Assembly (NCBI RefSeq): GCF_003664325.1
Contig: NZ_RCDA01000005.1
Span: 62,001-126,000, forward strand
Length of the DNA: 64,000 nt
Source of the DNA: Alkalispirillum mobile
GTDB taxonomy: Bacteria > Pseudomonadota > Gammaproteobacteria > Nitrococcales > Halorhodospiraceae
Direction of reading: 5' to 3'
The translations under genes were made by a program, and so were the position numbers. Positions 1 to 64,000 of this stretch are shown in pieces; the stretch's first letter is position 1, and each line of letters opens with the position of its first letter. The notes beneath the pieces were generated by a model. That model was not told the origin of the DNA. It was given only the letters and a program-made list of their open reading frames with translations, and ran no database searches.

Positions 1-458
1 GCAATGGAGGCATCGATCAGCTCGCAGACCGCGATCAGCCGGTCCAGGTCCCCGTCATGCTCCCGGTGCACCCGGGTGAGGATGTCCCGCTTCAGGAACC
101 GGCCGCCCAGGTTGACCATGTGCATGGGCACATTGATCCGGGCGTGGACCCGCCCCACTTCCAGCTGACGCTGCACGAAGGCGGGCACCGCGTCCGGCTC
201 GCGGGGGGTGAACAGCTCCCGCACCCATTGCGCCAGGGTATAACGCAGCCGTTGGCGGACAAGGTCATGGGACAGGAAGGCGTCGCTGCCGGGCTCCCGC
301 AGCATCTCGTCGTAAAACTCCGCCACGATGCCGTCCAGATCCCCCTCCACCGCCTGGCGGATGCCGTGCAACGGCTCCTCGCCGATGTCCTGGTAGAGGC
401 GCGTCAGGAGCTGGATGTGGCTGTCGAGGATCTGGCTGGTCTGGATGCCGTGGCTCAT
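1..458 (-). CDS. Globin-coupled sensor protein, DosC-like (N-terminal part, runs off left edge)
   Basis: Only the first ~152 residues are in the window. They form a sensor-globin domain: an E-F-Y motif (Tyr49) and, on the proximal side, V-H-A-R-I with His105. These match the distal Tyr43 and proximal His98 of E. coli DosC (YddV), a haem-based oxygen-sensing diguanylate cyclase. The stretch from Phe61 to about Arg124 aligns without gaps to my recollection of DosC. The output domain is outside the window; GGDEF is the likeliest but is inference, and an MCP or kinase output is possible. An ATG at 458 was chosen; there is no strong ribosome-binding site, and a GTG ten codons upstream (488) is an alternative. 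The gene is divergent from metH. Confidence 0.75.
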   Translation of the reverse strand, partial: MSHGIQTSQILDSHIQLLTRLYQDIGEEPLHGIRQAVEGDLDGIVAEFYDEMLREPGSDAFLSHDLVRQRLRYTLAQWVRELFTPREPDAVPAFVQRQLEVGRVHARINVPMHMVNLGGRFLKRDILTRVHREHDGDLDRLIAVCELIDASI

Positions 459-586
459 GGGAATGAAGCTCTGGGTTGCAAGGAACACATGCCGCCGGCA
501 CCGGAGGCCGGAACGCGGGCCATTATGCCAGCTTCGTGCCGCCGGCAGGGAATCGGCCCTTGATACGCAGCAACCCGACGCCACAC

Positions 587-616
587 TTGGTATCCTATGC
601 GGTTCCCTTGCTTAAT
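587..616 (+). promoter_or_regulatory. Weak candidate promoter for metH
   Basis: TTGGTA (587-592) and CTTAAT (611-616) are separated by 18 bp, 23 bp before the metH start. This is a partial match to the sigma70 consensus. No cobalamin or SAM riboswitch structure was recognised in the 180-nt gap between the divergent genes (459-638). Confidence 0.3.
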
Positions 617-638
617 CAGCTGATACAGCCATCCAGCC

Positions 639-4334
<3,696 letters not shown>

Positions 4335-4347
4335 GCCACGCGTCCTT

Positions 4348-4974
4348 CTAGCGGAGCGACCCACGCCGGCCACCCGGCACGCCATCCCGGCCCGGGGCCA
4401 GCTGACAGCGGATGTCGCCGCGCAGGAAGCGCTCGGAGTCCACGCTGGTGCGCAGCCCGCGTCGGTAGTCCTCGAAGGTACCCAGCACCCGCACGCAGTA
4501 GTCCGAATCCGGGCGCGAGGCCCAGCGCTCGGCACAGAGGGTCAAGGTGGTCCCGTCGAACTGCGCGATGCCGTCGTTGCTGCGGTGGCGCCCCCGGTCC
4601 TGTTCCCGGTAGTCAAAGGGCACATCCATCCCTTCGACCACGTCCACCGCGAAGGGCTCCACGGCCCGCCAGCGACTGCCGGAGCGGAGCTCGCCCTGCT
4701 CCATGACACACTGGAGGCGCTCGCCATACCCCGCCTCGCGGCGGCGCACCTCCAACTCCGCCAGTTGCCGGGCGGCCTCCGCCTCCCGCGCCTGCGCTTC
4801 GGCGGTGCGACGTTCTGCCGCGGCCCGGTCCAGTTCGGCCTGCTTTTCCCGTGCGGCAAGGCGCTCTTCGGGGCTCAAGGACTCCCACTCTTCCTCTGAG
4901 AAATCAAGCGGATAGGTGGCAAAGCAGCCGGTCAGAAAAAGGGCGCACAGGCCAGCGATCAATGCATGCTTCAT
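4348..4974 (-). CDS. Putative lipoprotein with coiled-coil segment
   Basis: A 208-aa protein of unknown function. Residues 1-17 form a lipoprotein signal peptide ending in L-T-G-C, so Cys17 is the predicted lipidated residue. Residues ~25-85 are rich in Glu, Arg and Ala and read as a charged helical or coiled-coil stretch. The C-terminal half carries three cysteines and a W-R-A-V-E-P-F segment, and looks like a small periplasmic domain. The residue after Cys is Phe, not Asp, which does not signal inner-membrane retention. It converges with metH and is divergent from fnr. I do not recognise a family. Confidence 0.75.
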   Translation of the reverse strand: MKHALIAGLCALFLTGCFATYPLDFSEEEWESLSPEERLAAREKQAELDRAAAERRTAEAQAREAEAARQLAELEVRRREAGYGERLQCVMEQGELRSGSRWRAVEPFAVDVVEGMDVPFDYREQDRGRHRSNDGIAQFDGTTLTLCAERWASRPDSDYCVRVLGTFEDYRRGLRTSVDSERFLRGDIRCQLAPGRDGVPGGRRGSLR

Positions 4975-5093
4975 GGTTTTCAGGTTCCCTATGCCCCTTC
5001 GGAGGTATTGCGGTCTGTCGACCGGCTCGGCAGGCTAAAGCCCATATCAGGGCTCAAGAATACCTTGGCCATCGAATTGTTTCACGAGGCATC

Positions 5094-5864
5094 ATGCACG
5101 ACTATCGCACCGACAATATCACGCCCCTGAGCCAGCGGAGGGACCGGTGCCAAGGATGTGGCCTGAGGAATATCTGCTTCGGCATTCTCCACCACGCGCC
5201 GGAAGCGGACATGCTGGAGCGCCTGATCTGCCGGCGCGGCCCGCTGCCGGCGGGCACCGTGCTGTTCGAGGCGGGCGAACCGCTCGAGCGCCTGTGCGTG
5301 ATCCGGGTGGGTGCCGCCCGGCGGGAACGCGCTGAACGGTGCGAGGATGACAATCAGCGGGTGATCGGCTTTTCCCTGCCGGGCGAGGTGATGGGGCTGG
5401 ATGCGCTGTACGAGCAGCGCCACCCTACCAACGCCGTACTGCTGCAGAACAGCTATGTCTGCGAACTGCCGTTCCAGTCGCTGCAGGGATTGGCTGCCCA
5501 GGTGCCCCAGCTCTGGCACCAGCTGCTGCGCCTTTCCGGGGATGCGGTGCACCAGAACAAGCGCACCCGCCTGGCCATGAGCCAGCAGTCGGCCGAGGGG
5601 CGCCTGGCCCACGGCCTGCTCGACCTGGCTCACCGCATGGCCCGGCGCGGCATGTCCGCCGAAACCATTGATCTGCCGATGCCGCGGCAGGAGCTGGGCA
5701 ACCAGCTGGGCCTGGCCCCCAACACCACCAGCCGCGCCTTCCGTTACCTGGGGGAACAGGGCTGGATCATGGCCGACGGCCGCCAGATCCGGCTGCTCGA
5801 TGTACCGGCCCTGGCCGACCTGGCCAACTGGTCGGAGCCTACACCGACCGTGCGCTCGGCCTGA
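5094..5864 (+). CDS. fnr: FNR-type [4Fe-4S] oxygen-responsive transcription regulator
   Basis: A 256-aa Crp/Fnr family regulator. All four FNR cluster ligands are present: Cys19, Cys22, Cys28 (C-x2-C-x5-C) and Cys123 in S-Y-V-C-E-L-P-F, matching Cys20/23/29/122 of E. coli FNR. A cyclic-nucleotide-binding-like beta roll (about 40-140), a dimerisation helix (about 140-165) and a C-terminal helix-turn-helix (about 195-225) follow. The recognition helix reads N-T-T-S-R (210-214), where E. coli FNR has E-T-I-S-R: the Glu209 base contact is replaced by Asn while Ser and Arg are kept. The start at 5094 has an ACGAGG ribosome-binding site; a longer upstream reading frame adds unrelated sequence. The 3' end overlaps the convergent ubiT by 26 bp. 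Confidence 0.93.
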   Translation: MHDYRTDNITPLSQRRDRCQGCGLRNICFGILHHAPEADMLERLICRRGPLPAGTVLFEAGEPLERLCVIRVGAARRERAERCEDDNQRVIGFSLPGEVMGLDALYEQRHPTNAVLLQNSYVCELPFQSLQGLAAQVPQLWHQLLRLSGDAVHQNKRTRLAMSQQSAEGRLAHGLLDLAHRMARRGMSAETIDLPMPRQELGNQLGLAPNTTSRAFRYLGEQGWIMADGRQIRLLDVPALADLANWSEPTPTVRSA

Positions 5865-6312
5865 ACCGCCGCTCCCCGCTCTCCACCAGCCCCGCGAGGC
5901 GCAGCAACGGCCGGCGAAAACGGGCCGGCAGCGCCTCCGGGTCCAGCTGGTCCAGGGCATTCTTGGCCATCAGTCCCAACTCCGTGTCGCCCTGGATACT
6001 CAACCGGCGCTGAAAAAACAGGGTGTCCGGGTCCGCCCGCTCCCCCGCCATCAGTACGAAGGCCCCCGGGTCACCCCCGATGCGGGCCTCCGGCGCCATG
6101 CCGTGTGCCGCGGCCAGCCGGCCCGCGCGCCAGGTCAGCGGCAGTGCCAGGCCCCAGTCCTGCAATCGGACCTCAAGGCAGCGGCCCTCCAGAAAATCGA
6201 ATACCCCGTCGGCCAGGGGCTCGGCCAGGGCCTGGTTGATCAGACCGACCGCTACCTGATCCAGCCGCCGTTTCACGAAACGGGCACCGGGGGGCAATGG
6301 GAGCGAGCTCAT
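5839..6312 (-). CDS. ubiT: SCP2-domain ubiquinone biosynthesis accessory factor UbiT
   Basis: A 157-aa SCP2 (sterol carrier protein 2) fold protein resembling E. coli YhbT/UbiT, which supports oxygen-independent ubiquinone synthesis, probably by binding prenylated intermediates. The assignment rests on the SCP2-like pattern (about residues 30-130, with G-D-P-G-A-F-V-L and a terminal Q-G-D-T-E-L-G-L strand) and on its place as last gene of ubiU-ubiV-ubiT. Its ATG overlaps the ubiV stop codon by 4 nt (ATGA), so translation is probably coupled. Confidence 0.9.
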   Translation of the reverse strand: MSSLPLPPGARFVKRRLDQVAVGLINQALAEPLADGVFDFLEGRCLEVRLQDWGLALPLTWRAGRLAAAHGMAPEARIGGDPGAFVLMAGERADPDTLFFQRRLSIQGDTELGLMAKNALDQLDPEALPARFRRPLLRLAGLVESGERRFRPSARSV

Positions 6313-7223
6313 GTCAATTCCTCCTGAAAACGTGCATTGCGCGCCACCCGTGCCATTCCGGCCTCACCAAACCAATAGCCGTCACAGCACGCCTCCGGCG
6401 CGAGCCCGGGGATAGGACGATCCGCCCCCGCCTCGCCGGCCAGGGCAGCAGCGTAGGCCCGGACCACACCGGCCATATCCTCACCCCAGGGGCTGAGACG
6501 CACGGCGTTGGCCCCGGCGGCACGGATGTCCTCCAGCGCGTCCAGCAGGTGCAGCCAGCGGCCCGATTGCAACTGGGTGCCGTTGATGCGCAGGAAGGCA
6601 TCCCCGTCGCGGGTACCCATCGGCAATCCGCTCGGGTGCTCCAGGCAACGGAAGCCGCATTGGTCCTTGGGCCGGTCTGCCGCTCGCGCGGTGAAACAGC
6701 GGGCGGACCAGGCCAGTGGCAACGGGCCGAAGCCCTGCACCTCCACCTCCAGGTCCGGGTCGCCCAGCCCCTGCAGGTTTTCGCTGATCATGCGGCCCGG
6801 CATCTCCACCGATGGCACCCAGCGCACCATGCCGGCCCGGCGGAGCACGGCCAGGGTGCGCGGATTGTAGACGTTGAGGGTGGACCCTCCCACGAAGGGC
6901 GCACCGGCGGCGCTGGCCAGTTGCACCGCCCCCATGTCATTGGCCTCCACCCGGAACTCGCCGTTCTCGCACAGGCGGCGGACCACACCCATCTCGGAGC
7001 GGGCCTCCACCAGCGCCAGGCTGGAGAGGATCACCTGCTTGCCGGCCTGTGTCAGCTCCCGGCCCAGGCCGATCCAGTCATCCAGACTGAAGGCGCGGCG
7101 CTTGCTGCAAACGTTCTCGCCCAGGTAGACGGTGTCCAGCGGCCAATCGGCGGCTGCCCGGTAGAAGGCGTGCAGCCGGTCGGCACTCCAGTAGTAGGGC
7201 ACGGGGCCCAGTGTCAGTTGCAT
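6309..7223 (-). CDS. ubiV: Ubiquinone biosynthesis protein UbiV (U32 peptidase family)
   Basis: A 304-aa U32-family protein that, with UbiU, carries out hydroxylation of ubiquinone intermediates without oxygen. The four [4Fe-4S] ligands described for E. coli UbiV (C39, C180, C193, C197) are present as Cys39, Cys176, Cys189 and Cys193, with the same 13- and 4-residue spacing in the last three. The start at 7223 follows a GCGGAGG ribosome-binding site; an upstream extension in frame has no homology. It lies 16 nt after ubiU and overlaps ubiT by 4 nt. Confidence 0.95.
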   Translation of the reverse strand: MQLTLGPVPYYWSADRLHAFYRAAADWPLDTVYLGENVCSKRRAFSLDDWIGLGRELTQAGKQVILSSLALVEARSEMGVVRRLCENGEFRVEANDMGAVQLASAAGAPFVGGSTLNVYNPRTLAVLRRAGMVRWVPSVEMPGRMISENLQGLGDPDLEVEVQGFGPLPLAWSARCFTARAADRPKDQCGFRCLEHPSGLPMGTRDGDAFLRINGTQLQSGRWLHLLDALEDIRAAGANAVRLSPWGEDMAGVVRAYAAALAGEAGADRPIPGLAPEACCDGYWFGEAGMARVARNARFQEELT

Positions 7224-7239
7224 CGGGTACCTCCGCGGG

Positions 7240-8235
7240 TCACTGCCAACTGCGATGGTAGGCGCCAAGGGTGGTCTGAGTGCCCTCGGACAGGCCGGCC
7301 AGGGCCGCCATCCAGTCCTCGCGCGGCTGGAAGCCGTCGCCATTGTGCCGGCAGGCATCGATGGCCTGACGCCACACCCGGGCCACCTGGGCGACATAAG
7401 CGGGGCTGCGCTGGCGCCCCTCAATCTTCACGGCACTGATGCCGGCGGCCATGAGTTCCGGCAGCAGCGACAGGGTGTTCAGGCTGGTGGGCTCCTCCAG
7501 CACGTGACCGACCTGGCCCTCGACCTGGAAGCGCCCCTTGCAGACCACCGGATAGCCCGCCTGCTCCTCTTTGCTGAAGCGGTCGATCAGCACACCGCTG
7601 AGGCGGGACTCCAGCCCCTGCGCGGTCTCCTCCCAGCGCACGGCGCTGGCCGGCGAACAGGCCCCACTGCGGTTGGGCGAGCACCCGGTAACGTAGGAGG
7701 AGAGCAGGCACCGTCCCTCCACCATCACGCACAAGGAACCGAAGGCGAACACCTCCAGTTCCACGTCCGTCGACTCGGAAAGCGCCCGGACCTGCGCCAT
7801 GGACAGCACCCGGGGCAGCACTGCCCGGCGGATGCCGAAGTGCTCCTCGTAAAAGCGCAACGCCTCGGCACTGGTAGCCGATCCCTGGACGGAGAGGTGC
7901 AGGGGCAGGTCCGGGTGGCGCGAGGCGGCGTAGTCCAGCACACCGATATCGGCTGCGATCAGGGCATCCACGCCCAGGTCCGCTGCCTGGTCCACCGCCC
8001 GCTGCCAGCGCAGCCAGCCCTGGGGCTGGGCGTAGGTGTTGACCGCCAGCAGCACGCGGGCACCCCGCTCCCGGGCGTAGCGCAGCCCCTGCTGCATCTG
8101 CTGATCGGTGAAGTTCAGACCGGGGAAGTGGCGGGCATTGGTATCGTCACGCAGGCCCATGTAGACGGCATCGGCGCCGTTATCGATGGCCTTGCGCAGC
8201 CCCACCAGACTGCCGGCCGGACAGAGCAACTCCAT
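7240..8235 (-). CDS. ubiU: Ubiquinone biosynthesis protein UbiU (U32 peptidase family)
   Basis: A 331-aa protein, the same length as E. coli UbiU. It begins M-E-L-L-C-P-A-G, as U32 proteins do. Cluster ligands Cys169, Cys176, Cys193 and Cys232 have exactly the E. coli numbering. UbiU and UbiV form a heterodimer that hydroxylates the ubiquinone ring anaerobically, using prephenate as hydroxyl donor according to published work on E. coli. The start at 8235 is set by a strong GGGAGGTGA ribosome-binding site; an upstream in-frame extension to 8340 would run through the putative promoter. It is first in the ubiUVT operon. Confidence 0.96.
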   Translation of the reverse strand: MELLCPAGSLVGLRKAIDNGADAVYMGLRDDTNARHFPGLNFTDQQMQQGLRYARERGARVLLAVNTYAQPQGWLRWQRAVDQAADLGVDALIAADIGVLDYAASRHPDLPLHLSVQGSATSAEALRFYEEHFGIRRAVLPRVLSMAQVRALSESTDVELEVFAFGSLCVMVEGRCLLSSYVTGCSPNRSGACSPASAVRWEETAQGLESRLSGVLIDRFSKEEQAGYPVVCKGRFQVEGQVGHVLEEPTSLNTLSLLPELMAAGISAVKIEGRQRSPAYVAQVARVWRQAIDACRHNGDGFQPREDWMAALAGLSEGTQTTLGAYHRSWQ

Positions 8236-8298
8236 GAACTCACCTCCCTTTGCGGCCGCCGCGGGAGGGCGGCAGCACGGAAAACTCGCAAGTCCGTG

Positions 8299-8340
8299 AT
8301 CATGCCGCCCGTGCCCTCGGCCGGGGTTGATGCATGGCAA
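8299..8340 (-). promoter_or_regulatory. Candidate FNR-dependent (class II) promoter of ubiUVT
   Basis: An FNR-like box, TTGAT-GCAT-GGCAA, lies at 8327-8340. The first half-site is perfect and the second matches 3 of 5 positions of ATCAA. On the minus strand a CATGAT -10-like element (8304-8299) would give a transcript start near 8292, which puts the box centre (8333.5) exactly 41.5 bp upstream. That is the class II FNR geometry. The 5' leader would be about 57 nt. Confidence 0.5.
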
Positions 8341-8455
8341 ACAGGAGGCTTGACCGGGGCGCTTCGACCACCCTTTATTCCCCCGGGAAAGGGGCGTAGA
8401 TTGGACTTAGTGGCCTCTTGAACGGCCATATACCCAACGGATCGGGGAGGTTGCC

Positions 8456-9511
8456 ATGAGCACCATGAAAGCAGCGGTTTTCGTAGAACCTGGACGGATC
8501 GAAATCCAGGAGAAACCCATCCCGGAGATCGGCCCTACCGATGCCCTGCTCCGGGTCACCACCACCACTATCTGCGGCACCGACGTGCACATCCTCAAGG
8601 GGGAGTACCCGGTAGAGCCCGGCCGTATCGTCGGCCACGAGCCGGTAGGCGTCATCGAGAAGCTGGGTGAGGCGGTGACCGACTACGAGGTCGGCCAGCG
8701 GGTAATCGCCGGCGCCATCACCCCCTGCGGCCAGTGCAATTCCTGCCAGGACGGGGCCTCCAGCCAGTGCGGCGGAAAAGCCATGGGCGGCTGGCAGTTG
8801 GGGAATACCATCGACGGTTGCCAGGCGGAGTACGTCCGCATCCCCAACGCCCAGGGCAACCTGACGCCGGTACCCGAGGGCCTGTCCGACGAGCAGGTAC
8901 TGATGTGCCCGGACATCATGAGCACCGGCTTCGGCGGGGCCGAGAACGGCCATATCCGCATTGGCGACACCGTCGCGGTCTTCGCGCAGGGGCCCATCGG
9001 GCTGTGCGCCACCGCCGGTGCCAAGCTGATGGGCGCCACCCGGATCATCGTGGTGGACGGCGTGCCCGAACGCCTGGAGACGGCCAAGAAGCTGGGTGCG
9101 GATGTCTGCATCAACTTCCGCGAGGAGAACCCCATCGAGGCCATCATGGCACTTACCGAAGGCCGCGGGGTCGACGTCTCCATCGAGGCGCTGGGGCAGC
9201 AGGAGACCTTCGAGGCCTGCCTGCGCATCCTCAAGCCGGGCGGCACCCTGTCCAGCCTGGGCGTCTATTCCGGCAAGCTGTCCATGCCGCTGGACGCCAT
9301 TGCGGCGGGCCTGGGTGACCACACCATCATCACCACCCTCTGCCCCGGCGGCAAGGAGCGCATGCGCCGGCTGATGGAGGTGGTGGCCTCGGGCCGGATC
9401 GACCTCACGGCGATGGTGACCCACCGCTACAAGCTGGCCGACATCGTCGAGGCCTACGACCTCTTCTCCAACCAGCGCGACGGCGTGCTGAAGGTGGCGG
9501 TCACCCCGTGA
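8456..9511 (+). CDS. Zinc-dependent medium-chain alcohol dehydrogenase
   Basis: A 351-aa cytosolic NAD(P)-dependent dehydrogenase of the medium-chain zinc family. Catalytic zinc ligands are Cys40, His61, Glu62 and Asp153 (in C-P-D-I-M-S-T-G-F), the latter pattern resembling bacterial secondary-alcohol dehydrogenases. Structural zinc ligands Cys91, Cys94, Cys97 and Cys105 are also present. The nucleotide-binding fold lies at about residues 165-290. Substrate cannot be read from sequence; a secondary alcohol or butanediol-type substrate is a guess. The start has a good GGGGAGG ribosome-binding site. Its stop codon overlaps the next gene (GTGA). Confidence 0.9.
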   Translation: MSTMKAAVFVEPGRIEIQEKPIPEIGPTDALLRVTTTTICGTDVHILKGEYPVEPGRIVGHEPVGVIEKLGEAVTDYEVGQRVIAGAITPCGQCNSCQDGASSQCGGKAMGGWQLGNTIDGCQAEYVRIPNAQGNLTPVPEGLSDEQVLMCPDIMSTGFGGAENGHIRIGDTVAVFAQGPIGLCATAGAKLMGATRIIVVDGVPERLETAKKLGADVCINFREENPIEAIMALTEGRGVDVSIEALGQQETFEACLRILKPGGTLSSLGVYSGKLSMPLDAIAAGLGDHTIITTLCPGGKERMRRLMEVVASGRIDLTAMVTHRYKLADIVEAYDLFSNQRDGVLKVAVTP

Positions 9512-9888
9512 CTGAACAGTACCCGAGAACGGAGCAGACCACCGTCACCGGCGGCCAGACCGATTCCGGCAAACAGCTGGTGATGGTGGTCTACATCCTC
9601 TACCTGGTCGGCTTCTTCGTGGTGCTGACCGCCATCGCCGGGCTGATCCTCGCCTACATCAAGCGGGGCGAGGCGGACCCGGTGTCGGCCAGCCATTACC
9701 AGTACCAGATCCGGACCTTCTGGATCGGGGTGCTCTACTCGCTGGTGGGGATCATCACCTCACCGATCGGGGTGGGCTTCCTGATCATGGTGCTGGCGGT
9801 GCTGTGGTTCCTCACCCGCTGCATCAAGGGGCTGGTGGTCAACTCCGAGAGCCGCCCCATCACGGACCCCACCACCTGGCTCTGGTGA
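9508..9888 (+). CDS. DUF4870-family small membrane protein
   Basis: A 126-aa inner-membrane protein with about three predicted transmembrane segments (residues 25-50, 70-90, 92-110) and a tryptophan-rich C-terminus. The overall pattern, with S-H-Y-x-x-Q-I-R-T-F between the first two helices, is typical of the DUF4870/Tic20-like group, whose function is unknown. It starts with GTG overlapping the dehydrogenase stop by 4 nt and preceded by AAGGTGG, so the pair is translationally coupled. A functional link to the dehydrogenase is not established. Confidence 0.85.
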   Translation: MTEQYPRTEQTTVTGGQTDSGKQLVMVVYILYLVGFFVVLTAIAGLILAYIKRGEADPVSASHYQYQIRTFWIGVLYSLVGIITSPIGVGFLIMVLAVLWFLTRCIKGLVVNSESRPITDPTTWLW

Positions 9889-9908
9889 GCCGCATCGGCC
9901 ACGGGGGC

Positions 9909-10640
9909 TTAGTGGCCCACGTGGCCGATGAACTCGCGGAACCGCTCTGACGGCGGCTGCGCCAGCATCGCCTGGGCGGCGCCGTCGTGCACGATCCGGC
10001 CTTCGTCCATGAACAGCAGCCGACTGGCCGCCTGTTCGGCGAAGCGCATCTCGTGGGTGACGATGATCATGGTGGTGCCCTCCTCGGCCAGGCCCTGCAT
10101 CACCCGCAACACCTCCCCCCGCAGCTCCGGGTCCAGCGCCGAGGTGGGCTCGTCGAACAGCATCACCTTGGGGTTCACGGCCAGCGCGCGGGCAATGGCC
10201 ACCCGCTGCTGCTGTCCGCCGGAGAGCTCCGCCGGGTAGTGATCCGCACGGTCGCTGAGGCCGACCCGTTCCAGCAGCCGATCGGCAATGGTGCGGGCCT
10301 CGCGCCCAGAGAGCCCCCGCACCTTCCGCGGCCCCAGCATAACGTTGTCGCGGGCACTCATGTGTGGAAAGAGGTTGAACTGCTGAAAGACCATGCCGGT
10401 CTGCCGGCGCAGGTCGCGGGGGCGCACGCCGCGGGCCCCGAGGCGCTGGCCGTCCACCTCCAGGACCCCGGCGGTGGGTCGTTCCAGCACGCTGAGGCAG
10501 CGCAACAGCGTGCTCTTGCCGGAGCCGGACGGCCCCACCAGTACCACCACCTCGCCGGGGTCCACCACCAGGTCTATATCTTCGAGGACCCGGGTCTCAC
10601 CGAAGGCCTTGCACAGCTTTTCACAGCGGATCAGGCTCAC
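9909..10640 (-). CDS. Polar amino-acid ABC transporter ATP-binding protein (GlnQ/HisP type)
   Basis: A 243-aa ABC ATPase energising the importer encoded by the two upstream genes. Walker A G-P-S-G-S-G-K-S (about 37-44), Q-loop F-Q-Q-F-N-L-F-P-H typical of the polar amino-acid group, signature L-S-G-G-Q-Q-Q-R, Walker B L-F-D-E-P-T-S-A-L-D-P and the switch histidine in T-H-E-M are intact. It starts with GTG, which overlaps the permease stop (GTGA). It is last in a three-gene operon. Confidence 0.95.
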   Translation of the reverse strand: MSLIRCEKLCKAFGETRVLEDIDLVVDPGEVVVLVGPSGSGKSTLLRCLSVLERPTAGVLEVDGQRLGARGVRPRDLRRQTGMVFQQFNLFPHMSARDNVMLGPRKVRGLSGREARTIADRLLERVGLSDRADHYPAELSGGQQQRVAIARALAVNPKVMLFDEPTSALDPELRGEVLRVMQGLAEEGTTMIIVTHEMRFAEQAASRLLFMDEGRIVHDGAAQAMLAQPPSERFREFIGHVGH

Positions 10641-11293
10641 AGGATACGCATCCTCCGCTCAATGGCGCGCATGACCATGGCCAGGGTAAAGGTCATGATC
10701 AGGTAGAACACCGCCACCGCCGTCCAGATCTCCAGCGCCCGCCCGGTCTGGGCGGTGAGTTGCTCACCGCGCTGGGCCAGTTCCGCCACGCCGATCACCA
10801 GGAAGAGCGCCGAGTCCTTCAGGCTGATGATGAACTGGTTACCCAGCGGCGGGATGGTGCGCCGGAAGGCCAACGGCCCGACAATGTGGAGCAGCACCTG
10901 CGGGTAGGACAACCCCAGCGCCAGCCCGGCATCGGTCTGCCCCTTGTCGATGGAGAGCACGGCGCCGCGCACGATCTCGGTGATGTAAGCCCCGGCGTTC
11001 ATGGCCAGGCAGATGGAGGCCGCGGCAAAACCGGACAGGGTGATATCCAGGGCCATGGGCAGGGCGAAGTAGATGAACATCGCCTGCACCACGATGGGCG
11101 TGCCGCGGATCACCGAGACGTAGGCGAAGGCAATCCAGTTGATGACGGGGAAACGGAAGGCGAGGATCAGCCCGCAGAGCGTGCCGATAACCAGCCCGCC
11201 GCCGATGCCCAGCAGGGTGATATAGGCGGTGAGTTGCGCCCCTGCCAGCATCTGCGGCATGGCATCGATGACTACATCCCAGCGGAACTCCAT
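10637..11293 (-). CDS. Polar amino-acid ABC transporter permease
   Basis: A 218-aa HisM/GlnP-type inner-membrane permease with about five transmembrane helices. The conserved cytoplasmic loop that docks the ATPase is visible (about residues 120-150, A-L-G-L-S-Y-P-Q). A single permease gene implies a homodimer. It lies 83 nt after the binding-protein gene and overlaps the ATPase gene by 4 nt. Confidence 0.95.
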   Translation of the reverse strand: MEFRWDVVIDAMPQMLAGAQLTAYITLLGIGGGLVIGTLCGLILAFRFPVINWIAFAYVSVIRGTPIVVQAMFIYFALPMALDITLSGFAAASICLAMNAGAYITEIVRGAVLSIDKGQTDAGLALGLSYPQVLLHIVGPLAFRRTIPPLGNQFIISLKDSALFLVIGVAELAQRGEQLTAQTGRALEIWTAVAVFYLIMTFTLAMVMRAIERRMRIL

Positions 11294-11376
11294 CCACCCT
11301 CCATGGGTTCAGGACGTCTGACTGACGGGCACCCGGCCGACTCGCGGCGCCCACCCGGACCTCCGCGCAGACGGCT

Positions 11377-12111
11377 TCAACGCGGGCTCGGTTCCTCCCC
11401 GAACCAGCGCTCGTAGAGCTCCGCGTAACGGCCATCCTCCATCATGCGCAACAGCGCGATGTTGAAGTCGTTGCGCAGTTCGCCGTCGCGCGGGAAGGCC
11501 ATGGCGTAGGACTGGGCCTCCAGGTTTTCGCCCACCGCCTTCACCTCGCCGTCGCCGGCGGTCTCGATGTAGAACATCACGTTGGGGGTGTCGTGCAGGG
11601 CGGCATCCACCCGACCGGCGCGCACCTCCATGTAGGCCTGCTCGGCGCGGGAGAACCGGCGCAGTTCGGTGTCGGGCAGATTGGCCGAGGCATAGTCGTC
11701 ACTGGTGGTGCCGGTGGTCACCGCCAGGTCCTTGCCGGCCAGGTCGTCGATACCCTGCACCTCGTCGTTGTCGCTGCGCACCATCAGCATCAGCCCGCTG
11801 TCGTAGTAGGCGTGGGAGAAGTCCATGGTCTCCTCGCGCTCGGAGGTGATGGTGATCGCGGCGATGGCACCGTCCACCCGCCCGGTCTGCAGCGCGGTGA
11901 TGATGCCGGAGAAGTTCATGGTGTTGTACTCGTACTCCCAGCCGTTCTCCTCGGCGATGGCCTCCCAGAGTTCAATCTCGAACCCGGTCCACTCGCCGTC
12001 CTCCTCGAACATGAAGGGCACGAAGCCGGAGGGGATCGCGATGGTGAGCCGGTCGGCGTGTACCGGCCAGGCGAGGAGCAACAAGCAGAGTGCAGTGAGC
12101 AGATGTCGCAT
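11377..12111 (-). CDS. Polar amino-acid ABC transporter periplasmic binding protein
   Basis: A 244-aa family 3 solute-binding protein. Residues 1-19 form a cleavable signal peptide (V-H-A-D cleavage). The two-lobe fold follows, with G-F-E-I-E-L-W in lobe 1 and the F-S-H-A-Y-Y-D-S-G hinge motif near residue 100, as in glutamine- and arginine-binding proteins. The exact amino acid is not readable; a glutamine-type ligand is plausible. It is first in the operon with the permease and ATPase. Confidence 0.93.
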   Translation of the reverse strand: MRHLLTALCLLLLAWPVHADRLTIAIPSGFVPFMFEEDGEWTGFEIELWEAIAEENGWEYEYNTMNFSGIITALQTGRVDGAIAAITITSEREETMDFSHAYYDSGLMLMVRSDNDEVQGIDDLAGKDLAVTTGTTSDDYASANLPDTELRRFSRAEQAYMEVRAGRVDAALHDTPNVMFYIETAGDGEVKAVGENLEAQSYAMAFPRDGELRNDFNIALLRMMEDGRYAELYERWFGEEPSPR

Positions 12112-12205
12112 GACGATCCTCCGCAGATATCGCCCTAGAAGGGCCTCTACCTGAAGCTAGGCGCGCTCTGCCGGACCGTCAATTCAGCGGGCCGGGTTGT
12201 GTGAA

Positions 12206-12877
12206 TCACTCCGGGTCCAGGGGCCGCAGCAGGTCCGCGTCATCCTCGCCGGGTCGGTTCACCCGGCTGGAGACCGGGTAGGCGTGCAGCCGGCCCGGGT
12301 CCAGGCGCTGCACCGCGCGGCGGATGGCCATCCGGTCGCGCAGCGTCGGGTCCAGCCAGGCCCAGCGGCAGGCCGGGTCCACCACCACCGGCTGGCGGTG
12401 GTGGATCGGCGCGAAGGCCGGTGCGGCCGGCTCGGTGAGGATGGCGCAGGTGCCCGGACCACCGTCCGCCCCCGGCGTCCACAACCCGGCGAAGAAGATC
12501 ACCGGGTCCGGCGCACCGGGCCGCTGGGTCACGAACCACGGCTGCTTTTCACCCCCCTGCGCCTGCCACTCGAACCAGCCATCCGCCGGGATCAGGCAGC
12601 GTCGACCGGCGAAGGCCTCGCGGAAATAGGGGCTGGTCGCGGCCCGCTCCGCCCGGGCATTGATCGGGGTGGGGCCATCCTGCACCCCGGCCGGCCGGTA
12701 CCCCCAGTGCAAGCCGCTCAACTGCAGCCCGGCCTCGCCCGCATTGAGGAAGGCCGGGATATCAGTGCCCGGCGTTATGTTGAAGCGCGGCCCCTCCGGC
12801 CAGTCCACCCCCGCAAGCCGGAAGTAGTCCTGCGCAATGCTGGACAGGGGGGCTGACAGCGCGAAACGTCCGCACAT
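12206..12877 (-). CDS. SRAP-domain abasic-site shielding protein (YedK/HMCES family)
   Basis: A 223-aa protein covering the whole SRAP fold. The family forms a thiazolidine crosslink to abasic sites in single-stranded DNA through the N-terminal cysteine. Cys2 (after Met removal), Asn73, Glu103 and His159 occupy the positions of YedK Cys2, Asn75, Glu105 and His160. The usual H-x-R-M-P motif reads H-H-R-Q-P here, a minor variant. Monocistronic and divergent from the SDR gene at 12990. Confidence 0.94.
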   Translation of the reverse strand: MCGRFALSAPLSSIAQDYFRLAGVDWPEGPRFNITPGTDIPAFLNAGEAGLQLSGLHWGYRPAGVQDGPTPINARAERAATSPYFREAFAGRRCLIPADGWFEWQAQGGEKQPWFVTQRPGAPDPVIFFAGLWTPGADGGPGTCAILTEPAAPAFAPIHHRQPVVVDPACRWAWLDPTLRDRMAIRRAVQRLDPGRLHAYPVSSRVNRPGEDDADLLRPLDPE

Positions 12878-12989
12878 GGGCTTTCCTCCCCGGCGAAAAC
12901 CGTTAACCTGAAATGAGATAGCCTGCGCGTGACCCGCGGGCTGAAACCCGATTTAACCATGCTCCCCGCGACCATGCAGGAGGGACACC

Positions 12990-13661
12990 ATGAGCAAGCT
13001 GATTATCGGTGCCAGCCGGGGCATCGGACTGGAACTGGTCCGCCAGCTGACCCAACGCGGTGACGACGTTATCGCCGCGGTGCGCAGCAGCAACGCAGAG
13101 CTGGACGCCACCGGCGCGGACATCCACACCGGCGTGGACGTCACCCGGCACGACAGTCTGCATGAGCTGGCCGACAAGCTGGGTAATCAACCGCTGGAGT
13201 GGCTGCTGGTAGTGGCCGGTGTCATGAGCAAGCAACGCCTCGGGCAGCTGGACCAGGACGCCGTCGATGGCATCCGCCAGCAGTTCGAGACCAACGCCCT
13301 CGGCCCACTGATGGCCGCCGAGGCCCTCTCCCCCTGGCTGGCCCCCGGCGGCAAGCTGGGCATCCTGACCAGCCGGATGGGCTCGCTGGCCGACAACACC
13401 TCCGGTAACAGCTACGGCTATCGCATGTCCAAGGCGGCGGTGAACATGGCCGGCGTCTCCCTGGCCCACGACCTGCAAGAGCGGGAAATCGCCGTGGCGC
13501 TGCTCCACCCGGGCTGGGTCCGCACGGACATGACCCGCCACGATGGGCTCATCGACCCGGAAGAGTCGGCTGCCGGCATCATCCAGCGCATGGATGCACT
13601 GACCCTGGATCAGACCGGACGGTTCTGGCACGCGCCCAAGGGGGAGCCGCTTCCCTGGTAG
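12990..13661 (+). CDS. Short-chain dehydrogenase/reductase (C-factor-like)
   Basis: A 223-aa SDR enzyme. The cofactor motif is G-A-S-R-G-I-G near the N-terminus and the catalytic serine lies in T-S-R-M-G-S. The active-site Tyr and Lys are in Y-R-M-S-K (Y-x3-K). The short N-terminus and the H-P-G-W-V-R-T-D-M motif resemble the CsgA/C-factor subgroup. Substrate unknown. The start is backed by a GGAGGG ribosome-binding site. Confidence 0.9.
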   Translation: MSKLIIGASRGIGLELVRQLTQRGDDVIAAVRSSNAELDATGADIHTGVDVTRHDSLHELADKLGNQPLEWLLVVAGVMSKQRLGQLDQDAVDGIRQQFETNALGPLMAAEALSPWLAPGGKLGILTSRMGSLADNTSGNSYGYRMSKAAVNMAGVSLAHDLQEREIAVALLHPGWVRTDMTRHDGLIDPEESAAGIIQRMDALTLDQTGRFWHAPKGEPLPW

Positions 13662-13743
13662 TCGGCGTACCAACAGGGTGGTCGCGGCATGCCCGGGGCC
13701 CATGTTGTGGCGCCACCCAACGGTTTCAGCAGCGGAGAGCACC

Positions 13744-14289
13744 ATGCCGGACAAAGCAATGGATGAGTGGATTAGCCAGGAGCGGGACAAGCTCTCGCAA
13801 CTGGCCAACCGGGCACTCCTGCGGGCCAACGTCATCGTCGGAGCGGTCATGCTGGCCCTGCTGGCGGCCTTTTACCTGGCCGCCGAGGCCCGGGAGCTAC
13901 CCTTCACCGTCGTGGTCGCCGTGCTGCTCTTCCTGATGTTGCTCGGCCCCCCGCTGTTCACCCTGGCAGTCAGCGCGGCGCGCCGGCTGCTCTGGCAGCG
14001 GGAGGTGGGGCGCCGCATTCGACGGCTTCGCGCCACGGGCTTTCTGACCAGCTACGTGGACGCCTTGCCCGCCGGAGCCTTGCATGCCCTGCCCCCGGCG
14101 GCGCGGGAAGAACTGGAAGCGACCCTGGAGCGTGAACGCGAGGGCCGACTACCCGCCGAGGGCGAATACGCGGAGGCGCTGTTCATTGCCCTCGCGCTGG
14201 ACGAGGCCACGCGCACCCGCATGCCCCGGCGGCATGGCTCGACGCAATCGCGATCCGCAGGGCCATCGAGACCGAAGGGAAGGAACTGA
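13744..14289 (+). CDS. Hypothetical two-helix membrane protein
   Basis: A 181-aa protein of unrecognised family. Two hydrophobic helices (about residues 28-48 and 55-78) sit between an N-terminal charged region and a cytoplasmic Arg/Glu-rich C-terminal half. The last ~20 residues are Ser/Arg-rich. The ATG at 13744 was chosen over an upstream in-frame GTG because the upstream codons look non-coding. The next gene starts 2 nt after its stop, so the pair is probably cotranslated. Confidence 0.7.
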   Translation: MPDKAMDEWISQERDKLSQLANRALLRANVIVGAVMLALLAAFYLAAEARELPFTVVVAVLLFLMLLGPPLFTLAVSAARRLLWQREVGRRIRRLRATGFLTSYVDALPAGALHALPPAAREELEATLEREREGRLPAEGEYAEALFIALALDEATRTRMPRRHGSTQSRSAGPSRPKGRN

Positions 14290-14291
14290 CA

Positions 14292-15494
14292 TTGGCGTCA
14301 GAAACGGAACGCCGATCCCCGAATGGCGGACCGGGTTGGAAGCTGGGCGTCGTCGATACCGTGGAGGCCATCGATCCGGTCGCCTGGAACGCACTCACCG
14401 GTGGCCACCACCCCTTCCTGCGCCACGAGTTTCTCGTTGCGCTTGAACGCCATGGCGCCGTTGGCCCCGACGTGGGCTGGGTTCCGCAATTCATCCTCCT
14501 CCGGGACGACAGCGGTCACCTGCGCGGCGCTGTCCCCGCCTGGCTCAAGGGCCACTCGCGCGGCGAGTTCGTCTTCGACTTCGCCTGGGCCGAAGCCCAC
14601 GAGCGCCACGGCCTCGCCTACTACCCCAAGCTCGTCGTCAGCATCCCTTGGACGCCGGCCACCGGTCCGCGCCTTCTCGTCGCACCCGGCGATGACGCCG
14701 GTACTATTCGCGCTGTCCTCGCCGAGGGCGTGCGCGACCTTACCCGCCAGCTGGGACTCTCCAGCGCTCATTGCCTCTTTGCCTGCGAGCCCGATCTCGA
14801 GGCTCTGGGTAACGGGCAGTTCCTGCGCCGGCGCGACTTCCATTATTTCTGGCACAACGACCACTATCAGGACTTCGAGGCATTCCTCACGGCACTGACC
14901 AGCCGCAAGCGCAAGAAGATCCGCCAAGAGCGGCGCTACGTCCGCGAACAGGGCATCGACGTGCGCATGCAGACCGGCCACGAGCTCTGTAATACCGAAC
15001 TCGACCTCATCCATGCCCACTACGCGAATGCCTTTCGGCGCAAGACCAACCTGCCGGTGCTCTCCGCCGGCTTCTTCCGCGAGATCGCGCACACCATGGG
15101 CGAGCAACTCTTGATTGCTGTCTGTCGCCACGACCGGGAAATCGTTGCGGCCGCCATCATGTTCCGTGGGAGTGACACCCTCTTTGGCCGGTACTGGGGC
15201 AGCAGCGGGAACTACCCCGCCCTCCACTTCGAGGCCTGCTATTACCAGGGCATCGACTATTGCATCCGGCACGGCCTGCAGCGCTTCGAGCCTGGCGTTC
15301 AGGGCGAGCACAAGATTGCCCGGGGCTTCCTGCCGACCCGCACCACCTCAGCCCACTGGCTGGTGTCACCGGCGTTCCAGCGGGCAGTCGCCGATTACCT
15401 CCAGCGCGAGGGCGACCTCATCGATACGCAATTCGAACATCTGCGCGCGGAATCCCCATTCCGAGTGGATCCGACGCCGACTGCAGGGCCATGA
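14292..15494 (+). CDS. FemAB-like acyltransferase (COG3146, DUF482)
   Basis: A 400-aa protein of the PF04339/COG3146 family, annotated as peptidoglycan-biosynthesis or GNAT-like because of a FemAB/GNAT fold; its true substrate is unknown. Family hallmarks visible are the Y-Y-P-K-L-V-V-S-I-P-W-T-P-A-T-G segment (about 110-125), R-K-R-K-K-I-R-Q-E-R (about 205-215) and H-K-I-A-R-G-F-L-P-T near residue 340. The start is a TTG at 14292, two bases after the preceding stop and behind GGAAGGA, which is unusual but well placed. Confidence 0.87.
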   Translation: MASETERRSPNGGPGWKLGVVDTVEAIDPVAWNALTGGHHPFLRHEFLVALERHGAVGPDVGWVPQFILLRDDSGHLRGAVPAWLKGHSRGEFVFDFAWAEAHERHGLAYYPKLVVSIPWTPATGPRLLVAPGDDAGTIRAVLAEGVRDLTRQLGLSSAHCLFACEPDLEALGNGQFLRRRDFHYFWHNDHYQDFEAFLTALTSRKRKKIRQERRYVREQGIDVRMQTGHELCNTELDLIHAHYANAFRRKTNLPVLSAGFFREIAHTMGEQLLIAVCRHDREIVAAAIMFRGSDTLFGRYWGSSGNYPALHFEACYYQGIDYCIRHGLQRFEPGVQGEHKIARGFLPTRTTSAHWLVSPAFQRAVADYLQREGDLIDTQFEHLRAESPFRVDPTPTAGP

Positions 15495-15550
15495 TGCGCT
15501 CGCGCGCCCACCACCGGCTTTTGCCCTGCGGCGGGGTCAGTCGCGGCCAA

Positions 15551-16225
15551 TCAGTCAGGGCACAGGGGGCCAAACTGATAGAACCGCCGGCAGCGAAACT
15601 CCGATTCACAACGCTCCAATTGTGACTGATACCGAGTGGCCCGCTGCGCCACATTGCGCGCCACCTGCCGCACCTGCGGGCGATTGTTGTAGCTCCCCCG
15701 CTGATACCCCCCCGGCCCCTCGTGATAGGCCAGGTACAGGTGTTCCGCATTATCCAGCGAGATACCCAGCCGCTCATGGCTCCGCCGGTTGTACCAGCCG
15801 ATGAAGTCGGTGGCGTGTTTCATGTGCGTCCGCCGCGCCATGAGCGCCCCGGCGTCCTCCCGGTACTCTCCCCAGACCGGGTCCTGCGCCTGGGCATAGC
15901 CGTAGGCCGAGGAGGGCCGCCGCCAGGGAATGAAACCGAGCAGCCGCTCCCGGGGTGGCCGGACATGGCTGCGGAAGGAGGACTCCTGCTGGATGAAAGC
16001 CATCTGGGTGGCGATCGGGGTCCCCCACTCCTCCTGCGAGGCGCGCGCGTAGTCGTACCAGCGCGGCTGCTCGCGAAAAATCTCGCAGATGTTGCTCTGA
16101 TCCTGGGGCGGCGACGGCGCCAGAGTGGCGCAGCCGCCGAGAACCGCCGTCACCAGCAACAACAGCACCCACCGCCCCCGTGCCCACACCGACTGCCCCG
16201 ACAGGCCCTTCCCTTTTCCATCCAT
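15551..16225 (-). CDS. Lytic transglycosylase-like lipoprotein (SLT fold)
   Basis: A 224-aa predicted lipoprotein: residues ~15-32 are hydrophobic and end in L-G-G-C. After a proline-rich linker comes a lysozyme-like SLT domain, with the catalytic glutamate in Q-Q-E-S-S-F, an A-Y-G-Y-A-Q motif and the Y-L-A-Y-H-E-G-P-G-G-Y motif. It probably cleaves peptidoglycan between MurNAc and GlcNAc in the periplasm. The ATG at 16225 has an AAGGATA ribosome-binding site; the longer form from 16252 has none. Four C-terminal cysteines could form disulfides. Confidence 0.87.
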   Translation of the reverse strand: MDGKGKGLSGQSVWARGRWVLLLLVTAVLGGCATLAPSPPQDQSNICEIFREQPRWYDYARASQEEWGTPIATQMAFIQQESSFRSHVRPPRERLLGFIPWRRPSSAYGYAQAQDPVWGEYREDAGALMARRTHMKHATDFIGWYNRRSHERLGISLDNAEHLYLAYHEGPGGYQRGSYNNRPQVRQVARNVAQRATRYQSQLERCESEFRCRRFYQFGPLCPD

Positions 16226-16288
16226 CTTATGCGTTATCCTTGCCCGGTCCATTCAATGAATAATGCCAACTCTGGTGAGTGCAGGTCC

Positions 16289-16894
16289 ATGTCGGCGAAC
16301 CCCTACCCCACCCCGGCGGAAACGCTAGAACGTGAGCTGGAGGTCAAGAAAAGCCGCTTCATTGCCCGTGCCGGACAGGTCGAGAGCCGCGAACAGGCCA
16401 TGGCCTTCATCGAACAGGCCGTGGCCGACTACCCGGACGCCCGCCACCACTGCTGGGCCTACCTGATCGGCGACCCGGAATCCGCCACCACGGCGGCCAT
16501 GAGCGATGCCGGTGAGCCCTCCGGTACCGCCGGCAAGCCCATCCTCAACGTCATCCAGCACAAGCGGATCGGCGATGTGATCGTGGTGGTCATCCGTTAC
16601 TTCGGCGGTATCAAGCTGGGTGCCGGCGGGCTGGTCCGCGCCTACGCTGGGGCCACCCAGAACGTCCTGGCGGCGCTGCCGCTGGCTACCCATCAGCCGC
16701 GTACCCGCCTGAAGCTTGCGCTGGGCTTCGCGCAAGAGCAGCCCCTGCGGCACTGGGCGTCACAACACGGGGCGGAGGTGGAGCGGGTGGACTATGGCGA
16801 AAGGGTGGCCCTGACACTCGACCTACCGGCGGACGCGGTACCGGCCCTGCGCGATTTCACCCGGGCAAAGGGTATAGACATCTCGGACGACTGA
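16289..16894 (+). CDS. YigZ/IMPACT family protein
   Basis: A 201-aa protein with the N-terminal Impact domain (ribosomal S5 fold; K-S-R-F-I-A, H-H-C-W-A-Y and R-Y-F-G-G-I-K-L-G-A-G-G motifs) and a C-terminal DUF1949 ferredoxin-like domain. E. coli YigZ is 204 aa. Eukaryotic IMPACT regulates GCN2; the bacterial role is not settled. The start at 16289 was preferred over 16256 because the family begins about 15 residues before the K-S-R-F motif. Confidence 0.9.
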   Translation: MSANPYPTPAETLERELEVKKSRFIARAGQVESREQAMAFIEQAVADYPDARHHCWAYLIGDPESATTAAMSDAGEPSGTAGKPILNVIQHKRIGDVIVVVIRYFGGIKLGAGGLVRAYAGATQNVLAALPLATHQPRTRLKLALGFAQEQPLRHWASQHGAEVERVDYGERVALTLDLPADAVPALRDFTRAKGIDISDD

Positions 16895-17017
16895 CAGCGA
16901 ACCCATGCCGAAGGCGGCAGCCGCGAAGAGACGGACTATTCTTTCTCAGGACAGTGCCCGAGCCCCCCAGGAGCAGGGCCGCCCAAGCCACTCACCATGT
17001 CCAGGGAGGGAATCCCC

Positions 17018-18007
17018 ATGAGTTACGACTTCGTGGTCTGCGTCATCAACACCCGGGGCCGCGGTGACAAGAAGGTTTTCGGCCGCGCACCCGGCCCCAC
17101 GCGTTTTCTGCTCGTCCCCGAGGACGCAGAGGTCCAGCAGCCCCATCACGGCAGGCCGCGCAGCGAGTGGGTCGAGGCCGTGATGGCGGACGGCACCACC
17201 GGAAAGGATCCCATGTCCGACAACCCCACCGGTAATGTGCTGGTCTTCATTCACGGCTACAACAACAGCCAGGAGGCCGTCCTCTGGCGCCACCGCATGC
17301 TCAAGGAGACCCTGCGCGCGGCGGGCTACCGGGGTACCGTGGTCAGTTTCGACTGGCCCAGCGCCGAGATGCCCCTCCTGTACATGCGGGACCGGCGCTA
17401 TGCCAAGGCCACCGCTGAGCGGCTCACCGACGACTGCATCAGCCTGTTCTCGACGCGCCAGGCGCGCGGCTGCGACCTGAACGTGCACCTGCTGGGCCAC
17501 TCCACCGGCGCCTACGTCATCCGCCACGCCTTCACCGATGCCGACGAGGTTACCGAAATCAAGAACCGCCCCTGGAAGGTCAGCCAGATCGCCCTCATCG
17601 GGGCCGATGTCTCCAGTTGCTCCCTGGCCGACGACGACCCGCGCTTCGTCTCCGTCTACCGGCACTGCTCCCGGCTCACCAACTACCAAAGCGGCCACGA
17701 TGGCGTGCTGCGGGTCTCCAATGCCAAGCGCATCGGGCTAAGGGCCCGGGCAGGGCGGGTCGGCCTGCCCGACAATGCCCCACCCAAGGCGGTGAACGTG
17801 GACTGCAGCCCCTACTTCGCCGGCATCGACCCGGACAGCCGTATCCCCAAAGAGAACTATTACGGCAACTTCGCGCACTCCTGGCACATCGGCGACCCGC
17901 TGTTCGCCCAGGACCTCTGCCACACCCTGCACGGCGAGTTGGACCGCTATTCCATCCCTACCCGGCGCGAGGAGGACGACCGCCTGTACCTGCACGACCC
18001 CGGCTGA
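17018..18007 (+). CDS. Alpha/beta hydrolase of the DUF900 type
   Basis: A 329-aa protein with an alpha/beta-hydrolase core. F-I-H-G-Y-N-N begins the oxyanion region near residue 78, F-D-W-P-S follows, and the nucleophile serine is in G-H-S-T-G. The catalytic His is probably in the A-H-S-W-H segment near the end. This arrangement is typical of DUF900 (PF05990) proteins, which are uncharacterised esterase-like enzymes. There is no signal peptide. The ATG at 17018 follows GGGAGG at proper spacing. Confidence 0.83.
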   Translation: MSYDFVVCVINTRGRGDKKVFGRAPGPTRFLLVPEDAEVQQPHHGRPRSEWVEAVMADGTTGKDPMSDNPTGNVLVFIHGYNNSQEAVLWRHRMLKETLRAAGYRGTVVSFDWPSAEMPLLYMRDRRYAKATAERLTDDCISLFSTRQARGCDLNVHLLGHSTGAYVIRHAFTDADEVTEIKNRPWKVSQIALIGADVSSCSLADDDPRFVSVYRHCSRLTNYQSGHDGVLRVSNAKRIGLRARAGRVGLPDNAPPKAVNVDCSPYFAGIDPDSRIPKENYYGNFAHSWHIGDPLFAQDLCHTLHGELDRYSIPTRREEDDRLYLHDPG

Positions 18008-18043
18008 CACCTCCCCCGGGGCTGCCCGGCACAGCCCAACGGG

Positions 18044-19075
18044 CTAGCGGTGCAGCCAGCAGGCCGAGTAATGCCCCCGCCGGGGCTCAAAATCGTGCGG
18101 CTCCTCCACGTCGCAGAGCCCCGCCATGGCCTGCGGGCAGCGCGGATGAAAGCGACACCCTGGCGGCGGGTTGGCCAGGCTGGGGGCCTCGCCGGCGGGC
18201 ACCGGGCGCTCTTCATCGGCGTTGGCCGGGTCGGGGTCGGCGATGGCGTTGAGCAGGGCCTGGGTATAGGGGTGCTGGGGGTGGTCCAGCAGTTCATCCA
18301 CCGGCGCCTGTTCCACCACGCGGCCGCCATACATCACGAAGATGCGCTCGGCGAAGTGGCGCACCGTGGAGAGGTCGTGGGTAATGAAGGCCAGGGTGAG
18401 GCCGAGTTCGGTCTGCACCTGTCGCAACAGGCGCAGGATCTCCACCCGCACCGAGGCATCCAGCATGGAGACCGGCTCGTCGGCGATCACGAGGGCCGGC
18501 CCCAGCACCAGCGCCCGGGCGATCACCACCCGCTGCTGCTGGCCACCACTGAGCTGGTGGGGAAACTTGTGCAGATAGGTTTCCGGAGGCGATAGACGCA
18601 CCTCGTCGAGCACCGCCCGCACCCGCCGGCGACGCTCACCCCGGTCGCGCACCCCGTGCACGATCAGCGGCTCCTCCAGGATGCGGCCCACGTCCATGAA
18701 GGGGGGCAGCGCCCCATAAGGATCCTGCTGCACGTAGCCCACCCGCGCCCGGTAGGCCTTGAGCGCCCGCTTGTCCAACGACTCCAGGTGCTGCCCCTCG
18801 AACACCACCTCGCCCCCGGTGGGCCGGTGCAGGCCCAGCAGGGTGCGCGCCAGCGAGCTCTTGCCACAGCCGCTCTCACCCACGAAGGCCACCGCCTCGC
18901 CCCGGCGCAGGGCAAAGCTGACGCCATCCACCGCGCGCACGTGGCCGACACGCAGAAACCCCCACTGGCGAAGCTCGAACCAGGTGTGCAGGTCACGGGC
19001 CTCCAACAGGGTGTCGCCGGGGGCGGGTGCTGCCCGCTCGGCCGGTTCCTGCGCGGGGATGGCAACTCGACTCAT
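18044..19075 (-). CDS. Opp-type ABC transporter ATP-binding protein (OppF/DppF-like)
   Basis: A 343-aa ATPase, second of the pair in the peptide/oligosaccharide importer. Walker A is G-E-S-G-C-G-K-S, signature L-S-G-G-Q-Q-Q-R, Walker B I-A-D-E-P-V-S-M-L-D. A C-terminal oligo/HPY extension has cysteines (C-R-F-H-P-R-C-P) that may bind an iron-sulfur cluster or zinc, as in DppD-type ATPases. The ATG at 19075 overlaps the stop of the upstream ATPase gene (ATGA). The permeases and binding protein are 5-9 kb away, beyond an opposing gene. Confidence 0.93.
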   Translation of the reverse strand: MSRVAIPAQEPAERAAPAPGDTLLEARDLHTWFELRQWGFLRVGHVRAVDGVSFALRRGEAVAFVGESGCGKSSLARTLLGLHRPTGGEVVFEGQHLESLDKRALKAYRARVGYVQQDPYGALPPFMDVGRILEEPLIVHGVRDRGERRRRVRAVLDEVRLSPPETYLHKFPHQLSGGQQQRVVIARALVLGPALVIADEPVSMLDASVRVEILRLLRQVQTELGLTLAFITHDLSTVRHFAERIFVMYGGRVVEQAPVDELLDHPQHPYTQALLNAIADPDPANADEERPVPAGEAPSLANPPPGCRFHPRCPQAMAGLCDVEEPHDFEPRRGHYSACWLHR

Positions 19076-20037
19076 CGGTGGCCTCCATACAGCCAGCACC
19101 GTACGTGGTGACGTTCGCCCACCCGCTGCGGTGGCGGATTCTCGGCACAACGTGCAAAGCGGTGGGGGCAGCGATCCGCGTAGCGACACCCTTGAGGGGG
19201 CGAGAGCAGGTCCGGTGGCTGACCGGGGATATGCTGCGGCGCCTCGGCCTGGTAAAGCCGGGGCACGCTGGCCATCAGCATCTGGGAATAGGGGTGGGCC
19301 GGCTCGGTGAAGAAGCGGCGGGCGTCGGCGTACTCCGCCACTTGGCCGGCGTACATCAGGGCGACCCGGTCGGCCAGCTCACTGGAGGTGGCCACATCGT
19401 GGGTGATCAGGATGAAGCTGGTGGCCTGCTCCCGCTTGATGCGCTTGAGCACGTTCATGATGCTCGCCTGGGTCAGCACGTCCAGCGCCGAGGTGGGCTC
19501 GTCCAGGATGATGAGATCCGGCTCGGTGATCAGCGCCATGGCCAGCACCGCCCGCTGGCGCATGCCGCCGGAGAGCTCGAAGGGGTACCGGGCCAGAAAG
19601 TCGCTGGAGACCCCCACCCGCTGGAAGACCTCGGCGGCCTTGTCCAGGGCCTTCGCCCGCGACCAGCCCCGGTGCACCACCAGTGGCTCGGCCACCTGCT
19701 CCCCCACCCGTACCACCGGGTTGAGGGCATTCATGGCCGCCTGCATCACCATGGAGATGCGCAGCCACTGCACCTCCCGCCGGAAACGCTCCACAGGCAG
19801 ATCCATCACGTCGGTATCGCCCAGCCACACCCGCCCGGTATGACTGTGCACGTTGCGCGGCAGGATGCGCAGCAGCGCCTTGGCCAGGGAACTCTTGCCG
19901 CAGCCGCTCTCCCCCAGCACCACCACCGCCTCGCCCCGGCGCAGGTCGAAACTGACCCCGTCCACCGCCTGCACCACGCCGCGCTCGGTGCGATAGGCCA
20001 GCCGGAGGTCTTCCACGCGCAGCAGGGTCTCGGTCAT
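19072..20037 (-). CDS. Opp-type ABC transporter ATP-binding protein (OppD/DppD-like)
   Basis: A 321-aa ATPase. Walker A is G-E-S-G-C-G-K-S, signature L-S-G-G-M-R-Q-R, Walker B I-I-L-D-E-P-T-S-A-L-D, and a Cys-rich C-terminal extension includes C-R-Y-A-D-R-C-P-H-R-F. The Q-loop reads V-M-Q-A-A-M-N-A-L-N-P rather than the usual F-Q-D-P-M-x-x-L-N-P. That version, and the A-T-S-S-E-L-A-D-R segment, recall ATPases of archaeal and Thermotogae Opp-family transporters that carry oligosaccharides (from memory, not searched). Start at 20037; divergent from the oxidoreductase gene. Confidence 0.93.
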   Translation of the reverse strand: MTETLLRVEDLRLAYRTERGVVQAVDGVSFDLRRGEAVVVLGESGCGKSSLAKALLRILPRNVHSHTGRVWLGDTDVMDLPVERFRREVQWLRISMVMQAAMNALNPVVRVGEQVAEPLVVHRGWSRAKALDKAAEVFQRVGVSSDFLARYPFELSGGMRQRAVLAMALITEPDLIILDEPTSALDVLTQASIMNVLKRIKREQATSFILITHDVATSSELADRVALMYAGQVAEYADARRFFTEPAHPYSQMLMASVPRLYQAEAPQHIPGQPPDLLSPPQGCRYADRCPHRFARCAENPPPQRVGERHHVRCWLYGGHR

Positions 20038-20197
20038 GGACGACGACGGTCCTCTATAGGCCAGACAAGTGGATGGGTCGGCGACCAAGGCCAAAGCCCA
20101 CGGCTCGCCCTACCCGAGTGACCAGACTATACCAGCGGCAGAACAGGCCAAAGCCATCTAGTCTTAACGGACAAATCCGAGAAGAGGGATGGCGCCC

Positions 20198-23065
20198 ATG
20201 ACGCCCGAGCTGCGCAGCCTGATCGATGCCCTGGAACCGGACCTCCCCGCCAACCGCCTCATCCACGACCCCCTCAAGACCCTGGCCTACGGCACCGACG
20301 CCAGCTTCTACCGCCTGATCCCGCAACTGGTGGTGCAGGTGGAGAGCGAGCGCGAGGTCCGGCGGGTACTCGAGGCCTGCCGCGAACAGCGGATGCCGGT
20401 GACCTTCCGCGCCGCGGGGACCTCCCTTTCCGGCCAGGCGGTCACCGACTCGGTGCTGATCCGCCTGGGCAGGGGCTGGCGACGCAGCCAGGTGCTGGAG
20501 GAGGGGCGCGCCATCCGGCTCGACCCGGGGGTCATCGGCACCTCCGCTAACCAGGTGCTGGCCCCCTACGGCCGCAAGATCGGCCCCGATCCGGCCTCCA
20601 TCGGCGCCTGCCAGATCGGCGGCATCGCCGCCAACAACGCCTCGGGCATGTGCTGCGGCACCGCCCAGAACAGCTACCGCACCGTGCGCGATCTGCGGCT
20701 CATCCTGGCCGACGGCACCCTATTGGACACTGCCGATACGGAGAGCGTGCAGGCCTTCCGGCGGAGCCACGCCGCCCTGCTCGACGCGTTGGAGCGCCTG
20801 GCCCGGGAGACGCGGGCCAACCGGGACCTGGCGGACAAGATCCGCCACAAGTACCGGCTGAAGAACACCGTGGGCTACGCCCTGAACAGCCTGGTGGACT
20901 TCGAGGACGGCATCGAGATCCTCAAGCACCTGATGATCGGCTCCGAAGGCACGCTGGGTTTCATCAGCTCCATCACCTACGACACCGTACCCGACGAGGC
21001 CCTGAAGGCGGCCGCCCTGGTGCTCTTCCCCGACATGGGCGCCGCCTGCCGGGCCACCGCCGCGCTCAAGGGGCTCACCGACACCCCGGTGGCGGCGGTG
21101 GAGCTGATGGACCGGGCGGCCCTGCGCTCGGTGGAAGACACCCCCGGTATGGCCGATACCCTGCAGGGCTTGCCCGACGGCGCGGCCGCCCTGCTGGTGG
21201 ACGTGCGCGCCGAGGACGAGGCCACGCTCACCACCCGCATGGACGCCGCGAGACAGGCCATCGCCGGCGTGGAGACGCTCCGCCCGGTGGACTTCGCCCG
21301 GGACGCCGGCACCTACGCCCTGTACTGGAACATCCGAAAGGGGATGTTCCCGGCGGTGGGCGCGGTGCGCGAGACCGGCACCACGGTGGTGATCGAGGAT
21401 GTGGCCTTCCCCATGGAGCAACTGGAGGCAGGGGTCAGCGAACTGATCGATATGCTCCACCGCCACGGCTACGAGAACGCCATCCTCTTCGGCCACGCCC
21501 TGGAGGGCAATCTGCACTTTGTCTTCCCCCAGGGCTTCGAGGCCCCCGGGGAGGTGGAGCGTTACCAGGGAATGATGGACGAGCTGGCACAGCTGGTGGG
21601 GGTGCGCTACGGGGGCTCCCTGAAAGGCGAACACGGCACCGGCCGCAACATGGCCCCCTACGTGGAGCTGGAGTGGGGCAGCGAGGCGTACGCCCTGATG
21701 TGGGCCATCAAGGGGCTGTTCGACCCGGAGGGGCTGCTAAACCCGGAAGTCATCCTCAGCCGCAACGCCACCATCCACCTGGAGAACCTCAAGCCCCTGC
21801 CGGCGGCCGACCCGCTGGTGGACAAGTGCATCGAGTGCGGCTTCTGCGAGCCGGTCTGCCCCTCCCGCGACCTGACCCTCACGCCCCGCCAGCGCATCGT
21901 CATCCGCCGCGAACTGGCGCGGCTGGAGGCCAACGGCGAGGACCCGGCGCGCCAGCGCGCGCTCTGGGAGGCCTACGCCTACGACGGCCTGGAGACCTGC
22001 GCCGCCACCGGCCTGTGCGCCCTGCCCTGCCCGGTCAACATCAACACCGGCGACCTGGTCCGCGCCCTGCGCCACGAGCGCACTGCCCACCAGGCCGGGC
22101 GCGCCCGGTTCGCCGGGAAATACTTCGCCGGGGTCACGGCCACCGCCCGCCTGGCCCTGCGCACCACCGACGGGGTGCGCCGGCTGGTGGGGCCGCACAC
22201 CCTGGGCCGGATCAGCGCCATCACCCGCCGTGTAAGCGGCAACCGCACCCCACACTGGCTGCCCTCTACCCCCACCGCGGCAACACCGGGGATGCTCAAG
22301 CCCTACCAGAACCCGCCGGGCCGCGCGGACGACCGGCCCACCGTGGTCTACCTGCCCTCCTGCGCCACGCGCATGTTCGGCGCCACGCCGCAGGAGCCGG
22401 ACCGGCGTTCCACCCTGGAGCTGACCCTGGCCGTGCTGGAGAAGGCCGGCTTCCGGGTGATCGTCCCAGCGGGAGTGAATGATCACTGCTGCGGGATGGC
22501 CTTCGAGTCCAAGGGCCAGTTCGAGGAGGCCGAGCGTAAGGCCCGGGCCTTGAACGACCTGCTGCTGACCCGTTCCGACCAGGGACGCCACCCGGTGCTC
22601 TGCGACACCAGCCCCTGCACCCTGCGCATGCAAGGGACCCTCAGCAACGCCCTGAGCCTCTACGAACCGGTGCGGTTCCTGCGTGATCATGTGCTGCCCC
22701 GCCTGGAGGTCGAGCGCAAACGCGAGCCCATCGCCCTGCATGTCACCTGCTCCAGCCAGCACCAGGGCCTGCAGGAGTGCTTCCGCGAGGTGGCCGAGGC
22801 CTGCGCCGAGCAGGTGGTGGTGCCCACTGGCATCCAGTGCTGCGGCTTTGCCGGCGACAAGGGCTTCACCACGCCGGAGTTGAACGCCAGCGCGGTGAAC
22901 GGCCTGCGGGAACAGGTCGCCCACTGCACCGCGGGCTACTCCAATTCACGCACCTGCGAGATCGGCCTGACCGCCCACGGCGGCATCCCCTACCGCTCCA
23001 TCTTCGCGCTGGTGGACGAGGTGAGCCGCCCGGCGGCGGTCAGAGGTTCCGCAGCCGCGGGTTGA
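20198..23065 (+). CDS. FAD- and Fe-S-containing D-2-hydroxyacid dehydrogenase (D-lactate dehydrogenase type)
   Basis: A 955-aa respiratory dehydrogenase fusing a GlcD-like FAD unit to a GlcF-like iron-sulfur unit. The FAD-binding PCMH domain spans about residues 30-250 and the FAD-oxidase C-terminal domain about 250-520 with G-E-H-G-T-G. Two [4Fe-4S] motifs follow (C-I-E-C-G-F-C-E-P-V-C-P and C-A-A-T-G-L-C-A-L-P-C-P), then two CCG domains (C-C-G-M and C-C-G-F). It probably oxidises D-lactate or another D-2-hydroxyacid and passes electrons to quinone. The ATG at 20198 has AGAGGG well spaced; the in-frame ATG at 20189 abuts it. Its 3' end overlaps the convergent permease by 26 bp. Confidence 0.9.
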   Translation: MTPELRSLIDALEPDLPANRLIHDPLKTLAYGTDASFYRLIPQLVVQVESEREVRRVLEACREQRMPVTFRAAGTSLSGQAVTDSVLIRLGRGWRRSQVLEEGRAIRLDPGVIGTSANQVLAPYGRKIGPDPASIGACQIGGIAANNASGMCCGTAQNSYRTVRDLRLILADGTLLDTADTESVQAFRRSHAALLDALERLARETRANRDLADKIRHKYRLKNTVGYALNSLVDFEDGIEILKHLMIGSEGTLGFISSITYDTVPDEALKAAALVLFPDMGAACRATAALKGLTDTPVAAVELMDRAALRSVEDTPGMADTLQGLPDGAAALLVDVRAEDEATLTTRMDAARQAIAGVETLRPVDFARDAGTYALYWNIRKGMFPAVGAVRETGTTVVIEDVAFPMEQLEAGVSELIDMLHRHGYENAILFGHALEGNLHFVFPQGFEAPGEVERYQGMMDELAQLVGVRYGGSLKGEHGTGRNMAPYVELEWGSEAYALMWAIKGLFDPEGLLNPEVILSRNATIHLENLKPLPAADPLVDKCIECGFCEPVCPSRDLTLTPRQRIVIRRELARLEANGEDPARQRALWEAYAYDGLETCAATGLCALPCPVNINTGDLVRALRHERTAHQAGRARFAGKYFAGVTATARLALRTTDGVRRLVGPHTLGRISAITRRVSGNRTPHWLPSTPTAATPGMLKPYQNPPGRADDRPTVVYLPSCATRMFGATPQEPDRRSTLELTLAVLEKAGFRVIVPAGVNDHCCGMAFESKGQFEEAERKARALNDLLLTRSDQGRHPVLCDTSPCTLRMQGTLSNALSLYEPVRFLRDHVLPRLEVERKREPIALHVTCSSQHQGLQECFREVAEACAEQVVVPTGIQCCGFAGDKGFTTPELNASAVNGLREQVAHCTAGYSNSRTCEIGLTAHGGIPYRSIFALVDEVSRPAAVRGSAAAG

Positions 23066-24377
23066 ATACCCGGTCCAGGGCGAAGCCGAGCATGGCGAAA
23101 CCCAGCCCGGTGAGCATGAGCAGGAAGGCGGGCGACAGCACCCAGTAGTAGAAGCCGTTGTAGAGCGCGCTCTGCTCCTGGGCGTCGTTCAGCACCTTGC
23201 CCCAGGTGGGCAGCACCGGGTCGCCCAGCCCCAGCACCGCCAGGGAGGCCTCGAGGAAGACGAAGGTGGGGATCAGGGTGACGAAGGTGGGGATGAGCAC
23301 CGGCAGCACCCGGGGCACCATGTAGCGCAGGATGATGCGGGCGTTGCTGGCCCCGTAGGCCTTGGCCGCCTCGATGTAGGGCGCCTCGCGGATGGGCAGC
23401 AGCATGGCCCGGTACATCTTGATGCCGGCACTGAAGATACCCAATGCCACCACCACCCCCAGCATCAACCAGATGCTGGTGGAATAGAGGGTGCCCACCA
23501 TCACCAGGATGGGCAGCATGGGCAGGATCATGTTCACCTCGGTGAGCCGCTGGATCACCGCGTCCACCCAGCCCCGGTACCAGACCCCCATGGCGGCGAT
23601 CACCAGGGTGGTGACGGTGGTGCCCACCGCCGCCAGCAACCCGAAGGCCAGCGCTACCGGGGTGCCCCACATCAGCGCCACCATCAGGTCGCGGCGCTGG
23701 TGGTCGGTGCCGGCCACGCCGTGCACCCGGCCGTAGACCACCAGGTCGGCGTCGAGGCCCGCGTTCTCGTCGAACAGCACCACGTCCAGCAGCAGGGTAT
23801 GGGTGCCCTGGAGGACCGCCGGATCGGGGCGATCGGCGGTCTCCGGGTCCAGCATCAGCCCCACGTGGGGGATATGCCCCAGGCGCCGTTCCAGCGCCCA
23901 GTCCTGGGAGATGGAGATCCGCTCCTCCCGCGCCATTCGCCGGCCCCCCAGCACCTCCTCGCGGCCGTCCGGCGCCTGCCATATCAGGCGCACGAAGGGG
24001 GCCCGGGCCTGCTCCTCCGCGGCCAGGAAGAGGTTGATCTCGCTGGGGAAGGCGCTGCTGTCGTAGTCGAAGCTGAGGGGAATCCGCAGCCGCCGGCCGC
24101 CGGGAAAGGGCTGCTCCTCCGGGGTGACATCGGCGCTGGAGATGATCTGGGTTTCCGGCAGATCGCCCCCCCGCAGCCGGTCCGTCCAGACCGGCGAGGC
24201 GTTCACCGGGTGCATCCGCCACTGCTCACCGCCCCGCCACAGGTCCAGCGCCTGGCTGTAGGGGATCGCCACCACGGTGTAGACCGCCAGCCCGATCAAA
24301 AAGAGGATCAGCCCCGTGCCCAGCACCGCCGAGGGGTAGCGGCGCAGTTGCTTCAGCCCCTCCAACCAACGCCTCAT
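23040..24377 (-). CDS. Opp-type ABC transporter permease (DppC-like) with large extracytoplasmic insertion
   Basis: A 445-aa permease; DppC/OppC proteins are usually about 300. The first membrane helix is at residues 17-40. It is followed by roughly 140-170 mostly soluble residues, then the family motif G-T-D-H-Q-R-R-D (about 223-230) that normally comes soon after the first helix. Five further helices and the EAA-type loop (E-A-A-K-A-Y-G-A-S) follow. The insertion presumably lies in the periplasm next to the binding protein. The ATG at 24377 overlaps the preceding permease stop (ATGA). Confidence 0.9.
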   Translation of the reverse strand: MRRWLEGLKQLRRYPSAVLGTGLILFLIGLAVYTVVAIPYSQALDLWRGGEQWRMHPVNASPVWTDRLRGGDLPETQIISSADVTPEEQPFPGGRRLRIPLSFDYDSSAFPSEINLFLAAEEQARAPFVRLIWQAPDGREEVLGGRRMAREERISISQDWALERRLGHIPHVGLMLDPETADRPDPAVLQGTHTLLLDVVLFDENAGLDADLVVYGRVHGVAGTDHQRRDLMVALMWGTPVALAFGLLAAVGTTVTTLVIAAMGVWYRGWVDAVIQRLTEVNMILPMLPILVMVGTLYSTSIWLMLGVVVALGIFSAGIKMYRAMLLPIREAPYIEAAKAYGASNARIILRYMVPRVLPVLIPTFVTLIPTFVFLEASLAVLGLGDPVLPTWGKVLNDAQEQSALYNGFYYWVLSPAFLLMLTGLGFAMLGFALDRVFNPRLRNL

Positions 24378-25492
24378 CGCCCCCCCTCGATCCGTACCCG
24401 CGGGTCCAGGATCCCGTAGAGGAGATCCAGCAGGAATACGGTGGCCGCCAGCAGGTAGGCGAAGATCACCACGGTGCCGATGATCACCGGCGTATCCCGG
24501 TGGCCGATGGCCTGGAAGACCAGCGTCCCAAGGCCCGGCCAGTTGAAGACCTGCTCCAGGATGATCGCCCCGCTCCACAGCCCTATCAGCATCAGCAGGA
24601 AGCTGGTGACGATGGGCGAGAGGGTGGGCCGCAGGATGTAGCGGCGCTGGATCAGGTGTTCCGGCAGCCCCTTGGCCCGGGCCATCTCCACGTAGTCCTC
24701 GCTGGAGTGGATCAGGAAGAAGGTCCGCCAGGAGTAGATGGAGATGAAGATCTGCGACAGGAACATGGCCACCAGGGGCAGCGCCATGTGCCGCACCACG
24801 CTGGCCAGGTACTCCAGCCGGTCCTCCGGCGGTGGCGCGGTCACCATGCCACCGGAGGGCAGCGCCGGCAGCACGAAGGCGAAGATGAGGATAAGAAACA
24901 TGCCGTAGAACCAGGCGGGCGCCGCCGAACTGGGCGCCAACCCCACCACGCTACGATCGAGCATGCTGCCGTAACGGCGCGACAGGTGCAGCGCCACCCA
25001 GACCGAGACCAGGAAGATCAGCAGGTTGGCCGTGCCGAACAGCAACAGCGTGGCCGGCAGCCGCTCGACGATGATGTCGAAGACCTGGCGCGAGCCGGCA
25101 TCGCTGTGCATCTGCTCCGCCCGGCCCAGGTCCAGCAGCATGGCCCGGTAGAGGTAGTCGAAGCTGCGCAGGATGAAGGGCTGGTCCAGGTTCAACCGCT
25201 CCACCTCCAGGTCCACCTGGCGCTCGATCAGCTCGTTGCGCTCCTCGCTGCTCATGTCCTGGAAGGCCGGGTCGGCGCGCACCGCCTCGGAGATCTCGCC
25301 GCGGATCTGCACCATGCGCAGCTCGTCCACCTGCCCACCCATGTTGGCGATGAGGATGGTCAGGTAGACCCCCGCCAGCACGGTGAGCAGCAGCGCCAGC
25401 AGCCGCTTGCCGGAGAAGATCAGCATGCGCCAGACGTCCCGCCAGCGGCCGCGGGTGCGGGCTGTTGGATCGATACCGGGCAACGCGCTCAT
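24374..25492 (-). CDS. Opp-type ABC transporter permease (DppB-like)
   Basis: A 372-aa permease, somewhat longer than the usual 305-340. The first helix is at about residues 30-50; a charged loop of about 70 residues follows, then five more helices. The EAA loop reads V-E-M-A-R-A-K-G-L-P, and W-P-G-L-G near the C-terminus is typical of DppB. It overlaps the binding-protein gene upstream and the second permease downstream, each by ATGA. Confidence 0.93.
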   Translation of the reverse strand: MSALPGIDPTARTRGRWRDVWRMLIFSGKRLLALLLTVLAGVYLTILIANMGGQVDELRMVQIRGEISEAVRADPAFQDMSSEERNELIERQVDLEVERLNLDQPFILRSFDYLYRAMLLDLGRAEQMHSDAGSRQVFDIIVERLPATLLLFGTANLLIFLVSVWVALHLSRRYGSMLDRSVVGLAPSSAAPAWFYGMFLILIFAFVLPALPSGGMVTAPPPEDRLEYLASVVRHMALPLVAMFLSQIFISIYSWRTFFLIHSSEDYVEMARAKGLPEHLIQRRYILRPTLSPIVTSFLLMLIGLWSGAIILEQVFNWPGLGTLVFQAIGHRDTPVIIGTVVIFAYLLAATVFLLDLLYGILDPRVRIEGGR

Positions 25493-28038
25493 GGCGCCCC
25501 CTCCAGCAGCGGCGGCAACGCCAGCGGCTCCCCGCCGGGGACGGTGGCAAAGGCGTGGGAGGCAAAGGCCGGCAGGGCCACTCGGTCCGTGGTGACGGCG
25601 ATCTCCAGGCTATTGGCCCCCTGCCCCAGGAGCCGCAACACCTCCGCGGTCACCGGCACCTGCCAGCGCGCCTCCCCCAGGTACTGCGCCTCGCCCCGGT
25701 GGGCCAACCGGTTATCGCCGTCGAAGAGCAGGAACTGCACCTGCTGGATAGCCTCGCGGGGGTAGGGCTCGCCCTCGAAAGTGACGGCCAGCTCGAAGGC
25801 CACCGACTCCCCCTGGGCCACCACCACCGGCCCGTCCAGGGTCAACTCGGGGATCTGCGGGTCGGCGAACTGCAGCCACTTGTTGGCCGGATCGGCGAAA
25901 TCGGTAAAGCGGCGCAGTACCACGCTGCCCTCCACCGGATGCACCCCGTGCAGGTAGAAGGGCCCGTCGCCCACGTAGAAATGGCCCCGCTCTGCGTACC
26001 AGTCCGCCAGCGCCTGATAGCGGTCGGCGGCCTCATCGGGGGTCAGGTACTCGCCCAGCACCGGCGCGTAGGGCAGGTGGTTGGTCTGCTGCAGGCGCTC
26101 CAGCTGGCGGCGCAGCACCGGCAGGCTGGGGCCGGAGACCAGGTTGAGCCAGTCGACCCGCAGCCGGTCGGCCTTGTTGGAGGAGAAGGCCAGGCTCCCC
26201 TCCCGCTCGGCCATGATCCCCAGGGCCAGCATGTGCCAGGGGGTGGTGCCCGGCGCACGGGCCGCGACGATGGCCTCCGCGTCCGGGAAGATCTGGTCGC
26301 TGTAGACATCGATGACCAGCGGGTCCTCCGAGACGATGTGCCAGCCGCGGAAGTGGCGGCGGAAGGCCTCGTAGCTGGGGACGTGGGCCACGTCGTAGAG
26401 GGGGCTGTCCTCGTCGGCGCGCTCGAAGGTGAGGATCCAGGGCAGCACCACGTCGGCCAGCGAGGCCCGGGTGCCGTCGTGGAAGCGGCGCTGCAGGTAA
26501 TCGTCCTCGTAGACCAGGCGCACCCGGGTGCGGGCCGTGACGCCGTCCGGCTCCGCCTCGGCGGCGGTGAGGAACCGCTGCTCGGCGCTGTCCCAGTCCA
26601 CCCAGGCGGCCTCCGGCACGCGGACCGTCTCGACGGTGTCCACCTGCACCCAGTCCAGGGTGCTGTTCACCGGGGTGTCGGCCTCCACGGTGACCTCGGC
26701 GCGCGCCAGGCGCTGGGGGTGGTGCAACCCGGTAAACGGGTCGGGCAGCACCGGCGGGTCACTGAGCGCCCGGGTGATCATCCGGTCGAAGATCCAGTTG
26801 CTGCCGGCAATGGGGTTCCAGGGCTCGGTGATAATCTCCGGGGTGCCGATGACCACCCGACCACCCAGCCGGCCCTCATAGCCCAGAGTGTAGGGCCAGA
26901 GGGCGGAACCGGACGTACCGCCGGCCAGGTCCCCGGCCAGGTTCACGTCCCGCGCCCGGGGCCAGACGTTGAGCTGATCCACCAACCAGACCCGGGCCGA
27001 ATCCAGCATGGCCAGGTCCAGGGCCTGGCGCATCAGGTCCTGGCGCTCGTCCCAGTTCTGGTAGTCGCGGCGTTGCAGCCGGTCGGATATCTCGTCGAAG
27101 GTCGGGTCCGGCTCGTAGGCCTGCCACAGCGGCTCGGCACGCCCCCGGGGCGTGTAGTAGTAGCTGAAGTTCTCCGCCTGATCGCGCTGGATCAGGGTCG
27201 AGACCCAGGCCCCGGTATAGATGTGCCAGCGCCCGCCCGCGGGGTCTCCGGCGATCCAGATCCGCGAGGCCTCCTCGGCGGTGCGGTAGAGCCGTTCCAC
27301 CTGGAAGCCCTCCGCCTCCAGCAGATTGCCCAGGTAGTCGCCGATGCGGCGGCGCTCATCGTCGTTGCGGATGAGCAGGGTAAGCCGGACCGGCTCGCCC
27401 TCGTAGTACCACTGATCCTCCCGCCATTCCGCGCCCAGCCGCCCCATCTCGTGGCGGATCACCTCCCGGGCGCGGGCCGGGTCGTGGCCGTAGCGCAGTT
27501 CCAGCTCGCGGGCGGTCTCCGCCAGGCGGGCGTAGTCGGGGAAGGCGGTGCTCAGCGGCAGGTACCGGGGCACTGCCAGCCCGCCGTAGATCTCCTCGGC
27601 GATGTGGCGGCGGTTGACCAGCCAGTTCAGCGCCTCGCGCATGGCGGGCACGGCGAAGGGGTTCAGCCGGCCATCGCTGAACTCCGGGCCATAGGGGTTC
27701 AGGGTCAGCTCCACGGCGGTGCCGTAGGAGAGGTCGTGGGCGGTGGCGGCGGAGTCGCGCAGGCGGTGGAAGAGCGCCGGGCGGGTGATGCCCTGGGCGA
27801 AGACCTGGTGGCTACCGCGCTCAATCAGCCCGGTGACCTGCCCCACGTCCCGCTGTTCCGTGAAGACCACCTCGTCCACCAGGGCGCCGGTGCGCGCCTC
27901 CAGGGCGGCATCGTCCGCGGGCTGGCCCCGGTCCACGCCGCCCCCCTGCTCCCCGGCCCCACCGGCAAGCCACAGCACCAGTGCCAGCAGCGCCAGCAGC
28001 GCTAACAGGGGAAGCAGGCCTCGTCTGAATGGGGGCAA
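25489..28038 (-). CDS. Opp-type ABC transporter substrate-binding protein, oversized (family 5)
   Basis: An 849-aa extracytoplasmic binding protein, well above the usual 500-600. Residues 7-26 form a hydrophobic N-terminal anchor or signal with no lipobox cysteine. The family 5 fold is recognisable in the L-N-P-F-A-V-P-A-M-R-E-A-L-N region (about 120-140) and repeated W-x-P/Y-T-G-A-W-type segments. The last ~90 residues look like a separate beta-rich domain. Ligand unknown: peptide or oligosaccharide. It is first in the importer operon and its stop overlaps the permease start. Confidence 0.85.
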   Translation of the reverse strand: MPPFRRGLLPLLALLALLALVLWLAGGAGEQGGGVDRGQPADDAALEARTGALVDEVVFTEQRDVGQVTGLIERGSHQVFAQGITRPALFHRLRDSAATAHDLSYGTAVELTLNPYGPEFSDGRLNPFAVPAMREALNWLVNRRHIAEEIYGGLAVPRYLPLSTAFPDYARLAETARELELRYGHDPARAREVIRHEMGRLGAEWREDQWYYEGEPVRLTLLIRNDDERRRIGDYLGNLLEAEGFQVERLYRTAEEASRIWIAGDPAGGRWHIYTGAWVSTLIQRDQAENFSYYYTPRGRAEPLWQAYEPDPTFDEISDRLQRRDYQNWDERQDLMRQALDLAMLDSARVWLVDQLNVWPRARDVNLAGDLAGGTSGSALWPYTLGYEGRLGGRVVIGTPEIITEPWNPIAGSNWIFDRMITRALSDPPVLPDPFTGLHHPQRLARAEVTVEADTPVNSTLDWVQVDTVETVRVPEAAWVDWDSAEQRFLTAAEAEPDGVTARTRVRLVYEDDYLQRRFHDGTRASLADVVLPWILTFERADEDSPLYDVAHVPSYEAFRRHFRGWHIVSEDPLVIDVYSDQIFPDAEAIVAARAPGTTPWHMLALGIMAEREGSLAFSSNKADRLRVDWLNLVSGPSLPVLRRQLERLQQTNHLPYAPVLGEYLTPDEAADRYQALADWYAERGHFYVGDGPFYLHGVHPVEGSVVLRRFTDFADPANKWLQFADPQIPELTLDGPVVVAQGESVAFELAVTFEGEPYPREAIQQVQFLLFDGDNRLAHRGEAQYLGEARWQVPVTAEVLRLLGQGANSLEIAVTTDRVALPAFASHAFATVPGGEPLALPPLLEGAP

Positions 28039-28160
28039 ACGCCGTCACCTCCGAATGCAAACCCGGTCAATGGGCCCGCCCGGTAACGACCAAACGGGCG
28101 GCCGCTGCCGATGCGGCCACCCGCTCATGTTACAAGAGACTCGGGCGTTGTATAGCCCCA

Positions 28161-28184
28161 GGGTGGGCGGTGCCGCACCCACCC
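28161..28184 (-). terminator. GC-rich hairpin after the yeeE gene
   Basis: GGGTGGG and CCCACCC can pair as a 7-bp stem around a 10-nt loop, just past the stop codon of the sulfur-transport gene. There is no T tract, so termination is only suggested. Confidence 0.35.
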
Positions 28185-28188
28185 GGGC

Positions 28189-29409
28189 TCAGCAGCTCGG
28201 CGCCTGGCGCGGCTCCGCCCGCTCGCCGAAGAAGAAGGGCCGCAGCTTGACCCCTGCCATGTTGCCCAGGAAGGCGAACACCAGCCAGACCCAGCCATGC
28301 AGGCTGCCCGAGGCGATGCCGCCGAAGTAGGCCCCGATGTTGCAGCCGAAGGCCAGGCGGGCCCCGTAACCCAGCAGCAGGCCACCGATGACCGCCGCCA
28401 TCAACGGCCGGAACGGGATCCGCAGGCTCGGGGCGAAACGCCCGGCCAGCGCCGCGGCCAGCAGTGCCCCCAGCACGATGCCGAAGTTCATCACGGAGGT
28501 GATGTCGGCGAACACGCTGGTCTGCAGGGCGGCGGCATTGGCCTCGCTCTGCCAGTAGGCCCACTGGGTCACGTCGATGTTGATCAGCTCGAAGAACTTG
28601 GCCCCCCAGAGGGCAAAGGCGGCGGTCACGCCCCAGGGCCGGCCGGCCAGCACCAGGGTGATGAAGTTCAGCACCGCCAGGGCCACCGCTCCCCAGATCA
28701 GCGGCCAGGGCCCGCGCAGGAACCGACGCCAGCCCTGGTTGGCGCTGGTCTTGGGTGCCTCCAGGCTGCCGTGCCGACGCCGCTCCAGCAGCACGGTCAG
28801 GCCGTAAATGGTGGCGAACAGCGCGAAACTGAGCGCGATACCGCCAGCCACCCCCAGGCCCTCGACCACGGACACGGCTTCAAACGCCGGCTGTTGAAAC
28901 CACCAGTCCACGTGGTGCGTGGCGATGACCGACCCGAGGATGAAGCCGATCAGGGTGACCACCATGCGCACGTTGCCGCCCCCGGCGGTGAACAGCGTGC
29001 CGGAGGCGCACCCGCCGCCGAGCTGCATACCGATACCGAACAGGAAGGAGCCCACCACCACCGATACACCAATGGGGAAGACAAAGCCGCTCACCTCATT
29101 TCCGAAGGCGCTCCCCGTGTGCAGTACCGGGAAAAACAGCACCACCGCCAGGGCCAGCATGACCATCTGCGCCCGCAGGCCCTGCCCGCGCCGCTCCGTG
29201 ATGAACACTCGCCATGCGCCGGTGAAGCCGAAGGCCGCGTGATAGAGCACAACACCCAGTGCGCCACCCACCAGGAAGAGCGTCGCCTGGGTCAGGTCAA
29301 TGGCCTGCCCCAGGTAGAGGGTCCCGACCACCAGCAGGGCGAGGGCGAGCCAGCCCGCCGGGTTCATCGGGCCGACCGTTTTCGGGATTGCGGAGGAGAC
29401 GGCAGACAT
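28189..29409 (-). CDS. YeeE/YedE-family sulfur transport protein
   Basis: A 406-aa inner-membrane protein with about ten helices, built of two related halves. The family signatures each carry a cysteine: G-G-G-C-A-S-G-T-L-F-T-A-G-G-G in the first half and F-G-C-N-I-G-A-Y-F-G-G in the second. YeeE (TsuA) imports thiosulfate through such cysteines; other members carry sulfite or selenium compounds, so substrate is uncertain. The start at 29409 is set by TGGAG 6 nt upstream. An AT-rich dyad lies about 100 bp before it. Confidence 0.92.
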   Translation of the reverse strand: MSAVSSAIPKTVGPMNPAGWLALALLVVGTLYLGQAIDLTQATLFLVGGALGVVLYHAAFGFTGAWRVFITERRGQGLRAQMVMLALAVVLFFPVLHTGSAFGNEVSGFVFPIGVSVVVGSFLFGIGMQLGGGCASGTLFTAGGGNVRMVVTLIGFILGSVIATHHVDWWFQQPAFEAVSVVEGLGVAGGIALSFALFATIYGLTVLLERRRHGSLEAPKTSANQGWRRFLRGPWPLIWGAVALAVLNFITLVLAGRPWGVTAAFALWGAKFFELINIDVTQWAYWQSEANAAALQTSVFADITSVMNFGIVLGALLAAALAGRFAPSLRIPFRPLMAAVIGGLLLGYGARLAFGCNIGAYFGGIASGSLHGWVWLVFAFLGNMAGVKLRPFFFGERAEPRQAPSC

Positions 29410-29496
29410 GTGGGGCTCCAGAAGTGTTGGGATCACGTGCGATCGTTGATGGCCGGCATACTAATCGGAGCGCACCACTCATGTGAAAGGATTCTA

Positions 29497-29530
29497 ATTT
29501 TTATATTAATAGCCTCGAAGAATATAAAAT
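29497..29530. promoter_or_regulatory. AT-rich inverted repeat upstream of the yeeE-family gene
   Basis: TTTTATATT (29499-29507) and AATATAAAA (29521-29529) form a perfect 9-bp inverted repeat with a 13-nt spacer, in a strongly AT-rich patch of an otherwise GC-rich sequence. It lies between divergent genes (yeeE-family at 29409 and the exported protein at 29647). It probably marks a promoter and an operator for a dimeric regulator; an ArsR-type sulfide/persulfide sensor is one possibility. Confidence 0.5.
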
Positions 29531-29646
29531 GTCACTGACATGACCTTGGACGGCATACTGGCATCGCCCAGACTGGGGAGAGAGCAGCGGAACTGCCTCG
29601 ACGCCCCGTGATCCAACACCCAGACACCCGATAACAGGATGGCCCG

Positions 29647-30234
29647 ATGGCAAAACGTTTTTCGATCCTCGCCTTAGCGCTCTCGTTGCCACTGCTGGCG
29701 TGGCCACTCGCCGGCCACGCCGGGCCGCCGGACCATGCTGGCGGTCCACCCGGACACGCAGGCCAAGGCGCCGGTCCGTCGGGCCCGCCGGGTCAGAGCG
29801 GCACCCAGCGGGGTGAGCGTGACGAGCGGCACGGCCGGAGCGAGGAGCGGCGGGAATCCGGCCGGTTCTCCGACCGTGAGCGCGACATCATCCGCGAGTG
29901 GCTGGGCGAGCGGCGCGAGGGGGAACAGGCCCGGGGCGATCAGGAACGGCCCCAGACCCCGGGCCGGTCCGGCGGGCAGCGCAGCCTGCCGCCCGGCCTG
30001 CAGATGCGGCTGGAGCGAGGCGGCGACCTACCCCCGGGCTGGCAGCGGAAGGTCGAGCGCGGGGAGGTGATCGACAGCGAACTCATCCGCCAGGCGCGGG
30101 TCTCGCAGGATCTCCGCCGACGCTTGCCCCGTCAGGCGGAGGACACGCAGATCGTGGAACTGGAGGACCAGGTGGTCCTCGTTGAGGAGACCACCGGCCT
30201 GGTACTGGACGTGCTGGACATCCTGTTGGAGTGA
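29647..30234 (+). CDS. CigR-like exported protein
   Basis: A 195-aa secreted protein. Residues 1-25 form a signal peptide (G-H-A-G cleavage). Residues ~26-110 are Gly/Pro/His then Arg/Glu-rich and probably disordered. The C-terminal domain has L-P-P-G-L-Q and L-P-P-G-W-Q-R-K-V repeats and ends I-L-L-E, the pattern of the CigR/RcnB-like family. In Salmonella CigR is an anti-virulence effector and RcnB affects metal homeostasis; neither role can be transferred here. Confidence 0.75.
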   Translation: MAKRFSILALALSLPLLAWPLAGHAGPPDHAGGPPGHAGQGAGPSGPPGQSGTQRGERDERHGRSEERRESGRFSDRERDIIREWLGERREGEQARGDQERPQTPGRSGGQRSLPPGLQMRLERGGDLPPGWQRKVERGEVIDSELIRQARVSQDLRRRLPRQAEDTQIVELEDQVVLVEETTGLVLDVLDILLE

Positions 30235-30277
30235 GCCTGAATGGCCGGACCGGGGCCGGTCCGGCCAGGCGACAACC

Positions 30278-30667
30278 TCAGCCGTGGCAGTCGTACCCCA
30301 GGGCCTCCAGCCCCTCCTCCATGTAGTCGGGGGCCAGCGGCGTGGACAGCAGATACTCGCCAGTGCGCGGCGTCCACCCCTGCTGGGCGGCGGCCCGGGC
30401 ACCGGACCAGTCGTCCGCCTCGAAATCGCCGCGCCCCAGCCACATGAGCGCCACCAGTTCCATCTGCTGGTCCGGCTCCAGGTCGGCCACGGTCTCCACG
30501 CACTCCTGGTAGGTCATGTCATCGGCGTGGCCGGCCAGCACCTGCATGGCCCAGTCCTCGCTGTAGCTGGCAGGCCCATCGTCGGGGATAACCACATCCT
30601 CTTGGGCCTGGAACTCCCGGATCTTCTGGACGAGTTCGCAGACCAGATCGGGGTTGACGTTCAGCAT
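30278..30667 (-). CDS. DUF3775-family protein
   Basis: A 129-aa cytosolic protein of unknown function that begins L-N-V-N-P-D-L-V and contains the E-D-D/E-E-D-W acidic segments and W-L-G-R-G-D-F motif of DUF3775. It is acidic and has no signal peptide. A strong GAGGAGG ribosome-binding site fixes the ATG at 30667; the in-frame extension upstream to 31000 is antisense to the FAD gene and is not real. Confidence 0.85.
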   Translation of the reverse strand: MLNVNPDLVCELVQKIREFQAQEDVVIPDDGPASYSEDWAMQVLAGHADDMTYQECVETVADLEPDQQMELVALMWLGRGDFEADDWSGARAAAQQGWTPRTGEYLLSTPLAPDYMEEGLEALGYDCHG

Positions 30668-30824
30668 GGCGCCCTCCTCGGCGGCCCTCGGCCTGCCCTG
30701 TTGTCCAAGCGGTAATACCAGCCTACCGCAGCACACGCCCCTTGCAAGCAGGTTACACTGGGCGTTTGGTGGGCGCGTGCTGGCATCCGGCGCGATCTCA
30801 AAACCGGCGGGCGAGGGTACAGGG

Positions 30825-31802
30825 TTGCAAGAGGATATTTTGGTGATCGGCGCAGGCATTGCCGGTCTGGCCTGCGCGCAGGCGCTGAAAGCGGGCGGCA
30901 TGAACCCCCTCGTCGTGGACAAGGCGCGGGGCCCGGGCGGCAGGATGACCACCCGCCGGCGCGACGGCTGGCAGGCCGACCTGGGAGCGCAGTACTTCAC
31001 CGCCCGCGAGCCCGCCTTCCGGGCACAGGTGGCGGCGTGGGCACACGCCGGGCACTGCGACCGCTGGCCCGACCAGCCGGTCTATCTCGAAGGGCGTCGC
31101 GGCACGCCGGTGGCCGACGGCCAGGAACGCTGGGTGGGCCGGCCGCGGATGAGCGCCATCACCCGCGCCCTGAGCGCAGAACTGCCCCTGCGCACCGAGC
31201 GCCGGGTCACCGGGCTGGTCCCGACCGACCGGGGTTGGGTGGCGGAGTTTGCCGACGGCGACCGGTCAGGCGACATGCCCCGCGTGGTCGTCGCGGTCCC
31301 CGCCCCACAGGCGGCCGCGCTGTTGCCAGAAGGCGCGAACACGCTGCACGCGGCCCTGGAGCCGGTCCGGATGACACCCTGCTGGACGGTGATCGCGCAC
31401 TTCCCGCAGCCCCTGGCGTTGGGATACCACGCCGCCTTCGTCCGGGACGATGGCCCACTGCGCTGGATTGCCCGGGACAGTGACAAACCGGGCCGGCCGC
31501 CGGGAGAGACCTGGGTGCTGCATGCCTGGGCGGACTGGAGTCAGGACCACCTGGAGCTGCCCGGGGAACGGGTCGCCTGGACACTGCTCGATGCATTCGC
31601 GCAGGTCACCGGGGCAGCACACCGCCCTGCCGGGTACCAGGCACACCGCTGGCGCTACGCCGCCAGCGCACGGCCGCTGGACGCTGGTTACCTGCTGGAC
31701 CGCGAGGCGGGCCTGGGGCTTTGCGGCGACTGGTGCGCCGGAGACCGGGTGGAGGGCGCCTGGCTCAGCGGGCACCGTCTGGGCCAGGCCATCACGGGAT
31801 AG
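30825..31802 (+). CDS. FAD-dependent amine-oxidase-like oxidoreductase (COG3380)
   Basis: A 325-aa flavoprotein of the renalase-like group. The dinucleotide motif is G-A-G-I-A-G-L-A at the N-terminus; the G-G-R-M-T-T-R and Q-Y-F-T-A segments follow, and the terminal FAD motif is G-D-W-C-A-G-D-R-V-E-G-A. Substrate unknown. The start is uncertain: a TTG at 30825 behind GCGAGGG places the Rossmann motif at the expected position; a GTG at 30777 is the alternative. Confidence 0.85.
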   Translation: MQEDILVIGAGIAGLACAQALKAGGMNPLVVDKARGPGGRMTTRRRDGWQADLGAQYFTAREPAFRAQVAAWAHAGHCDRWPDQPVYLEGRRGTPVADGQERWVGRPRMSAITRALSAELPLRTERRVTGLVPTDRGWVAEFADGDRSGDMPRVVVAVPAPQAAALLPEGANTLHAALEPVRMTPCWTVIAHFPQPLALGYHAAFVRDDGPLRWIARDSDKPGRPPGETWVLHAWADWSQDHLELPGERVAWTLLDAFAQVTGAAHRPAGYQAHRWRYAASARPLDAGYLLDREAGLGLCGDWCAGDRVEGAWLSGHRLGQAITG

Positions 31803-31817
31803 GCCGCCCGCCGCCGA

Positions 31818-32471
31818 TCAGGCGACGGCGGCATCTCCCACGAAGGGGTTGGTCCGGCGCTCTTCGCCAAAGGTGCTGGCAGGGCCGTGCCCCGGCACGA
31901 AGGTCACGTCGTCCCCCAGCGGGAAGAGCTTCTCGCGGATGGAACGGACGAGGGTGTCGTGATCCCCGCCCGGGAAGTCCGAACGGCCGATGGCACCCTG
32001 GAACAGCAGGTCGCCGGTGAGCGCGTAGCGGCTCTCCGGGTCGAAGAAGGCAACATGGCCCGGAGTATGCCCCGGCACCAGCACCACCTGCAGGCGCACA
32101 TCCCCCACGTCGATCGATTCACCGTCTTCCACCCAGCGGTCGGGCTCGAACCCCGGTGCCGGCGGGTAGCCGAACAGCTTGGCCTGCTTGTCCAGTTGCG
32201 CCAGGACCGGGCGGTCGTCCTCGTGGGGCCCGATCACCGGCACCTGCAGCCGATCCGACATCTCCTTCACGCCGGCCACGTGATCAATGTGACCGTGGGT
32301 GACCAGGATGGACTCCACGGTCAGGCCCAGGTCATCCACCTCGGCCAACACCTTGTCCACGTCGCTGCCGGAACCACCCGGGTCCACCACCGCGGCACGC
32401 TGCGTCCGCTCACAGGCCACCACCACGCAGTTTTCCTGATAGGACGCCACCGGAATTACATAGAGTTTCAT
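31818..32471 (-). CDS. Metallo-beta-lactamase-fold hydrolase (glyoxalase II/YcbL-like)
   Basis: A 217-aa enzyme with the full dinuclear metal set: T-H-G-H-I-D-H near residue 60, a further His in G-H-T-P-G-H, Asp in L-T-G-D-L-L-F and a C-terminal P-G-H-G-P. The length and the G-A-I-G-R-S-D-F-P-G-G motif fit the YcbL type II glyoxalase group, which hydrolyses S-D-lactoylglutathione or related thioesters. Convergent with the FAD gene, 15 bp apart. Confidence 0.92.
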   Translation of the reverse strand: MKLYVIPVASYQENCVVVACERTQRAAVVDPGGSGSDVDKVLAEVDDLGLTVESILVTHGHIDHVAGVKEMSDRLQVPVIGPHEDDRPVLAQLDKQAKLFGYPPAPGFEPDRWVEDGESIDVGDVRLQVVLVPGHTPGHVAFFDPESRYALTGDLLFQGAIGRSDFPGGDHDTLVRSIREKLFPLGDDVTFVPGHGPASTFGEERRTNPFVGDAAVA

Positions 32472-32581
32472 GAGACCGCCCCGTTTCTCGGCTCTTTCTA
32501 TCTGGATTAATTCTAAACTATAGCACAGCTGCCCCAGCGCTGGCAGTATACTGCCCTGTCCATTGGCGCTGGAGGTACGAA

Positions 32582-35500
32582 ATGTCGCGCGACCGCATCC
32601 GGGTACGGGGTGCCCGCCAGAACAACCTGCGCGGGTTCGACCTGGACATCCCCCTGGGCGAGTTGGTGGTGGTCACCGGGGTCTCCGGCTCCGGCAAGTC
32701 CTCGCTGGCCTTCGATACCGTCTACGCCGAAGGCCAGCGGCGCTACGTGGAGACCTTCTCCCCCTACGCGCGGCAGTTCCTGGACCGCATGGACCGCCCG
32801 GCGGTGGACCGCATCGACGGCGTGCTGCCCGCCATCGCCATCGACCAGACCAACCCGGTGCGCACCTCCCGCTCCACCGTGGGCACCATGACGGAGCTGA
32901 ACGACCACCTGAAACTGCTCTTCGCCCGCACCGCGCAACTCTACTGCGGCGGCTGCGGCAAGCGGGTCCAGCGGGACACGCCCGAAGGCGTGGCCGCCCG
33001 CCTGCTGGCCAGCCACGGCGGAGAGCGGGCCATGGTCACCGCCCGGGTGGCCATCCCGAAGAAATCCAGCGCCGCGACCCTGCGTGAGCTGCTGACCGGC
33101 CAGGGCTTCACCCGCATCCACGCCGAGACCAGGACCCACCTGGAGGTGGTCACCGACCGCATCCGCCTGGTCGACGACCGCCGCGACCGGCTGGTGGAGG
33201 CGCTGGAGTCGGGCCTGAAACTGGGTCAGGGCCACGTCCAGGTGCGCCTGCTCGACGAGCAGCGCGAGCCCGGCGAGCCCCTGCGCTACTCCGCCGACCT
33301 CCACTGCGCCGACTGCGACATCCACTACGAGGAACCCACCCCCGGCCTCTTCTCCTTCAACTCCCCCGTGGGCGCCTGCGAGACCTGCCGGGGCTTTGGC
33401 CGGGTCATGGGCATCGACTACCGGCTGGTGATCCCGGACGAATCCCTCAGCCTGGAACAGGGCGCCATCAAGCCCTTCCAGTCCGGCCGCTCCGCCGAGT
33501 GCCAGGACGACCTGCTCTTCCACGCCCGTCGCCGGGGCGTGGCCACCGACATCCCCTTCCGGGACCTGCCCGAGGACGACCGGCGGTGGATCATCGAGGG
33601 GGAAGGCAAGTTCAACGGTCGCAAGTGGTACGGCATCGACGGCTACTTCAACTACCTGGAGCGCAAGAGCTACAAGATGCACGTGCGGGTGCTGCTGAGC
33701 CGCTACCGCAGCTACGACCCCTGCCCGGATTGCCACGGCGCCCGCCTCAAGCCCGCCGCCCTGCTCTGGCGCATCGGCAGCCACGAGGACAGCGACGCCG
33801 TCATCGACCGCGCCGCCCGGCAGCGGCCCCACGGCGCCACCCTGCCCGAGCACGCCTTCCACGGCCTGCCCGGGCTGCACCTGCACGACCTGCTGACCCT
33901 GCCGTTGGACCGCTGCGCCCGATTCTTCGAGCAAATCCATTTGCCCGCTCCCCTGGACGAGGCGGCGGAGATCCTGCTGGAGGGCATCCACAACCGGCTC
34001 GCCTACCTCAACACCGTCGGCCTGGGTTATCTCACCCTGGACCGCCAGTCCCGCACCCTCTCCGGCGGCGAAGTCCAGCGCATCAACCTCACCACCGCCC
34101 TGGGCACCGCCCTGGTCAATACCCTTTTCGTGCTGGACGAGCCCTCCATCGGCCTCCACCCCCGGGACATCGACCGCATCGTTACGGTGATGCACCGGCT
34201 GCGTGACGCCGGCAACTCCCTGCTCGTCGTGGAGCACGACCCGGCCGTCATGCAGGCCGCCGACCGCATCATCGACATCGGCCCCGGCCCGGGCGAGCGC
34301 GGCGGCCAGGTCATCTTCAACGGCACCCCGGCCGAACTGCTGCGCACTGAAGACTCCCTCACCGCGGACTACCTCACCGGAAGGAAACGGGTGGTCGAGG
34401 GCGTGCTTACAGGCGGAGCCGAGCACGCGGACGCCGACGGGTCTGGTGCGTGTTCCGGGCGGAACCGTAGCGGAGCGCGGGTGGAGGGCAGCACCTCGGA
34501 CCATGAAGGGTCTGGAGGTGTTGGCGGCCGGGTTCGTAGTGGAGCGCGGACGCAGGACGGAGAAGGCCCGCAGGGTGGCCGCATGGATCCGGAAACCCCA
34601 AGAATCACCATCCAGGGCGCCACCGAACACAACCTGAAAGCCCTGACCGTGGACATCCCCGTCCATCCGGGCCTGGTCTGCCTCACCGGCGTCTCCGGCT
34701 CCGGCAAATCCACCCTCATGCGCGACATACTCTACAACGAGCTGTCCCGCTGCAAAGGCCACCCCGGCGACCCGTCCGGCGCCTTCGAGGCCCTCACCGG
34801 CGACGAACACATCGACGACGTGGTGCTGGTGGACCAGTCCCCCATCGGCAAGACCACCCGCTCCAACCCCGCCAGCTACACCGGCGCCTTCGAGCCGATC
34901 CGCAAGGCCTACGCCGCCGAACCGCTGGCCAAGGAGCGCAAATACACCCCCGGTGTGTTCAGCTTCAACTCCGGCAAGGGCCGCTGCCCCACCTGCGGCG
35001 GCAACGGCTTCGAGCACGTGGAGATGCAATTCCTCTCCGACGTGTACCTGCGCTGTGCCGACTGCGACGGCCGCCGCTACCGCCCGGAGATCCTGGAGAT
35101 CCAGCGCCTGCCCGACCCCGGCGCCGACCTGGGTACCACCGCCGATGGCCCCAAGAACATCGCGGAGGTCCTCGACCTGACCGTGGACCAGGCCGCCGAA
35201 TTCTTCCGCGAAACCCCGGCGGTACTGAAGAGCCTCGAACCCCTGCAGGCGGTGGGGCTCGGCTACCTCAAACTGGGCCAACCGGTACCCACCCTCTCCG
35301 GCGGCGAGGCCCAGCGCCTGAAGCTGGCCGGCCACCTGGCCAAGACCAGCGGCCGGCGCAAGCAGCGCCAGCGCCTCCTGTTCCTCTTCGATGAACCCAC
35401 CACCGGGCTGCACTTTCAGGACGTGGCGGTGCTCCTGAGTGCCTTCCGCCGGCTACAGGACGAGGGCCACGCCCTGCTGGTCATCGAACATAACCTGGAC

Positions 35501-38473
35501 GTGATGCTGGCGGCGGACTGGCTCATCGACCTGGGGCCGGAAGGGGGCGACCAGGGGGGCCGACTGCTCTGCACCGGCACGCCGCGGCAGGTCATGGAGC
35601 GGGCGGAGGTGTCCCATACCGGGCGGGCACTGGCCGACTACGTCCGGGAACTGGCGCGGCTGCGGACCGGTGCGGGCGCCTCCCCTGGCGCAGCGACAGA
35701 AGCCATCGGGGCTTCGACCGGGCAGACCGGGGACACACCCGGATCGGGGGCACAGCAGTACATCGATATCCACCATGCGCGGGAACACAACCTGAAGGGC
35801 GTGGACATCCGTATCCCCCGCAACCGGCTCACCGTCATCACCGGCCTGTCCGGCTCCGGGAAGTCCACCGTGGCCTTCGACATCCTCTTCAACGAGGGCC
35901 AACGCCGCTACCTGGAATCGCTCAACGCCTACGCCCGCCAGTTCGTGCAACCGGCGGCACGCCCCGACGTGGACAGCGTCGAGGGCATCCCGCCCACGGT
36001 GGCCATCGAACAGCGCACCAGCCGGGGCGGGCGCAAGAGCACCGTCGCCACGCTGACCGAAGTACACCACTTCCTGCGCCTGCTCTACGTCCGCCTGGGC
36101 ACCTGGCACTGCCCCGCCTGCCGGGTACCGATCCAGGCCCAGACCGCCGAGGCCATCCACGCCCAACTGCTGCGCGAGCACCGGGGCGAAACCCTGCACC
36201 TGCTGGCCCCCATGGTCAGCGGGCGCAAGGGTATCTACAAAGAGCTGGCCCGCTGGGCCGCGGGCAAGGGCTACGCCAGCCTGCACGTGGACGGCGCCTT
36301 TTTGCCCACCGCGGACTGGCCCAAACTGGATCGCTACCGGGAACACGACATCGACCTGCCCGTGGCGGACCTGCGCATTGAACCGGAAAATGCCCAGCCC
36401 CTGCGCCGGGCCATCGAGCTGGCCCTGGAACACGGCAAGGGCGTACTGCGCATCCGCACCCCCGACGGCGCCCTGACCACCCTCTCCACCGAGCGCGCCT
36501 GTCCGAGCTGCCAGCGCAGCTTCGACGAACCGGACCCGCGCCTTTTCTCCTACAACAGCCCCCACGGCTGGTGCCACACCTGTTACGGCACCGGCGAAGT
36601 GCTGGAGGGCTTCAGTGACGAGGATACCGGCAAGGAACACCACTGGCGGGAGACAGAGAGCGACGAAGACGCCCTCCCCGTCCCCTGCCCCACCTGCGAC
36701 GGCGCCCGCCTCAACGCCGAGGCCCGCGCCGTCACCTTCCAGGACCGCACCCTGCCCGGGCTCTCCGCCCTCACCGTTCACGAGGCCCGGGCCTGGTTCG
36801 CAGACCTGATGGCCAGCCGGCAACTCACCGATAACCCACTGGAAGCCGACCCACCGAAACCCGAAGCACCGGATCATGGCGCTCAAGGGCTTATGGCCCT
36901 CACCCACCGCGAGGCCACCATCGCCCGCGACGTCCTCCCGGAGATCCACAACCGGCTGCGCTTTCTGGAAGACGTGGGCCTCGGCTACCTGAGCCTCGAC
37001 CGCGCCGCCCCCACCCTCTCTGGCGGCGAAGCCCAGCGCATCCGCCTGGCCGCCCAACTGGGCTCCAACCTGCAGGGCGTCTGCTACGTCATGGACGAAC
37101 CCACCATCGGCCTCCACCCCCGGGACAACCGCCTGCTGCTGGACGTCCTCGGCCGCCTCGAAGGCAAGGGCAACACCATCGTCGTCGTCGAACACGACGA
37201 AGACACCATCCGCCGCGCCGAACACGTCATCGACCTGGGCCCCGGCGCCGGCATCAACGGCGGGCGCGTCGTTGCCGCCGGCACCGTCGACGAATTGCTG
37301 GACCATCCCAGCTCCATTACCGGCCGTTACCTGCGCCAGCCCCTGCCCCACCCGCTCCTGGGCGAACGGCGCCCCGTGCAGTTGCCGGACGCCCCCGGCG
37401 CAGCCGTGCCGCCACCACCCGGGAACGCCCCGGAGGCCCCACACGCCACCCTCGCCCTGCGCTCACCCACCCTGCACAACCTCAAGGGCGAGGACCTGCA
37501 CCTGCCCCTGGGCCGCCTGGTGGTGGTCACCGGCGTCTCCGGGTCCGGCAAATCCTCCCTGATCCGCGGCGTGCTCAAGCCCGCGCTGAAACGGCAGTTG
37601 GCTCACCGCCGCCAGGACACCGCGCCGGACCTGCCCCACTGCAGCGGGCTGGAGGGTTGGCAGACCATCGACCGGGTGCTGGAGGTAGACCAAACCCCCA
37701 TCGGCAAAACCCCGCGCTCCTGCCCCGCCACCTATATCGGCTTCTGGGACGACATCCGCAAGCTCTACGCCGGCACCCAGGAGGCGAGTCTGCGCGGCTA
37801 CGGCCCGGGCCGCTTCTCCTTCAACACCAAGGACGGCCGCTGCCCGGACTGCGACGGTCAGGGCGTGCGCCGGGTGGAGATGAACTTTCTTCCCGACGTG
37901 GCCGTCCCCTGCGAGACCTGCCACGGGCTGCGGTTCACCCGCGAGACCCTGGCCGTGGAGTGGAAGGGCCGGCACATCGGCGATGTGCTGAACATGAGCG
38001 TCGAGGAGGCGGAGGCGTTCTTCGCCGCCCAGCCCCGCATCCACCACCCCCTGACCCTGCTCAACGCCGTGGGGCTTGGCTACCTCACCCTCGGCCAGCC
38101 CAGTCCCACGCTATCCGGCGGCGAGGCCCAGCGCATCAAGCTGGTCACCGAACTGGCCAAGGCGCGCCCCGACCTGCGCGCCCAGCGCACCCCACACACC
38201 CTCTACGTGCTGGACGAACCCACCGTGGGCCTGCACATGGCCGACGTGGAACGGCTCATCGAGGCCCTGCAACGGCTGGTGGACGCCGGCCACACCGTGG
38301 TAGTCATCGAACACAACCTGGACCTGATCGCCGAGGCGGACTGGGTGGTGGACATCGGCCCCGAGGGGGGCGATGCCGGAGGCCGAATCGTTGCCTGCGG
38401 GGCGCCGGAGCAGGTGGCGGCGAGCGCGACCGAGACGGGCCGGTACTTGGGGGAGTTGCTGGGGCGGGGCTGA
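32582..38473 (+). CDS. uvrA: Tandem (double-length) UvrA excinuclease subunit
   Basis: A 1963-aa protein, twice the length of E. coli UvrA (940), made of two complete UvrA modules in one frame. Four ABC sites are intact: Walker A at about residues 33-41, 703, 1087 and 1651; signature L-S-G-G-E at about 493, 906, 1480 and 1844. Zinc-finger pairs (C-x2-C) recur in both halves. UvrA finds bulky lesions and loads UvrB; normally two subunits dimerise, so this chain could fold as a covalent dimer. The UvrB-binding region is shortened in module 1 and fuller in module 2. Gly/Ser-rich linkers lie at about 600-670 and 1020-1058. Tandem UvrA is known from chlamydiae. Confidence 0.95.
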   Translation: MSRDRIRVRGARQNNLRGFDLDIPLGELVVVTGVSGSGKSSLAFDTVYAEGQRRYVETFSPYARQFLDRMDRPAVDRIDGVLPAIAIDQTNPVRTSRSTVGTMTELNDHLKLLFARTAQLYCGGCGKRVQRDTPEGVAARLLASHGGERAMVTARVAIPKKSSAATLRELLTGQGFTRIHAETRTHLEVVTDRIRLVDDRRDRLVEALESGLKLGQGHVQVRLLDEQREPGEPLRYSADLHCADCDIHYEEPTPGLFSFNSPVGACETCRGFGRVMGIDYRLVIPDESLSLEQGAIKPFQSGRSAECQDDLLFHARRRGVATDIPFRDLPEDDRRWIIEGEGKFNGRKWYGIDGYFNYLERKSYKMHVRVLLSRYRSYDPCPDCHGARLKPAALLWRIGSHEDSDAVIDRAARQRPHGATLPEHAFHGLPGLHLHDLLTLPLDRCARFFEQIHLPAPLDEAAEILLEGIHNRLAYLNTVGLGYLTLDRQSRTLSGGEVQRINLTTALGTALVNTLFVLDEPSIGLHPRDIDRIVTVMHRLRDAGNSLLVVEHDPAVMQAADRIIDIGPGPGERGGQVIFNGTPAELLRTEDSLTADYLTGRKRVVEGVLTGGAEHADADGSGACSGRNRSGARVEGSTSDHEGSGGVGGRVRSGARTQDGEGPQGGRMDPETPRITIQGATEHNLKALTVDIPVHPGLVCLTGVSGSGKSTLMRDILYNELSRCKGHPGDPSGAFEALTGDEHIDDVVLVDQSPIGKTTRSNPASYTGAFEPIRKAYAAEPLAKERKYTPGVFSFNSGKGRCPTCGGNGFEHVEMQFLSDVYLRCADCDGRRYRPEILEIQRLPDPGADLGTTADGPKNIAEVLDLTVDQAAEFFRETPAVLKSLEPLQAVGLGYLKLGQPVPTLSGGEAQRLKLAGHLAKTSGRRKQRQRLLFLFDEPTTGLHFQDVAVLLSAFRRLQDEGHALLVIEHNLDVMLAADWLIDLGPEGGDQGGRLLCTGTPRQVMERAEVSHTGRALADYVRELARLRTGAGASPGAATEAIGASTGQTGDTPGSGAQQYIDIHHAREHNLKGVDIRIPRNRLTVITGLSGSGKSTVAFDILFNEGQRRYLESLNAYARQFVQPAARPDVDSVEGIPPTVAIEQRTSRGGRKSTVATLTEVHHFLRLLYVRLGTWHCPACRVPIQAQTAEAIHAQLLREHRGETLHLLAPMVSGRKGIYKELARWAAGKGYASLHVDGAFLPTADWPKLDRYREHDIDLPVADLRIEPENAQPLRRAIELALEHGKGVLRIRTPDGALTTLSTERACPSCQRSFDEPDPRLFSYNSPHGWCHTCYGTGEVLEGFSDEDTGKEHHWRETESDEDALPVPCPTCDGARLNAEARAVTFQDRTLPGLSALTVHEARAWFADLMASRQLTDNPLEADPPKPEAPDHGAQGLMALTHREATIARDVLPEIHNRLRFLEDVGLGYLSLDRAAPTLSGGEAQRIRLAAQLGSNLQGVCYVMDEPTIGLHPRDNRLLLDVLGRLEGKGNTIVVVEHDEDTIRRAEHVIDLGPGAGINGGRVVAAGTVDELLDHPSSITGRYLRQPLPHPLLGERRPVQLPDAPGAAVPPPPGNAPEAPHATLALRSPTLHNLKGEDLHLPLGRLVVVTGVSGSGKSSLIRGVLKPALKRQLAHRRQDTAPDLPHCSGLEGWQTIDRVLEVDQTPIGKTPRSCPATYIGFWDDIRKLYAGTQEASLRGYGPGRFSFNTKDGRCPDCDGQGVRRVEMNFLPDVAVPCETCHGLRFTRETLAVEWKGRHIGDVLNMSVEEAEAFFAAQPRIHHPLTLLNAVGLGYLTLGQPSPTLSGGEAQRIKLVTELAKARPDLRAQRTPHTLYVLDEPTVGLHMADVERLIEALQRLVDAGHTVVVIEHNLDLIAEADWVVDIGPEGGDAGGRIVACGAPEQVAASATETGRYLGELLGRG
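34438..34555 (+). repeat. Imperfect 69-bp tandem duplication inside uvrA
   Basis: Two copies begin at 34438 and 34507. Each contains GGGTCTGG near its start and a GTAG-C/T-GGAGCGCGG core near position 30. They encode related 23-residue units (G-S-G-A-C-S-G-R-N-R-S-G-A-R and G-S-G-G-V-G-G-R-V-R-S-G-A-R) in the linker before the second ATPase domain of module 1. The reading frame is kept. The 3' part of the second copy has diverged. Confidence 0.6.
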
Positions 38474-38479
38474 ACGAAC

Positions 38480-38502
38480 AGCGCCCGGCGATGCCGGGCG
38501 CT
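38480..38502. terminator. Hairpin between convergent uvrA and lpxC
   Basis: AGCGCCCGGC and GCCGGGCGCT pair perfectly (10 bp) around the loop GAT, beginning 6 nt after the uvrA stop. No T tract follows on either strand. Its place between convergent genes suggests a bidirectional terminator. Confidence 0.55.
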
Positions 38503-38517
38503 GGATCGGGACCGGAG

Positions 38518-38543
38518 GGTGGCCGGCGCGATGCCGGACCACC
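38518..38543. terminator. Second hairpin between convergent uvrA and lpxC
   Basis: GGTGGCCGGC pairs with GCCGGACCACC with one bulged base and a GCGAT loop, 5 nt before the lpxC stop codon. It shares a CGGC-GAT-GCCGG core with the hairpin 16 nt away, so the pair may be related copies. Confidence 0.5.
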
Positions 38544-38548
38544 GGGGA

Positions 38549-39466
38549 TCAGCTGGCGATGGCCAGCCCGGGCCGGTCGTAGGCGATGGGCGAGTCGGAG
38601 GACTGGTCGAAGGTTACCTCCTCCCAGGCGTCCTCCTGGGCGATCAGCGCCCGCAGCAGCTTGTTGTTGAGCGAGTGCCCGGACTTGTGCCCCTTGAAAC
38701 TGCCGATCAGGCTGTGGCCCAACAGGTACAGGTCGCCGATGGCATCGAGAATCTTGTGCTTGATGAACTCGTCCTGGTAGCGCAGCCCGTCCTCGTTGAG
38801 GATGCGGTAGTCATCCACCAGGATGGCGTTGTCCAGGCTGCCGCCCAGCGCCAACCGGTTCGCCCGCAGCATCTCGATGTCGCGCATGAAGCCGAAGGTC
38901 CGCGCCCGGCTGACCTCCTTGACGAAAGAGGTGCTGGAAAAGTCCAGCTCGGAGAAGCCGTTCTGCTCGGAGAACACCGGGTGATCGAAGTGCATGGTGT
39001 AACCGACCTTGAAGCCGTTGAACGGCTCAAAGGCGGCCCACTTGTCATCCTCCTCCACCCGGATGGGCTTGCGGATACGGATGAACTTCTTGAGGGCGTT
39101 CTGCTCCTCCATGCCCGCGGATCGGATCAGGAACACGAAGGGCCCGGAACTGCCGTCCATGATCGGCACCTCGGGGGCGCTGACCTCGACGACCGCGTTG
39201 TCGATGCCCAGCCCCGCCATGGCGGACAGCAGGTGCTCGACGGTGTAGACCCGTACGTCGTCCTTGCACAGACAGGTGGAGAGACGGGTATCACCCACGT
39301 TCAGGGCGTGCCCGGGGATATCCACCACCGGATCCAGGTCCACCCGCCGGAAGACGATACCCGTGTTGGCCGGCGCCGGACGGAGCGTGAGGTACACCTT
39401 CTCGCCGGTGTGCAGGCCCACGCCGGTGGCGCGGATGCTGTTCTTTAATGTGCGCTGACGGATCAT
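38549..39466 (-). CDS. lpxC: UDP-3-O-acyl-N-acetylglucosamine deacetylase LpxC
   Basis: A 305-aa enzyme, the same length as E. coli LpxC, for the committed step of lipid A synthesis. Zinc ligands are His78 (V-E-H-L-L-S-A), His237 and Asp241 (H-K-I-L-D), and the catalytic base is His264 (G-H-K-S-G-H). The ATG at 39466 gives the exact family N-terminus (M-I-R-Q-R-T-L-K); upstream in-frame codons are not conserved. Last gene of the cluster, separated from ftsZ by 174 bp that hold a hairpin and a possible separate promoter. Confidence 0.98.
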
Positions 39467-39549
39467 TTTACGGCCAACTCCAGGTTCTTGTTTCGGTCGC
39501 TGCCGGTTCCGGGCACAACACCGCCCCGGTGACGACAACGAGCGACGTC

Positions 39550-39555
39550 ATTCTA
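39550..39555 (-). promoter_or_regulatory. Possible lpxC promoter -10 element
   Basis: On the minus strand TAGAAT (5 of 6 to TATAAT) lies 84 bp before the lpxC start. No convincing -35 was found at 16-18 bp, so this is tentative. A separate lpxC promoter would fit the hairpin after ftsZ. Confidence 0.3.
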
Positions 39556-39628
39556 CTGTAATCCGCCGCACCTTGTATAGTGCAGCGCAACATAGCGGCT
39601 TCGGAGTCCCTGGTCAGGCCGGTTCCCC

Positions 39629-39657
39629 GGCGTCAGGCGGTCAATCCGCCTGACGCC
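39629..39657 (-). terminator. Perfect hairpin spanning the ftsZ stop codon
   Basis: GGCGTCAGGCGG (39629-39640) and CCGCCTGACGCC (39646-39657) pair over 12 bp with no mismatch. The 5-nt loop contains the ftsZ TGA. One arm encodes the last residues of FtsZ (about R-R-Q-A). No T tract follows, so it may terminate weakly, stabilise the mRNA 3' end or attenuate read-through into lpxC. Confidence 0.6.
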
Positions 39658-40780
39658 GCAGGAAGGCCGGGATGTCCAGGTACTCCATGTCACCCTCGCT
39701 CTCAGCGCCGGGCCGGTCATTGGCCGCCTTCTTCCGGATCACGGTGGGGCGGTCCAGCTCCCCGTAGTCCACGTCGCCGCTGGCCTTGCGGACCGGCTTC
39801 AGGTCCGGTTTGCGCTGCTCCTGAAAAGCCCCCAGGCCGGTAGCCACTACTGTGACATGCAGTTCGTTCTCCAGTTCCGGATCGATGACCGTGCCCACAA
39901 CCACGGTGGCGTCATCGGAGGCGAACTCACGGACGGCATTACCCACCTCGTTGAACTCGTTGATGCCCAGGTCCAGCCCGGCGGTGACGTTGACCAGGAT
40001 GCCGTTGGCGCCGGCCAGGTTGACGTCCTCCAGCAGCGGGCAGGCGATGGCACGCTCGGAGGCTTCGCGGGCACGCCCCTCGCCGGAGGCGGAACCGGTG
40101 CCCATCACCGCCATGCCCATCTCGGACATCACGGTGCGCACGTCCGCAAAGTCGACGTTGATCAGGCCCGGGCGGGTGATCAGCTCGGCAATACCCTTCA
40201 CCGCACCCAGCAGCACGTCGTTGGCCGCCTTGAAGGCGTCCAGCAGGGTCATGTTGTTGCCCAACACGCTGATCAGCTTCTCGTTGGGGATGGTGATCAG
40301 CGAGTCCACGTGTCCACCGAGCTCCTTGATGCCCTCCTCGGCCACACGCATGCGCTTGCCGCCCTCGAACGGGAAGGGCTTGGTGACCACCGCCACGGTG
40401 AGAATGCCCATCTCCCGGGCGATCTCCGCGACCACCGGGGCGCCCCCGGTGCCGGTGCCCCCGCCCATGCCGGCGGTAATGAAGACCATGTCGGCCCCCT
40501 CGAGCGCTTCCATGATGCGTTCGCGGTCCTCAATGGCCGCCTCACGCCCCACGCCCGGGTTGGCGCCGGCACCCAGCCCCTTGGTGATGTCCGAGCCGAG
40601 CTGCAGCGTGGTCCGCGCGGCCACGTTCTGCAGTGCCTGGGCGTCCGTGTTGGCGCAGATGAATTCCACGCCCTCGATGTCGGCCGCCACCATGTGCTGG
40701 ACGGCGTTACCGCCGCCACCACCGACACCGACCACTTTGATCACCGCGTTCTGGTTGACGTTGTCCATCAGTTCAAACAT
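39641..40780 (-). CDS. ftsZ: Cell division protein FtsZ
   Basis: A 379-aa tubulin-like GTPase that polymerises into the Z ring. The GTP-binding G-G-G-T-G-T-G motif lies near residue 105, V-G-V-G-G-G-G-G-N-A near 17, and the synergy-loop N-x-D-F-A-D at about 207-212. The C-terminal tail ends Y-L-D-I-P-A-F-L-R-R, the conserved peptide that binds FtsA and ZipA. The start has an AGGAGG ribosome-binding site. It lies 96 nt after ftsA, the largest gap between mraZ and ftsZ, so an internal promoter there is plausible. Confidence 0.99.
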   Translation of the reverse strand: MFELMDNVNQNAVIKVVGVGGGGGNAVQHMVAADIEGVEFICANTDAQALQNVAARTTLQLGSDITKGLGAGANPGVGREAAIEDRERIMEALEGADMVFITAGMGGGTGTGGAPVVAEIAREMGILTVAVVTKPFPFEGGKRMRVAEEGIKELGGHVDSLITIPNEKLISVLGNNMTLLDAFKAANDVLLGAVKGIAELITRPGLINVDFADVRTVMSEMGMAVMGTGSASGEGRAREASERAIACPLLEDVNLAGANGILVNVTAGLDLGINEFNEVGNAVREFASDDATVVVGTVIDPELENELHVTVVATGLGAFQEQRKPDLKPVRKASGDVDYGELDRPTVIRKKAANDRPGAESEGDMEYLDIPAFLRRQAD

Positions 40781-40876
40781 GGCGCTATCCTCCTGAGACC
40801 GTTTTGGTCCGAAAACTGAAAATTGCAGAAACCCGTGTCTTGCCCGGACCGCTGCCGGCCCGGTTTCACCCTGAAA

Positions 40877-42115
40877 TCAGAAATTGCCCTGGAACCAGCT
40901 CTTCATACGTGCCCACAGTGCGCGCATACCGCCCTCCTCACTCAGATCAGCGAGCACCGGCTTGCCCTCGTGGCGGGCGCCGTAGACCAGCAACCCCACG
41001 CCGGTGGAATAAATGGGGTTGCGCACCACGTCCGACAGCCCGGTAACCCGGGTGGGACTGGCCGCGCGAACGGGCAGATGGAAGACCTCCTCGGCCAGGT
41101 CCACCACGCCCTCCATCTTGGAACTGCCCCCGGTGAGCACCACGCCCGCAGGGATCAGGTCCTCGAAACCACTGCGCCGCAGTTCCGCCTGCACCAGCCC
41201 GAGCAACTCCTCGTAGCGGGGCTCCACCACCGCCGCCAGGGACTGCCGGGAGAGTCGCCGGGGCGGCCGGTCACCCACGGAGGGCACCTCGATGCTCTCC
41301 TCCGGGTTGGCCAGCTGCGACAGGGCGCAGGCGTACTTCACCTTGATCTCCTCGGCGTGCTGCGTCGGCGTCCGCAGGGCCACGGCGATGTCGTTGGTCA
41401 CCTGGTGGCCGGCGATGGGGATTACCGCCGTGTGCCGGATGGCACCGCCGGTGAACACGGCGATGTCGGTGGTACCGCCGCCGATATCCACCAGGCAGAC
41501 CCCCAGCTCGCGCTCATCCTCGGTAAGCACCGCCTGGGCCGAGGCCAGTTGCTGGAGCACCACGTCGTCCACGTCGAGGTTGCAGCGACGGACGCACTTG
41601 GTGATGTTTTCGGCGGCGGAGACCGCGCCGGTGACCATGTGCACCCGCGCCTCCAGCCGCACGCCCGACATGCCCAGCGGGTCGCGGATGCCCTCCTGGT
41701 TGTCGATGACGAACTCCTGCGGCAGCACGTGCAGGATGCGCTGGTCCGCCGGGATGGCCACCGCACGGGCGCCGTCCAACACCCGGTCCAGGTCGCTCTG
41801 GGTCACCTCCCGGTCCTTGATGGCCACCATGCCGTGGGAGTTCATGCTCTTGATGTGGCTGCCGGAGATGCCCACGTAGACCGAGTGGATCTCGCAGCCG
41901 GCCATCAGCTCGGCCTCTTCCACGGCGCGCTGCACCGACTGGACGGTGGACTCGATATTCACCACCACCCCCTTCTTGAGGCCGGTGGAGGGATGGGAGC
42001 CGATGCCCACCACCTCGATCTCACCGTCCTCCCCGGCCTCGCCCACGATGGCGACCACCTTGGAGGTCCCGATATCCAGCCCTACCAGCATCTTGCGCTC
42101 GGACTTTTTCGTCAT
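40877..42115 (-). CDS. ftsA: Cell division protein FtsA
   Basis: A 412-aa actin-like ATPase that tethers FtsZ to the membrane and recruits later divisome proteins. The phosphate motifs are G-L-D-I-G-T-S-K and I-D-I-G-G-G-T-T. The 1C domain follows the first, and a C-terminal amphipathic helix (M-K-S-W-F-Q-G-N-F) serves as membrane anchor. It lies 26 nt after ftsQ. Confidence 0.98.
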   Translation of the reverse strand: MTKKSERKMLVGLDIGTSKVVAIVGEAGEDGEIEVVGIGSHPSTGLKKGVVVNIESTVQSVQRAVEEAELMAGCEIHSVYVGISGSHIKSMNSHGMVAIKDREVTQSDLDRVLDGARAVAIPADQRILHVLPQEFVIDNQEGIRDPLGMSGVRLEARVHMVTGAVSAAENITKCVRRCNLDVDDVVLQQLASAQAVLTEDERELGVCLVDIGGGTTDIAVFTGGAIRHTAVIPIAGHQVTNDIAVALRTPTQHAEEIKVKYACALSQLANPEESIEVPSVGDRPPRRLSRQSLAAVVEPRYEELLGLVQAELRRSGFEDLIPAGVVLTGGSSKMEGVVDLAEEVFHLPVRAASPTRVTGLSDVVRNPIYSTGVGLLVYGARHEGKPVLADLSEEGGMRALWARMKSWFQGNF

Positions 42116-42141
42116 GCCGTGTCAGTTCCCTGTCTGTCGCT

Positions 42142-42939
42142 CTATTCGGTTGCCGTGTCGGCGTCCCGCCAGCCCAGCGCGAAACCGTTCGGGTAACGCA
42201 GGTCGGCACTGGCCAATTCGCGCGACTGCTCGCGCGCGATCAGCGGCCAGGCCTCCAGGAAGCGGGCTACCCGCGCCTCCAGCTGGTCCCGGCCCATTTC
42301 CAGGTGGACGGATCGCTCGCCCTCGTCATCACCCTCGGGCAGCAGCTCCGCCCGCCACGCACCGCGCGCATCCCGCTCCAGTACGGCCAGCTCGAAACCG
42401 ACCGAGGCGAATCGGCGGGCCAGTTGCCGGTAGCCGGCCACCAGTTCCTCCTCGTGGCCGGACACGCCCACCAGCCGGGGCAGGTCGCCCGGGAAGCTGT
42501 CCGGATGGGGCCGGAACACCTCCGCCTGCCGGTTGATCAGTGCCGAGTCACCCCAGCGGGCGAGCGGCGCCTGCTCGCGGATGCTCAGTTCCACCGTGTC
42601 CGGCCACACCCGCCGCACGGAGGCGCTCGCCACCCAAGGCAGTTGCTCGGCGGCGCGGCGCATGCCGGTGACGTCCAGCCCGAACATGCCGCGGTCCAGG
42701 AACGGATCCAGCGCCTCCTCCAGGTCGGCCGGGTCCAAGTACTGCACCGCGCTGTCCAGCCGCACCGTCTGCAACGGGAACCAGTCGCCGCTGCGCAGTT
42801 GTTCCAGGGCCGCACTGCCACCGGCCAGGGCCAACAGCAGCGCCGCCGCGCCGGCCGCCCACCCCAACACGGCGCTGCCGCGTTGGCGCGGGGCGCCCCC
42901 TGTGGCCGGGTAGCGGGGTGCTGTGGCCGGGTGCATCAT
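42142..42939 (-). CDS. ftsQ: Cell division protein FtsQ
   Basis: A 265-aa bitopic inner-membrane protein that links early and late divisome parts. A Pro/Arg-rich cytoplasmic start (1-22) is followed by one membrane helix (about 23-45), a POTRA domain (about 53-125, F-P-L-Q-T-V-R-L) and the FtsQ/DivIB domain with W-P-D-T-V-E-L-S. The ATG at 42939 overlaps the ddl stop (ATGA). A second Met follows immediately. Confidence 0.94.
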
Positions 42940-43871
42940 GGCCGCACCACCTCCCGCCGGCGGCTGTCCAGCAGGATCCGCCAGCAGAGCTCGTCGAAAT
43001 CGATCCCTACCGCCTTCGCGCCCATGGGCACCAGCGAGTGGTCAGTCATGCCGGGGATAGTGTTGATCTCCAGCAGCCAGAAACGGCCCTGCCGGTCCCG
43101 CATCAGGTCCACCCGGCCCCAGCCACTGGCCCCCGCCACCCGGAAGGCGTCCAGCGCCAGCTGCCGGATCTGCTGCTCCTCGGCCTCGTCCAGGCCGGCC
43201 GGGCAGTGGTAGCAGGTGTCGCCGCTGCGGTACTTGGCCTCGAAGTCGTAGAAGCCGCGCGGCGTCTCCAACCGGATCGCGGGCAGTGCCTCTTCACCGA
43301 GGATCGCCACGGTGTACTCCTGGCCGTCGATCCAGCGCTCTGCCAGCACCAGGTCGTCGAAGCGGGCGGCCTCGGCGCGGGCGGTCTCCAGGTCCTCCAG
43401 CCGCTCCACCCGGGCCATACCGATGCTGGAGCCCTCGTGGGCGGGCTTGATCATCAGCGGCAGGCCGACACTGCCCACCAGCGCCTGCTGGTTGGTCTCC
43501 GGCCGCAGCAGCGCCCCCGGCGGCACCGGCAGGTCGGCCCCGCGCCAGAGCAGCTTGGTGCGCCACTTGTCCATGCCGATGGCGCAACCGAGCACGCCAC
43601 TGCCGGTGTAGGGCACGCCCAGCGCCTCCAGCGCCCCCTGGATAACCCCGTCCTCGCCGCCGCGCCCGTGCAGCGCGATGAAGGCGCGGTCGAACCCGGC
43701 CAGGTCCGAGAGCGGCACCTCCGCGGTGTCCACGGCGACGGCATCCACGCCGCGCCGCTGCAGCGCCTCGAACACCGCCCGGCCACTGATCAGGGAGATC
43801 TCGCGCTCGGCGGAATCGCCCCCCATCAGTACCGCCACCCGGCCCATTGCCGCCGCCTGTTCGCTGCTCAT
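42936..43871 (-). CDS. ddl: D-alanine--D-alanine ligase
   Basis: A 311-aa ATP-grasp ligase making D-Ala-D-Ala for the peptidoglycan stem. Visible are the [13 protein letters not shown] start, the [12 protein letters not shown] loop, H-E-G-S-S-I-G-M and the metal-binding E-I-N-T-I-P-G-M-T near residue 270. The length is that of the DdlB group. The ATG at 43871 overlaps the murB stop; a much longer in-frame extension is the shadow of murB. Confidence 0.97.
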
Positions 43872-44764
43872 GACTGCCTCTCCCCGACCACGTGCACCTC
43901 GGGCACCAGCGTCACCCCGTGCTGGCGGGCGACCTCGGCTTGCACCTGGTCGATCAGTGCCTCGATATCGGCGGGGCGCGCCCCGCCGGTGTTGATGATG
44001 AAGTTGGCGTGGCGCTCCGAGACCTGCGCCCCGCCGCAACGCCGCCCCTTGAGCCCGGCGGCCTCGATCAGCCGGGCCGCATGATCGCCGGGCGGGTTGC
44101 GGAACACCGACCCGCAGCTGGGTTCGCCGATAGGCTGGGTGCGGTTGCGTTGGCTCAACAGCGCCTTGACCCGCGCTTTCATCGCCACGGCGTCGCCGGG
44201 TGCCAGATCCAGCAACGCGGCGATGAACCACTCGCCCTCGGGCCCGATAACGTGCCGGTAGCCCACCTGGTAATCCTCCGGCCCGCGCCGGCGCAGGGTG
44301 CCGCGCCGGTCCACCGTCTCCACCCGGCGCACGCGCGACCAGGTCTCGCCGCCGAAGGCGCCGGCATTCATGGCCAGCGCACCGCCCAGCGTTCCGGGGA
44401 TACCGGCGAAGAACTCCGCCCCGGCCAGACCCTGCCGGATGCAGTAGCGGGAGAGCCGCCCGCAGGCCACGCCCGCCTCTGCATACACCTGCTCGCCATC
44501 GACCCGCAGGGTGTCCAACCCGCCCTGGGTGAGGATGACCGTCCCGCGCAGGCCGCCCTCGCGCACCAGCAGATTGCTGCCCAGCCCGCACCAGAAGAGC
44601 GGCTCGTCCTCCGGCAGGCGCTGCAGGAAGGCCACCAGGTCGTCGCGACCGGCCGGGCGGTAGAGCCGCTCCGCCGGCCCACCCGCTCGCCACGAGGTGT
44701 AGCGCGCCATGGGCTCCCAGTGGCGCAGTTCACCCGGCTGTATGCGGCGTTCGGCGGCCATCAT
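43868..44764 (-). CDS. murB: UDP-N-acetylenolpyruvoylglucosamine reductase MurB
   Basis: A 298-aa FAD enzyme reducing UDP-GlcNAc-enolpyruvate to UDP-MurNAc. The [12 protein letters not shown] flavin loop, the [20 protein letters not shown] core and C-G-S-V-F-R-N-P (catalytic serine region) identify a type II MurB. The ATG at 44764 follows GGAGG by 7 nt and overlaps the murC stop. E. coli keeps murB outside its dcw cluster; here it is inside. Confidence 0.97.
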
Positions 44765-46200
44765 TCGGCATCCTCCACGCCGTGGCGGCGGGCCAGCTCC
44801 GCGGCCGCGCCGCCAATACTGCCGGCACCCAGGGTCAGCACCAGGTCCCCGTCCTGCGCCACCCTCGGCAGCAGGGTCTCCAGTTCGTCCAGGGTCTCGA
44901 CAAACACCGGGTTGACCTGGCCGCGGGCGCGGATTGCCGCGCACAGGCTGCGGCCGGTGGCCCCGGCCACCGGGGCCTCACCGGCGGCGAAGACCTCCGT
45001 GACCACCAGAGCGTCGGCCTCGGCCAGCACCCGTGCGAAGTCCTCGAACAGGTCGCGGGTGCGGCTGTAGCGGTGGGGCTGGAAGACCACCAGTACCCGC
45101 CGGCCCGGCCAGCCATCGCGCACCGCCTTGAGCGTGGCGGCGATCTCGCGGGGGTGGTGGCCGTAGTCGTCCACCAGGTTCACGCGGGCGTCGCCGAACT
45201 GCAGCGTGCCGTGGTCCTGGAAGCGGCGACCGATGCCCTGGAAGCGCTTCAGCGCGCGCTGGATGGCCGGCACGTCCACGTGCAGCTCCCGGGCCACGGC
45301 AATGGCGGCCAGGGCGTTCTGCACGTTGTGCCGTCCGGGCAGGTTCACCTCCACCGGGAAGGTCTCGTCGCCGTCCACCACGGTAAAGCTCGTGCGCCGA
45401 CCCTGCTGCTGGATATCCACGGCGCGCAAGTCGGCGTCTTCGGCAAAGCCGTAGCTGCGCACCTGGCGTGCGATCTCCGGGCCCAGGTCGCGCAGCACCG
45501 GGTCGTCGTGGCAGAGCACCGCCAGCCCGTAGAAGGGCAGGTGGTGCAGGAACTCATCAAAGGTGTGGCGCAGCTGGTCGAAATCGCCGCCGTAGGTCTC
45601 CAGGTGATCGGCGTCGATGTTGGTGACCACCGCCATCATCGGCTTCAGGTGCAGGAAGGACGCGTCGCTCTCGTCCGCCTCGGCCACCAGGTAGCGACCA
45701 CTGCCCAGGCGGGCGTGGCTGGCGGAGCTGTTGAGCCGGCCGCCGATCACGTAGGTGGGGTCCAGCTCGCCCTCGGCCAGCACGCTGGCCACCAGGCTGG
45801 TGGTCGTGGTCTTGCCGTGGGTGCCGGCCACGGCGATGCCGTAGCGAAAGCGCATCAGCTCCGCGAGCATCTCGGCCCGGCGCACCACCGGGATGCGGTG
45901 TTCGCGGGCGGCCTGCACCTCGGGGTTGTCCTCCTTCACCGCGCTGGAGACCACCACCGCGTCGGCACCCGCCACGTGCCCGGCTTCGTGGCCGAAGACC
46001 ACCTGCACGCCCAGCCCGCTCAACCGCCGGGTGATGGCGTTCTCCTTGAGGTCGGAGCCGGTCACGGTGAAGCCCAGGTTGTGCAATACCTCGGCAATAC
46101 CGCCCATGCCCGCACCGCCGATACCGACGAAGTGCAGCTGGCGGACACGGCCAAAGGCGTCCGGGCGGGTGTGGGCCGGGCTCATGTCACCGTTGCTCAT
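44761..46200 (-). CDS. murC: UDP-N-acetylmuramate--L-alanine ligase MurC
   Basis: A 479-aa Mur ligase adding the first stem residue, L-alanine. [12 protein letters not shown] is the substrate-binding start, and the ATP loop is [10 protein letters not shown]. The three-domain layout matches the family length. The ATG at 46200 overlaps the murG stop (ATGA). Confidence 0.98.
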
Positions 46201-47270
46201 CGGGCCTCCTCCAGGCAGATCCGCGCCACGGTGGCCGCGGCGTCCGGCCGCCCCAGCTCGCGCGCGCATGCGGCCATGCGCTGCAGGCGTTGCGGGTCGG
46301 CCAACAGGGTCTTGAGTTCCAGCGCCAGGCGCTGGGCGCTGAGCGCCTGCTGCGGCAGCAGGACGCCGGCGCCCGCCTCCACGAACTGGCGCGCATTGGC
46401 GGTCTGGTGGTCGTCCACCGCCCCGGGGAGCGGGACCAGGATGGCGGGCACCCCCACCGCCTCCAGCTCGGCCACGGTCAGGGCCCCGGCCCGGCAGATC
46501 ACCAGGTCCGCCCAGGCCCAGGCCGCCGCCATGTCGTCGATGAACGGCAGCAGGTCGACCGTCACCCCGGCCTGGTCATAGGCCTCGCGCGCCTGCTGCA
46601 GCGTGCGCTCACCGGCCTGGTGCCGGACCTCGGGCCGCTCCTCCGGTGCCAGCCGTGCCAGCGCGGCCGGTACCGTGCTGTTCAACGCCAACGCCCCCAG
46701 GCTGCCCCCCACCACCATCAGGCGCAGGGGCCGGCGCTCACCCAAGCCGCGCTCGGCCGGCCCCGGCACCCGGCTGATCGCCGCGCGCACCGGATTGCCT
46801 ACGTGCTCGCCGCCCCGCTCCGGGAGAAGCCCCGGGAAACCGGTGAGCACCCGCCGCGCCAAGCGGCCGAGCAGTCGGTTGGTCAGGCCGGCCACGGCAT
46901 TCTGCTCGTGGATGATCAGCGGCCGACGAGTGAGCCAGGCGGCCACCGCCCCCGGGCCGGCAGCGTAGCCCCCCATGCCGAGTACCGCCCGCGGCTTGTG
47001 CCGGCGAAGCACCGACAACGCCTGCCCCAGGGCCCGCAGCAACACGAAAGGGGCCGCCAACCAGCCGCGCAGGCCATTGCCCCGCAGCCCGCGGACCCGG
47101 AGCCACTCGATGGGGATGTCCACCTCGGGTACCACGCGGGCCTCCAGGCCTTGTCGGGTGCCCAGCCACACCACCGGCACACCCTGCTCGCGCAGCCGTT
47201 CGGCCACCGCCAGCGCGGGGAAGACGTGGCCACCGGTGCCACCGGCCATGATCAGGACGGGTGCGGTCAT
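46197..47270 (-). CDS. murG: UDP-GlcNAc:lipid I transferase MurG
   Basis: A 357-aa peripheral inner-membrane glycosyltransferase converting lipid I to lipid II. The G-G-T-G-G-H loop is at residues 10-15 and [12 protein letters not shown] is intact. The UDP-GlcNAc site contains G-G-S-L-G-A and [10 protein letters not shown]. Start ATG at 47270 overlaps the ftsW stop. Confidence 0.98.
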
Positions 47271-48475
47271 GGGCGGGCCCTCCCTGAGGGACGCTTGCGC
47301 GGCCGGGGCGGGTTCAGGGCGGCCAGGCGGCACTCGTAGTCCACCCGCAGGATCAGCGCCAGCGCGATACAGGTCATGATCAGGCTGCTGCCCCCGTAAC
47401 TCATCAGCGGCAACGTCAGCCCCTTGGTGGGCAGCAGCCCCATGGTCACCGCCATGTTGATAAAGGCCTGCAGGCCGATGCTGATGGTCAGGCCCCAGGC
47501 CAGGTAGCCACCGAAAGGCCGGCCCGCGCGGAGGCTGGCCAGGCCGATGTGCAGCCCGCGCCAGACGATGTAGGCGAACAGGGCCACCACGGCGACCACC
47601 CCCAGCAGGCCCAGCTCCTCGGCCAGCACCGCGAACAGGAAGTCGGTGTGGGCCTCGGGGAGGTAAAAGAGCTTCTGCACGCTGCTCCCCAGCCCTACGC
47701 CAAACCACTCCCCGCGACCGATGGCGATCAGCGACTGGGTGAGCTGGAAGCCGGCGTTGAAGGGATCCGCCCACGGGTCGGTGAAGGTAGTCAACCGTTG
47801 CCAACGATAGGGCGAGCCGACGATCAGCAGCCATGCGGCACCGGCCAGCATCAGCCCCAGCACGGCGATCCGCCAGAGGGAGGCGCCCGCCAGGAAGAGC
47901 ACGGCCAGCGCCGTCACCATGAGCACCAGCGCGGTGCCGAAATCGGGCTGGGCCAGCAGGAGGAAGGCAGCGAACGAGAAGACGGCCAGCGGGATGGCGA
48001 AGGCGCCGTTGGTGTTGGGCAGTTCCGCGTAGCGCCGCACGCAGTAGCCGGCCAGGTAGATGATGAAACAGATCCGGGCCACCTCCGCCACCTGCAGGTT
48101 GATCACCCCCAGCGGAATCCAGCGGGTAGCGCCGTTCACCTCACGGCCGACACCCGGGATCAGCACCGCCACCAGCAGCAGGAAGCCGAGCACCAGCAAC
48201 ACCGGCCCGGCGCGGTAAAACTGGTCCAGAGAGACATGCAGGACCACCACACCCGCCAGCAACGCCACGGCCATGAAGGCGGCCTGCCGGTTGAGGTAAA
48301 AGAACGGGTTGCCGGTGACCCCCTCGGCGATGGACACCGAGGCGGAGCCCACCATCACCAGGCCGAGGCCGGCCACAGCCAGCACCGCGAACAGCAGGTG
48401 CCAGTCCAGCAGGGCCCAGCGCAGGCTGCCGGTCTGCCCCCAGTCAAGGCGGACGCGTTGCAGGAGCTCAGCCAT
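47267..48475 (-). CDS. ftsW: SEDS peptidoglycan polymerase FtsW
   Basis: A 402-aa polytopic protein with about ten helices. It is the septal glycan polymerase that works with FtsI. SEDS features include W-I-P-L-G-V-I-N-L-Q, the large periplasmic loop with Y-R-W-Q-R-L-T-T-F, and the G-L-L-P-T-K-G-L-T-L-P-L-M-S-Y-G-G-S signature near the end. It overlaps murD by 8 nt. Confidence 0.97.
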   Translation of the reverse strand: MAELLQRVRLDWGQTGSLRWALLDWHLLFAVLAVAGLGLVMVGSASVSIAEGVTGNPFFYLNRQAAFMAVALLAGVVVLHVSLDQFYRAGPVLLVLGFLLLVAVLIPGVGREVNGATRWIPLGVINLQVAEVARICFIIYLAGYCVRRYAELPNTNGAFAIPLAVFSFAAFLLLAQPDFGTALVLMVTALAVLFLAGASLWRIAVLGLMLAGAAWLLIVGSPYRWQRLTTFTDPWADPFNAGFQLTQSLIAIGRGEWFGVGLGSSVQKLFYLPEAHTDFLFAVLAEELGLLGVVAVVALFAYIVWRGLHIGLASLRAGRPFGGYLAWGLTISIGLQAFINMAVTMGLLPTKGLTLPLMSYGGSSLIMTCIALALILRVDYECRLAALNPPRPRKRPSGRARP

Positions 48476-49817
48476 GGGCCACCTCCTGCACGGCGGCGCG
48501 GAAGACCTCGCCCCGGTGGGCGAACCCCTGGAACATGTCGAAGCTGGCGCAGGCCGGGGAGAGCAACACCGCGTCGCCGGCCTGCGCCAGACGGGCGGCG
48601 CGCCTTACCGCATCGGTCATGTCCGCGGCCCGCTCCACCGGGAGTGCGCCTTCCAGCGCCCCCGCCAGCAGCGGGGCATCCCGGCCGATGAGCACGGCTG
48701 CGCGCCCCTTGTCGGCCAGGGCATCGGCGAGCGGCTGGAAGTCCGCGCCCTTGCCCTCACCGCCGGCGATCAGCACCACCGGGCCGTCCAGGCCGCGGAC
48801 CGCGGCGACGGCGGCGCCGACATTGGTGCCCTTGGAGTCGTTGTACCAACGCACCCCGGCGTGCTCGGCCACCCACTCGGTGCGGTGGGGCAGTCCCGGG
48901 AAGCGGCGCAGCGCCTCGGCCATGGCGGCCACCGGCAGTCCCAGCCCGTAGCCCAGGCAAAGCGCGGCCAGCGCATTGGCCCGATTGTGCTGCCCCGGTA
49001 GGCGCAAAGCCGCCGCAGGCATCACCGGCTCGCCGTTCAGCACCAGCCACTGGGTGCCGTCGTGCTCGGCCACCCCGGCGCCCTGCTCCGGGCACTGCGC
49101 CAGGCTGAAGCCCAACACCGGCCGCCCCGGGCGCGCCATCGCCGCCACCACCGGGTCGTCCAGGTTGAGTACCTGCACCCCATCGCCATGGAACACCCGC
49201 GCCTTGGCCTCGGCGTAGGCAGCCAGGCTGCCGTGGCGGTCCATGTGATCGGCGCTGATATTGAGCACCGTGGCCACCTGCGGGGCCAGACTGTGGGTCG
49301 TCTCCAGCTGGAAGGAGGACAACTCCAGGATGTAGGCGTCCGGCGTAGTATCCGCGTCCAGCAGGGCCAGCGCCGGGGTGCCCAGGTTGCCGCCCACCGC
49401 GACGTTCCGGCCCGCGGCCTCGGCCATTAGACCGACCAGCGTGGTCACGGTGCTCTTGCCGTTGGAGCCGGTGATCGCCACCACCGGGGCCGCGGCGTGG
49501 CGGGCAAAGAGTTCGATCTCGCTGATTAGCGGCACTCCCGCGTCGGCAGCCTCTGCCAACGCCGGGGTCCGCAGGCTCACACCCGGGCTGACCACCACCT
49601 CGCGCGCGCCCCGGAGCAGCCCGGCATCGAAGCCGCCGGTGTGCACCGGCACGTCGGGGCATTCGCGCTGCAGCGCGGCGTACTCCGGCGGCTCGGCCCG
49701 GCTGTCGATGACCTGCACGGACACACCACGCCGGGCCAGGAAACGGGCACAGGCCAGCCCGGTGAGGCCGAGCCCCACCACCACGCTGTAGCCCGTTTGC
49801 CGTTCCGCCGTCTGCAT
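48468..49817 (-). CDS. murD: UDP-MurNAc-L-Ala--D-Glu ligase MurD
   Basis: A 449-aa Mur ligase adding D-glutamate. V-V-G-L-G-L-T-G forms the N-terminal binding loop, the ATP loop is I-T-G-S-N-G-K-S-T, and N-D-S-K-G-T-N is the family motif in the C-terminal domain. Start ATG at 49817, 2 nt after the mraY stop. Confidence 0.98.
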   Translation of the reverse strand: MQTAERQTGYSVVVGLGLTGLACARFLARRGVSVQVIDSRAEPPEYAALQRECPDVPVHTGGFDAGLLRGAREVVVSPGVSLRTPALAEAADAGVPLISEIELFARHAAAPVVAITGSNGKSTVTTLVGLMAEAAGRNVAVGGNLGTPALALLDADTTPDAYILELSSFQLETTHSLAPQVATVLNISADHMDRHGSLAAYAEAKARVFHGDGVQVLNLDDPVVAAMARPGRPVLGFSLAQCPEQGAGVAEHDGTQWLVLNGEPVMPAAALRLPGQHNRANALAALCLGYGLGLPVAAMAEALRRFPGLPHRTEWVAEHAGVRWYNDSKGTNVGAAVAAVRGLDGPVVLIAGGEGKGADFQPLADALADKGRAAVLIGRDAPLLAGALEGALPVERAADMTDAVRRAARLAQAGDAVLLSPACASFDMFQGFAHRGEVFRAAVQEVAHG

Positions 49818-49819
49818 GA

Positions 49820-50902
49820 TCAGCGCACCTTCAACATCGCCAGACCGACCAGCACCAGCACCACGGTGATGATCCAGAAACGCACGATGACCCGGGGTTC
49901 GGGCCAGCCCTTGAGTTCGAAGTGGTGGTGCAGCGGCGCCATGCGGAAGATGCGCCGCCCGGTGAGCTTGTAGGAGGCCACCTGCAGCATCACCGACAGG
50001 GTCTCGATGACGAACACCCCGCCCATGATCAGCAGCACCAGCTCCTGCCGCACCACCACCGCCAGGATGCCCAGCGCCGCGCCCAGGGCCAGGGCGCCCA
50101 CGTCGCCCATAAACACCTGCGCCGGGTAGGTGTTGAACCAGAGAAAGCCGAGGCCGGCGCCGATCAGCGCCCCGCAGAAGACCACCACCTCGCCGGCCCC
50201 CGCCACGAAGGGGATACCCAGGTAGTCGGCGAACACCGCGTGCCCGGTGGCGTAGGCGAAGACCGCCAGCCCGCCGGCCACCAGCACCGAGGGCAGGATG
50301 GCCAGGCCGTCGAGGCCGTCGGTGAGGTTCACCGCGTTGGACGAGCCCACCACCACCAGCCACACCAGCGGGATGAAGAGCAGCCCGAGCGGCAGCACCA
50401 CGTCCTTGAACAGGGGCAGGATCAGACTGGTCTCCACCGGCGATTGGGCGGTGGTAAACAGGAAGACCGCGGCGATCAGCGCCACCACCGTCTGCCAGAA
50501 GAACTTCGCCCGGGCCGACAACCCCTTGCTGTTGCCCAGGGCCAGCTTGCGGTAGTCGTCCACGCCACCGATGAGACCGAAGGCCAGGGTGGTGAGCAGC
50601 ACCACCCAGACGTACCGGTTGGTCAGGTCCGACCACAGCAGGGTGGCCACGGCGATGGCCACCAGGATCAGCGCGCCGCCCATGGTGGGAGTGCCCGCCT
50701 TGGAGAGGTGGCTCTGGGGCCCGTCGTCGCGCACCTGCTGGCCGATCTGGTGCTCGACCAGGCGCTGGATGACGGCCGGCCCCACCAGCAGCGCAATCCC
50801 GAGCGCGGTCAGCACGCCCAGGATGGTGCGGAATGTCAGATACTGGAAGACGTTGAAACCGGAATAAACGCCTTCCAGCGCCATGGCCAGGTGATACAGC
50901 AC
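49820..50902 (-). CDS. mraY: Phospho-MurNAc-pentapeptide transferase MraY
   Basis: A 360-aa inner-membrane enzyme forming lipid I on undecaprenyl phosphate. About ten helices. Motifs include K-A-G-T-P-T-M-G-G, the D-D-Y-R-K pair, N-L-T-D-G-L-D-G-L and the P-L-H-H-H-F-E cytoplasmic loop. The start codon is GTG at 50902, directly abutting the murF stop. Confidence 0.98.
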
Positions 50903-52258
50903 TCAGCTTTCCCCCGCTTGCTCATCGTCGCCGGCCAGTGCGGCGACAATGCGATCCATATCCATGAAACGCGAGCCCTTCACGAGCACGCGCACCTCGG
51001 CGGACAGGTCGGCGCACAGGGCGGCCTGCAGACTGTCCGCATCCTCGAAATGCCGGCCCCCGTCACCGAAGCTGCGGGTGGCCTCCTCCGCCAGGCTGCC
51101 CAGGGTAAACACCCGGTGCACCCCGGCGGCCCGGGCGGCCTCGCCGGCGCGGGCGTGCATCTCGGCCGCGCCAGCGCCCAGCTCGCCCATATCGCCCAGC
51201 ACCAGCCAGCGCTCGCCGTGTTCGGCAGCGAGAACGTCCAGCGCCGCCTGCAGCGAGGCAGGGTTGGCGTTGTACGTGTCGTCCAGCACCCGGCAATCCT
51301 CCCGCCCGGTGCGCCACTGCAGCCGCCCGGCGACACCGGTGCAGGCCTCCAGCCCGGCCACGATGTCGCCCAACGGAACCTCCAAGGCCACCGCCACGGC
51401 AGCGGCGGCCAGCGCATTCATCACGTTGTGGCCGCCGGGCAGCGGCAGGCGCACGGGATGGCGGCCCCCGGGCACCTGCAGTTCGAAGTGGCCGCGACCG
51501 GTCTCACCCAGGGCAAGCACATCGGCATCGGCGCCGCGCCCGAACTTCAGGCAGCGGCGCTCACCCACCAGGTCGCGCCATATCCCCGCCCTGGGGTCGT
51601 CCGCGTTGACCACCGCAATGCCGTCGGCCGGTAGCCCGGCAAACAATTCGCCTTTGCTGCGCGCCACCCCGTCCAGGTCACCGAAACCCTCCAGGTGGGC
51701 GGGACCGGCATTGGTCACGACCCCGATCTCCGGCTCGGCCAACGCGGCCAGTTCGGCGATCTCGCCCGGCGCACTCGCCCCCATCTCCACCACGGCGAAG
51801 CGGTGGCCGCGATCGAGACGCAGCAACGTCAGAGGGACCCCGAGTTCGTTGTTCAGGTTCCCCCGGGTGGCCAGGGTGGCGCCCCGCCGGGCCAGGATGG
51901 CTGCGACCATCTCCTTGACCGTGGTCTTGCCGTTGCTGCCGGTGATACCCACCACCCGCGCCGGCATCCGGCGGCGCCAGGCCCGGCCCAAGCGCTGCAG
52001 CGCGGCCCGGCTGTCGGCCACCTGGACCACGGGGAGGGGCCAGTCACCGGCCCGCTCCACCAGCGCGGCCGCCGCCCCGCGGGCCGCGGCGTCCGCCACG
52101 AATTCGTGGCCATCCACCCGCGTCCCGATCATGGCCACGAACAGGCCACCGGCTGACAGGCTGCGGCTGTCCAGCCCGACTTCGCCCACCGTGACGGCGT
52201 CGCCGTGGCGGGTGCCTCCGGTCCATTCGGCCACGTCCTGCAGGGTGAATCGGCTCAT
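50903..52258 (-). CDS. murF: UDP-MurNAc-tripeptide--D-Ala-D-Ala ligase MurF
   Basis: A 451-aa Mur ligase that adds D-Ala-D-Ala, the product of the ddl gene in the same cluster. The ATP loop is I-T-G-S-N-G-K-T-T, the N-terminal domain is of the short MurF type, and D-D-T-Y-N-A-N-P is the family motif. The ATG at 52258 overlaps the murE stop. Confidence 0.98.
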   Translation of the reverse strand: MSRFTLQDVAEWTGGTRHGDAVTVGEVGLDSRSLSAGGLFVAMIGTRVDGHEFVADAAARGAAAALVERAGDWPLPVVQVADSRAALQRLGRAWRRRMPARVVGITGSNGKTTVKEMVAAILARRGATLATRGNLNNELGVPLTLLRLDRGHRFAVVEMGASAPGEIAELAALAEPEIGVVTNAGPAHLEGFGDLDGVARSKGELFAGLPADGIAVVNADDPRAGIWRDLVGERRCLKFGRGADADVLALGETGRGHFELQVPGGRHPVRLPLPGGHNVMNALAAAAVAVALEVPLGDIVAGLEACTGVAGRLQWRTGREDCRVLDDTYNANPASLQAALDVLAAEHGERWLVLGDMGELGAGAAEMHARAGEAARAAGVHRVFTLGSLAEEATRSFGDGGRHFEDADSLQAALCADLSAEVRVLVKGSRFMDMDRIVAALAGDDEQAGES

Positions 52259-53748
52259 GCCCCCTCCTCGTCCATCGCCAGGCGGACGGCCACGCGGTCA
52301 CTGAACGGCAGCGTGCGCCCGGCAATCTGTTGCACCGTCTCGTGCCCCTTGCCGGCCACCAGGACCACGTCGCCTTCGGCGGCCCGGCCGATGGCATGCC
52401 GGATCGCCTGCTCCCGGTCCCGCTGAACCTTCCAGCCCCGCCCGACGCCGCCCTGGCGGATATCCGCGATGATCTGCGCCGGGTCCTCGAGGCGCGGGTT
52501 GTCGTCGGTCAGGACCACGTGGTCGGCCAGCTCCGCCGCCGCCTCGCCCATCAGCGGCCGCTTGCCCCGGTCCCGGTCGCCGCCGCAGCCGAACACCAGC
52601 CAGACCGCGCCCGGGAAGTGGGCGCGCACGGCCTCCAGCGCCCCGCGCAGGGCGGCCGGGGTGTGGGCGTAGTCAACGATCACCGTGGCCCGGCCCTTGC
52701 GGGCGAAACGCTCCATCCGGCCCGGCACCGGGTGCAGGTGACGCAACCGTTGGGCGATCTCCGGCATCTTCATGCCCATGGTCAGGGCCGCCCCGATGAC
52801 CGCCAGCACGTTGGCCGCGTTGAAGGCACCCAGCAGCGGTACCCGCACGGCCTCGTCGCCCCAGTCGGTGCGCACGGTCATGTGGATGCCATCGGGCTGG
52901 AGATCCAGCTGGCTGCCCAGCACCTGCGCCTGCTCGTGGCCGGCCAGACTGTAGCCCAGCGGCCGTACGTGCGCCGGCAGGGCCCGGTAGACCCGCTGAC
53001 CGAAGGCGTCGTCCAGGTTGAGCACCGCGTAGCGCAGGTCCGGCACCCCGAACAGCCGCGACTTGGCCCGCGCGTAACTGCGCAAGTCGCCGTGGTAGTC
53101 CAGGTGATCGCGACCCAGGTTGGTAAGCACCGCCGTGTGGAAGGGGATGCCCGCGACCCGGTACTGGTCCAGGGCGTGCGAGGAGACCTCCATGGCCACC
53201 TGGCCCGCGCCCTCGTCCCGCAAGCGGGCCAGGGTGCGCTGCAGGCTGACCGCGTCGGGGGTGGTGTGACTGCCGGGGTGCAGGTCATCGGGGTAACCGC
53301 TGCCTAGGGTGCCGATCACCGCGCAGCGGTTGCTCTTACCGTCCAGCACCTGGGCCAGGAACTGGCTCACCGAGGTCTTCCCGTCCGTGCCGGTGACACC
53401 TACCATGCGCAGCCGGGTAGCGGGCTCGTCGTAGAACCGGGCGGCGATATGTCCCAGGCGGCGGGCAAGGTCCGGCACCTGCACCAGGGGTGCGCCGGCC
53501 TGCTCCGCCAGGGCCTTGTCGGCCTCGGTGGGGGCGGCGTCGTCGGCCGGCTCCCAGAGCACGGCCCGCGCGCCGGCCTCCAGCGCACCCCGGAGGTAGT
53601 CCAGCCCGTGGTGGCGGGTACCCCGGAGTGCCACAAAGACGAAGCCGGGCTCGATGTCCCGGCTGTCCACTGCCAGCCCGCTGACCGGGCGGTCATCGCC
53701 GTCGGACAGGGGCAGCCAGGGTTGCAGCAGCGCCTTGAGCCGGGTCAT
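52255..53748 (-). CDS. murE: UDP-MurNAc-L-Ala-D-Glu--meso-diaminopimelate ligase MurE
   Basis: A 497-aa Mur ligase adding the third stem residue. The ATP loop is V-T-G-T-D-G-K-T-S and the carbamylated-lysine region follows. The D-D-N-P-R motif near residue 410 is specific to enzymes using meso-diaminopimelate, so the cell wall has a Gram-negative-type stem. The ATG at 53748 overlaps the ftsI stop (ATGA). Confidence 0.97.
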   Translation of the reverse strand: MTRLKALLQPWLPLSDGDDRPVSGLAVDSRDIEPGFVFVALRGTRHHGLDYLRGALEAGARAVLWEPADDAAPTEADKALAEQAGAPLVQVPDLARRLGHIAARFYDEPATRLRMVGVTGTDGKTSVSQFLAQVLDGKSNRCAVIGTLGSGYPDDLHPGSHTTPDAVSLQRTLARLRDEGAGQVAMEVSSHALDQYRVAGIPFHTAVLTNLGRDHLDYHGDLRSYARAKSRLFGVPDLRYAVLNLDDAFGQRVYRALPAHVRPLGYSLAGHEQAQVLGSQLDLQPDGIHMTVRTDWGDEAVRVPLLGAFNAANVLAVIGAALTMGMKMPEIAQRLRHLHPVPGRMERFARKGRATVIVDYAHTPAALRGALEAVRAHFPGAVWLVFGCGGDRDRGKRPLMGEAAAELADHVVLTDDNPRLEDPAQIIADIRQGGVGRGWKVQRDREQAIRHAIGRAAEGDVVLVAGKGHETVQQIAGRTLPFSDRVAVRLAMDEEGA

Positions 53749-55481
53749 GGCCGCGCCTCCCCGCCGGCGACGATCATGCCCTCGGGCGTGGCCTCGCCGT
53801 CGGGCGCGATGTTAAGCAGTCGCAGGGCCCCGGCCATGACCTGGCCGAAGACGGGAGCAGCGACCTGGCCGCCGTAGTAGCCGCCCCGGCTGGGCTCGTC
53901 CACCAGCACCACCATCGCCAGACGCGGCGCACTCACCGGTGCCACTCCGGCGAACATCGCGATATAGCCGTCATCCTCCCCGTAGCCGGTGGCGCCGGCC
54001 TTTCGCACGGTACCGGTCTTGCCGGCGATCCGGTAACCGGGCACGGCGGCGCGGGTCCCGGTGCCACCGGGCAGGGTCACGGTCTCGAGCATCTCGAGCA
54101 CCTGGCGCGCGAACCGCGGTTCCAGGACCTGCTCCTCTTCGTCCGGCGCCTGGCCGTTGCGGTTCAGCAGCGTGACCGGGCGCTGGACACCGTCGGCGGC
54201 CAGTGTCGCGTAGGCCCGGGCGATCTGCAGCGGGGTAGCGCTCAGCCCGTAGCCGAAGGAGAGGGTGGCCTGCTGAACCTCGTCGCGCGGGGGGATGCTG
54301 CTGACGCTGCCAGTAGCCTCGCCCTGGAAGCCCACGAAGGTGCTGCTGCCGAAGCCCATCTGCAGCAGCAGCCCCCAGAGCGCTTCCTCGTCCATGTCCA
54401 GCGCCAGGCGCACGGCGCCCACGTTGCTGGACTTCTGCAACATGGTGGTGACGTCGATCTCGCCGTAATCGCGGATGTCCCGGATGGTATGCCGGCCCAC
54501 GCGCAGGGTACCGGGGCTGGTAGCCAACGAGGTGTCGGGCTGCGCGACCCCGGCCTGCATGGCGGCCATGGCGGTGAACGGTTTGATCAGCGAACCGGGC
54601 TCGTAGGTGTCGATGATGGCGCGGTTGCGCTGGATCCCGTTGCCGATCTCGTGCCGGCGGTGCGGGTTGAAGCCCGGCTGGTTGACCATCGCCAGCACCT
54701 CACCCGACTGGATGTCCAGCAGCACGAGCGAGCCGCTCACCGCCTCGTGCTCCCGGACCGCGCGCTTGAGCTCGCGGTAGGCCAGGTACTGGAGGCGACG
54801 GTCAACGCTGAGCGCCAGGTCACGGCCGGCCCGGGGCTCGCGCAGCAGTTCCACATCCTCCACCACCCGGCCCAGCCGGTCCTGGATGACGCGCTTGCGG
54901 CCCGGCTCACCCCGCAACCAGGCGTCGTAGGTGAGCTCCAGCCCCTCCTGCCCCTGATCGTCGATGTTGGTGAAGCCCAGCAGGTGGGCGCTGACCTCGC
55001 CCGAGGGGTAGAAGCGCCGGTACTCCTGCTGCAGGGCGACGCCGGGCAGGCCCGCCTGACGCACCCCCTCGGCCAGGTCCGGCGTCACGTGGCGACGAAT
55101 CCAGGCAAACTCACTGCCGGGGCGCGCCTCCAGGCGCTGCCTGAGTGCGACCGGGGACAGCCCCAGGATGTCGGCCAGTTGCCCGATCGCCTCCGGGTGT
55201 TCCCGCAACTGGCCCGGATCCGCCCAGACCGAGTCCACCGGGGAGCTGATGGCCAGCGGCTCGCCGTGGCGGTCCGTGATAACCCCGCGGTGGGCAGGCA
55301 TGCTGCGGGTGCGCATCTGCCGCGCCTCCCCCTGGGTCTGCAGGAACTGCCGGTCGAGCACCTGGAGCTCCACGGTGCGCCAGGCGAGGGCCGCCACCAG
55401 CACCACGAAGGCGAGCGCCACCACGCCCAGGCGCCAGACGGCAACCTCGGGCTGGGCGTGTTCTTGCGCTCGCCGGTTCAC
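53745..55481 (-). CDS. ftsI: Septal penicillin-binding protein FtsI (PBP3)
   Basis: A 578-aa class B transpeptidase of the divisome. One membrane helix (about 18-38) precedes the pedestal domain (about 60-220). The transpeptidase motifs are S297-L-I-K, S352-x-N (K-S-S-N) and K488-T-G. It works with FtsW. The start is GTG at 55481, 21 nt after ftsL. Confidence 0.97.
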   Translation of the reverse strand: MNRRAQEHAQPEVAVWRLGVVALAFVVLVAALAWRTVELQVLDRQFLQTQGEARQMRTRSMPAHRGVITDRHGEPLAISSPVDSVWADPGQLREHPEAIGQLADILGLSPVALRQRLEARPGSEFAWIRRHVTPDLAEGVRQAGLPGVALQQEYRRFYPSGEVSAHLLGFTNIDDQGQEGLELTYDAWLRGEPGRKRVIQDRLGRVVEDVELLREPRAGRDLALSVDRRLQYLAYRELKRAVREHEAVSGSLVLLDIQSGEVLAMVNQPGFNPHRRHEIGNGIQRNRAIIDTYEPGSLIKPFTAMAAMQAGVAQPDTSLATSPGTLRVGRHTIRDIRDYGEIDVTTMLQKSSNVGAVRLALDMDEEALWGLLLQMGFGSSTFVGFQGEATGSVSSIPPRDEVQQATLSFGYGLSATPLQIARAYATLAADGVQRPVTLLNRNGQAPDEEEQVLEPRFARQVLEMLETVTLPGGTGTRAAVPGYRIAGKTGTVRKAGATGYGEDDGYIAMFAGVAPVSAPRLAMVVLVDEPSRGGYYGGQVAAPVFGQVMAGALRLLNIAPDGEATPEGMIVAGGEARP

Positions 55482-55502
55482 GATGGTGCTACTCCCTGCC
55501 CC

Positions 55503-55778
55503 TCAGGGGCGAATGATGATGGTGTCTTCCCGACCGGGCATGACCATGTCCAGGCGCTCCTGTCCCACCCGTTCCACCCGGCCATGGCCGGCCCAGGTGC
55601 CTTGTTCCAGTTGCAACATGCCCCATTCGACGTTGAGGTGATCGGCCTCTGCCGACAGCCCCTGCAGTTCCATGAACAAGCTGCGGTGCTGGTGCTTGCT
55701 CCAGGCCACCCCCAACGCCGAGGCCATAACGGCCGCCAGCAACAGGGCGCACAGCAGCAGTTCGACCCCGCGGGTCAT
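55503..55778 (-). CDS. ftsL: Cell division protein FtsL
   Basis: A 91-aa bitopic protein: a short cytoplasmic tip, one helix (residues 5-24) and a periplasmic coiled coil (about 28-65), ending in a D-T-I-I-I-R-P tail. It forms a complex with FtsB and FtsQ. The ATG at 55778 overlaps the rsmH stop (ATGA). Sequence conservation is weak, so position in the cluster carries part of the evidence. Confidence 0.92.
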
Positions 55779-56725
55779 GCCCGTCGCTCCGCTACCCGCA
55801 TTACCGCGCTGCGCGCCCGGGGGTTTTCGGACCGCTCCGCTTCGCTGGCCCGCACCGCCTTGCCGACACTGCGCAACCGGGGCTGCAGTGCCTCGGGCAC
55901 CACCGGGACACTGGGTGGCAGATCGCCCACGGTGGCGTGCTTGCGGATGTAGCGTTTCACCCGGCGGTCCTCCAGCGAATGGAAGCTGATCGCCACGAAC
56001 CGCCCCGCGGGCGCCAGCAGGTCGCAAACCCGGTCCAGCAGACCGTCCAACGCCTCCAGTTCGCCGTTAATGGCTATGCGCAGCGCCTGAAAGCTGCGGG
56101 TGGCCGGGTGCTTACCCGGCTCCGGCCGCCCCGGCACGGCCTCGGCGATCAGCGCCGCCAGCTCGCCGGTGGTCTCCGGCAGCGCCTCCTCGTCACGGGC
56201 CCGGATCACGGCCCGGGCGATGCGCCGGCTGTAGCGCTCCTCGCCGTATGTCTTGAGCACGCCGGCCAGGGTCTTTTCGTCCACCCGGGCCAGCCACTCC
56301 CGCGCGGTTTCACCCGCGCTGGTATCCATCCGCATGTCCAGCGGGCCCTCGCGCATGAAACTGAAGCCCCGCCCGGCCTCGTCCAGCTGCGGCGATGAGA
56401 CGCCCAGGTCCAGCAGCAGGCCGTTGATCTGTCCCATGAGCCCCGCCTGCTCCAGCCGCACCGGCAACTCGTCGAAACGGCAATGGCAGATGGTGCACCG
56501 GGGGTCACCGCCGAATTGCGCCCTGGCGACGGCGATGGCATCCGGATCCCGGTCCACCAACCAGAGCCGCCCTTCCGCTCCCAGCCGATCCAGGATGCGG
56601 GCGGCATGGCCGCCGCGACCGAACGTGCCATCCACGTAGAGGCCATCCGGGCGGATTGCCAGGGCCTCCAGGGCCTCGTCCAGCAGGACCGGGCGGTGCG
56701 CATCAGCTGCCGGCCCGCCACTCAC
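55775..56725 (-). CDS. rsmH: 16S rRNA m4C1402 methyltransferase RsmH (MraW)
   Basis: A 316-aa SAM-dependent enzyme methylating N4 of C1402. The H-R-P-V-L-L-D-E start, the [12 protein letters not shown] loop, [12 protein letters not shown] and the [11 protein letters not shown] motif are all present. The start is GTG at 56725, overlapping the mraZ stop (GTGA); the family N-terminus fits this start. RsmI, which methylates the same nucleotide, is encoded 1.2 kb upstream. Confidence 0.97.
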
Positions 56726-57174
56726 AGCGTCAACCCCCCCAGTTCCTCGGGGGTGCCTTCCTCGCGGGCCTCCTGCAGCCAGTCGGTGCGCGCCTGCTCC
56801 CAGGCGTCGGCGTCCCAGAGTTCGAACCGGTGGACCTGGCCCACCAGCACGATCTTCTTGTTCAGATCGGCGTAGTCCCGCAGCGGCTGTGGCAGCAGCA
56901 CCCGGCCGCTGCCGTCCAGCTGCAGATCGTGGGCGTGCCCGATCAGCAGGCGCTGCAGGCGCCGGGCCTGGGGATTGAGCGTGGGCAGCTTGACCAGTTG
57001 CTGCTCCAGAACCTCCCACTCAGGAAGCGGATACAGCATGAGGCAGGGGGACTCGTAGTCGATGGTAGCCACCACCTCGCCTTCGCAAAGGCCCATCAGG
57101 CGGTCCCGATAACGGCTCGGGAACGCCATGCGCCCTTTGGCGTCGAGATTGAGATGTGTGACCCCCCTGAACAC
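56722..57174 (-). CDS. mraZ: Transcriptional regulator MraZ
   Basis: A 150-aa protein with two AbrB-like SpoVT halves, each with the D-x-K-G-R or D-G-S-G-R core (D-A-K-G-R near residue 11). MraZ represses its own operon by binding repeated GTGGG-type boxes. The start is taken as GTG at 57174 because it gives the family N-terminus ([11 protein letters not shown]). A longer form from 57270 would begin within the -35 of the promoter. Confidence 0.96.
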
Positions 57175-57207
57175 GGCTTTCTTTACGCCCCCTGGATCCC
57201 TTTTTCT

Positions 57208-57232
57208 GCCACTTTCTGCCACCCCGGCCCAC
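57208..57232 (-). promoter_or_regulatory. Putative MraZ operator (10-bp direct repeats)
   Basis: On the minus strand GTGGG, GTGGC and GTGGC occur at 57232, 57222 and 57212 with exactly 10-bp period. The next step reads AAGGG. MraZ of E. coli binds TGGGN repeats spaced by 5 nt. The repeats lie just downstream of the -10 element and 34-58 nt before the GTG start. Confidence 0.75.
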
Positions 57233-57240
57233 AATTCGAC

Positions 57241-57270
57241 ACTATAGGTACCGCCATCAACCGGTGTCAA
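57241..57270 (-). promoter_or_regulatory. Strong sigma70 promoter of the dcw cluster (Pmra)
   Basis: On the minus strand a perfect TTGACA (57270-57265) is followed after 18 bp by TATAGT (57246-57241). Transcription would start near 57234, just at the edge of the MraZ repeats. Confidence 0.8.
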
Positions 57271-57482
57271 GGCAAAAGGATGCGAAATATCCCTTTTGCA
57301 ACAGACAGTTACGAACGAACAGCAAAGTGGGATAACAGGGTCAGGAAGGGGGTAATCGTTTTCCGGAAACTAATCAGCCGGTTGCAAGGAAGGCATTAGA
57401 AAACACACCAACTATCACCGCCTAACCAGCTGATAAGCGGGAATCTTTCCAAAATGAAAGGGGAGTTTCCCGGAAAAAAGAA
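57271..57482. other. Non-coding AT-richer spacer between rnpB and the dcw promoter
   Basis: No gene is supported in this 212-nt stretch, which is less GC-rich than its surroundings. It holds a short stem, GGGA-AAC-TCCC on the minus strand (about 57461-57471), followed by TTTCATTTT, which could be a weak terminator for rnpB. Otherwise I see nothing specific. Confidence 0.5.
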
Positions 57483-57847
57483 GGGTGGAGTCGGCCTGTA
57501 AGCCGGGTTCTGTCGAGGACAGCCATTCCTCTGGGACAGGTGTCACCACCTGCCTCTAGCAACCTACCCGGGAGCAGCGCGGGCCACGCCATTGCTCCCC
57601 TATTTGGTCTTGCTCCGGGTGGGGTTTACCGTGCCGCGAACTGTTGCCAGCCGCGCGGTGCGCTCTTACCGCACCTTTTCACCCTTACCTGTGCCCCGAA
57701 GGGCCATCGGCGGTTTGTTTTCTGTGGCACTTTCCGTGGGCTCACGCCCCCCAGGCGTTACCTGGCACCCTGCCCTGTGGAGCCCGGACTTTCCTCCGCC
57801 GATCAGGCGTTGAAACCCAAAAGGCAGCGACTGTCCGGCCGACTCCG
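57483..57847 (-). ncRNA. rnpB: RNase P RNA (M1, type A)
   Basis: The catalytic RNA that matures tRNA 5' ends. On the minus strand the 5' end GGAGTCGGCC (57846-57837) pairs with GGCCGACTCC at the 3' end to form P1. GGACAGTCGC, GGAGGAAAGTCCGGGCTCC (conserved region I) and ACAGNAA-type and 3' conserved elements such as CCGGCTTACAGGCCG are present in the right order. The length of about 365 nt matches E. coli (377). Ends are approximate. The position after rsmI and before mraZ is common in gammaproteobacteria. Confidence 0.95.
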
Positions 57848-57853
57848 GCCGCT

Positions 57854-57859
57854 ATTGTA
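57854..57859 (-). promoter_or_regulatory. rnpB promoter -10 element
   Basis: TACAAT on the minus strand sits 6 nt before the inferred 5' end of the RNA. A TTCCGG sequence 17 bp further upstream is a weak -35. Confidence 0.55.
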
Positions 57860-57897
57860 CCGCGTTCCCGGCGGCACCGGAACGCCCGCAGACAAGA

Positions 57898-58752
57898 TCA
57901 GGCGCCGTCGTCGGCGGCTTTCTGGTCCAGCGCCAACTGGTAGAGCCGGTTCCGTGGGGCACCGGTGATCCTGGCCGCCACCCTGGCCGCCCGCTTGACC
58001 GGCAGCTCGTCCAACAGAGGGCCCAGCACCGCCAGCAGGGCGGCGTCGTCACTGACCGCAGGGGGGGCACCGGCCAGCATGACCACGAACTCCCCGCGCC
58101 GCTGATCCGGGTCCGCCTCCACCTGCCGGACCAGGGCTGCCAGCGGGCCGCGCAACACCGTCTCCCAGGTCTTGGTCAATTCCCGGGCGACCACCGCCTG
58201 GCGCTCACCGCCGAAGACCTCTGCCATATCCCCGAGGCTGGCCAGGATCCTGTGACTGGCCTCCAACAGCACCAGCGTACGCGGCTCCGAGGCTAGTGCC
58301 GCCAGGGCCTTGCGCCGCGGCCCCGGCCGGGCGGGCAGGAACCCCTCGAAGCAGAAACGATCGGTGGGCAGCCCGGCCACCGACAACGCTGCCATCACGG
58401 CACTGGGGCCGGGTACGGGGCTGACCCGCACCCCTGCGTCGATACAAGCCGTGACCAGCCGGTAACCGGGGTCACTCACCAGCGGCGTACCGGCGTCGGA
58501 GACCAATGCGACGTCCTCGCCCCCCTGGAGCCGCTGGATCAACCCGGGCACCTGGCGGGTCTCGTTATGCTCGTGCACGGCCACCAGGCGGGCCTGGATA
58601 CCGTAATGACCCAACAACTGACCGGTGTGCCGGGTGTCCTCCGCCGCCACCACGGCCACACCGGCCAGCACCTCGCGGGCGCGCTGGCTGATATCGCCAC
58701 GATTCCCGATGGGTGTCGCCACCACGAAAAGGGTGCCCTGCAGGTTTGACAC
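57898..58752 (-). CDS. rsmI: 16S rRNA 2'-O-methyltransferase RsmI
   Basis: A 284-aa tetrapyrrole-methylase-fold enzyme that methylates the ribose of C1402. V-A-T-P-I-G-N-R-G-D-I opens the protein; A-E-D-T-R-H-T, S-D-A-G-T-P-L-V-S-D-P-G and P-G-P-S-A-V are the SAM-site motifs. It is divergent from lpoA; the 119-bp gap between them must hold both promoters. Confidence 0.97.
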   Translation of the reverse strand: MSNLQGTLFVVATPIGNRGDISQRAREVLAGVAVVAAEDTRHTGQLLGHYGIQARLVAVHEHNETRQVPGLIQRLQGGEDVALVSDAGTPLVSDPGYRLVTACIDAGVRVSPVPGPSAVMAALSVAGLPTDRFCFEGFLPARPGPRRKALAALASEPRTLVLLEASHRILASLGDMAEVFGGERQAVVARELTKTWETVLRGPLAALVRQVEADPDQRRGEFVVMLAGAPPAVSDDAALLAVLGPLLDELPVKRAARVAARITGAPRNRLYQLALDQKAADDGA

Positions 58753-58871
58753 GACAAGCTCCCAGTAATGATACTTTTCGGCTCAGGGAACGCTTTGTAC
58801 CAGCTCCACCCCCAAAGGACCATGCCCGCGCCGGTCCGCGGCACCCGATCCGCCTACCCCGCCGGCCAGAG

Positions 58872-60764
58872 ATGATCACCATGCGCTATCGCCTTCTAGC
58901 CGTTCTGCTACTCACCACCCTCCTTTACGCCTGCGCGCCGCCGGAGCCGCCGGCGCCCGAGCCGGAAGTCCCGCCGGCGGAAACGGCCCGGGAGCAGGCC
59001 GAACGCGGCGAAAAGGCCGCACGCCGCGGTGACCCCGAAACGGCCGAGGCGCATTTCCGGGCCGCCCTAGAGGCCGCGCCGGAGGACGATGAGGCAGCCA
59101 CCTGGACCCTGCGCCTGGCGGAGATGCAGGCTGACATGGGCCAGACGGCGCGGGTACGCGACCACCTGGAGGACCTTGCGGACGTCTCCCTGGACGAAAC
59201 CCAGGAGGCGCGCAAGCAGCTGCTGGAAGCAAGCCTGAAGCTCGCGAGCGGTCAGGTGCTGTCCGCCTGGCGCACCATTCAGCCCATGACCCCACCCGAT
59301 GCCTTCGCCGAGCGCTACTACCAGGTCAGGGCCGGGGCGCTGGAGCAACTCGACCTGCCGGTGGACGCCGCCCGGGCACTGGTGGAGCGCAGTGAATGGC
59401 TGTCGGATGAGCAGGCCCTGAAACACAATCACGAACAGACCTGGTCGCTGCTGGACAACGCTCCGCTGGGCAGTCTGCAGGACCGGCGCCCGGTCTCCGC
59501 CGACCGGCTGGGCGGCTGGATCGAACTGGCCTGGCTGGTGCGCAACTACCGCCTGGAGCCGCGCCAGCTGGACGATGCCCTGGCCCGCTGGGAACGCCAG
59601 TTCCCCGACCACCCGGGCGGCCCCCACGTGCTGGCTCATACCGTCGGCGAGTACCGGGAACGGGTGATCGAGCCGGAGGAAATCGCCGTGCTCCTGCCGC
59701 TGAGCGGCCCGCTGGCGGACGCCGGCCAGGCCATCCGCGACGGGATCATGGCCGCCCACCTGGCCGGCGACGGTGGCGGCCCCGACATCCGCATCCTGGA
59801 CAGCGCCGGCCAGGAGATCATCCCCCTGTACCGGCAGGCGGTGGAGGACGGCGCCGACCTGGTGATCGGCCCATTGGAAAAAGACCAGGTGGACGCCCTG
59901 GCCCGCGCCGATGACCTTCCGGTCCCGGTGCTGGCACTGAACACGGTCTCCCGCGGCATCGAGAGCATACCCGGGCTCTACCAGTTTGGCCTGGCCCCGG
60001 AGGACGACGCCGCCGAGGCCGCGCGCCACGCCCGCGACAGGGGCTGGCAGCGCGCGCTGGTGCTGGTCCCCGACGGCAACTGGGGTGAACGGCTCGCCGA
60101 AGCCTTCACCGAGGCCTTCGAGGCCGAGGGCGGCGAGGTGCTGGAGCGGCAGCGGTTCCAATCCGACCGTTCAGACCACAGCCAGCCATTGCGCGCGCTG
60201 CTGAACCTGGACATTGGAGAGCGTCGCGCCCGCCAGCTGCGCTCCACCCTGCAGCGCAGCGTGGAGCACGTGGACCGCCGGCGCCAGGACGCGGAGTTCC
60301 TCTTCCTGGGTGCAACCGCACCGCAGGCACGGCTGGTGGTGACGCAGCTGCATTACCACCAGGGCGTTGGCCTCCCGGTGCTCGGCACCTCGCACATGCA
60401 CGCCAGCCAGCCGGACCAGGAACTCTGGAGCGACCTGGAGGGCGTGCTGTTCATGGAAACACCGTGGATGCTGAACGCCGGTGTGCGGACCGACGACGGC
60501 CTGGACCGTGCCACCCTGGAGGAGCTCTGGCCCGAACCCATGGCCAGCCATGGCCGTCTGTTCGCCCTGGGCGTGGACGCTTACCGGCTTGTCCCCTACG
60601 TGGAGCTGCTGCGGGAACGGGGCGGCGAGCGCATCGACGGCTTCAGCGGCCGGCTGGAAATGGACGAGCGGGGGCGCATCCTCCGCGGCCTGCTGCCTGC
60701 CCGCTATGGCGGTGAGGGCCCGGAGTTGCTGCGCGAGGAGGCCGCGGAGGAGCTGACCCTGTGA
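58872..60764 (+). CDS. lpoA: Penicillin-binding protein activator LpoA
   Basis: A 630-aa outer-membrane lipoprotein that activates PBP1a. A lipobox L-L-Y-A-C near residue 20 follows a short hydrophobic signal. The N-terminal half (about 30-250) is helical and TPR-like; the C-terminal half has the periplasmic-binding-protein fold, with I-A-V-L-L-P-L-S-G-P-L and V-I-G-P-L motifs. Two starts are possible, ATG at 58872 or 58881; spacing from AGAG slightly favours 58881. It overlaps yraN by GTGA. Confidence 0.93.
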   Translation: MITMRYRLLAVLLLTTLLYACAPPEPPAPEPEVPPAETAREQAERGEKAARRGDPETAEAHFRAALEAAPEDDEAATWTLRLAEMQADMGQTARVRDHLEDLADVSLDETQEARKQLLEASLKLASGQVLSAWRTIQPMTPPDAFAERYYQVRAGALEQLDLPVDAARALVERSEWLSDEQALKHNHEQTWSLLDNAPLGSLQDRRPVSADRLGGWIELAWLVRNYRLEPRQLDDALARWERQFPDHPGGPHVLAHTVGEYRERVIEPEEIAVLLPLSGPLADAGQAIRDGIMAAHLAGDGGGPDIRILDSAGQEIIPLYRQAVEDGADLVIGPLEKDQVDALARADDLPVPVLALNTVSRGIESIPGLYQFGLAPEDDAAEAARHARDRGWQRALVLVPDGNWGERLAEAFTEAFEAEGGEVLERQRFQSDRSDHSQPLRALLNLDIGERRARQLRSTLQRSVEHVDRRRQDAEFLFLGATAPQARLVVTQLHYHQGVGLPVLGTSHMHASQPDQELWSDLEGVLFMETPWMLNAGVRTDDGLDRATLEELWPEPMASHGRLFALGVDAYRLVPYVELLRERGGERIDGFSGRLEMDERGRILRGLLPARYGGEGPELLREEAAEELTL

Positions 60765-61141
60765 GCACACCCACGCCGCGCGCGCCGCACCTGCGGGTGG
60801 GCGCCGACGGGGAGGCGCAAGCCGCCGCCTACCTGCAGGCGCAGGGCCTGGCATTGCTCGAGCGGAACTACCGCTGCCGTGCGGGCGAGCTCGACCTGAT
60901 CATGCGCGACGATCGCGGCGTCGTGGTCTTCGTGGAGGTCCGGGTGCGCAGCAACCCGGATTACGGCGGTCCGCTGGCGTCCATCACCCCGCGCAAACAG
61001 CGTCGGCTGGCCCGGGCGGCCGCCCACTGGCTCCAGGCCCGCCGCCTTACCCATCAGGCCCTCTGCCGGTTCGATGTCGTCGCCTTCTCCGCGGACGGCC
61101 AGCCGGAATGGCTGCGCAACGCCTTCAGCGCCGCCCCCTGA
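60761..61141 (+). CDS. yraN: YraN/UPF0102 family nuclease-fold protein
   Basis: A 126-aa protein with a restriction-endonuclease-like fold. The family motifs are G-x3-E-x-x-A-x-x-Y-L, R-N-Y-R-C-R-A-G-E-L-D-L-I and V-F-V-E-V-R-V-R-S (V-K-x-R in most relatives). Function is unproven. GTG start at 60761 within the lpoA stop. Confidence 0.94.
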   Translation: MSTPTPRAPHLRVGADGEAQAAAYLQAQGLALLERNYRCRAGELDLIMRDDRGVVVFVEVRVRSNPDYGGPLASITPRKQRRLARAAAHWLQARRLTHQALCRFDVVAFSADGQPEWLRNAFSAAP

Positions 61142-61186
61142 CCCCGGCCAGCGCCGCGGGCGGCAATTGCCAAGGGAACGGCCTGA

Positions 61187-61822
<636 letters not shown>

Positions 61823-61856
61823 CCGGCGCCACCAGTTCGGGACCCTGCGGACGGCC

Positions 61857-62270
61857 CTACTTCACCACCCGCAGGTTCGGGCGGCCGCCGCCGTCCGGGC
61901 CGTCGGGCCCATCACCCTCGGGGCCACCACCCTCCGGCGGGGTGCCGTTGCCCCCCTCTTCGTCGCCCTCGCCGAAGAGCATGCCCTGCCCGTTCTCCCG
62001 GGCGTAGATGGCCATCACCGCCATCACGGGCACCCGCACTTCCTGCGCCACGCCGCCGAACCGGGCGGAGAACTCCACGGCCTCATTCCCCATGGTCAGG
62101 TGCTGCACCGCACGCGGCGCCACGTTGAGCACCAGTTTGCCGGCGTCCACGTATTCCATCGGGGCCAACAGGCCTTCATGCTCGGCGTTGACCAACAGAT
62201 AGGGGGTGAGCCCGTTATCCACGATCCACTCGTAAAGCGCGCGGATTAGATACGGTCTACTTGATGTCAT
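61857..62270 (-). CDS. sspB: ClpXP specificity-enhancing factor SspB
   Basis: A 137-aa adaptor delivering ssrA-tagged proteins to ClpXP. The N-terminal substrate-binding domain (about 1-105) begins R-P-Y-L-I-R-A-L-Y-E-W. A Gly/Pro/Asp-rich flexible linker leads to the C-terminal R-P-N-L-R-V-V-K, the ClpX-binding tail. The ATG at 62270 has GGAG at 6 nt. It lies 21 nt after sspA. Confidence 0.95.
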   Translation of the reverse strand: MTSSRPYLIRALYEWIVDNGLTPYLLVNAEHEGLLAPMEYVDAGKLVLNVAPRAVQHLTMGNEAVEFSARFGGVAQEVRVPVMAVMAIYARENGQGMLFGEGDEEGGNGTPPEGGGPEGDGPDGPDGGGRPNLRVVK

Positions 62271-62291
62271 CAATACTCCGTGTCAGACGCG

Positions 62292-62915
62292 TCAGTTGCG
62301 CATGACCTTCTCGATATCGGACAGTGACTTCTGGAATGAGGGGCGCTCGAACATGCGCTCCATGTACGCCTGCAGGTTCTCCGCCCGCCCGGGCAGGTCC
62401 ACGCCCAAGGCAGAGAGCCGCCAGAGCACCGGCAGCACCGCGCAGTCCATGACGCTCAACTCCTCGCTGAGCAGATAGGGATAGCCCTGGAACAGCGGGT
62501 CACTGGCTACCACGCCCTCACCGAGCTCCTTGCGCGCCGCGGCCTGGCCGCGCCCCTTGCCACCCGCCAACTGCTCCACCAGTGGATACCAGTCCCGCTC
62601 CACCCGCGAGACCACCAACCGGGCCTTGGCCCGGGAGACGGGATCCACCGGCATGAGCGGCGGGTGGGGATAGCGTTCGTCCAGGTACTCCACGATCACC
62701 CGCGAGTCGTACAACGACAGCTCACGGTCGACGAGCGTCGGCGTGGCGCAGTAGGGATTGAGCTCCTGCAGGTCCTCCGGTGGGTCCGACGGATCCACCG
62801 AGACCAGGTTGGCATCAATACCCTTCTCCGCCAACACAAAACGGACCCGATGGCTGTCCAGCGCATCAGGATCGGAATACAGTGTGATTACCGAACGTCG
62901 GTTCACTGCCCCCAT
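62292..62915 (-). CDS. sspA: Stringent starvation protein A (SspA)
   Basis: A 207-aa glutathione-S-transferase-fold RNA-polymerase-associated protein. The N-terminal thioredoxin-like domain has N-P-Y-C-A-T-P-T-L-V-D and the C-terminal helical domain ends R-P-S-F-Q-K-S-L-S. The ATG at 62915 was chosen over the TTG two codons upstream. Downstream of petC and before sspB, a common gammaproteobacterial order. Confidence 0.95.
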   Translation of the reverse strand: MGAVNRRSVITLYSDPDALDSHRVRFVLAEKGIDANLVSVDPSDPPEDLQELNPYCATPTLVDRELSLYDSRVIVEYLDERYPHPPLMPVDPVSRAKARLVVSRVERDWYPLVEQLAGGKGRGQAAARKELGEGVVASDPLFQGYPYLLSEELSVMDCAVLPVLWRLSALGVDLPGRAENLQAYMERMFERPSFQKSLSDIEKVMRN

Positions 62916-62993
62916 GGGCAAGACCCCTCGACCAGAAACGAAACCGCCCGGCCGCGGCGGAGCACGCCACGGCCAGGCCGGTGAAAGACCCCC

Positions 62994-63716
62994 TTAATGG
63001 ACGTCCTTCCAGTACTCGCGCTTCAGCGCATAGAAGATGACGGTCATGAACAGCAGGAAGAGGATCACCTTGAAACCCAGCTGCATGCGGTAGGCCTTGA
63101 TGGGCTCCGCTGCATAGGCCAGGAAGTTGGTGATATCCGCCGTGGCCTGCTGATACTCCTCCGGCGACATGATGCCCTGGCGATGCTCGGGCACCTCCAG
63201 GTCCACGATGTTGCCGTCGTCGTCACGCACCGCCTCCGGCATGCCCTGCAGGCTGGAGAGCACGTGCGGCATGGAGCTGCCGCCCAGCATCAGGTTATCC
63301 ACGCCGACATCGGAGGTGTCGTCCCGATAGAAGGTGTTGAGGAACTTGTAGATCCACTCCGCACCCAGGGACCGCCCGGTCAGCGACAGGTCCGGCGGTT
63401 CAATGCCGAACCACTCCTCGCCATCCGCCGGGTCCATGGAGGACATCATCGGATCATGGAACTCCTGTTCACCGAAGATCATGTTCTCGATGACGTCTTC
63501 CTCCTCCATACCCAGGTCCTGGGCCATCCGGTTCCACCGCAGGAGCTCCACCGAGTGGCAGCCCATGCAGTAGTTGACGAACAGCCCCGCACCACGCCGG
63601 ATGGAATCGGTGTCGTACGGATCAGCACTGAACTCCAGGCCATCCCTGGGGTCGGCGCTGCTGGCCCCGAGGGGGGCCAGCGCCAGCATTGCGATTAGCA
63701 GGAATCTCTTCATCAT
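62994..63716 (-). CDS. petC: Cytochrome c1 of the ubiquinol:cytochrome c oxidoreductase (bc1 complex)
   Basis: A 240-aa periplasm-facing haem protein. A signal peptide (about 1-21) precedes the haem site C50-M-G-C-H54. The M-P-H-V-L motif near residue 150 supplies the axial methionine, and the C-terminal helix (about 215-235) anchors it in the inner membrane. Its ATG overlaps the petB stop by one base (TGATG). Two Met codons in a row leave the start uncertain by 3 nt. Confidence 0.97.
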   Translation of the reverse strand: MMKRFLLIAMLALAPLGASSADPRDGLEFSADPYDTDSIRRGAGLFVNYCMGCHSVELLRWNRMAQDLGMEEEDVIENMIFGEQEFHDPMMSSMDPADGEEWFGIEPPDLSLTGRSLGAEWIYKFLNTFYRDDTSDVGVDNLMLGGSSMPHVLSSLQGMPEAVRDDDGNIVDLEVPEHRQGIMSPEEYQQATADITNFLAYAAEPIKAYRMQLGFKVILFLLFMTVIFYALKREYWKDVH

Positions 63717-64000
63717 CAGGACGTCACCCTTTCCGGAACCGGCTTGGTCTTCTCCAGATCGAACGCGGTGTAGACCCAGAGGAAGACGAAGTAACCGAAG
63801 TACACCAACGCGCAGATACGACCGATGATCGTGGTCATCGGCGTCACCGGCTGGGTACCGACGTAACCCAGGATGATGAACGCGGCCGCGAAGGCGAACA
63901 GCGCGATCTTGAAGCCCAGGCCACGATAGCGGATGGAACGCACCTTGCCGCGGTCGATCCAGGGCAGCAGGAACAGCACGCCGATGGCCGCCCCCATGGT
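63716..64000 (-). CDS. petB: Cytochrome b of the bc1 complex (C-terminal end, runs off right edge)
   Basis: The last 94 codons of cytochrome b. Visible are the L-P-W-I-D-R segment, typical of the loop after helix F, two or three hydrophobic helices and G-Y-V-G-T-Q-P-V-T-P. The haem-ligand helices lie outside the window. It is followed directly by petC, so petA should lie beyond the right edge. Confidence 0.95.
   Translation of the reverse strand, partial: TMGAAIGVLFLLPWIDRGKVRSIRYRGLGFKIALFAFAAAFIILGYVGTQPVTPMTTIIGRICALVYFGYFVFLWVYTAFDLEKTKPVPERVTS

Follow-up and report, generated by a model that had tools for sequence, protein, structure and literature searches.

Few nutrient receptors of bacteria and archaea are as common as the family-5 solute-binding proteins (SBPs), and the SBPs of the E. 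coli DppBCDF and the Mycobacterium tuberculosis OppABCD and DppABCD importers have their segments in the ordinary order. The OppA of Thermococcus kodakarensis (7fi3), solved with an endogenous pentapeptide according to its entry title, is also of ordinary order. A circularly permuted SBP of an ABC importer is known from Treponema pallidum, namely TpMglB-2 (Tp0684), classed as 'cluster Bc / type Ic'; it is described as membrane-tethered, with the permutation occurring in several lineages, and its authors suggest a link with tethering (PMC4990184). TpMglB-2 shares with the SBP described here a natural circular permutation, but it has the cluster B sugar-binding fold with glucose as ligand, whereas the present protein belongs to family 5 (cluster C) and therefore represents a separate instance in a different class of fold. 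With a permuted cluster B SBP already documented, what appears new is the permutation in family 5/cluster C; no natural permutation within family 5 was found in the open-licence literature searched.

The window, a stretch of 64,000 nucleotides from a contig of Alkalispirillum mobile, holds the gene set of an Opp/Dpp-type ABC importer, composed of an SBP, OppB-like and OppC-like permeases and OppD-like and OppF-like ATPases, all five on the minus strand. The SBP gene (25489..28038), which starts with TTG preceded by GGAGGTG, is followed by the OppB/DppB-like permease (24374..25492; PF00528, E 4.7e-28) and the OppC/DppC-like permease (23040..24377, 445 residues from its ATG; PF00528, E 2.2e-16, and alignment A2), while the OppD-like and OppF-like ATPases, both with ABC_tran and oligo_HPY matches, lie at about 19072..20037 and about 18044..19075. 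The latter coordinates are approximate, since both starts are chosen ATGs within listed open reading frames reaching 20094 and 19189; the alignment of most relatives of the OppD-like ATPase begins at residue ~15-24 of its frame, and the OppF start codon (ATG, 19075) overlaps with the stop of OppD. Stop/start overlaps also join the SBP to the first permease and the two permeases to each other. An FAD-linked oxidase gene on the opposite, plus strand (20189..23065) interrupts the operon, a split seen in none of the other loci compared, and the five-gene set is kept across the relatives' loci. With two BPD_transp_1 permeases and two ABC_tran/oligo_HPY ATPases in one gene cluster, the preliminary description was right to propose an Opp-type importer, as it was in giving the SBP 849 residues. 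Moreover, this protein was observed to be not merely oversized, its halves standing in swapped order, a circular permutation absent from that description.

We consider, with a probability of about 0.85, that these five genes specify an Opp/Dpp-type ABC importer with an SBP derived naturally, by circular permutation, from the bilobed family-5 fold; gene set, permutation, conservation and the co-occurrence with a permease insert are established at the level of sequence. Residues ~55-391 (26866..27876, minus strand) are the counterpart of the C-terminal half in ordinary family-5 SBPs and are placed first, and residues 392-721 (25876..26865, minus strand) that of the N-terminal half, placed second. 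In a single-sequence search, residues 467-720 aligned with 7fi3_A 64-312 and residues 113-297 with 389-585; an 18-sequence profile gave the same swapped match, the halves scoring 63.0 and 86.5 bits, and a weak swapped pair with 1uqw. When the halves were re-ordered in silico, one colinear block was obtained (86-611 with 7fi3_A 64-585, E 6.7e-33). The C-terminal half alone (profile A4) matched the N-terminal halves of solved SBPs, 7fi3_A 63-307 with E 2.1e-31 and others weakly, among them OppA 8are_A 144-221. The Thermococcus protein is the best match by sequence, and by fold among the matches listed, with both halves significant; with respect to it, the window SBP is swapped, its new ends falling near 7fi3 residues ~312-332, and has an added C-terminal beta-domain.

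Pfam sees one of the two halves. In fact, PF00496, the sole family in a search at E 1, matches residues 101-283 only (41.6 bits against a curated cut-off of 32.4; model positions 194-351), and no Pfam family reaches E 0.1 in the C-terminal half; PF00496 was found in the C-terminal half of 13 of 18 members, the window row not being among these. In one relative (G059), model positions 148-361 come first and 28-147 second (E 3e-4, under the cut-off) within a single frame. Searched with a profile of 13 ordinary SBPs, the permuted frames giving two blocks (7 genomes) were swapped, their second blocks being weak (4.5-11 bits), and ordinary SBPs showed the native order. Rotated in a profile-profile comparison with 13 ordinary SBPs, the chain scored 131 when cut between residues 360 and 650, against 101 unrotated, and cuts at 80, 113 and 150 gave less than the unrotated order; the gain came from the segment before residue 735, which rotation joins to the start. 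The lobe I half was not aligned in its entirety, and the rotation scan supports the junction without proving the whole permutation by itself. The AF2 model of the SBP (pLDDT 82.7, pTM 0.78) was superposed over residues 45-390 on 7fi3_A residues 332-755 (Z 24.9), in the C-terminal halves of family-5 structures; the second half (392-721) is matched by sequence only, because structural aligners are sequential. The 50 fold matches listed in each of two comparisons are, judging by their names, presumably family-5 proteins, although such lists by themselves do not disprove a cluster B fold. Since the native segment order is not found, the SBP was filed as a circularly permuted variant and not as an ordinary family-5 member.

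Two incomplete family-5 halves of separate origin, once fused, would give a similar picture, and neighbouring permuted SBP copies do exist in two genomes (G319 and G355). Such an origin nevertheless appears improbable, given that 7fi3 is the best solved relative of both halves, with comparable scores (63.0 and 86.5 bits), and that the halves are complementary over one fold and form one block after rotation. Far less credible is an ordinary Opp importer whose SBP carries long insertions, with repeats, similarity between the lobes, a frameshift or the assembly producing an artefactual swap. The length of family-5 SBPs does differ widely and the matches to solved SBPs apart from 7fi3 are weak, but each half matches its own counterpart region of 7fi3. 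Furthermore, the relatives comprise 78 rows, representing at least 73 distinct genes, all colinear with the window SBP order and 77 of the 78 spanning both halves; assembly is dismissed because this order recurs without exception in the 73 distinct genes and because the permuted starts lie behind export signals. One permuted row (L011) belongs to a genome recorded as complete. The counts are to be read as minima, since at most 2, 3 or 5 candidates per genome were scored, depending on the scan; short matches to apparently ordinary SBPs were left out, in 21 of 50, 8 of 11, 5 of 8 and 0 of 2 matching genomes in the four scans.

Permutation of a single ancestor being preferred, the ancestral chain would have been opened in a lobe I loop that lies between the 'GPY...' strands and the following strand-helix-strand unit, its native ends being linked at about residue 391/392. 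A putative export signal or membrane anchor with linker (residues ~1-54; 27877..28038, minus strand) would precede the new start; the hydrophobic segment on which it is based is found directly before the permuted start in the window SBP and most relatives, and within the main Chloroflexota clade a lipobox, present in all 22 rows, suggests a tether at this point. An all-beta domain (residues ~726-838; 25525..25863, minus strand) is predicted at the new C-terminus, with AF2 strands at 731-833 and pLDDT blocks of 82-93 over 731-830. Most members have such a beta-domain after the new end, and in three G319 proteins the match stops at profile position 719-723. By analogy with known Opp importers, the exported SBP would bind its ligand between the lobes and dock on the OppB/OppC-like pair, uptake being driven by the OppD/OppF-like ATPases.

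The preliminary description had also assigned to the OppC-like permease an extracytoplasmic insert of ~140-170 residues, possibly docking the SBP, and had regarded a disordered insert, or closest relatives that import peptides with ordinary architecture, as speaking against its view. An insert of ~160 residues is indeed present (residues ~61-222; 23712..24197, minus strand), the NCBIfam Opp4C match picking up again at model position 59 only at residue 289 of the frame. It is predicted to be an ordered beta-sandwich, with AF2 pLDDT blocks of 74-96 over residues 71-210 in a model of the whole permease that is poor (pLDDT 65.7, pTM 0.44); the nearest solved relative of the SBP, on the other hand, binds a peptide and has the ordinary order. 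Foldseek of the permease model returned permeases; the beta part drew beta-sandwich matches that were weak throughout (E 5e-3 at best). The permease core matches chains of E. coli DppBCDF and M. tuberculosis OppABCD and DppABCD (cryo-EM structures 8z1w, 8j5t and 8wdb), the best of which comprise 273-289 modelled residues, where the window permease has 445, and align over 213-231 columns; chains and alignments are too short for the whole insert to be matched. Among the sampled Chloroflexota genomes, the insert profile was found in 26 of the 29 that have the permuted SBP and in 1 of the 272 that lack it, a co-occurrence that a docking role would require and that supports it. On this basis, it may tentatively be proposed that the extra beta-sandwich contacts the re-ordered SBP. 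Homology of the insert to the SBP C-terminal domain was considered and rejected (hhalign probability 0.6 percent), as was homology to the longer insert of the ordinary Opp system adjoining two loci (L118 and L122; 0.9 percent). Permease inserts as such are not unique to the permuted system, because the neighbouring permease of L118 (584 residues) also has one, unrelated by sequence.

Permuted frames come mainly from Chloroflexota and halophilic Gammaproteobacteria; a tblastn search of the plasmid collection gave no match, and no title among the 26 loci from a pattern scan for close relatives of the window SBP named Archaea or Thermotogae. A more speculative possibility is a single origin of the permuted cluster C class, probably in Chloroflexota or earlier, accompanied by a new way of docking in which the tether moved from the native N-terminus to the lobe I loop and beta-domains were added to SBP and OppC-like permease, the resulting dedicated pair later reaching halophilic Gammaproteobacteria and a few further lineages by transfer of all five genes as a unit. 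Permuted SBP and insert-bearing OppC form a marker pair for tracing a horizontally moved importer. Family-5 annotation assumes one segment order, which a conserved permuted family breaks, and this family offers a natural test case for a possible coupling between chain order, tether position and permease docking. In the paper on the permuted cluster B case, this question was raised and left open (PMC4990184).

As regards the substrate, the preliminary description had likened the system to archaeal and Thermotogae transporters importing oligosaccharides. The archaeal likeness holds for the nearest solved SBP, Thermococcus OppA; the oligosaccharide idea is unsupported, because this closest relative was solved with a pentapeptide. 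Among the fold matches listed, peptide, metal and sugar binders occur alike, including TM1223/TM1226 and chitin-oligosaccharide binders, but the Thermotoga proteins that bind sugars come further down (Z about 21, compared with 24.9 for 7fi3), and oligosaccharide import is considered unlikely, oligopeptides being the probable substrate by comparison with the closest solved relative. Clues from gene neighbours conflict: an M28 peptidase adjoins one Halomonas locus (L006), a neopullulanase-like amylase one Chloroflexota locus (L112) and a BNR-repeat protein six of six loci of a divergent clade, while the window operon holds no sugar gene. Most other scanned neighbours look unrelated. Of 20 proteins scanned with Pfam, 5 were permeases or an SBP; the 15 neighbours proper (8 + 7) gave UvrD (three loci), HSP70, DsbD, methyltransferase, radical SAM and S49 peptidase matches, besides the amylase, the M28 peptidase, BNR-repeat proteins of three divergent-clade loci and two proteins without family. 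Gene context was rejected as evidence on oligosaccharide specificity either way, there being no common context outside the divergent clade.

The Q-loop VMQAAMNALNP noted in the preliminary description was located by motif scan at residue 116 of the 340-residue OppD frame (19717..19749, minus strand). All 15 gammaproteobacterial or soda-lake loci scanned have VMQA[AS]MNALNPV. Among 18 Chloroflexota loci, 10 have PQA[AV]MN[AS]LNPV and two have single variants, SQAAMNSLNPV (L123) and VQGAMASLNPV (L124), the search pattern catching no such form in the other 6. At four loci, the Opp ATPases of a second, adjoining system have MIFQ[DE]PMTSLNPV.

The substrate-binding protein (SBP) of the importer (25489-28038, minus strand), whose length of 849 aa in the preliminary description agrees with the ORF listing, carries the halves of the family-5 fold (PF00496, cluster C) in swapped order. 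In the Pfam scan, PF00496 matched it only with model positions 194-351, near the N-terminus, at residues 101-283. In a single-sequence PDB search, the sole protein matched up to E 1 was 7fi3, the OppA of the archaeon Thermococcus kodakarensis, and the two matches ran in opposite order, residues 467-720 to 64-312 and 113-297 to 389-585. A profile built from 18 relatives reproduced the swapped result with 7fi3 (E 8.7e-42), and also gave a weak swapped pair with 1uqw and short matches to middle parts of three further solved SBPs. When the halves of the window protein were re-ordered, a single 7fi3 match covering 526 query residues was obtained. A second-half profile matched the N-terminal halves of both 7fi3 (E 2.1e-31) and the Bacillus OppA 8are (E 5e-4), and PF00496 was detected in 13 of 18 second halves scanned singly, the window's own giving no match. 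One frame of a Chloroflexota relative (G059) contained model positions 148-361 first and then 28-147, this second piece, with E 3e-4, falling short of the cut-off. Searched with a profile built from 13 ordinary SBPs, most permuted ORFs gave a single block; those of seven genomes gave two or more, all swapped, with weak second blocks (4.5-11 bits). With this profile the ordinary SBPs tested showed the native order, including 10 long matches from outside the profile (L051, L098, L102-L109), of which L105 was split into two blocks, as well as L056/L065, a long ordinary protein with two short blocks. At E 0.001 the window's genome has one further PF00496 match, at G000:C7:16784-17992 (L001); this is a protein of ordinary order, in a frame of 607 residues.

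The swapped order is not an artefact. The set collected by matches to at least 600 profile positions comprised 78 rows, representing 73 distinct genes, five of them present twice. Every row was colinear with the window's order, 77 covered both halves, and one (L011) comes from a complete genome. Export signals, read by pattern and eye, stand directly ahead of the permuted start. All 22 rows of the main Chloroflexota clade have a lipobox there, a divergent clade (which includes L124-L129) has a signal that looks Tat-like or cleavable, and most gammaproteobacteria have a hydrophobic segment.

The AF2 model of the SBP reached a mean pLDDT of 82.7 and a pTM of 0.78. Two structure comparisons, both with sequential aligners and thus aligning mainly one part of the protein, placed residues 45-390 on the C-terminal halves of family-5 proteins (7fi3, Z 24.9, 336 residues, 3.3 A; OppA 8are, Z 22.2, 294 residues, 2.8 A). 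The chain break separates the 'GPFYLHG...VVLRRF' strands (694-710) from the strand at 56-61. It presumably falls inside lobe I, according to the domain boundaries of classical OppA, so that both covalent lobe crossings would be kept. An all-beta domain occupies residues ~726-838; since the match to three SBPs of G319, one of which was checked further, stops at profile position 719-723, this domain is dispensable. In that genome, two tandem permuted SBP genes (L123:232-2484 and 3601-5691), both without the beta-domain, precede one permease set.

A natural circular permutation in an ABC-importer binding protein has been described for TpMglB-2 (PMC4990184), the one such case met in the open-licence literature; it is permuted like the window protein but belongs to cluster B, whereas the latter belongs to family 5. 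Titles and abstract openings in the same literature yielded no natural permutation within family 5, and prior mention elsewhere is possible.

Permuted SBPs were found in at least 29 of 301 Chloroflexota genomes sampled (50 matched, 21 via short stretches only), at least 3 of 398 genomes of the window's phylum, window included (11 matched), at least 3 of 247 in G062's phylum (8 matched) and at least 2 of 194 in G061's, as well as in 27 of 59 near relatives, the window's genome counted. The tree comes from a quick search with SH-aLRT as the sole support measure, and many of its rows have uneven letter make-up. It was built from 58 rows, the other 20 of the 78 having been dropped as duplicates, near-copies or short sequences. 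One well-supported set unites Gammaproteobacteria-labelled and soda-lake MAG rows (one titled Rhodospirillales) with three PVC/G061 rows and two of G062's phylum, several MAG labels being possible binning errors. This set adjoins two proteins from Chloroflexota and a third that bears a Deltaproteobacteria label, and the surrounding tree, rooted on the divergent clade, is mainly Chloroflexota. Such a topology is consistent with horizontal transfer out of Chloroflexota.

The insert noticed earlier in the OppC-like permease (residues 61-222) was borne out, and structure prediction gave an ordered beta-sandwich, not a disordered segment (AF2 pLDDT 74-96 by block for residues 71-210; the whole-permease model was poor, pLDDT 65.7). 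In the same Chloroflexota draw, an insert profile of 14 rows matched 27 of 301 genomes: 26 of the 29 with a permuted SBP versus 1 of the 272 without (Fisher p 4e-33, uncorrected for kinship). The three SBP genomes lacking a match all belong to the divergent clade, where the permeases of L124 and L127 have 215-217 residues in place of the window's 187 and that of L125 matches window residues 9-444 within 464 codons. The lone insert genome without a permuted SBP, G169, has an insert-bearing permease of divergent type, with no SBP within the 19 kb examined. This co-occurrence is compatible with a joint docking role but is not proof of one. Five Chloroflexota genomes, each also carrying the permuted system, encode OppB-like and insert-bearing OppC-like permeases fused in one chain of 897-973 aa (L150:6662-9577, L151:7703-10396, L152:8334-11150, L153:7280-10201 and L154:8267-10969). 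Two PF00528 stretches were present in all three fused permeases scanned; the 19 kb examined around these loci yielded no binding protein, and only distant ABC ATPases.

The importer, of Opp/Dpp type, comprises five minus-strand genes within 18044-28038, encoding the SBP, two permeases (PF00528) and two ATPases (ABC_tran and oligo_HPY), with stop/start codon overlap at three junctions if the ATGs at 24377 and 19075 are the starts. Between the second permease and the ATPase genes lies a plus-strand gene for an FAD-linked oxidase with Fe-S domains (GlcD/YdiJ-like, 20189-23065), which adjoins the operon in none of 48 loci and none of 20 Chloroflexota loci searched. Most compared loci having all five genes follow the order SBP, OppB-like permease, OppC-like permease, OppD, OppF on one strand; L019 has its SBP gene inverted relative to the other four. 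Upstream of the importer stands a YedE/TsuA-like sulphur transport protein (PF04143; 28189-29436, minus strand), and further on a plus-strand ORF of 1963 aa (32582-38473) resembles, by eye, two UvrA excinuclease chains fused head-to-tail. A second Opp system was observed beside the permuted one in seven of 12 Chloroflexota loci (L113, L115, L116, L118, L119, L120 and L122), with OppD/OppF-like genes and, in several of the seven, ordinary-order SBP pieces. The OppD Q-loop variant of the preliminary description was likewise confirmed: VMQA[AS]MNALNPV occurs in all 15 of the gamma or soda-lake loci scanned. Of 18 Chloroflexota loci, 12 have related forms and the other six gave no match to the search pattern, while second-system Opp ATPases adjoining four of the scanned loci have the usual MIFQ[DE]PMTSLNPV.

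From established knowledge of Opp importers, the system would work by capturing a ligand, docking, and transporting it at the expense of ATP. The most likely cargo is peptides, since 7fi3, the nearest relative of solved structure, carries a pentapeptide according to its structure title. A sugar cargo is retained as a lesser possibility, because all six divergent-clade loci encode, immediately upstream of the permuted SBP, a BNR-repeat (sialidase-like) protein whose N-terminus looks like that of an exported protein (L124:5221-7407, L125:4893-7160, L127:5033-7252 and the corresponding positions of L126, L128 and L129).
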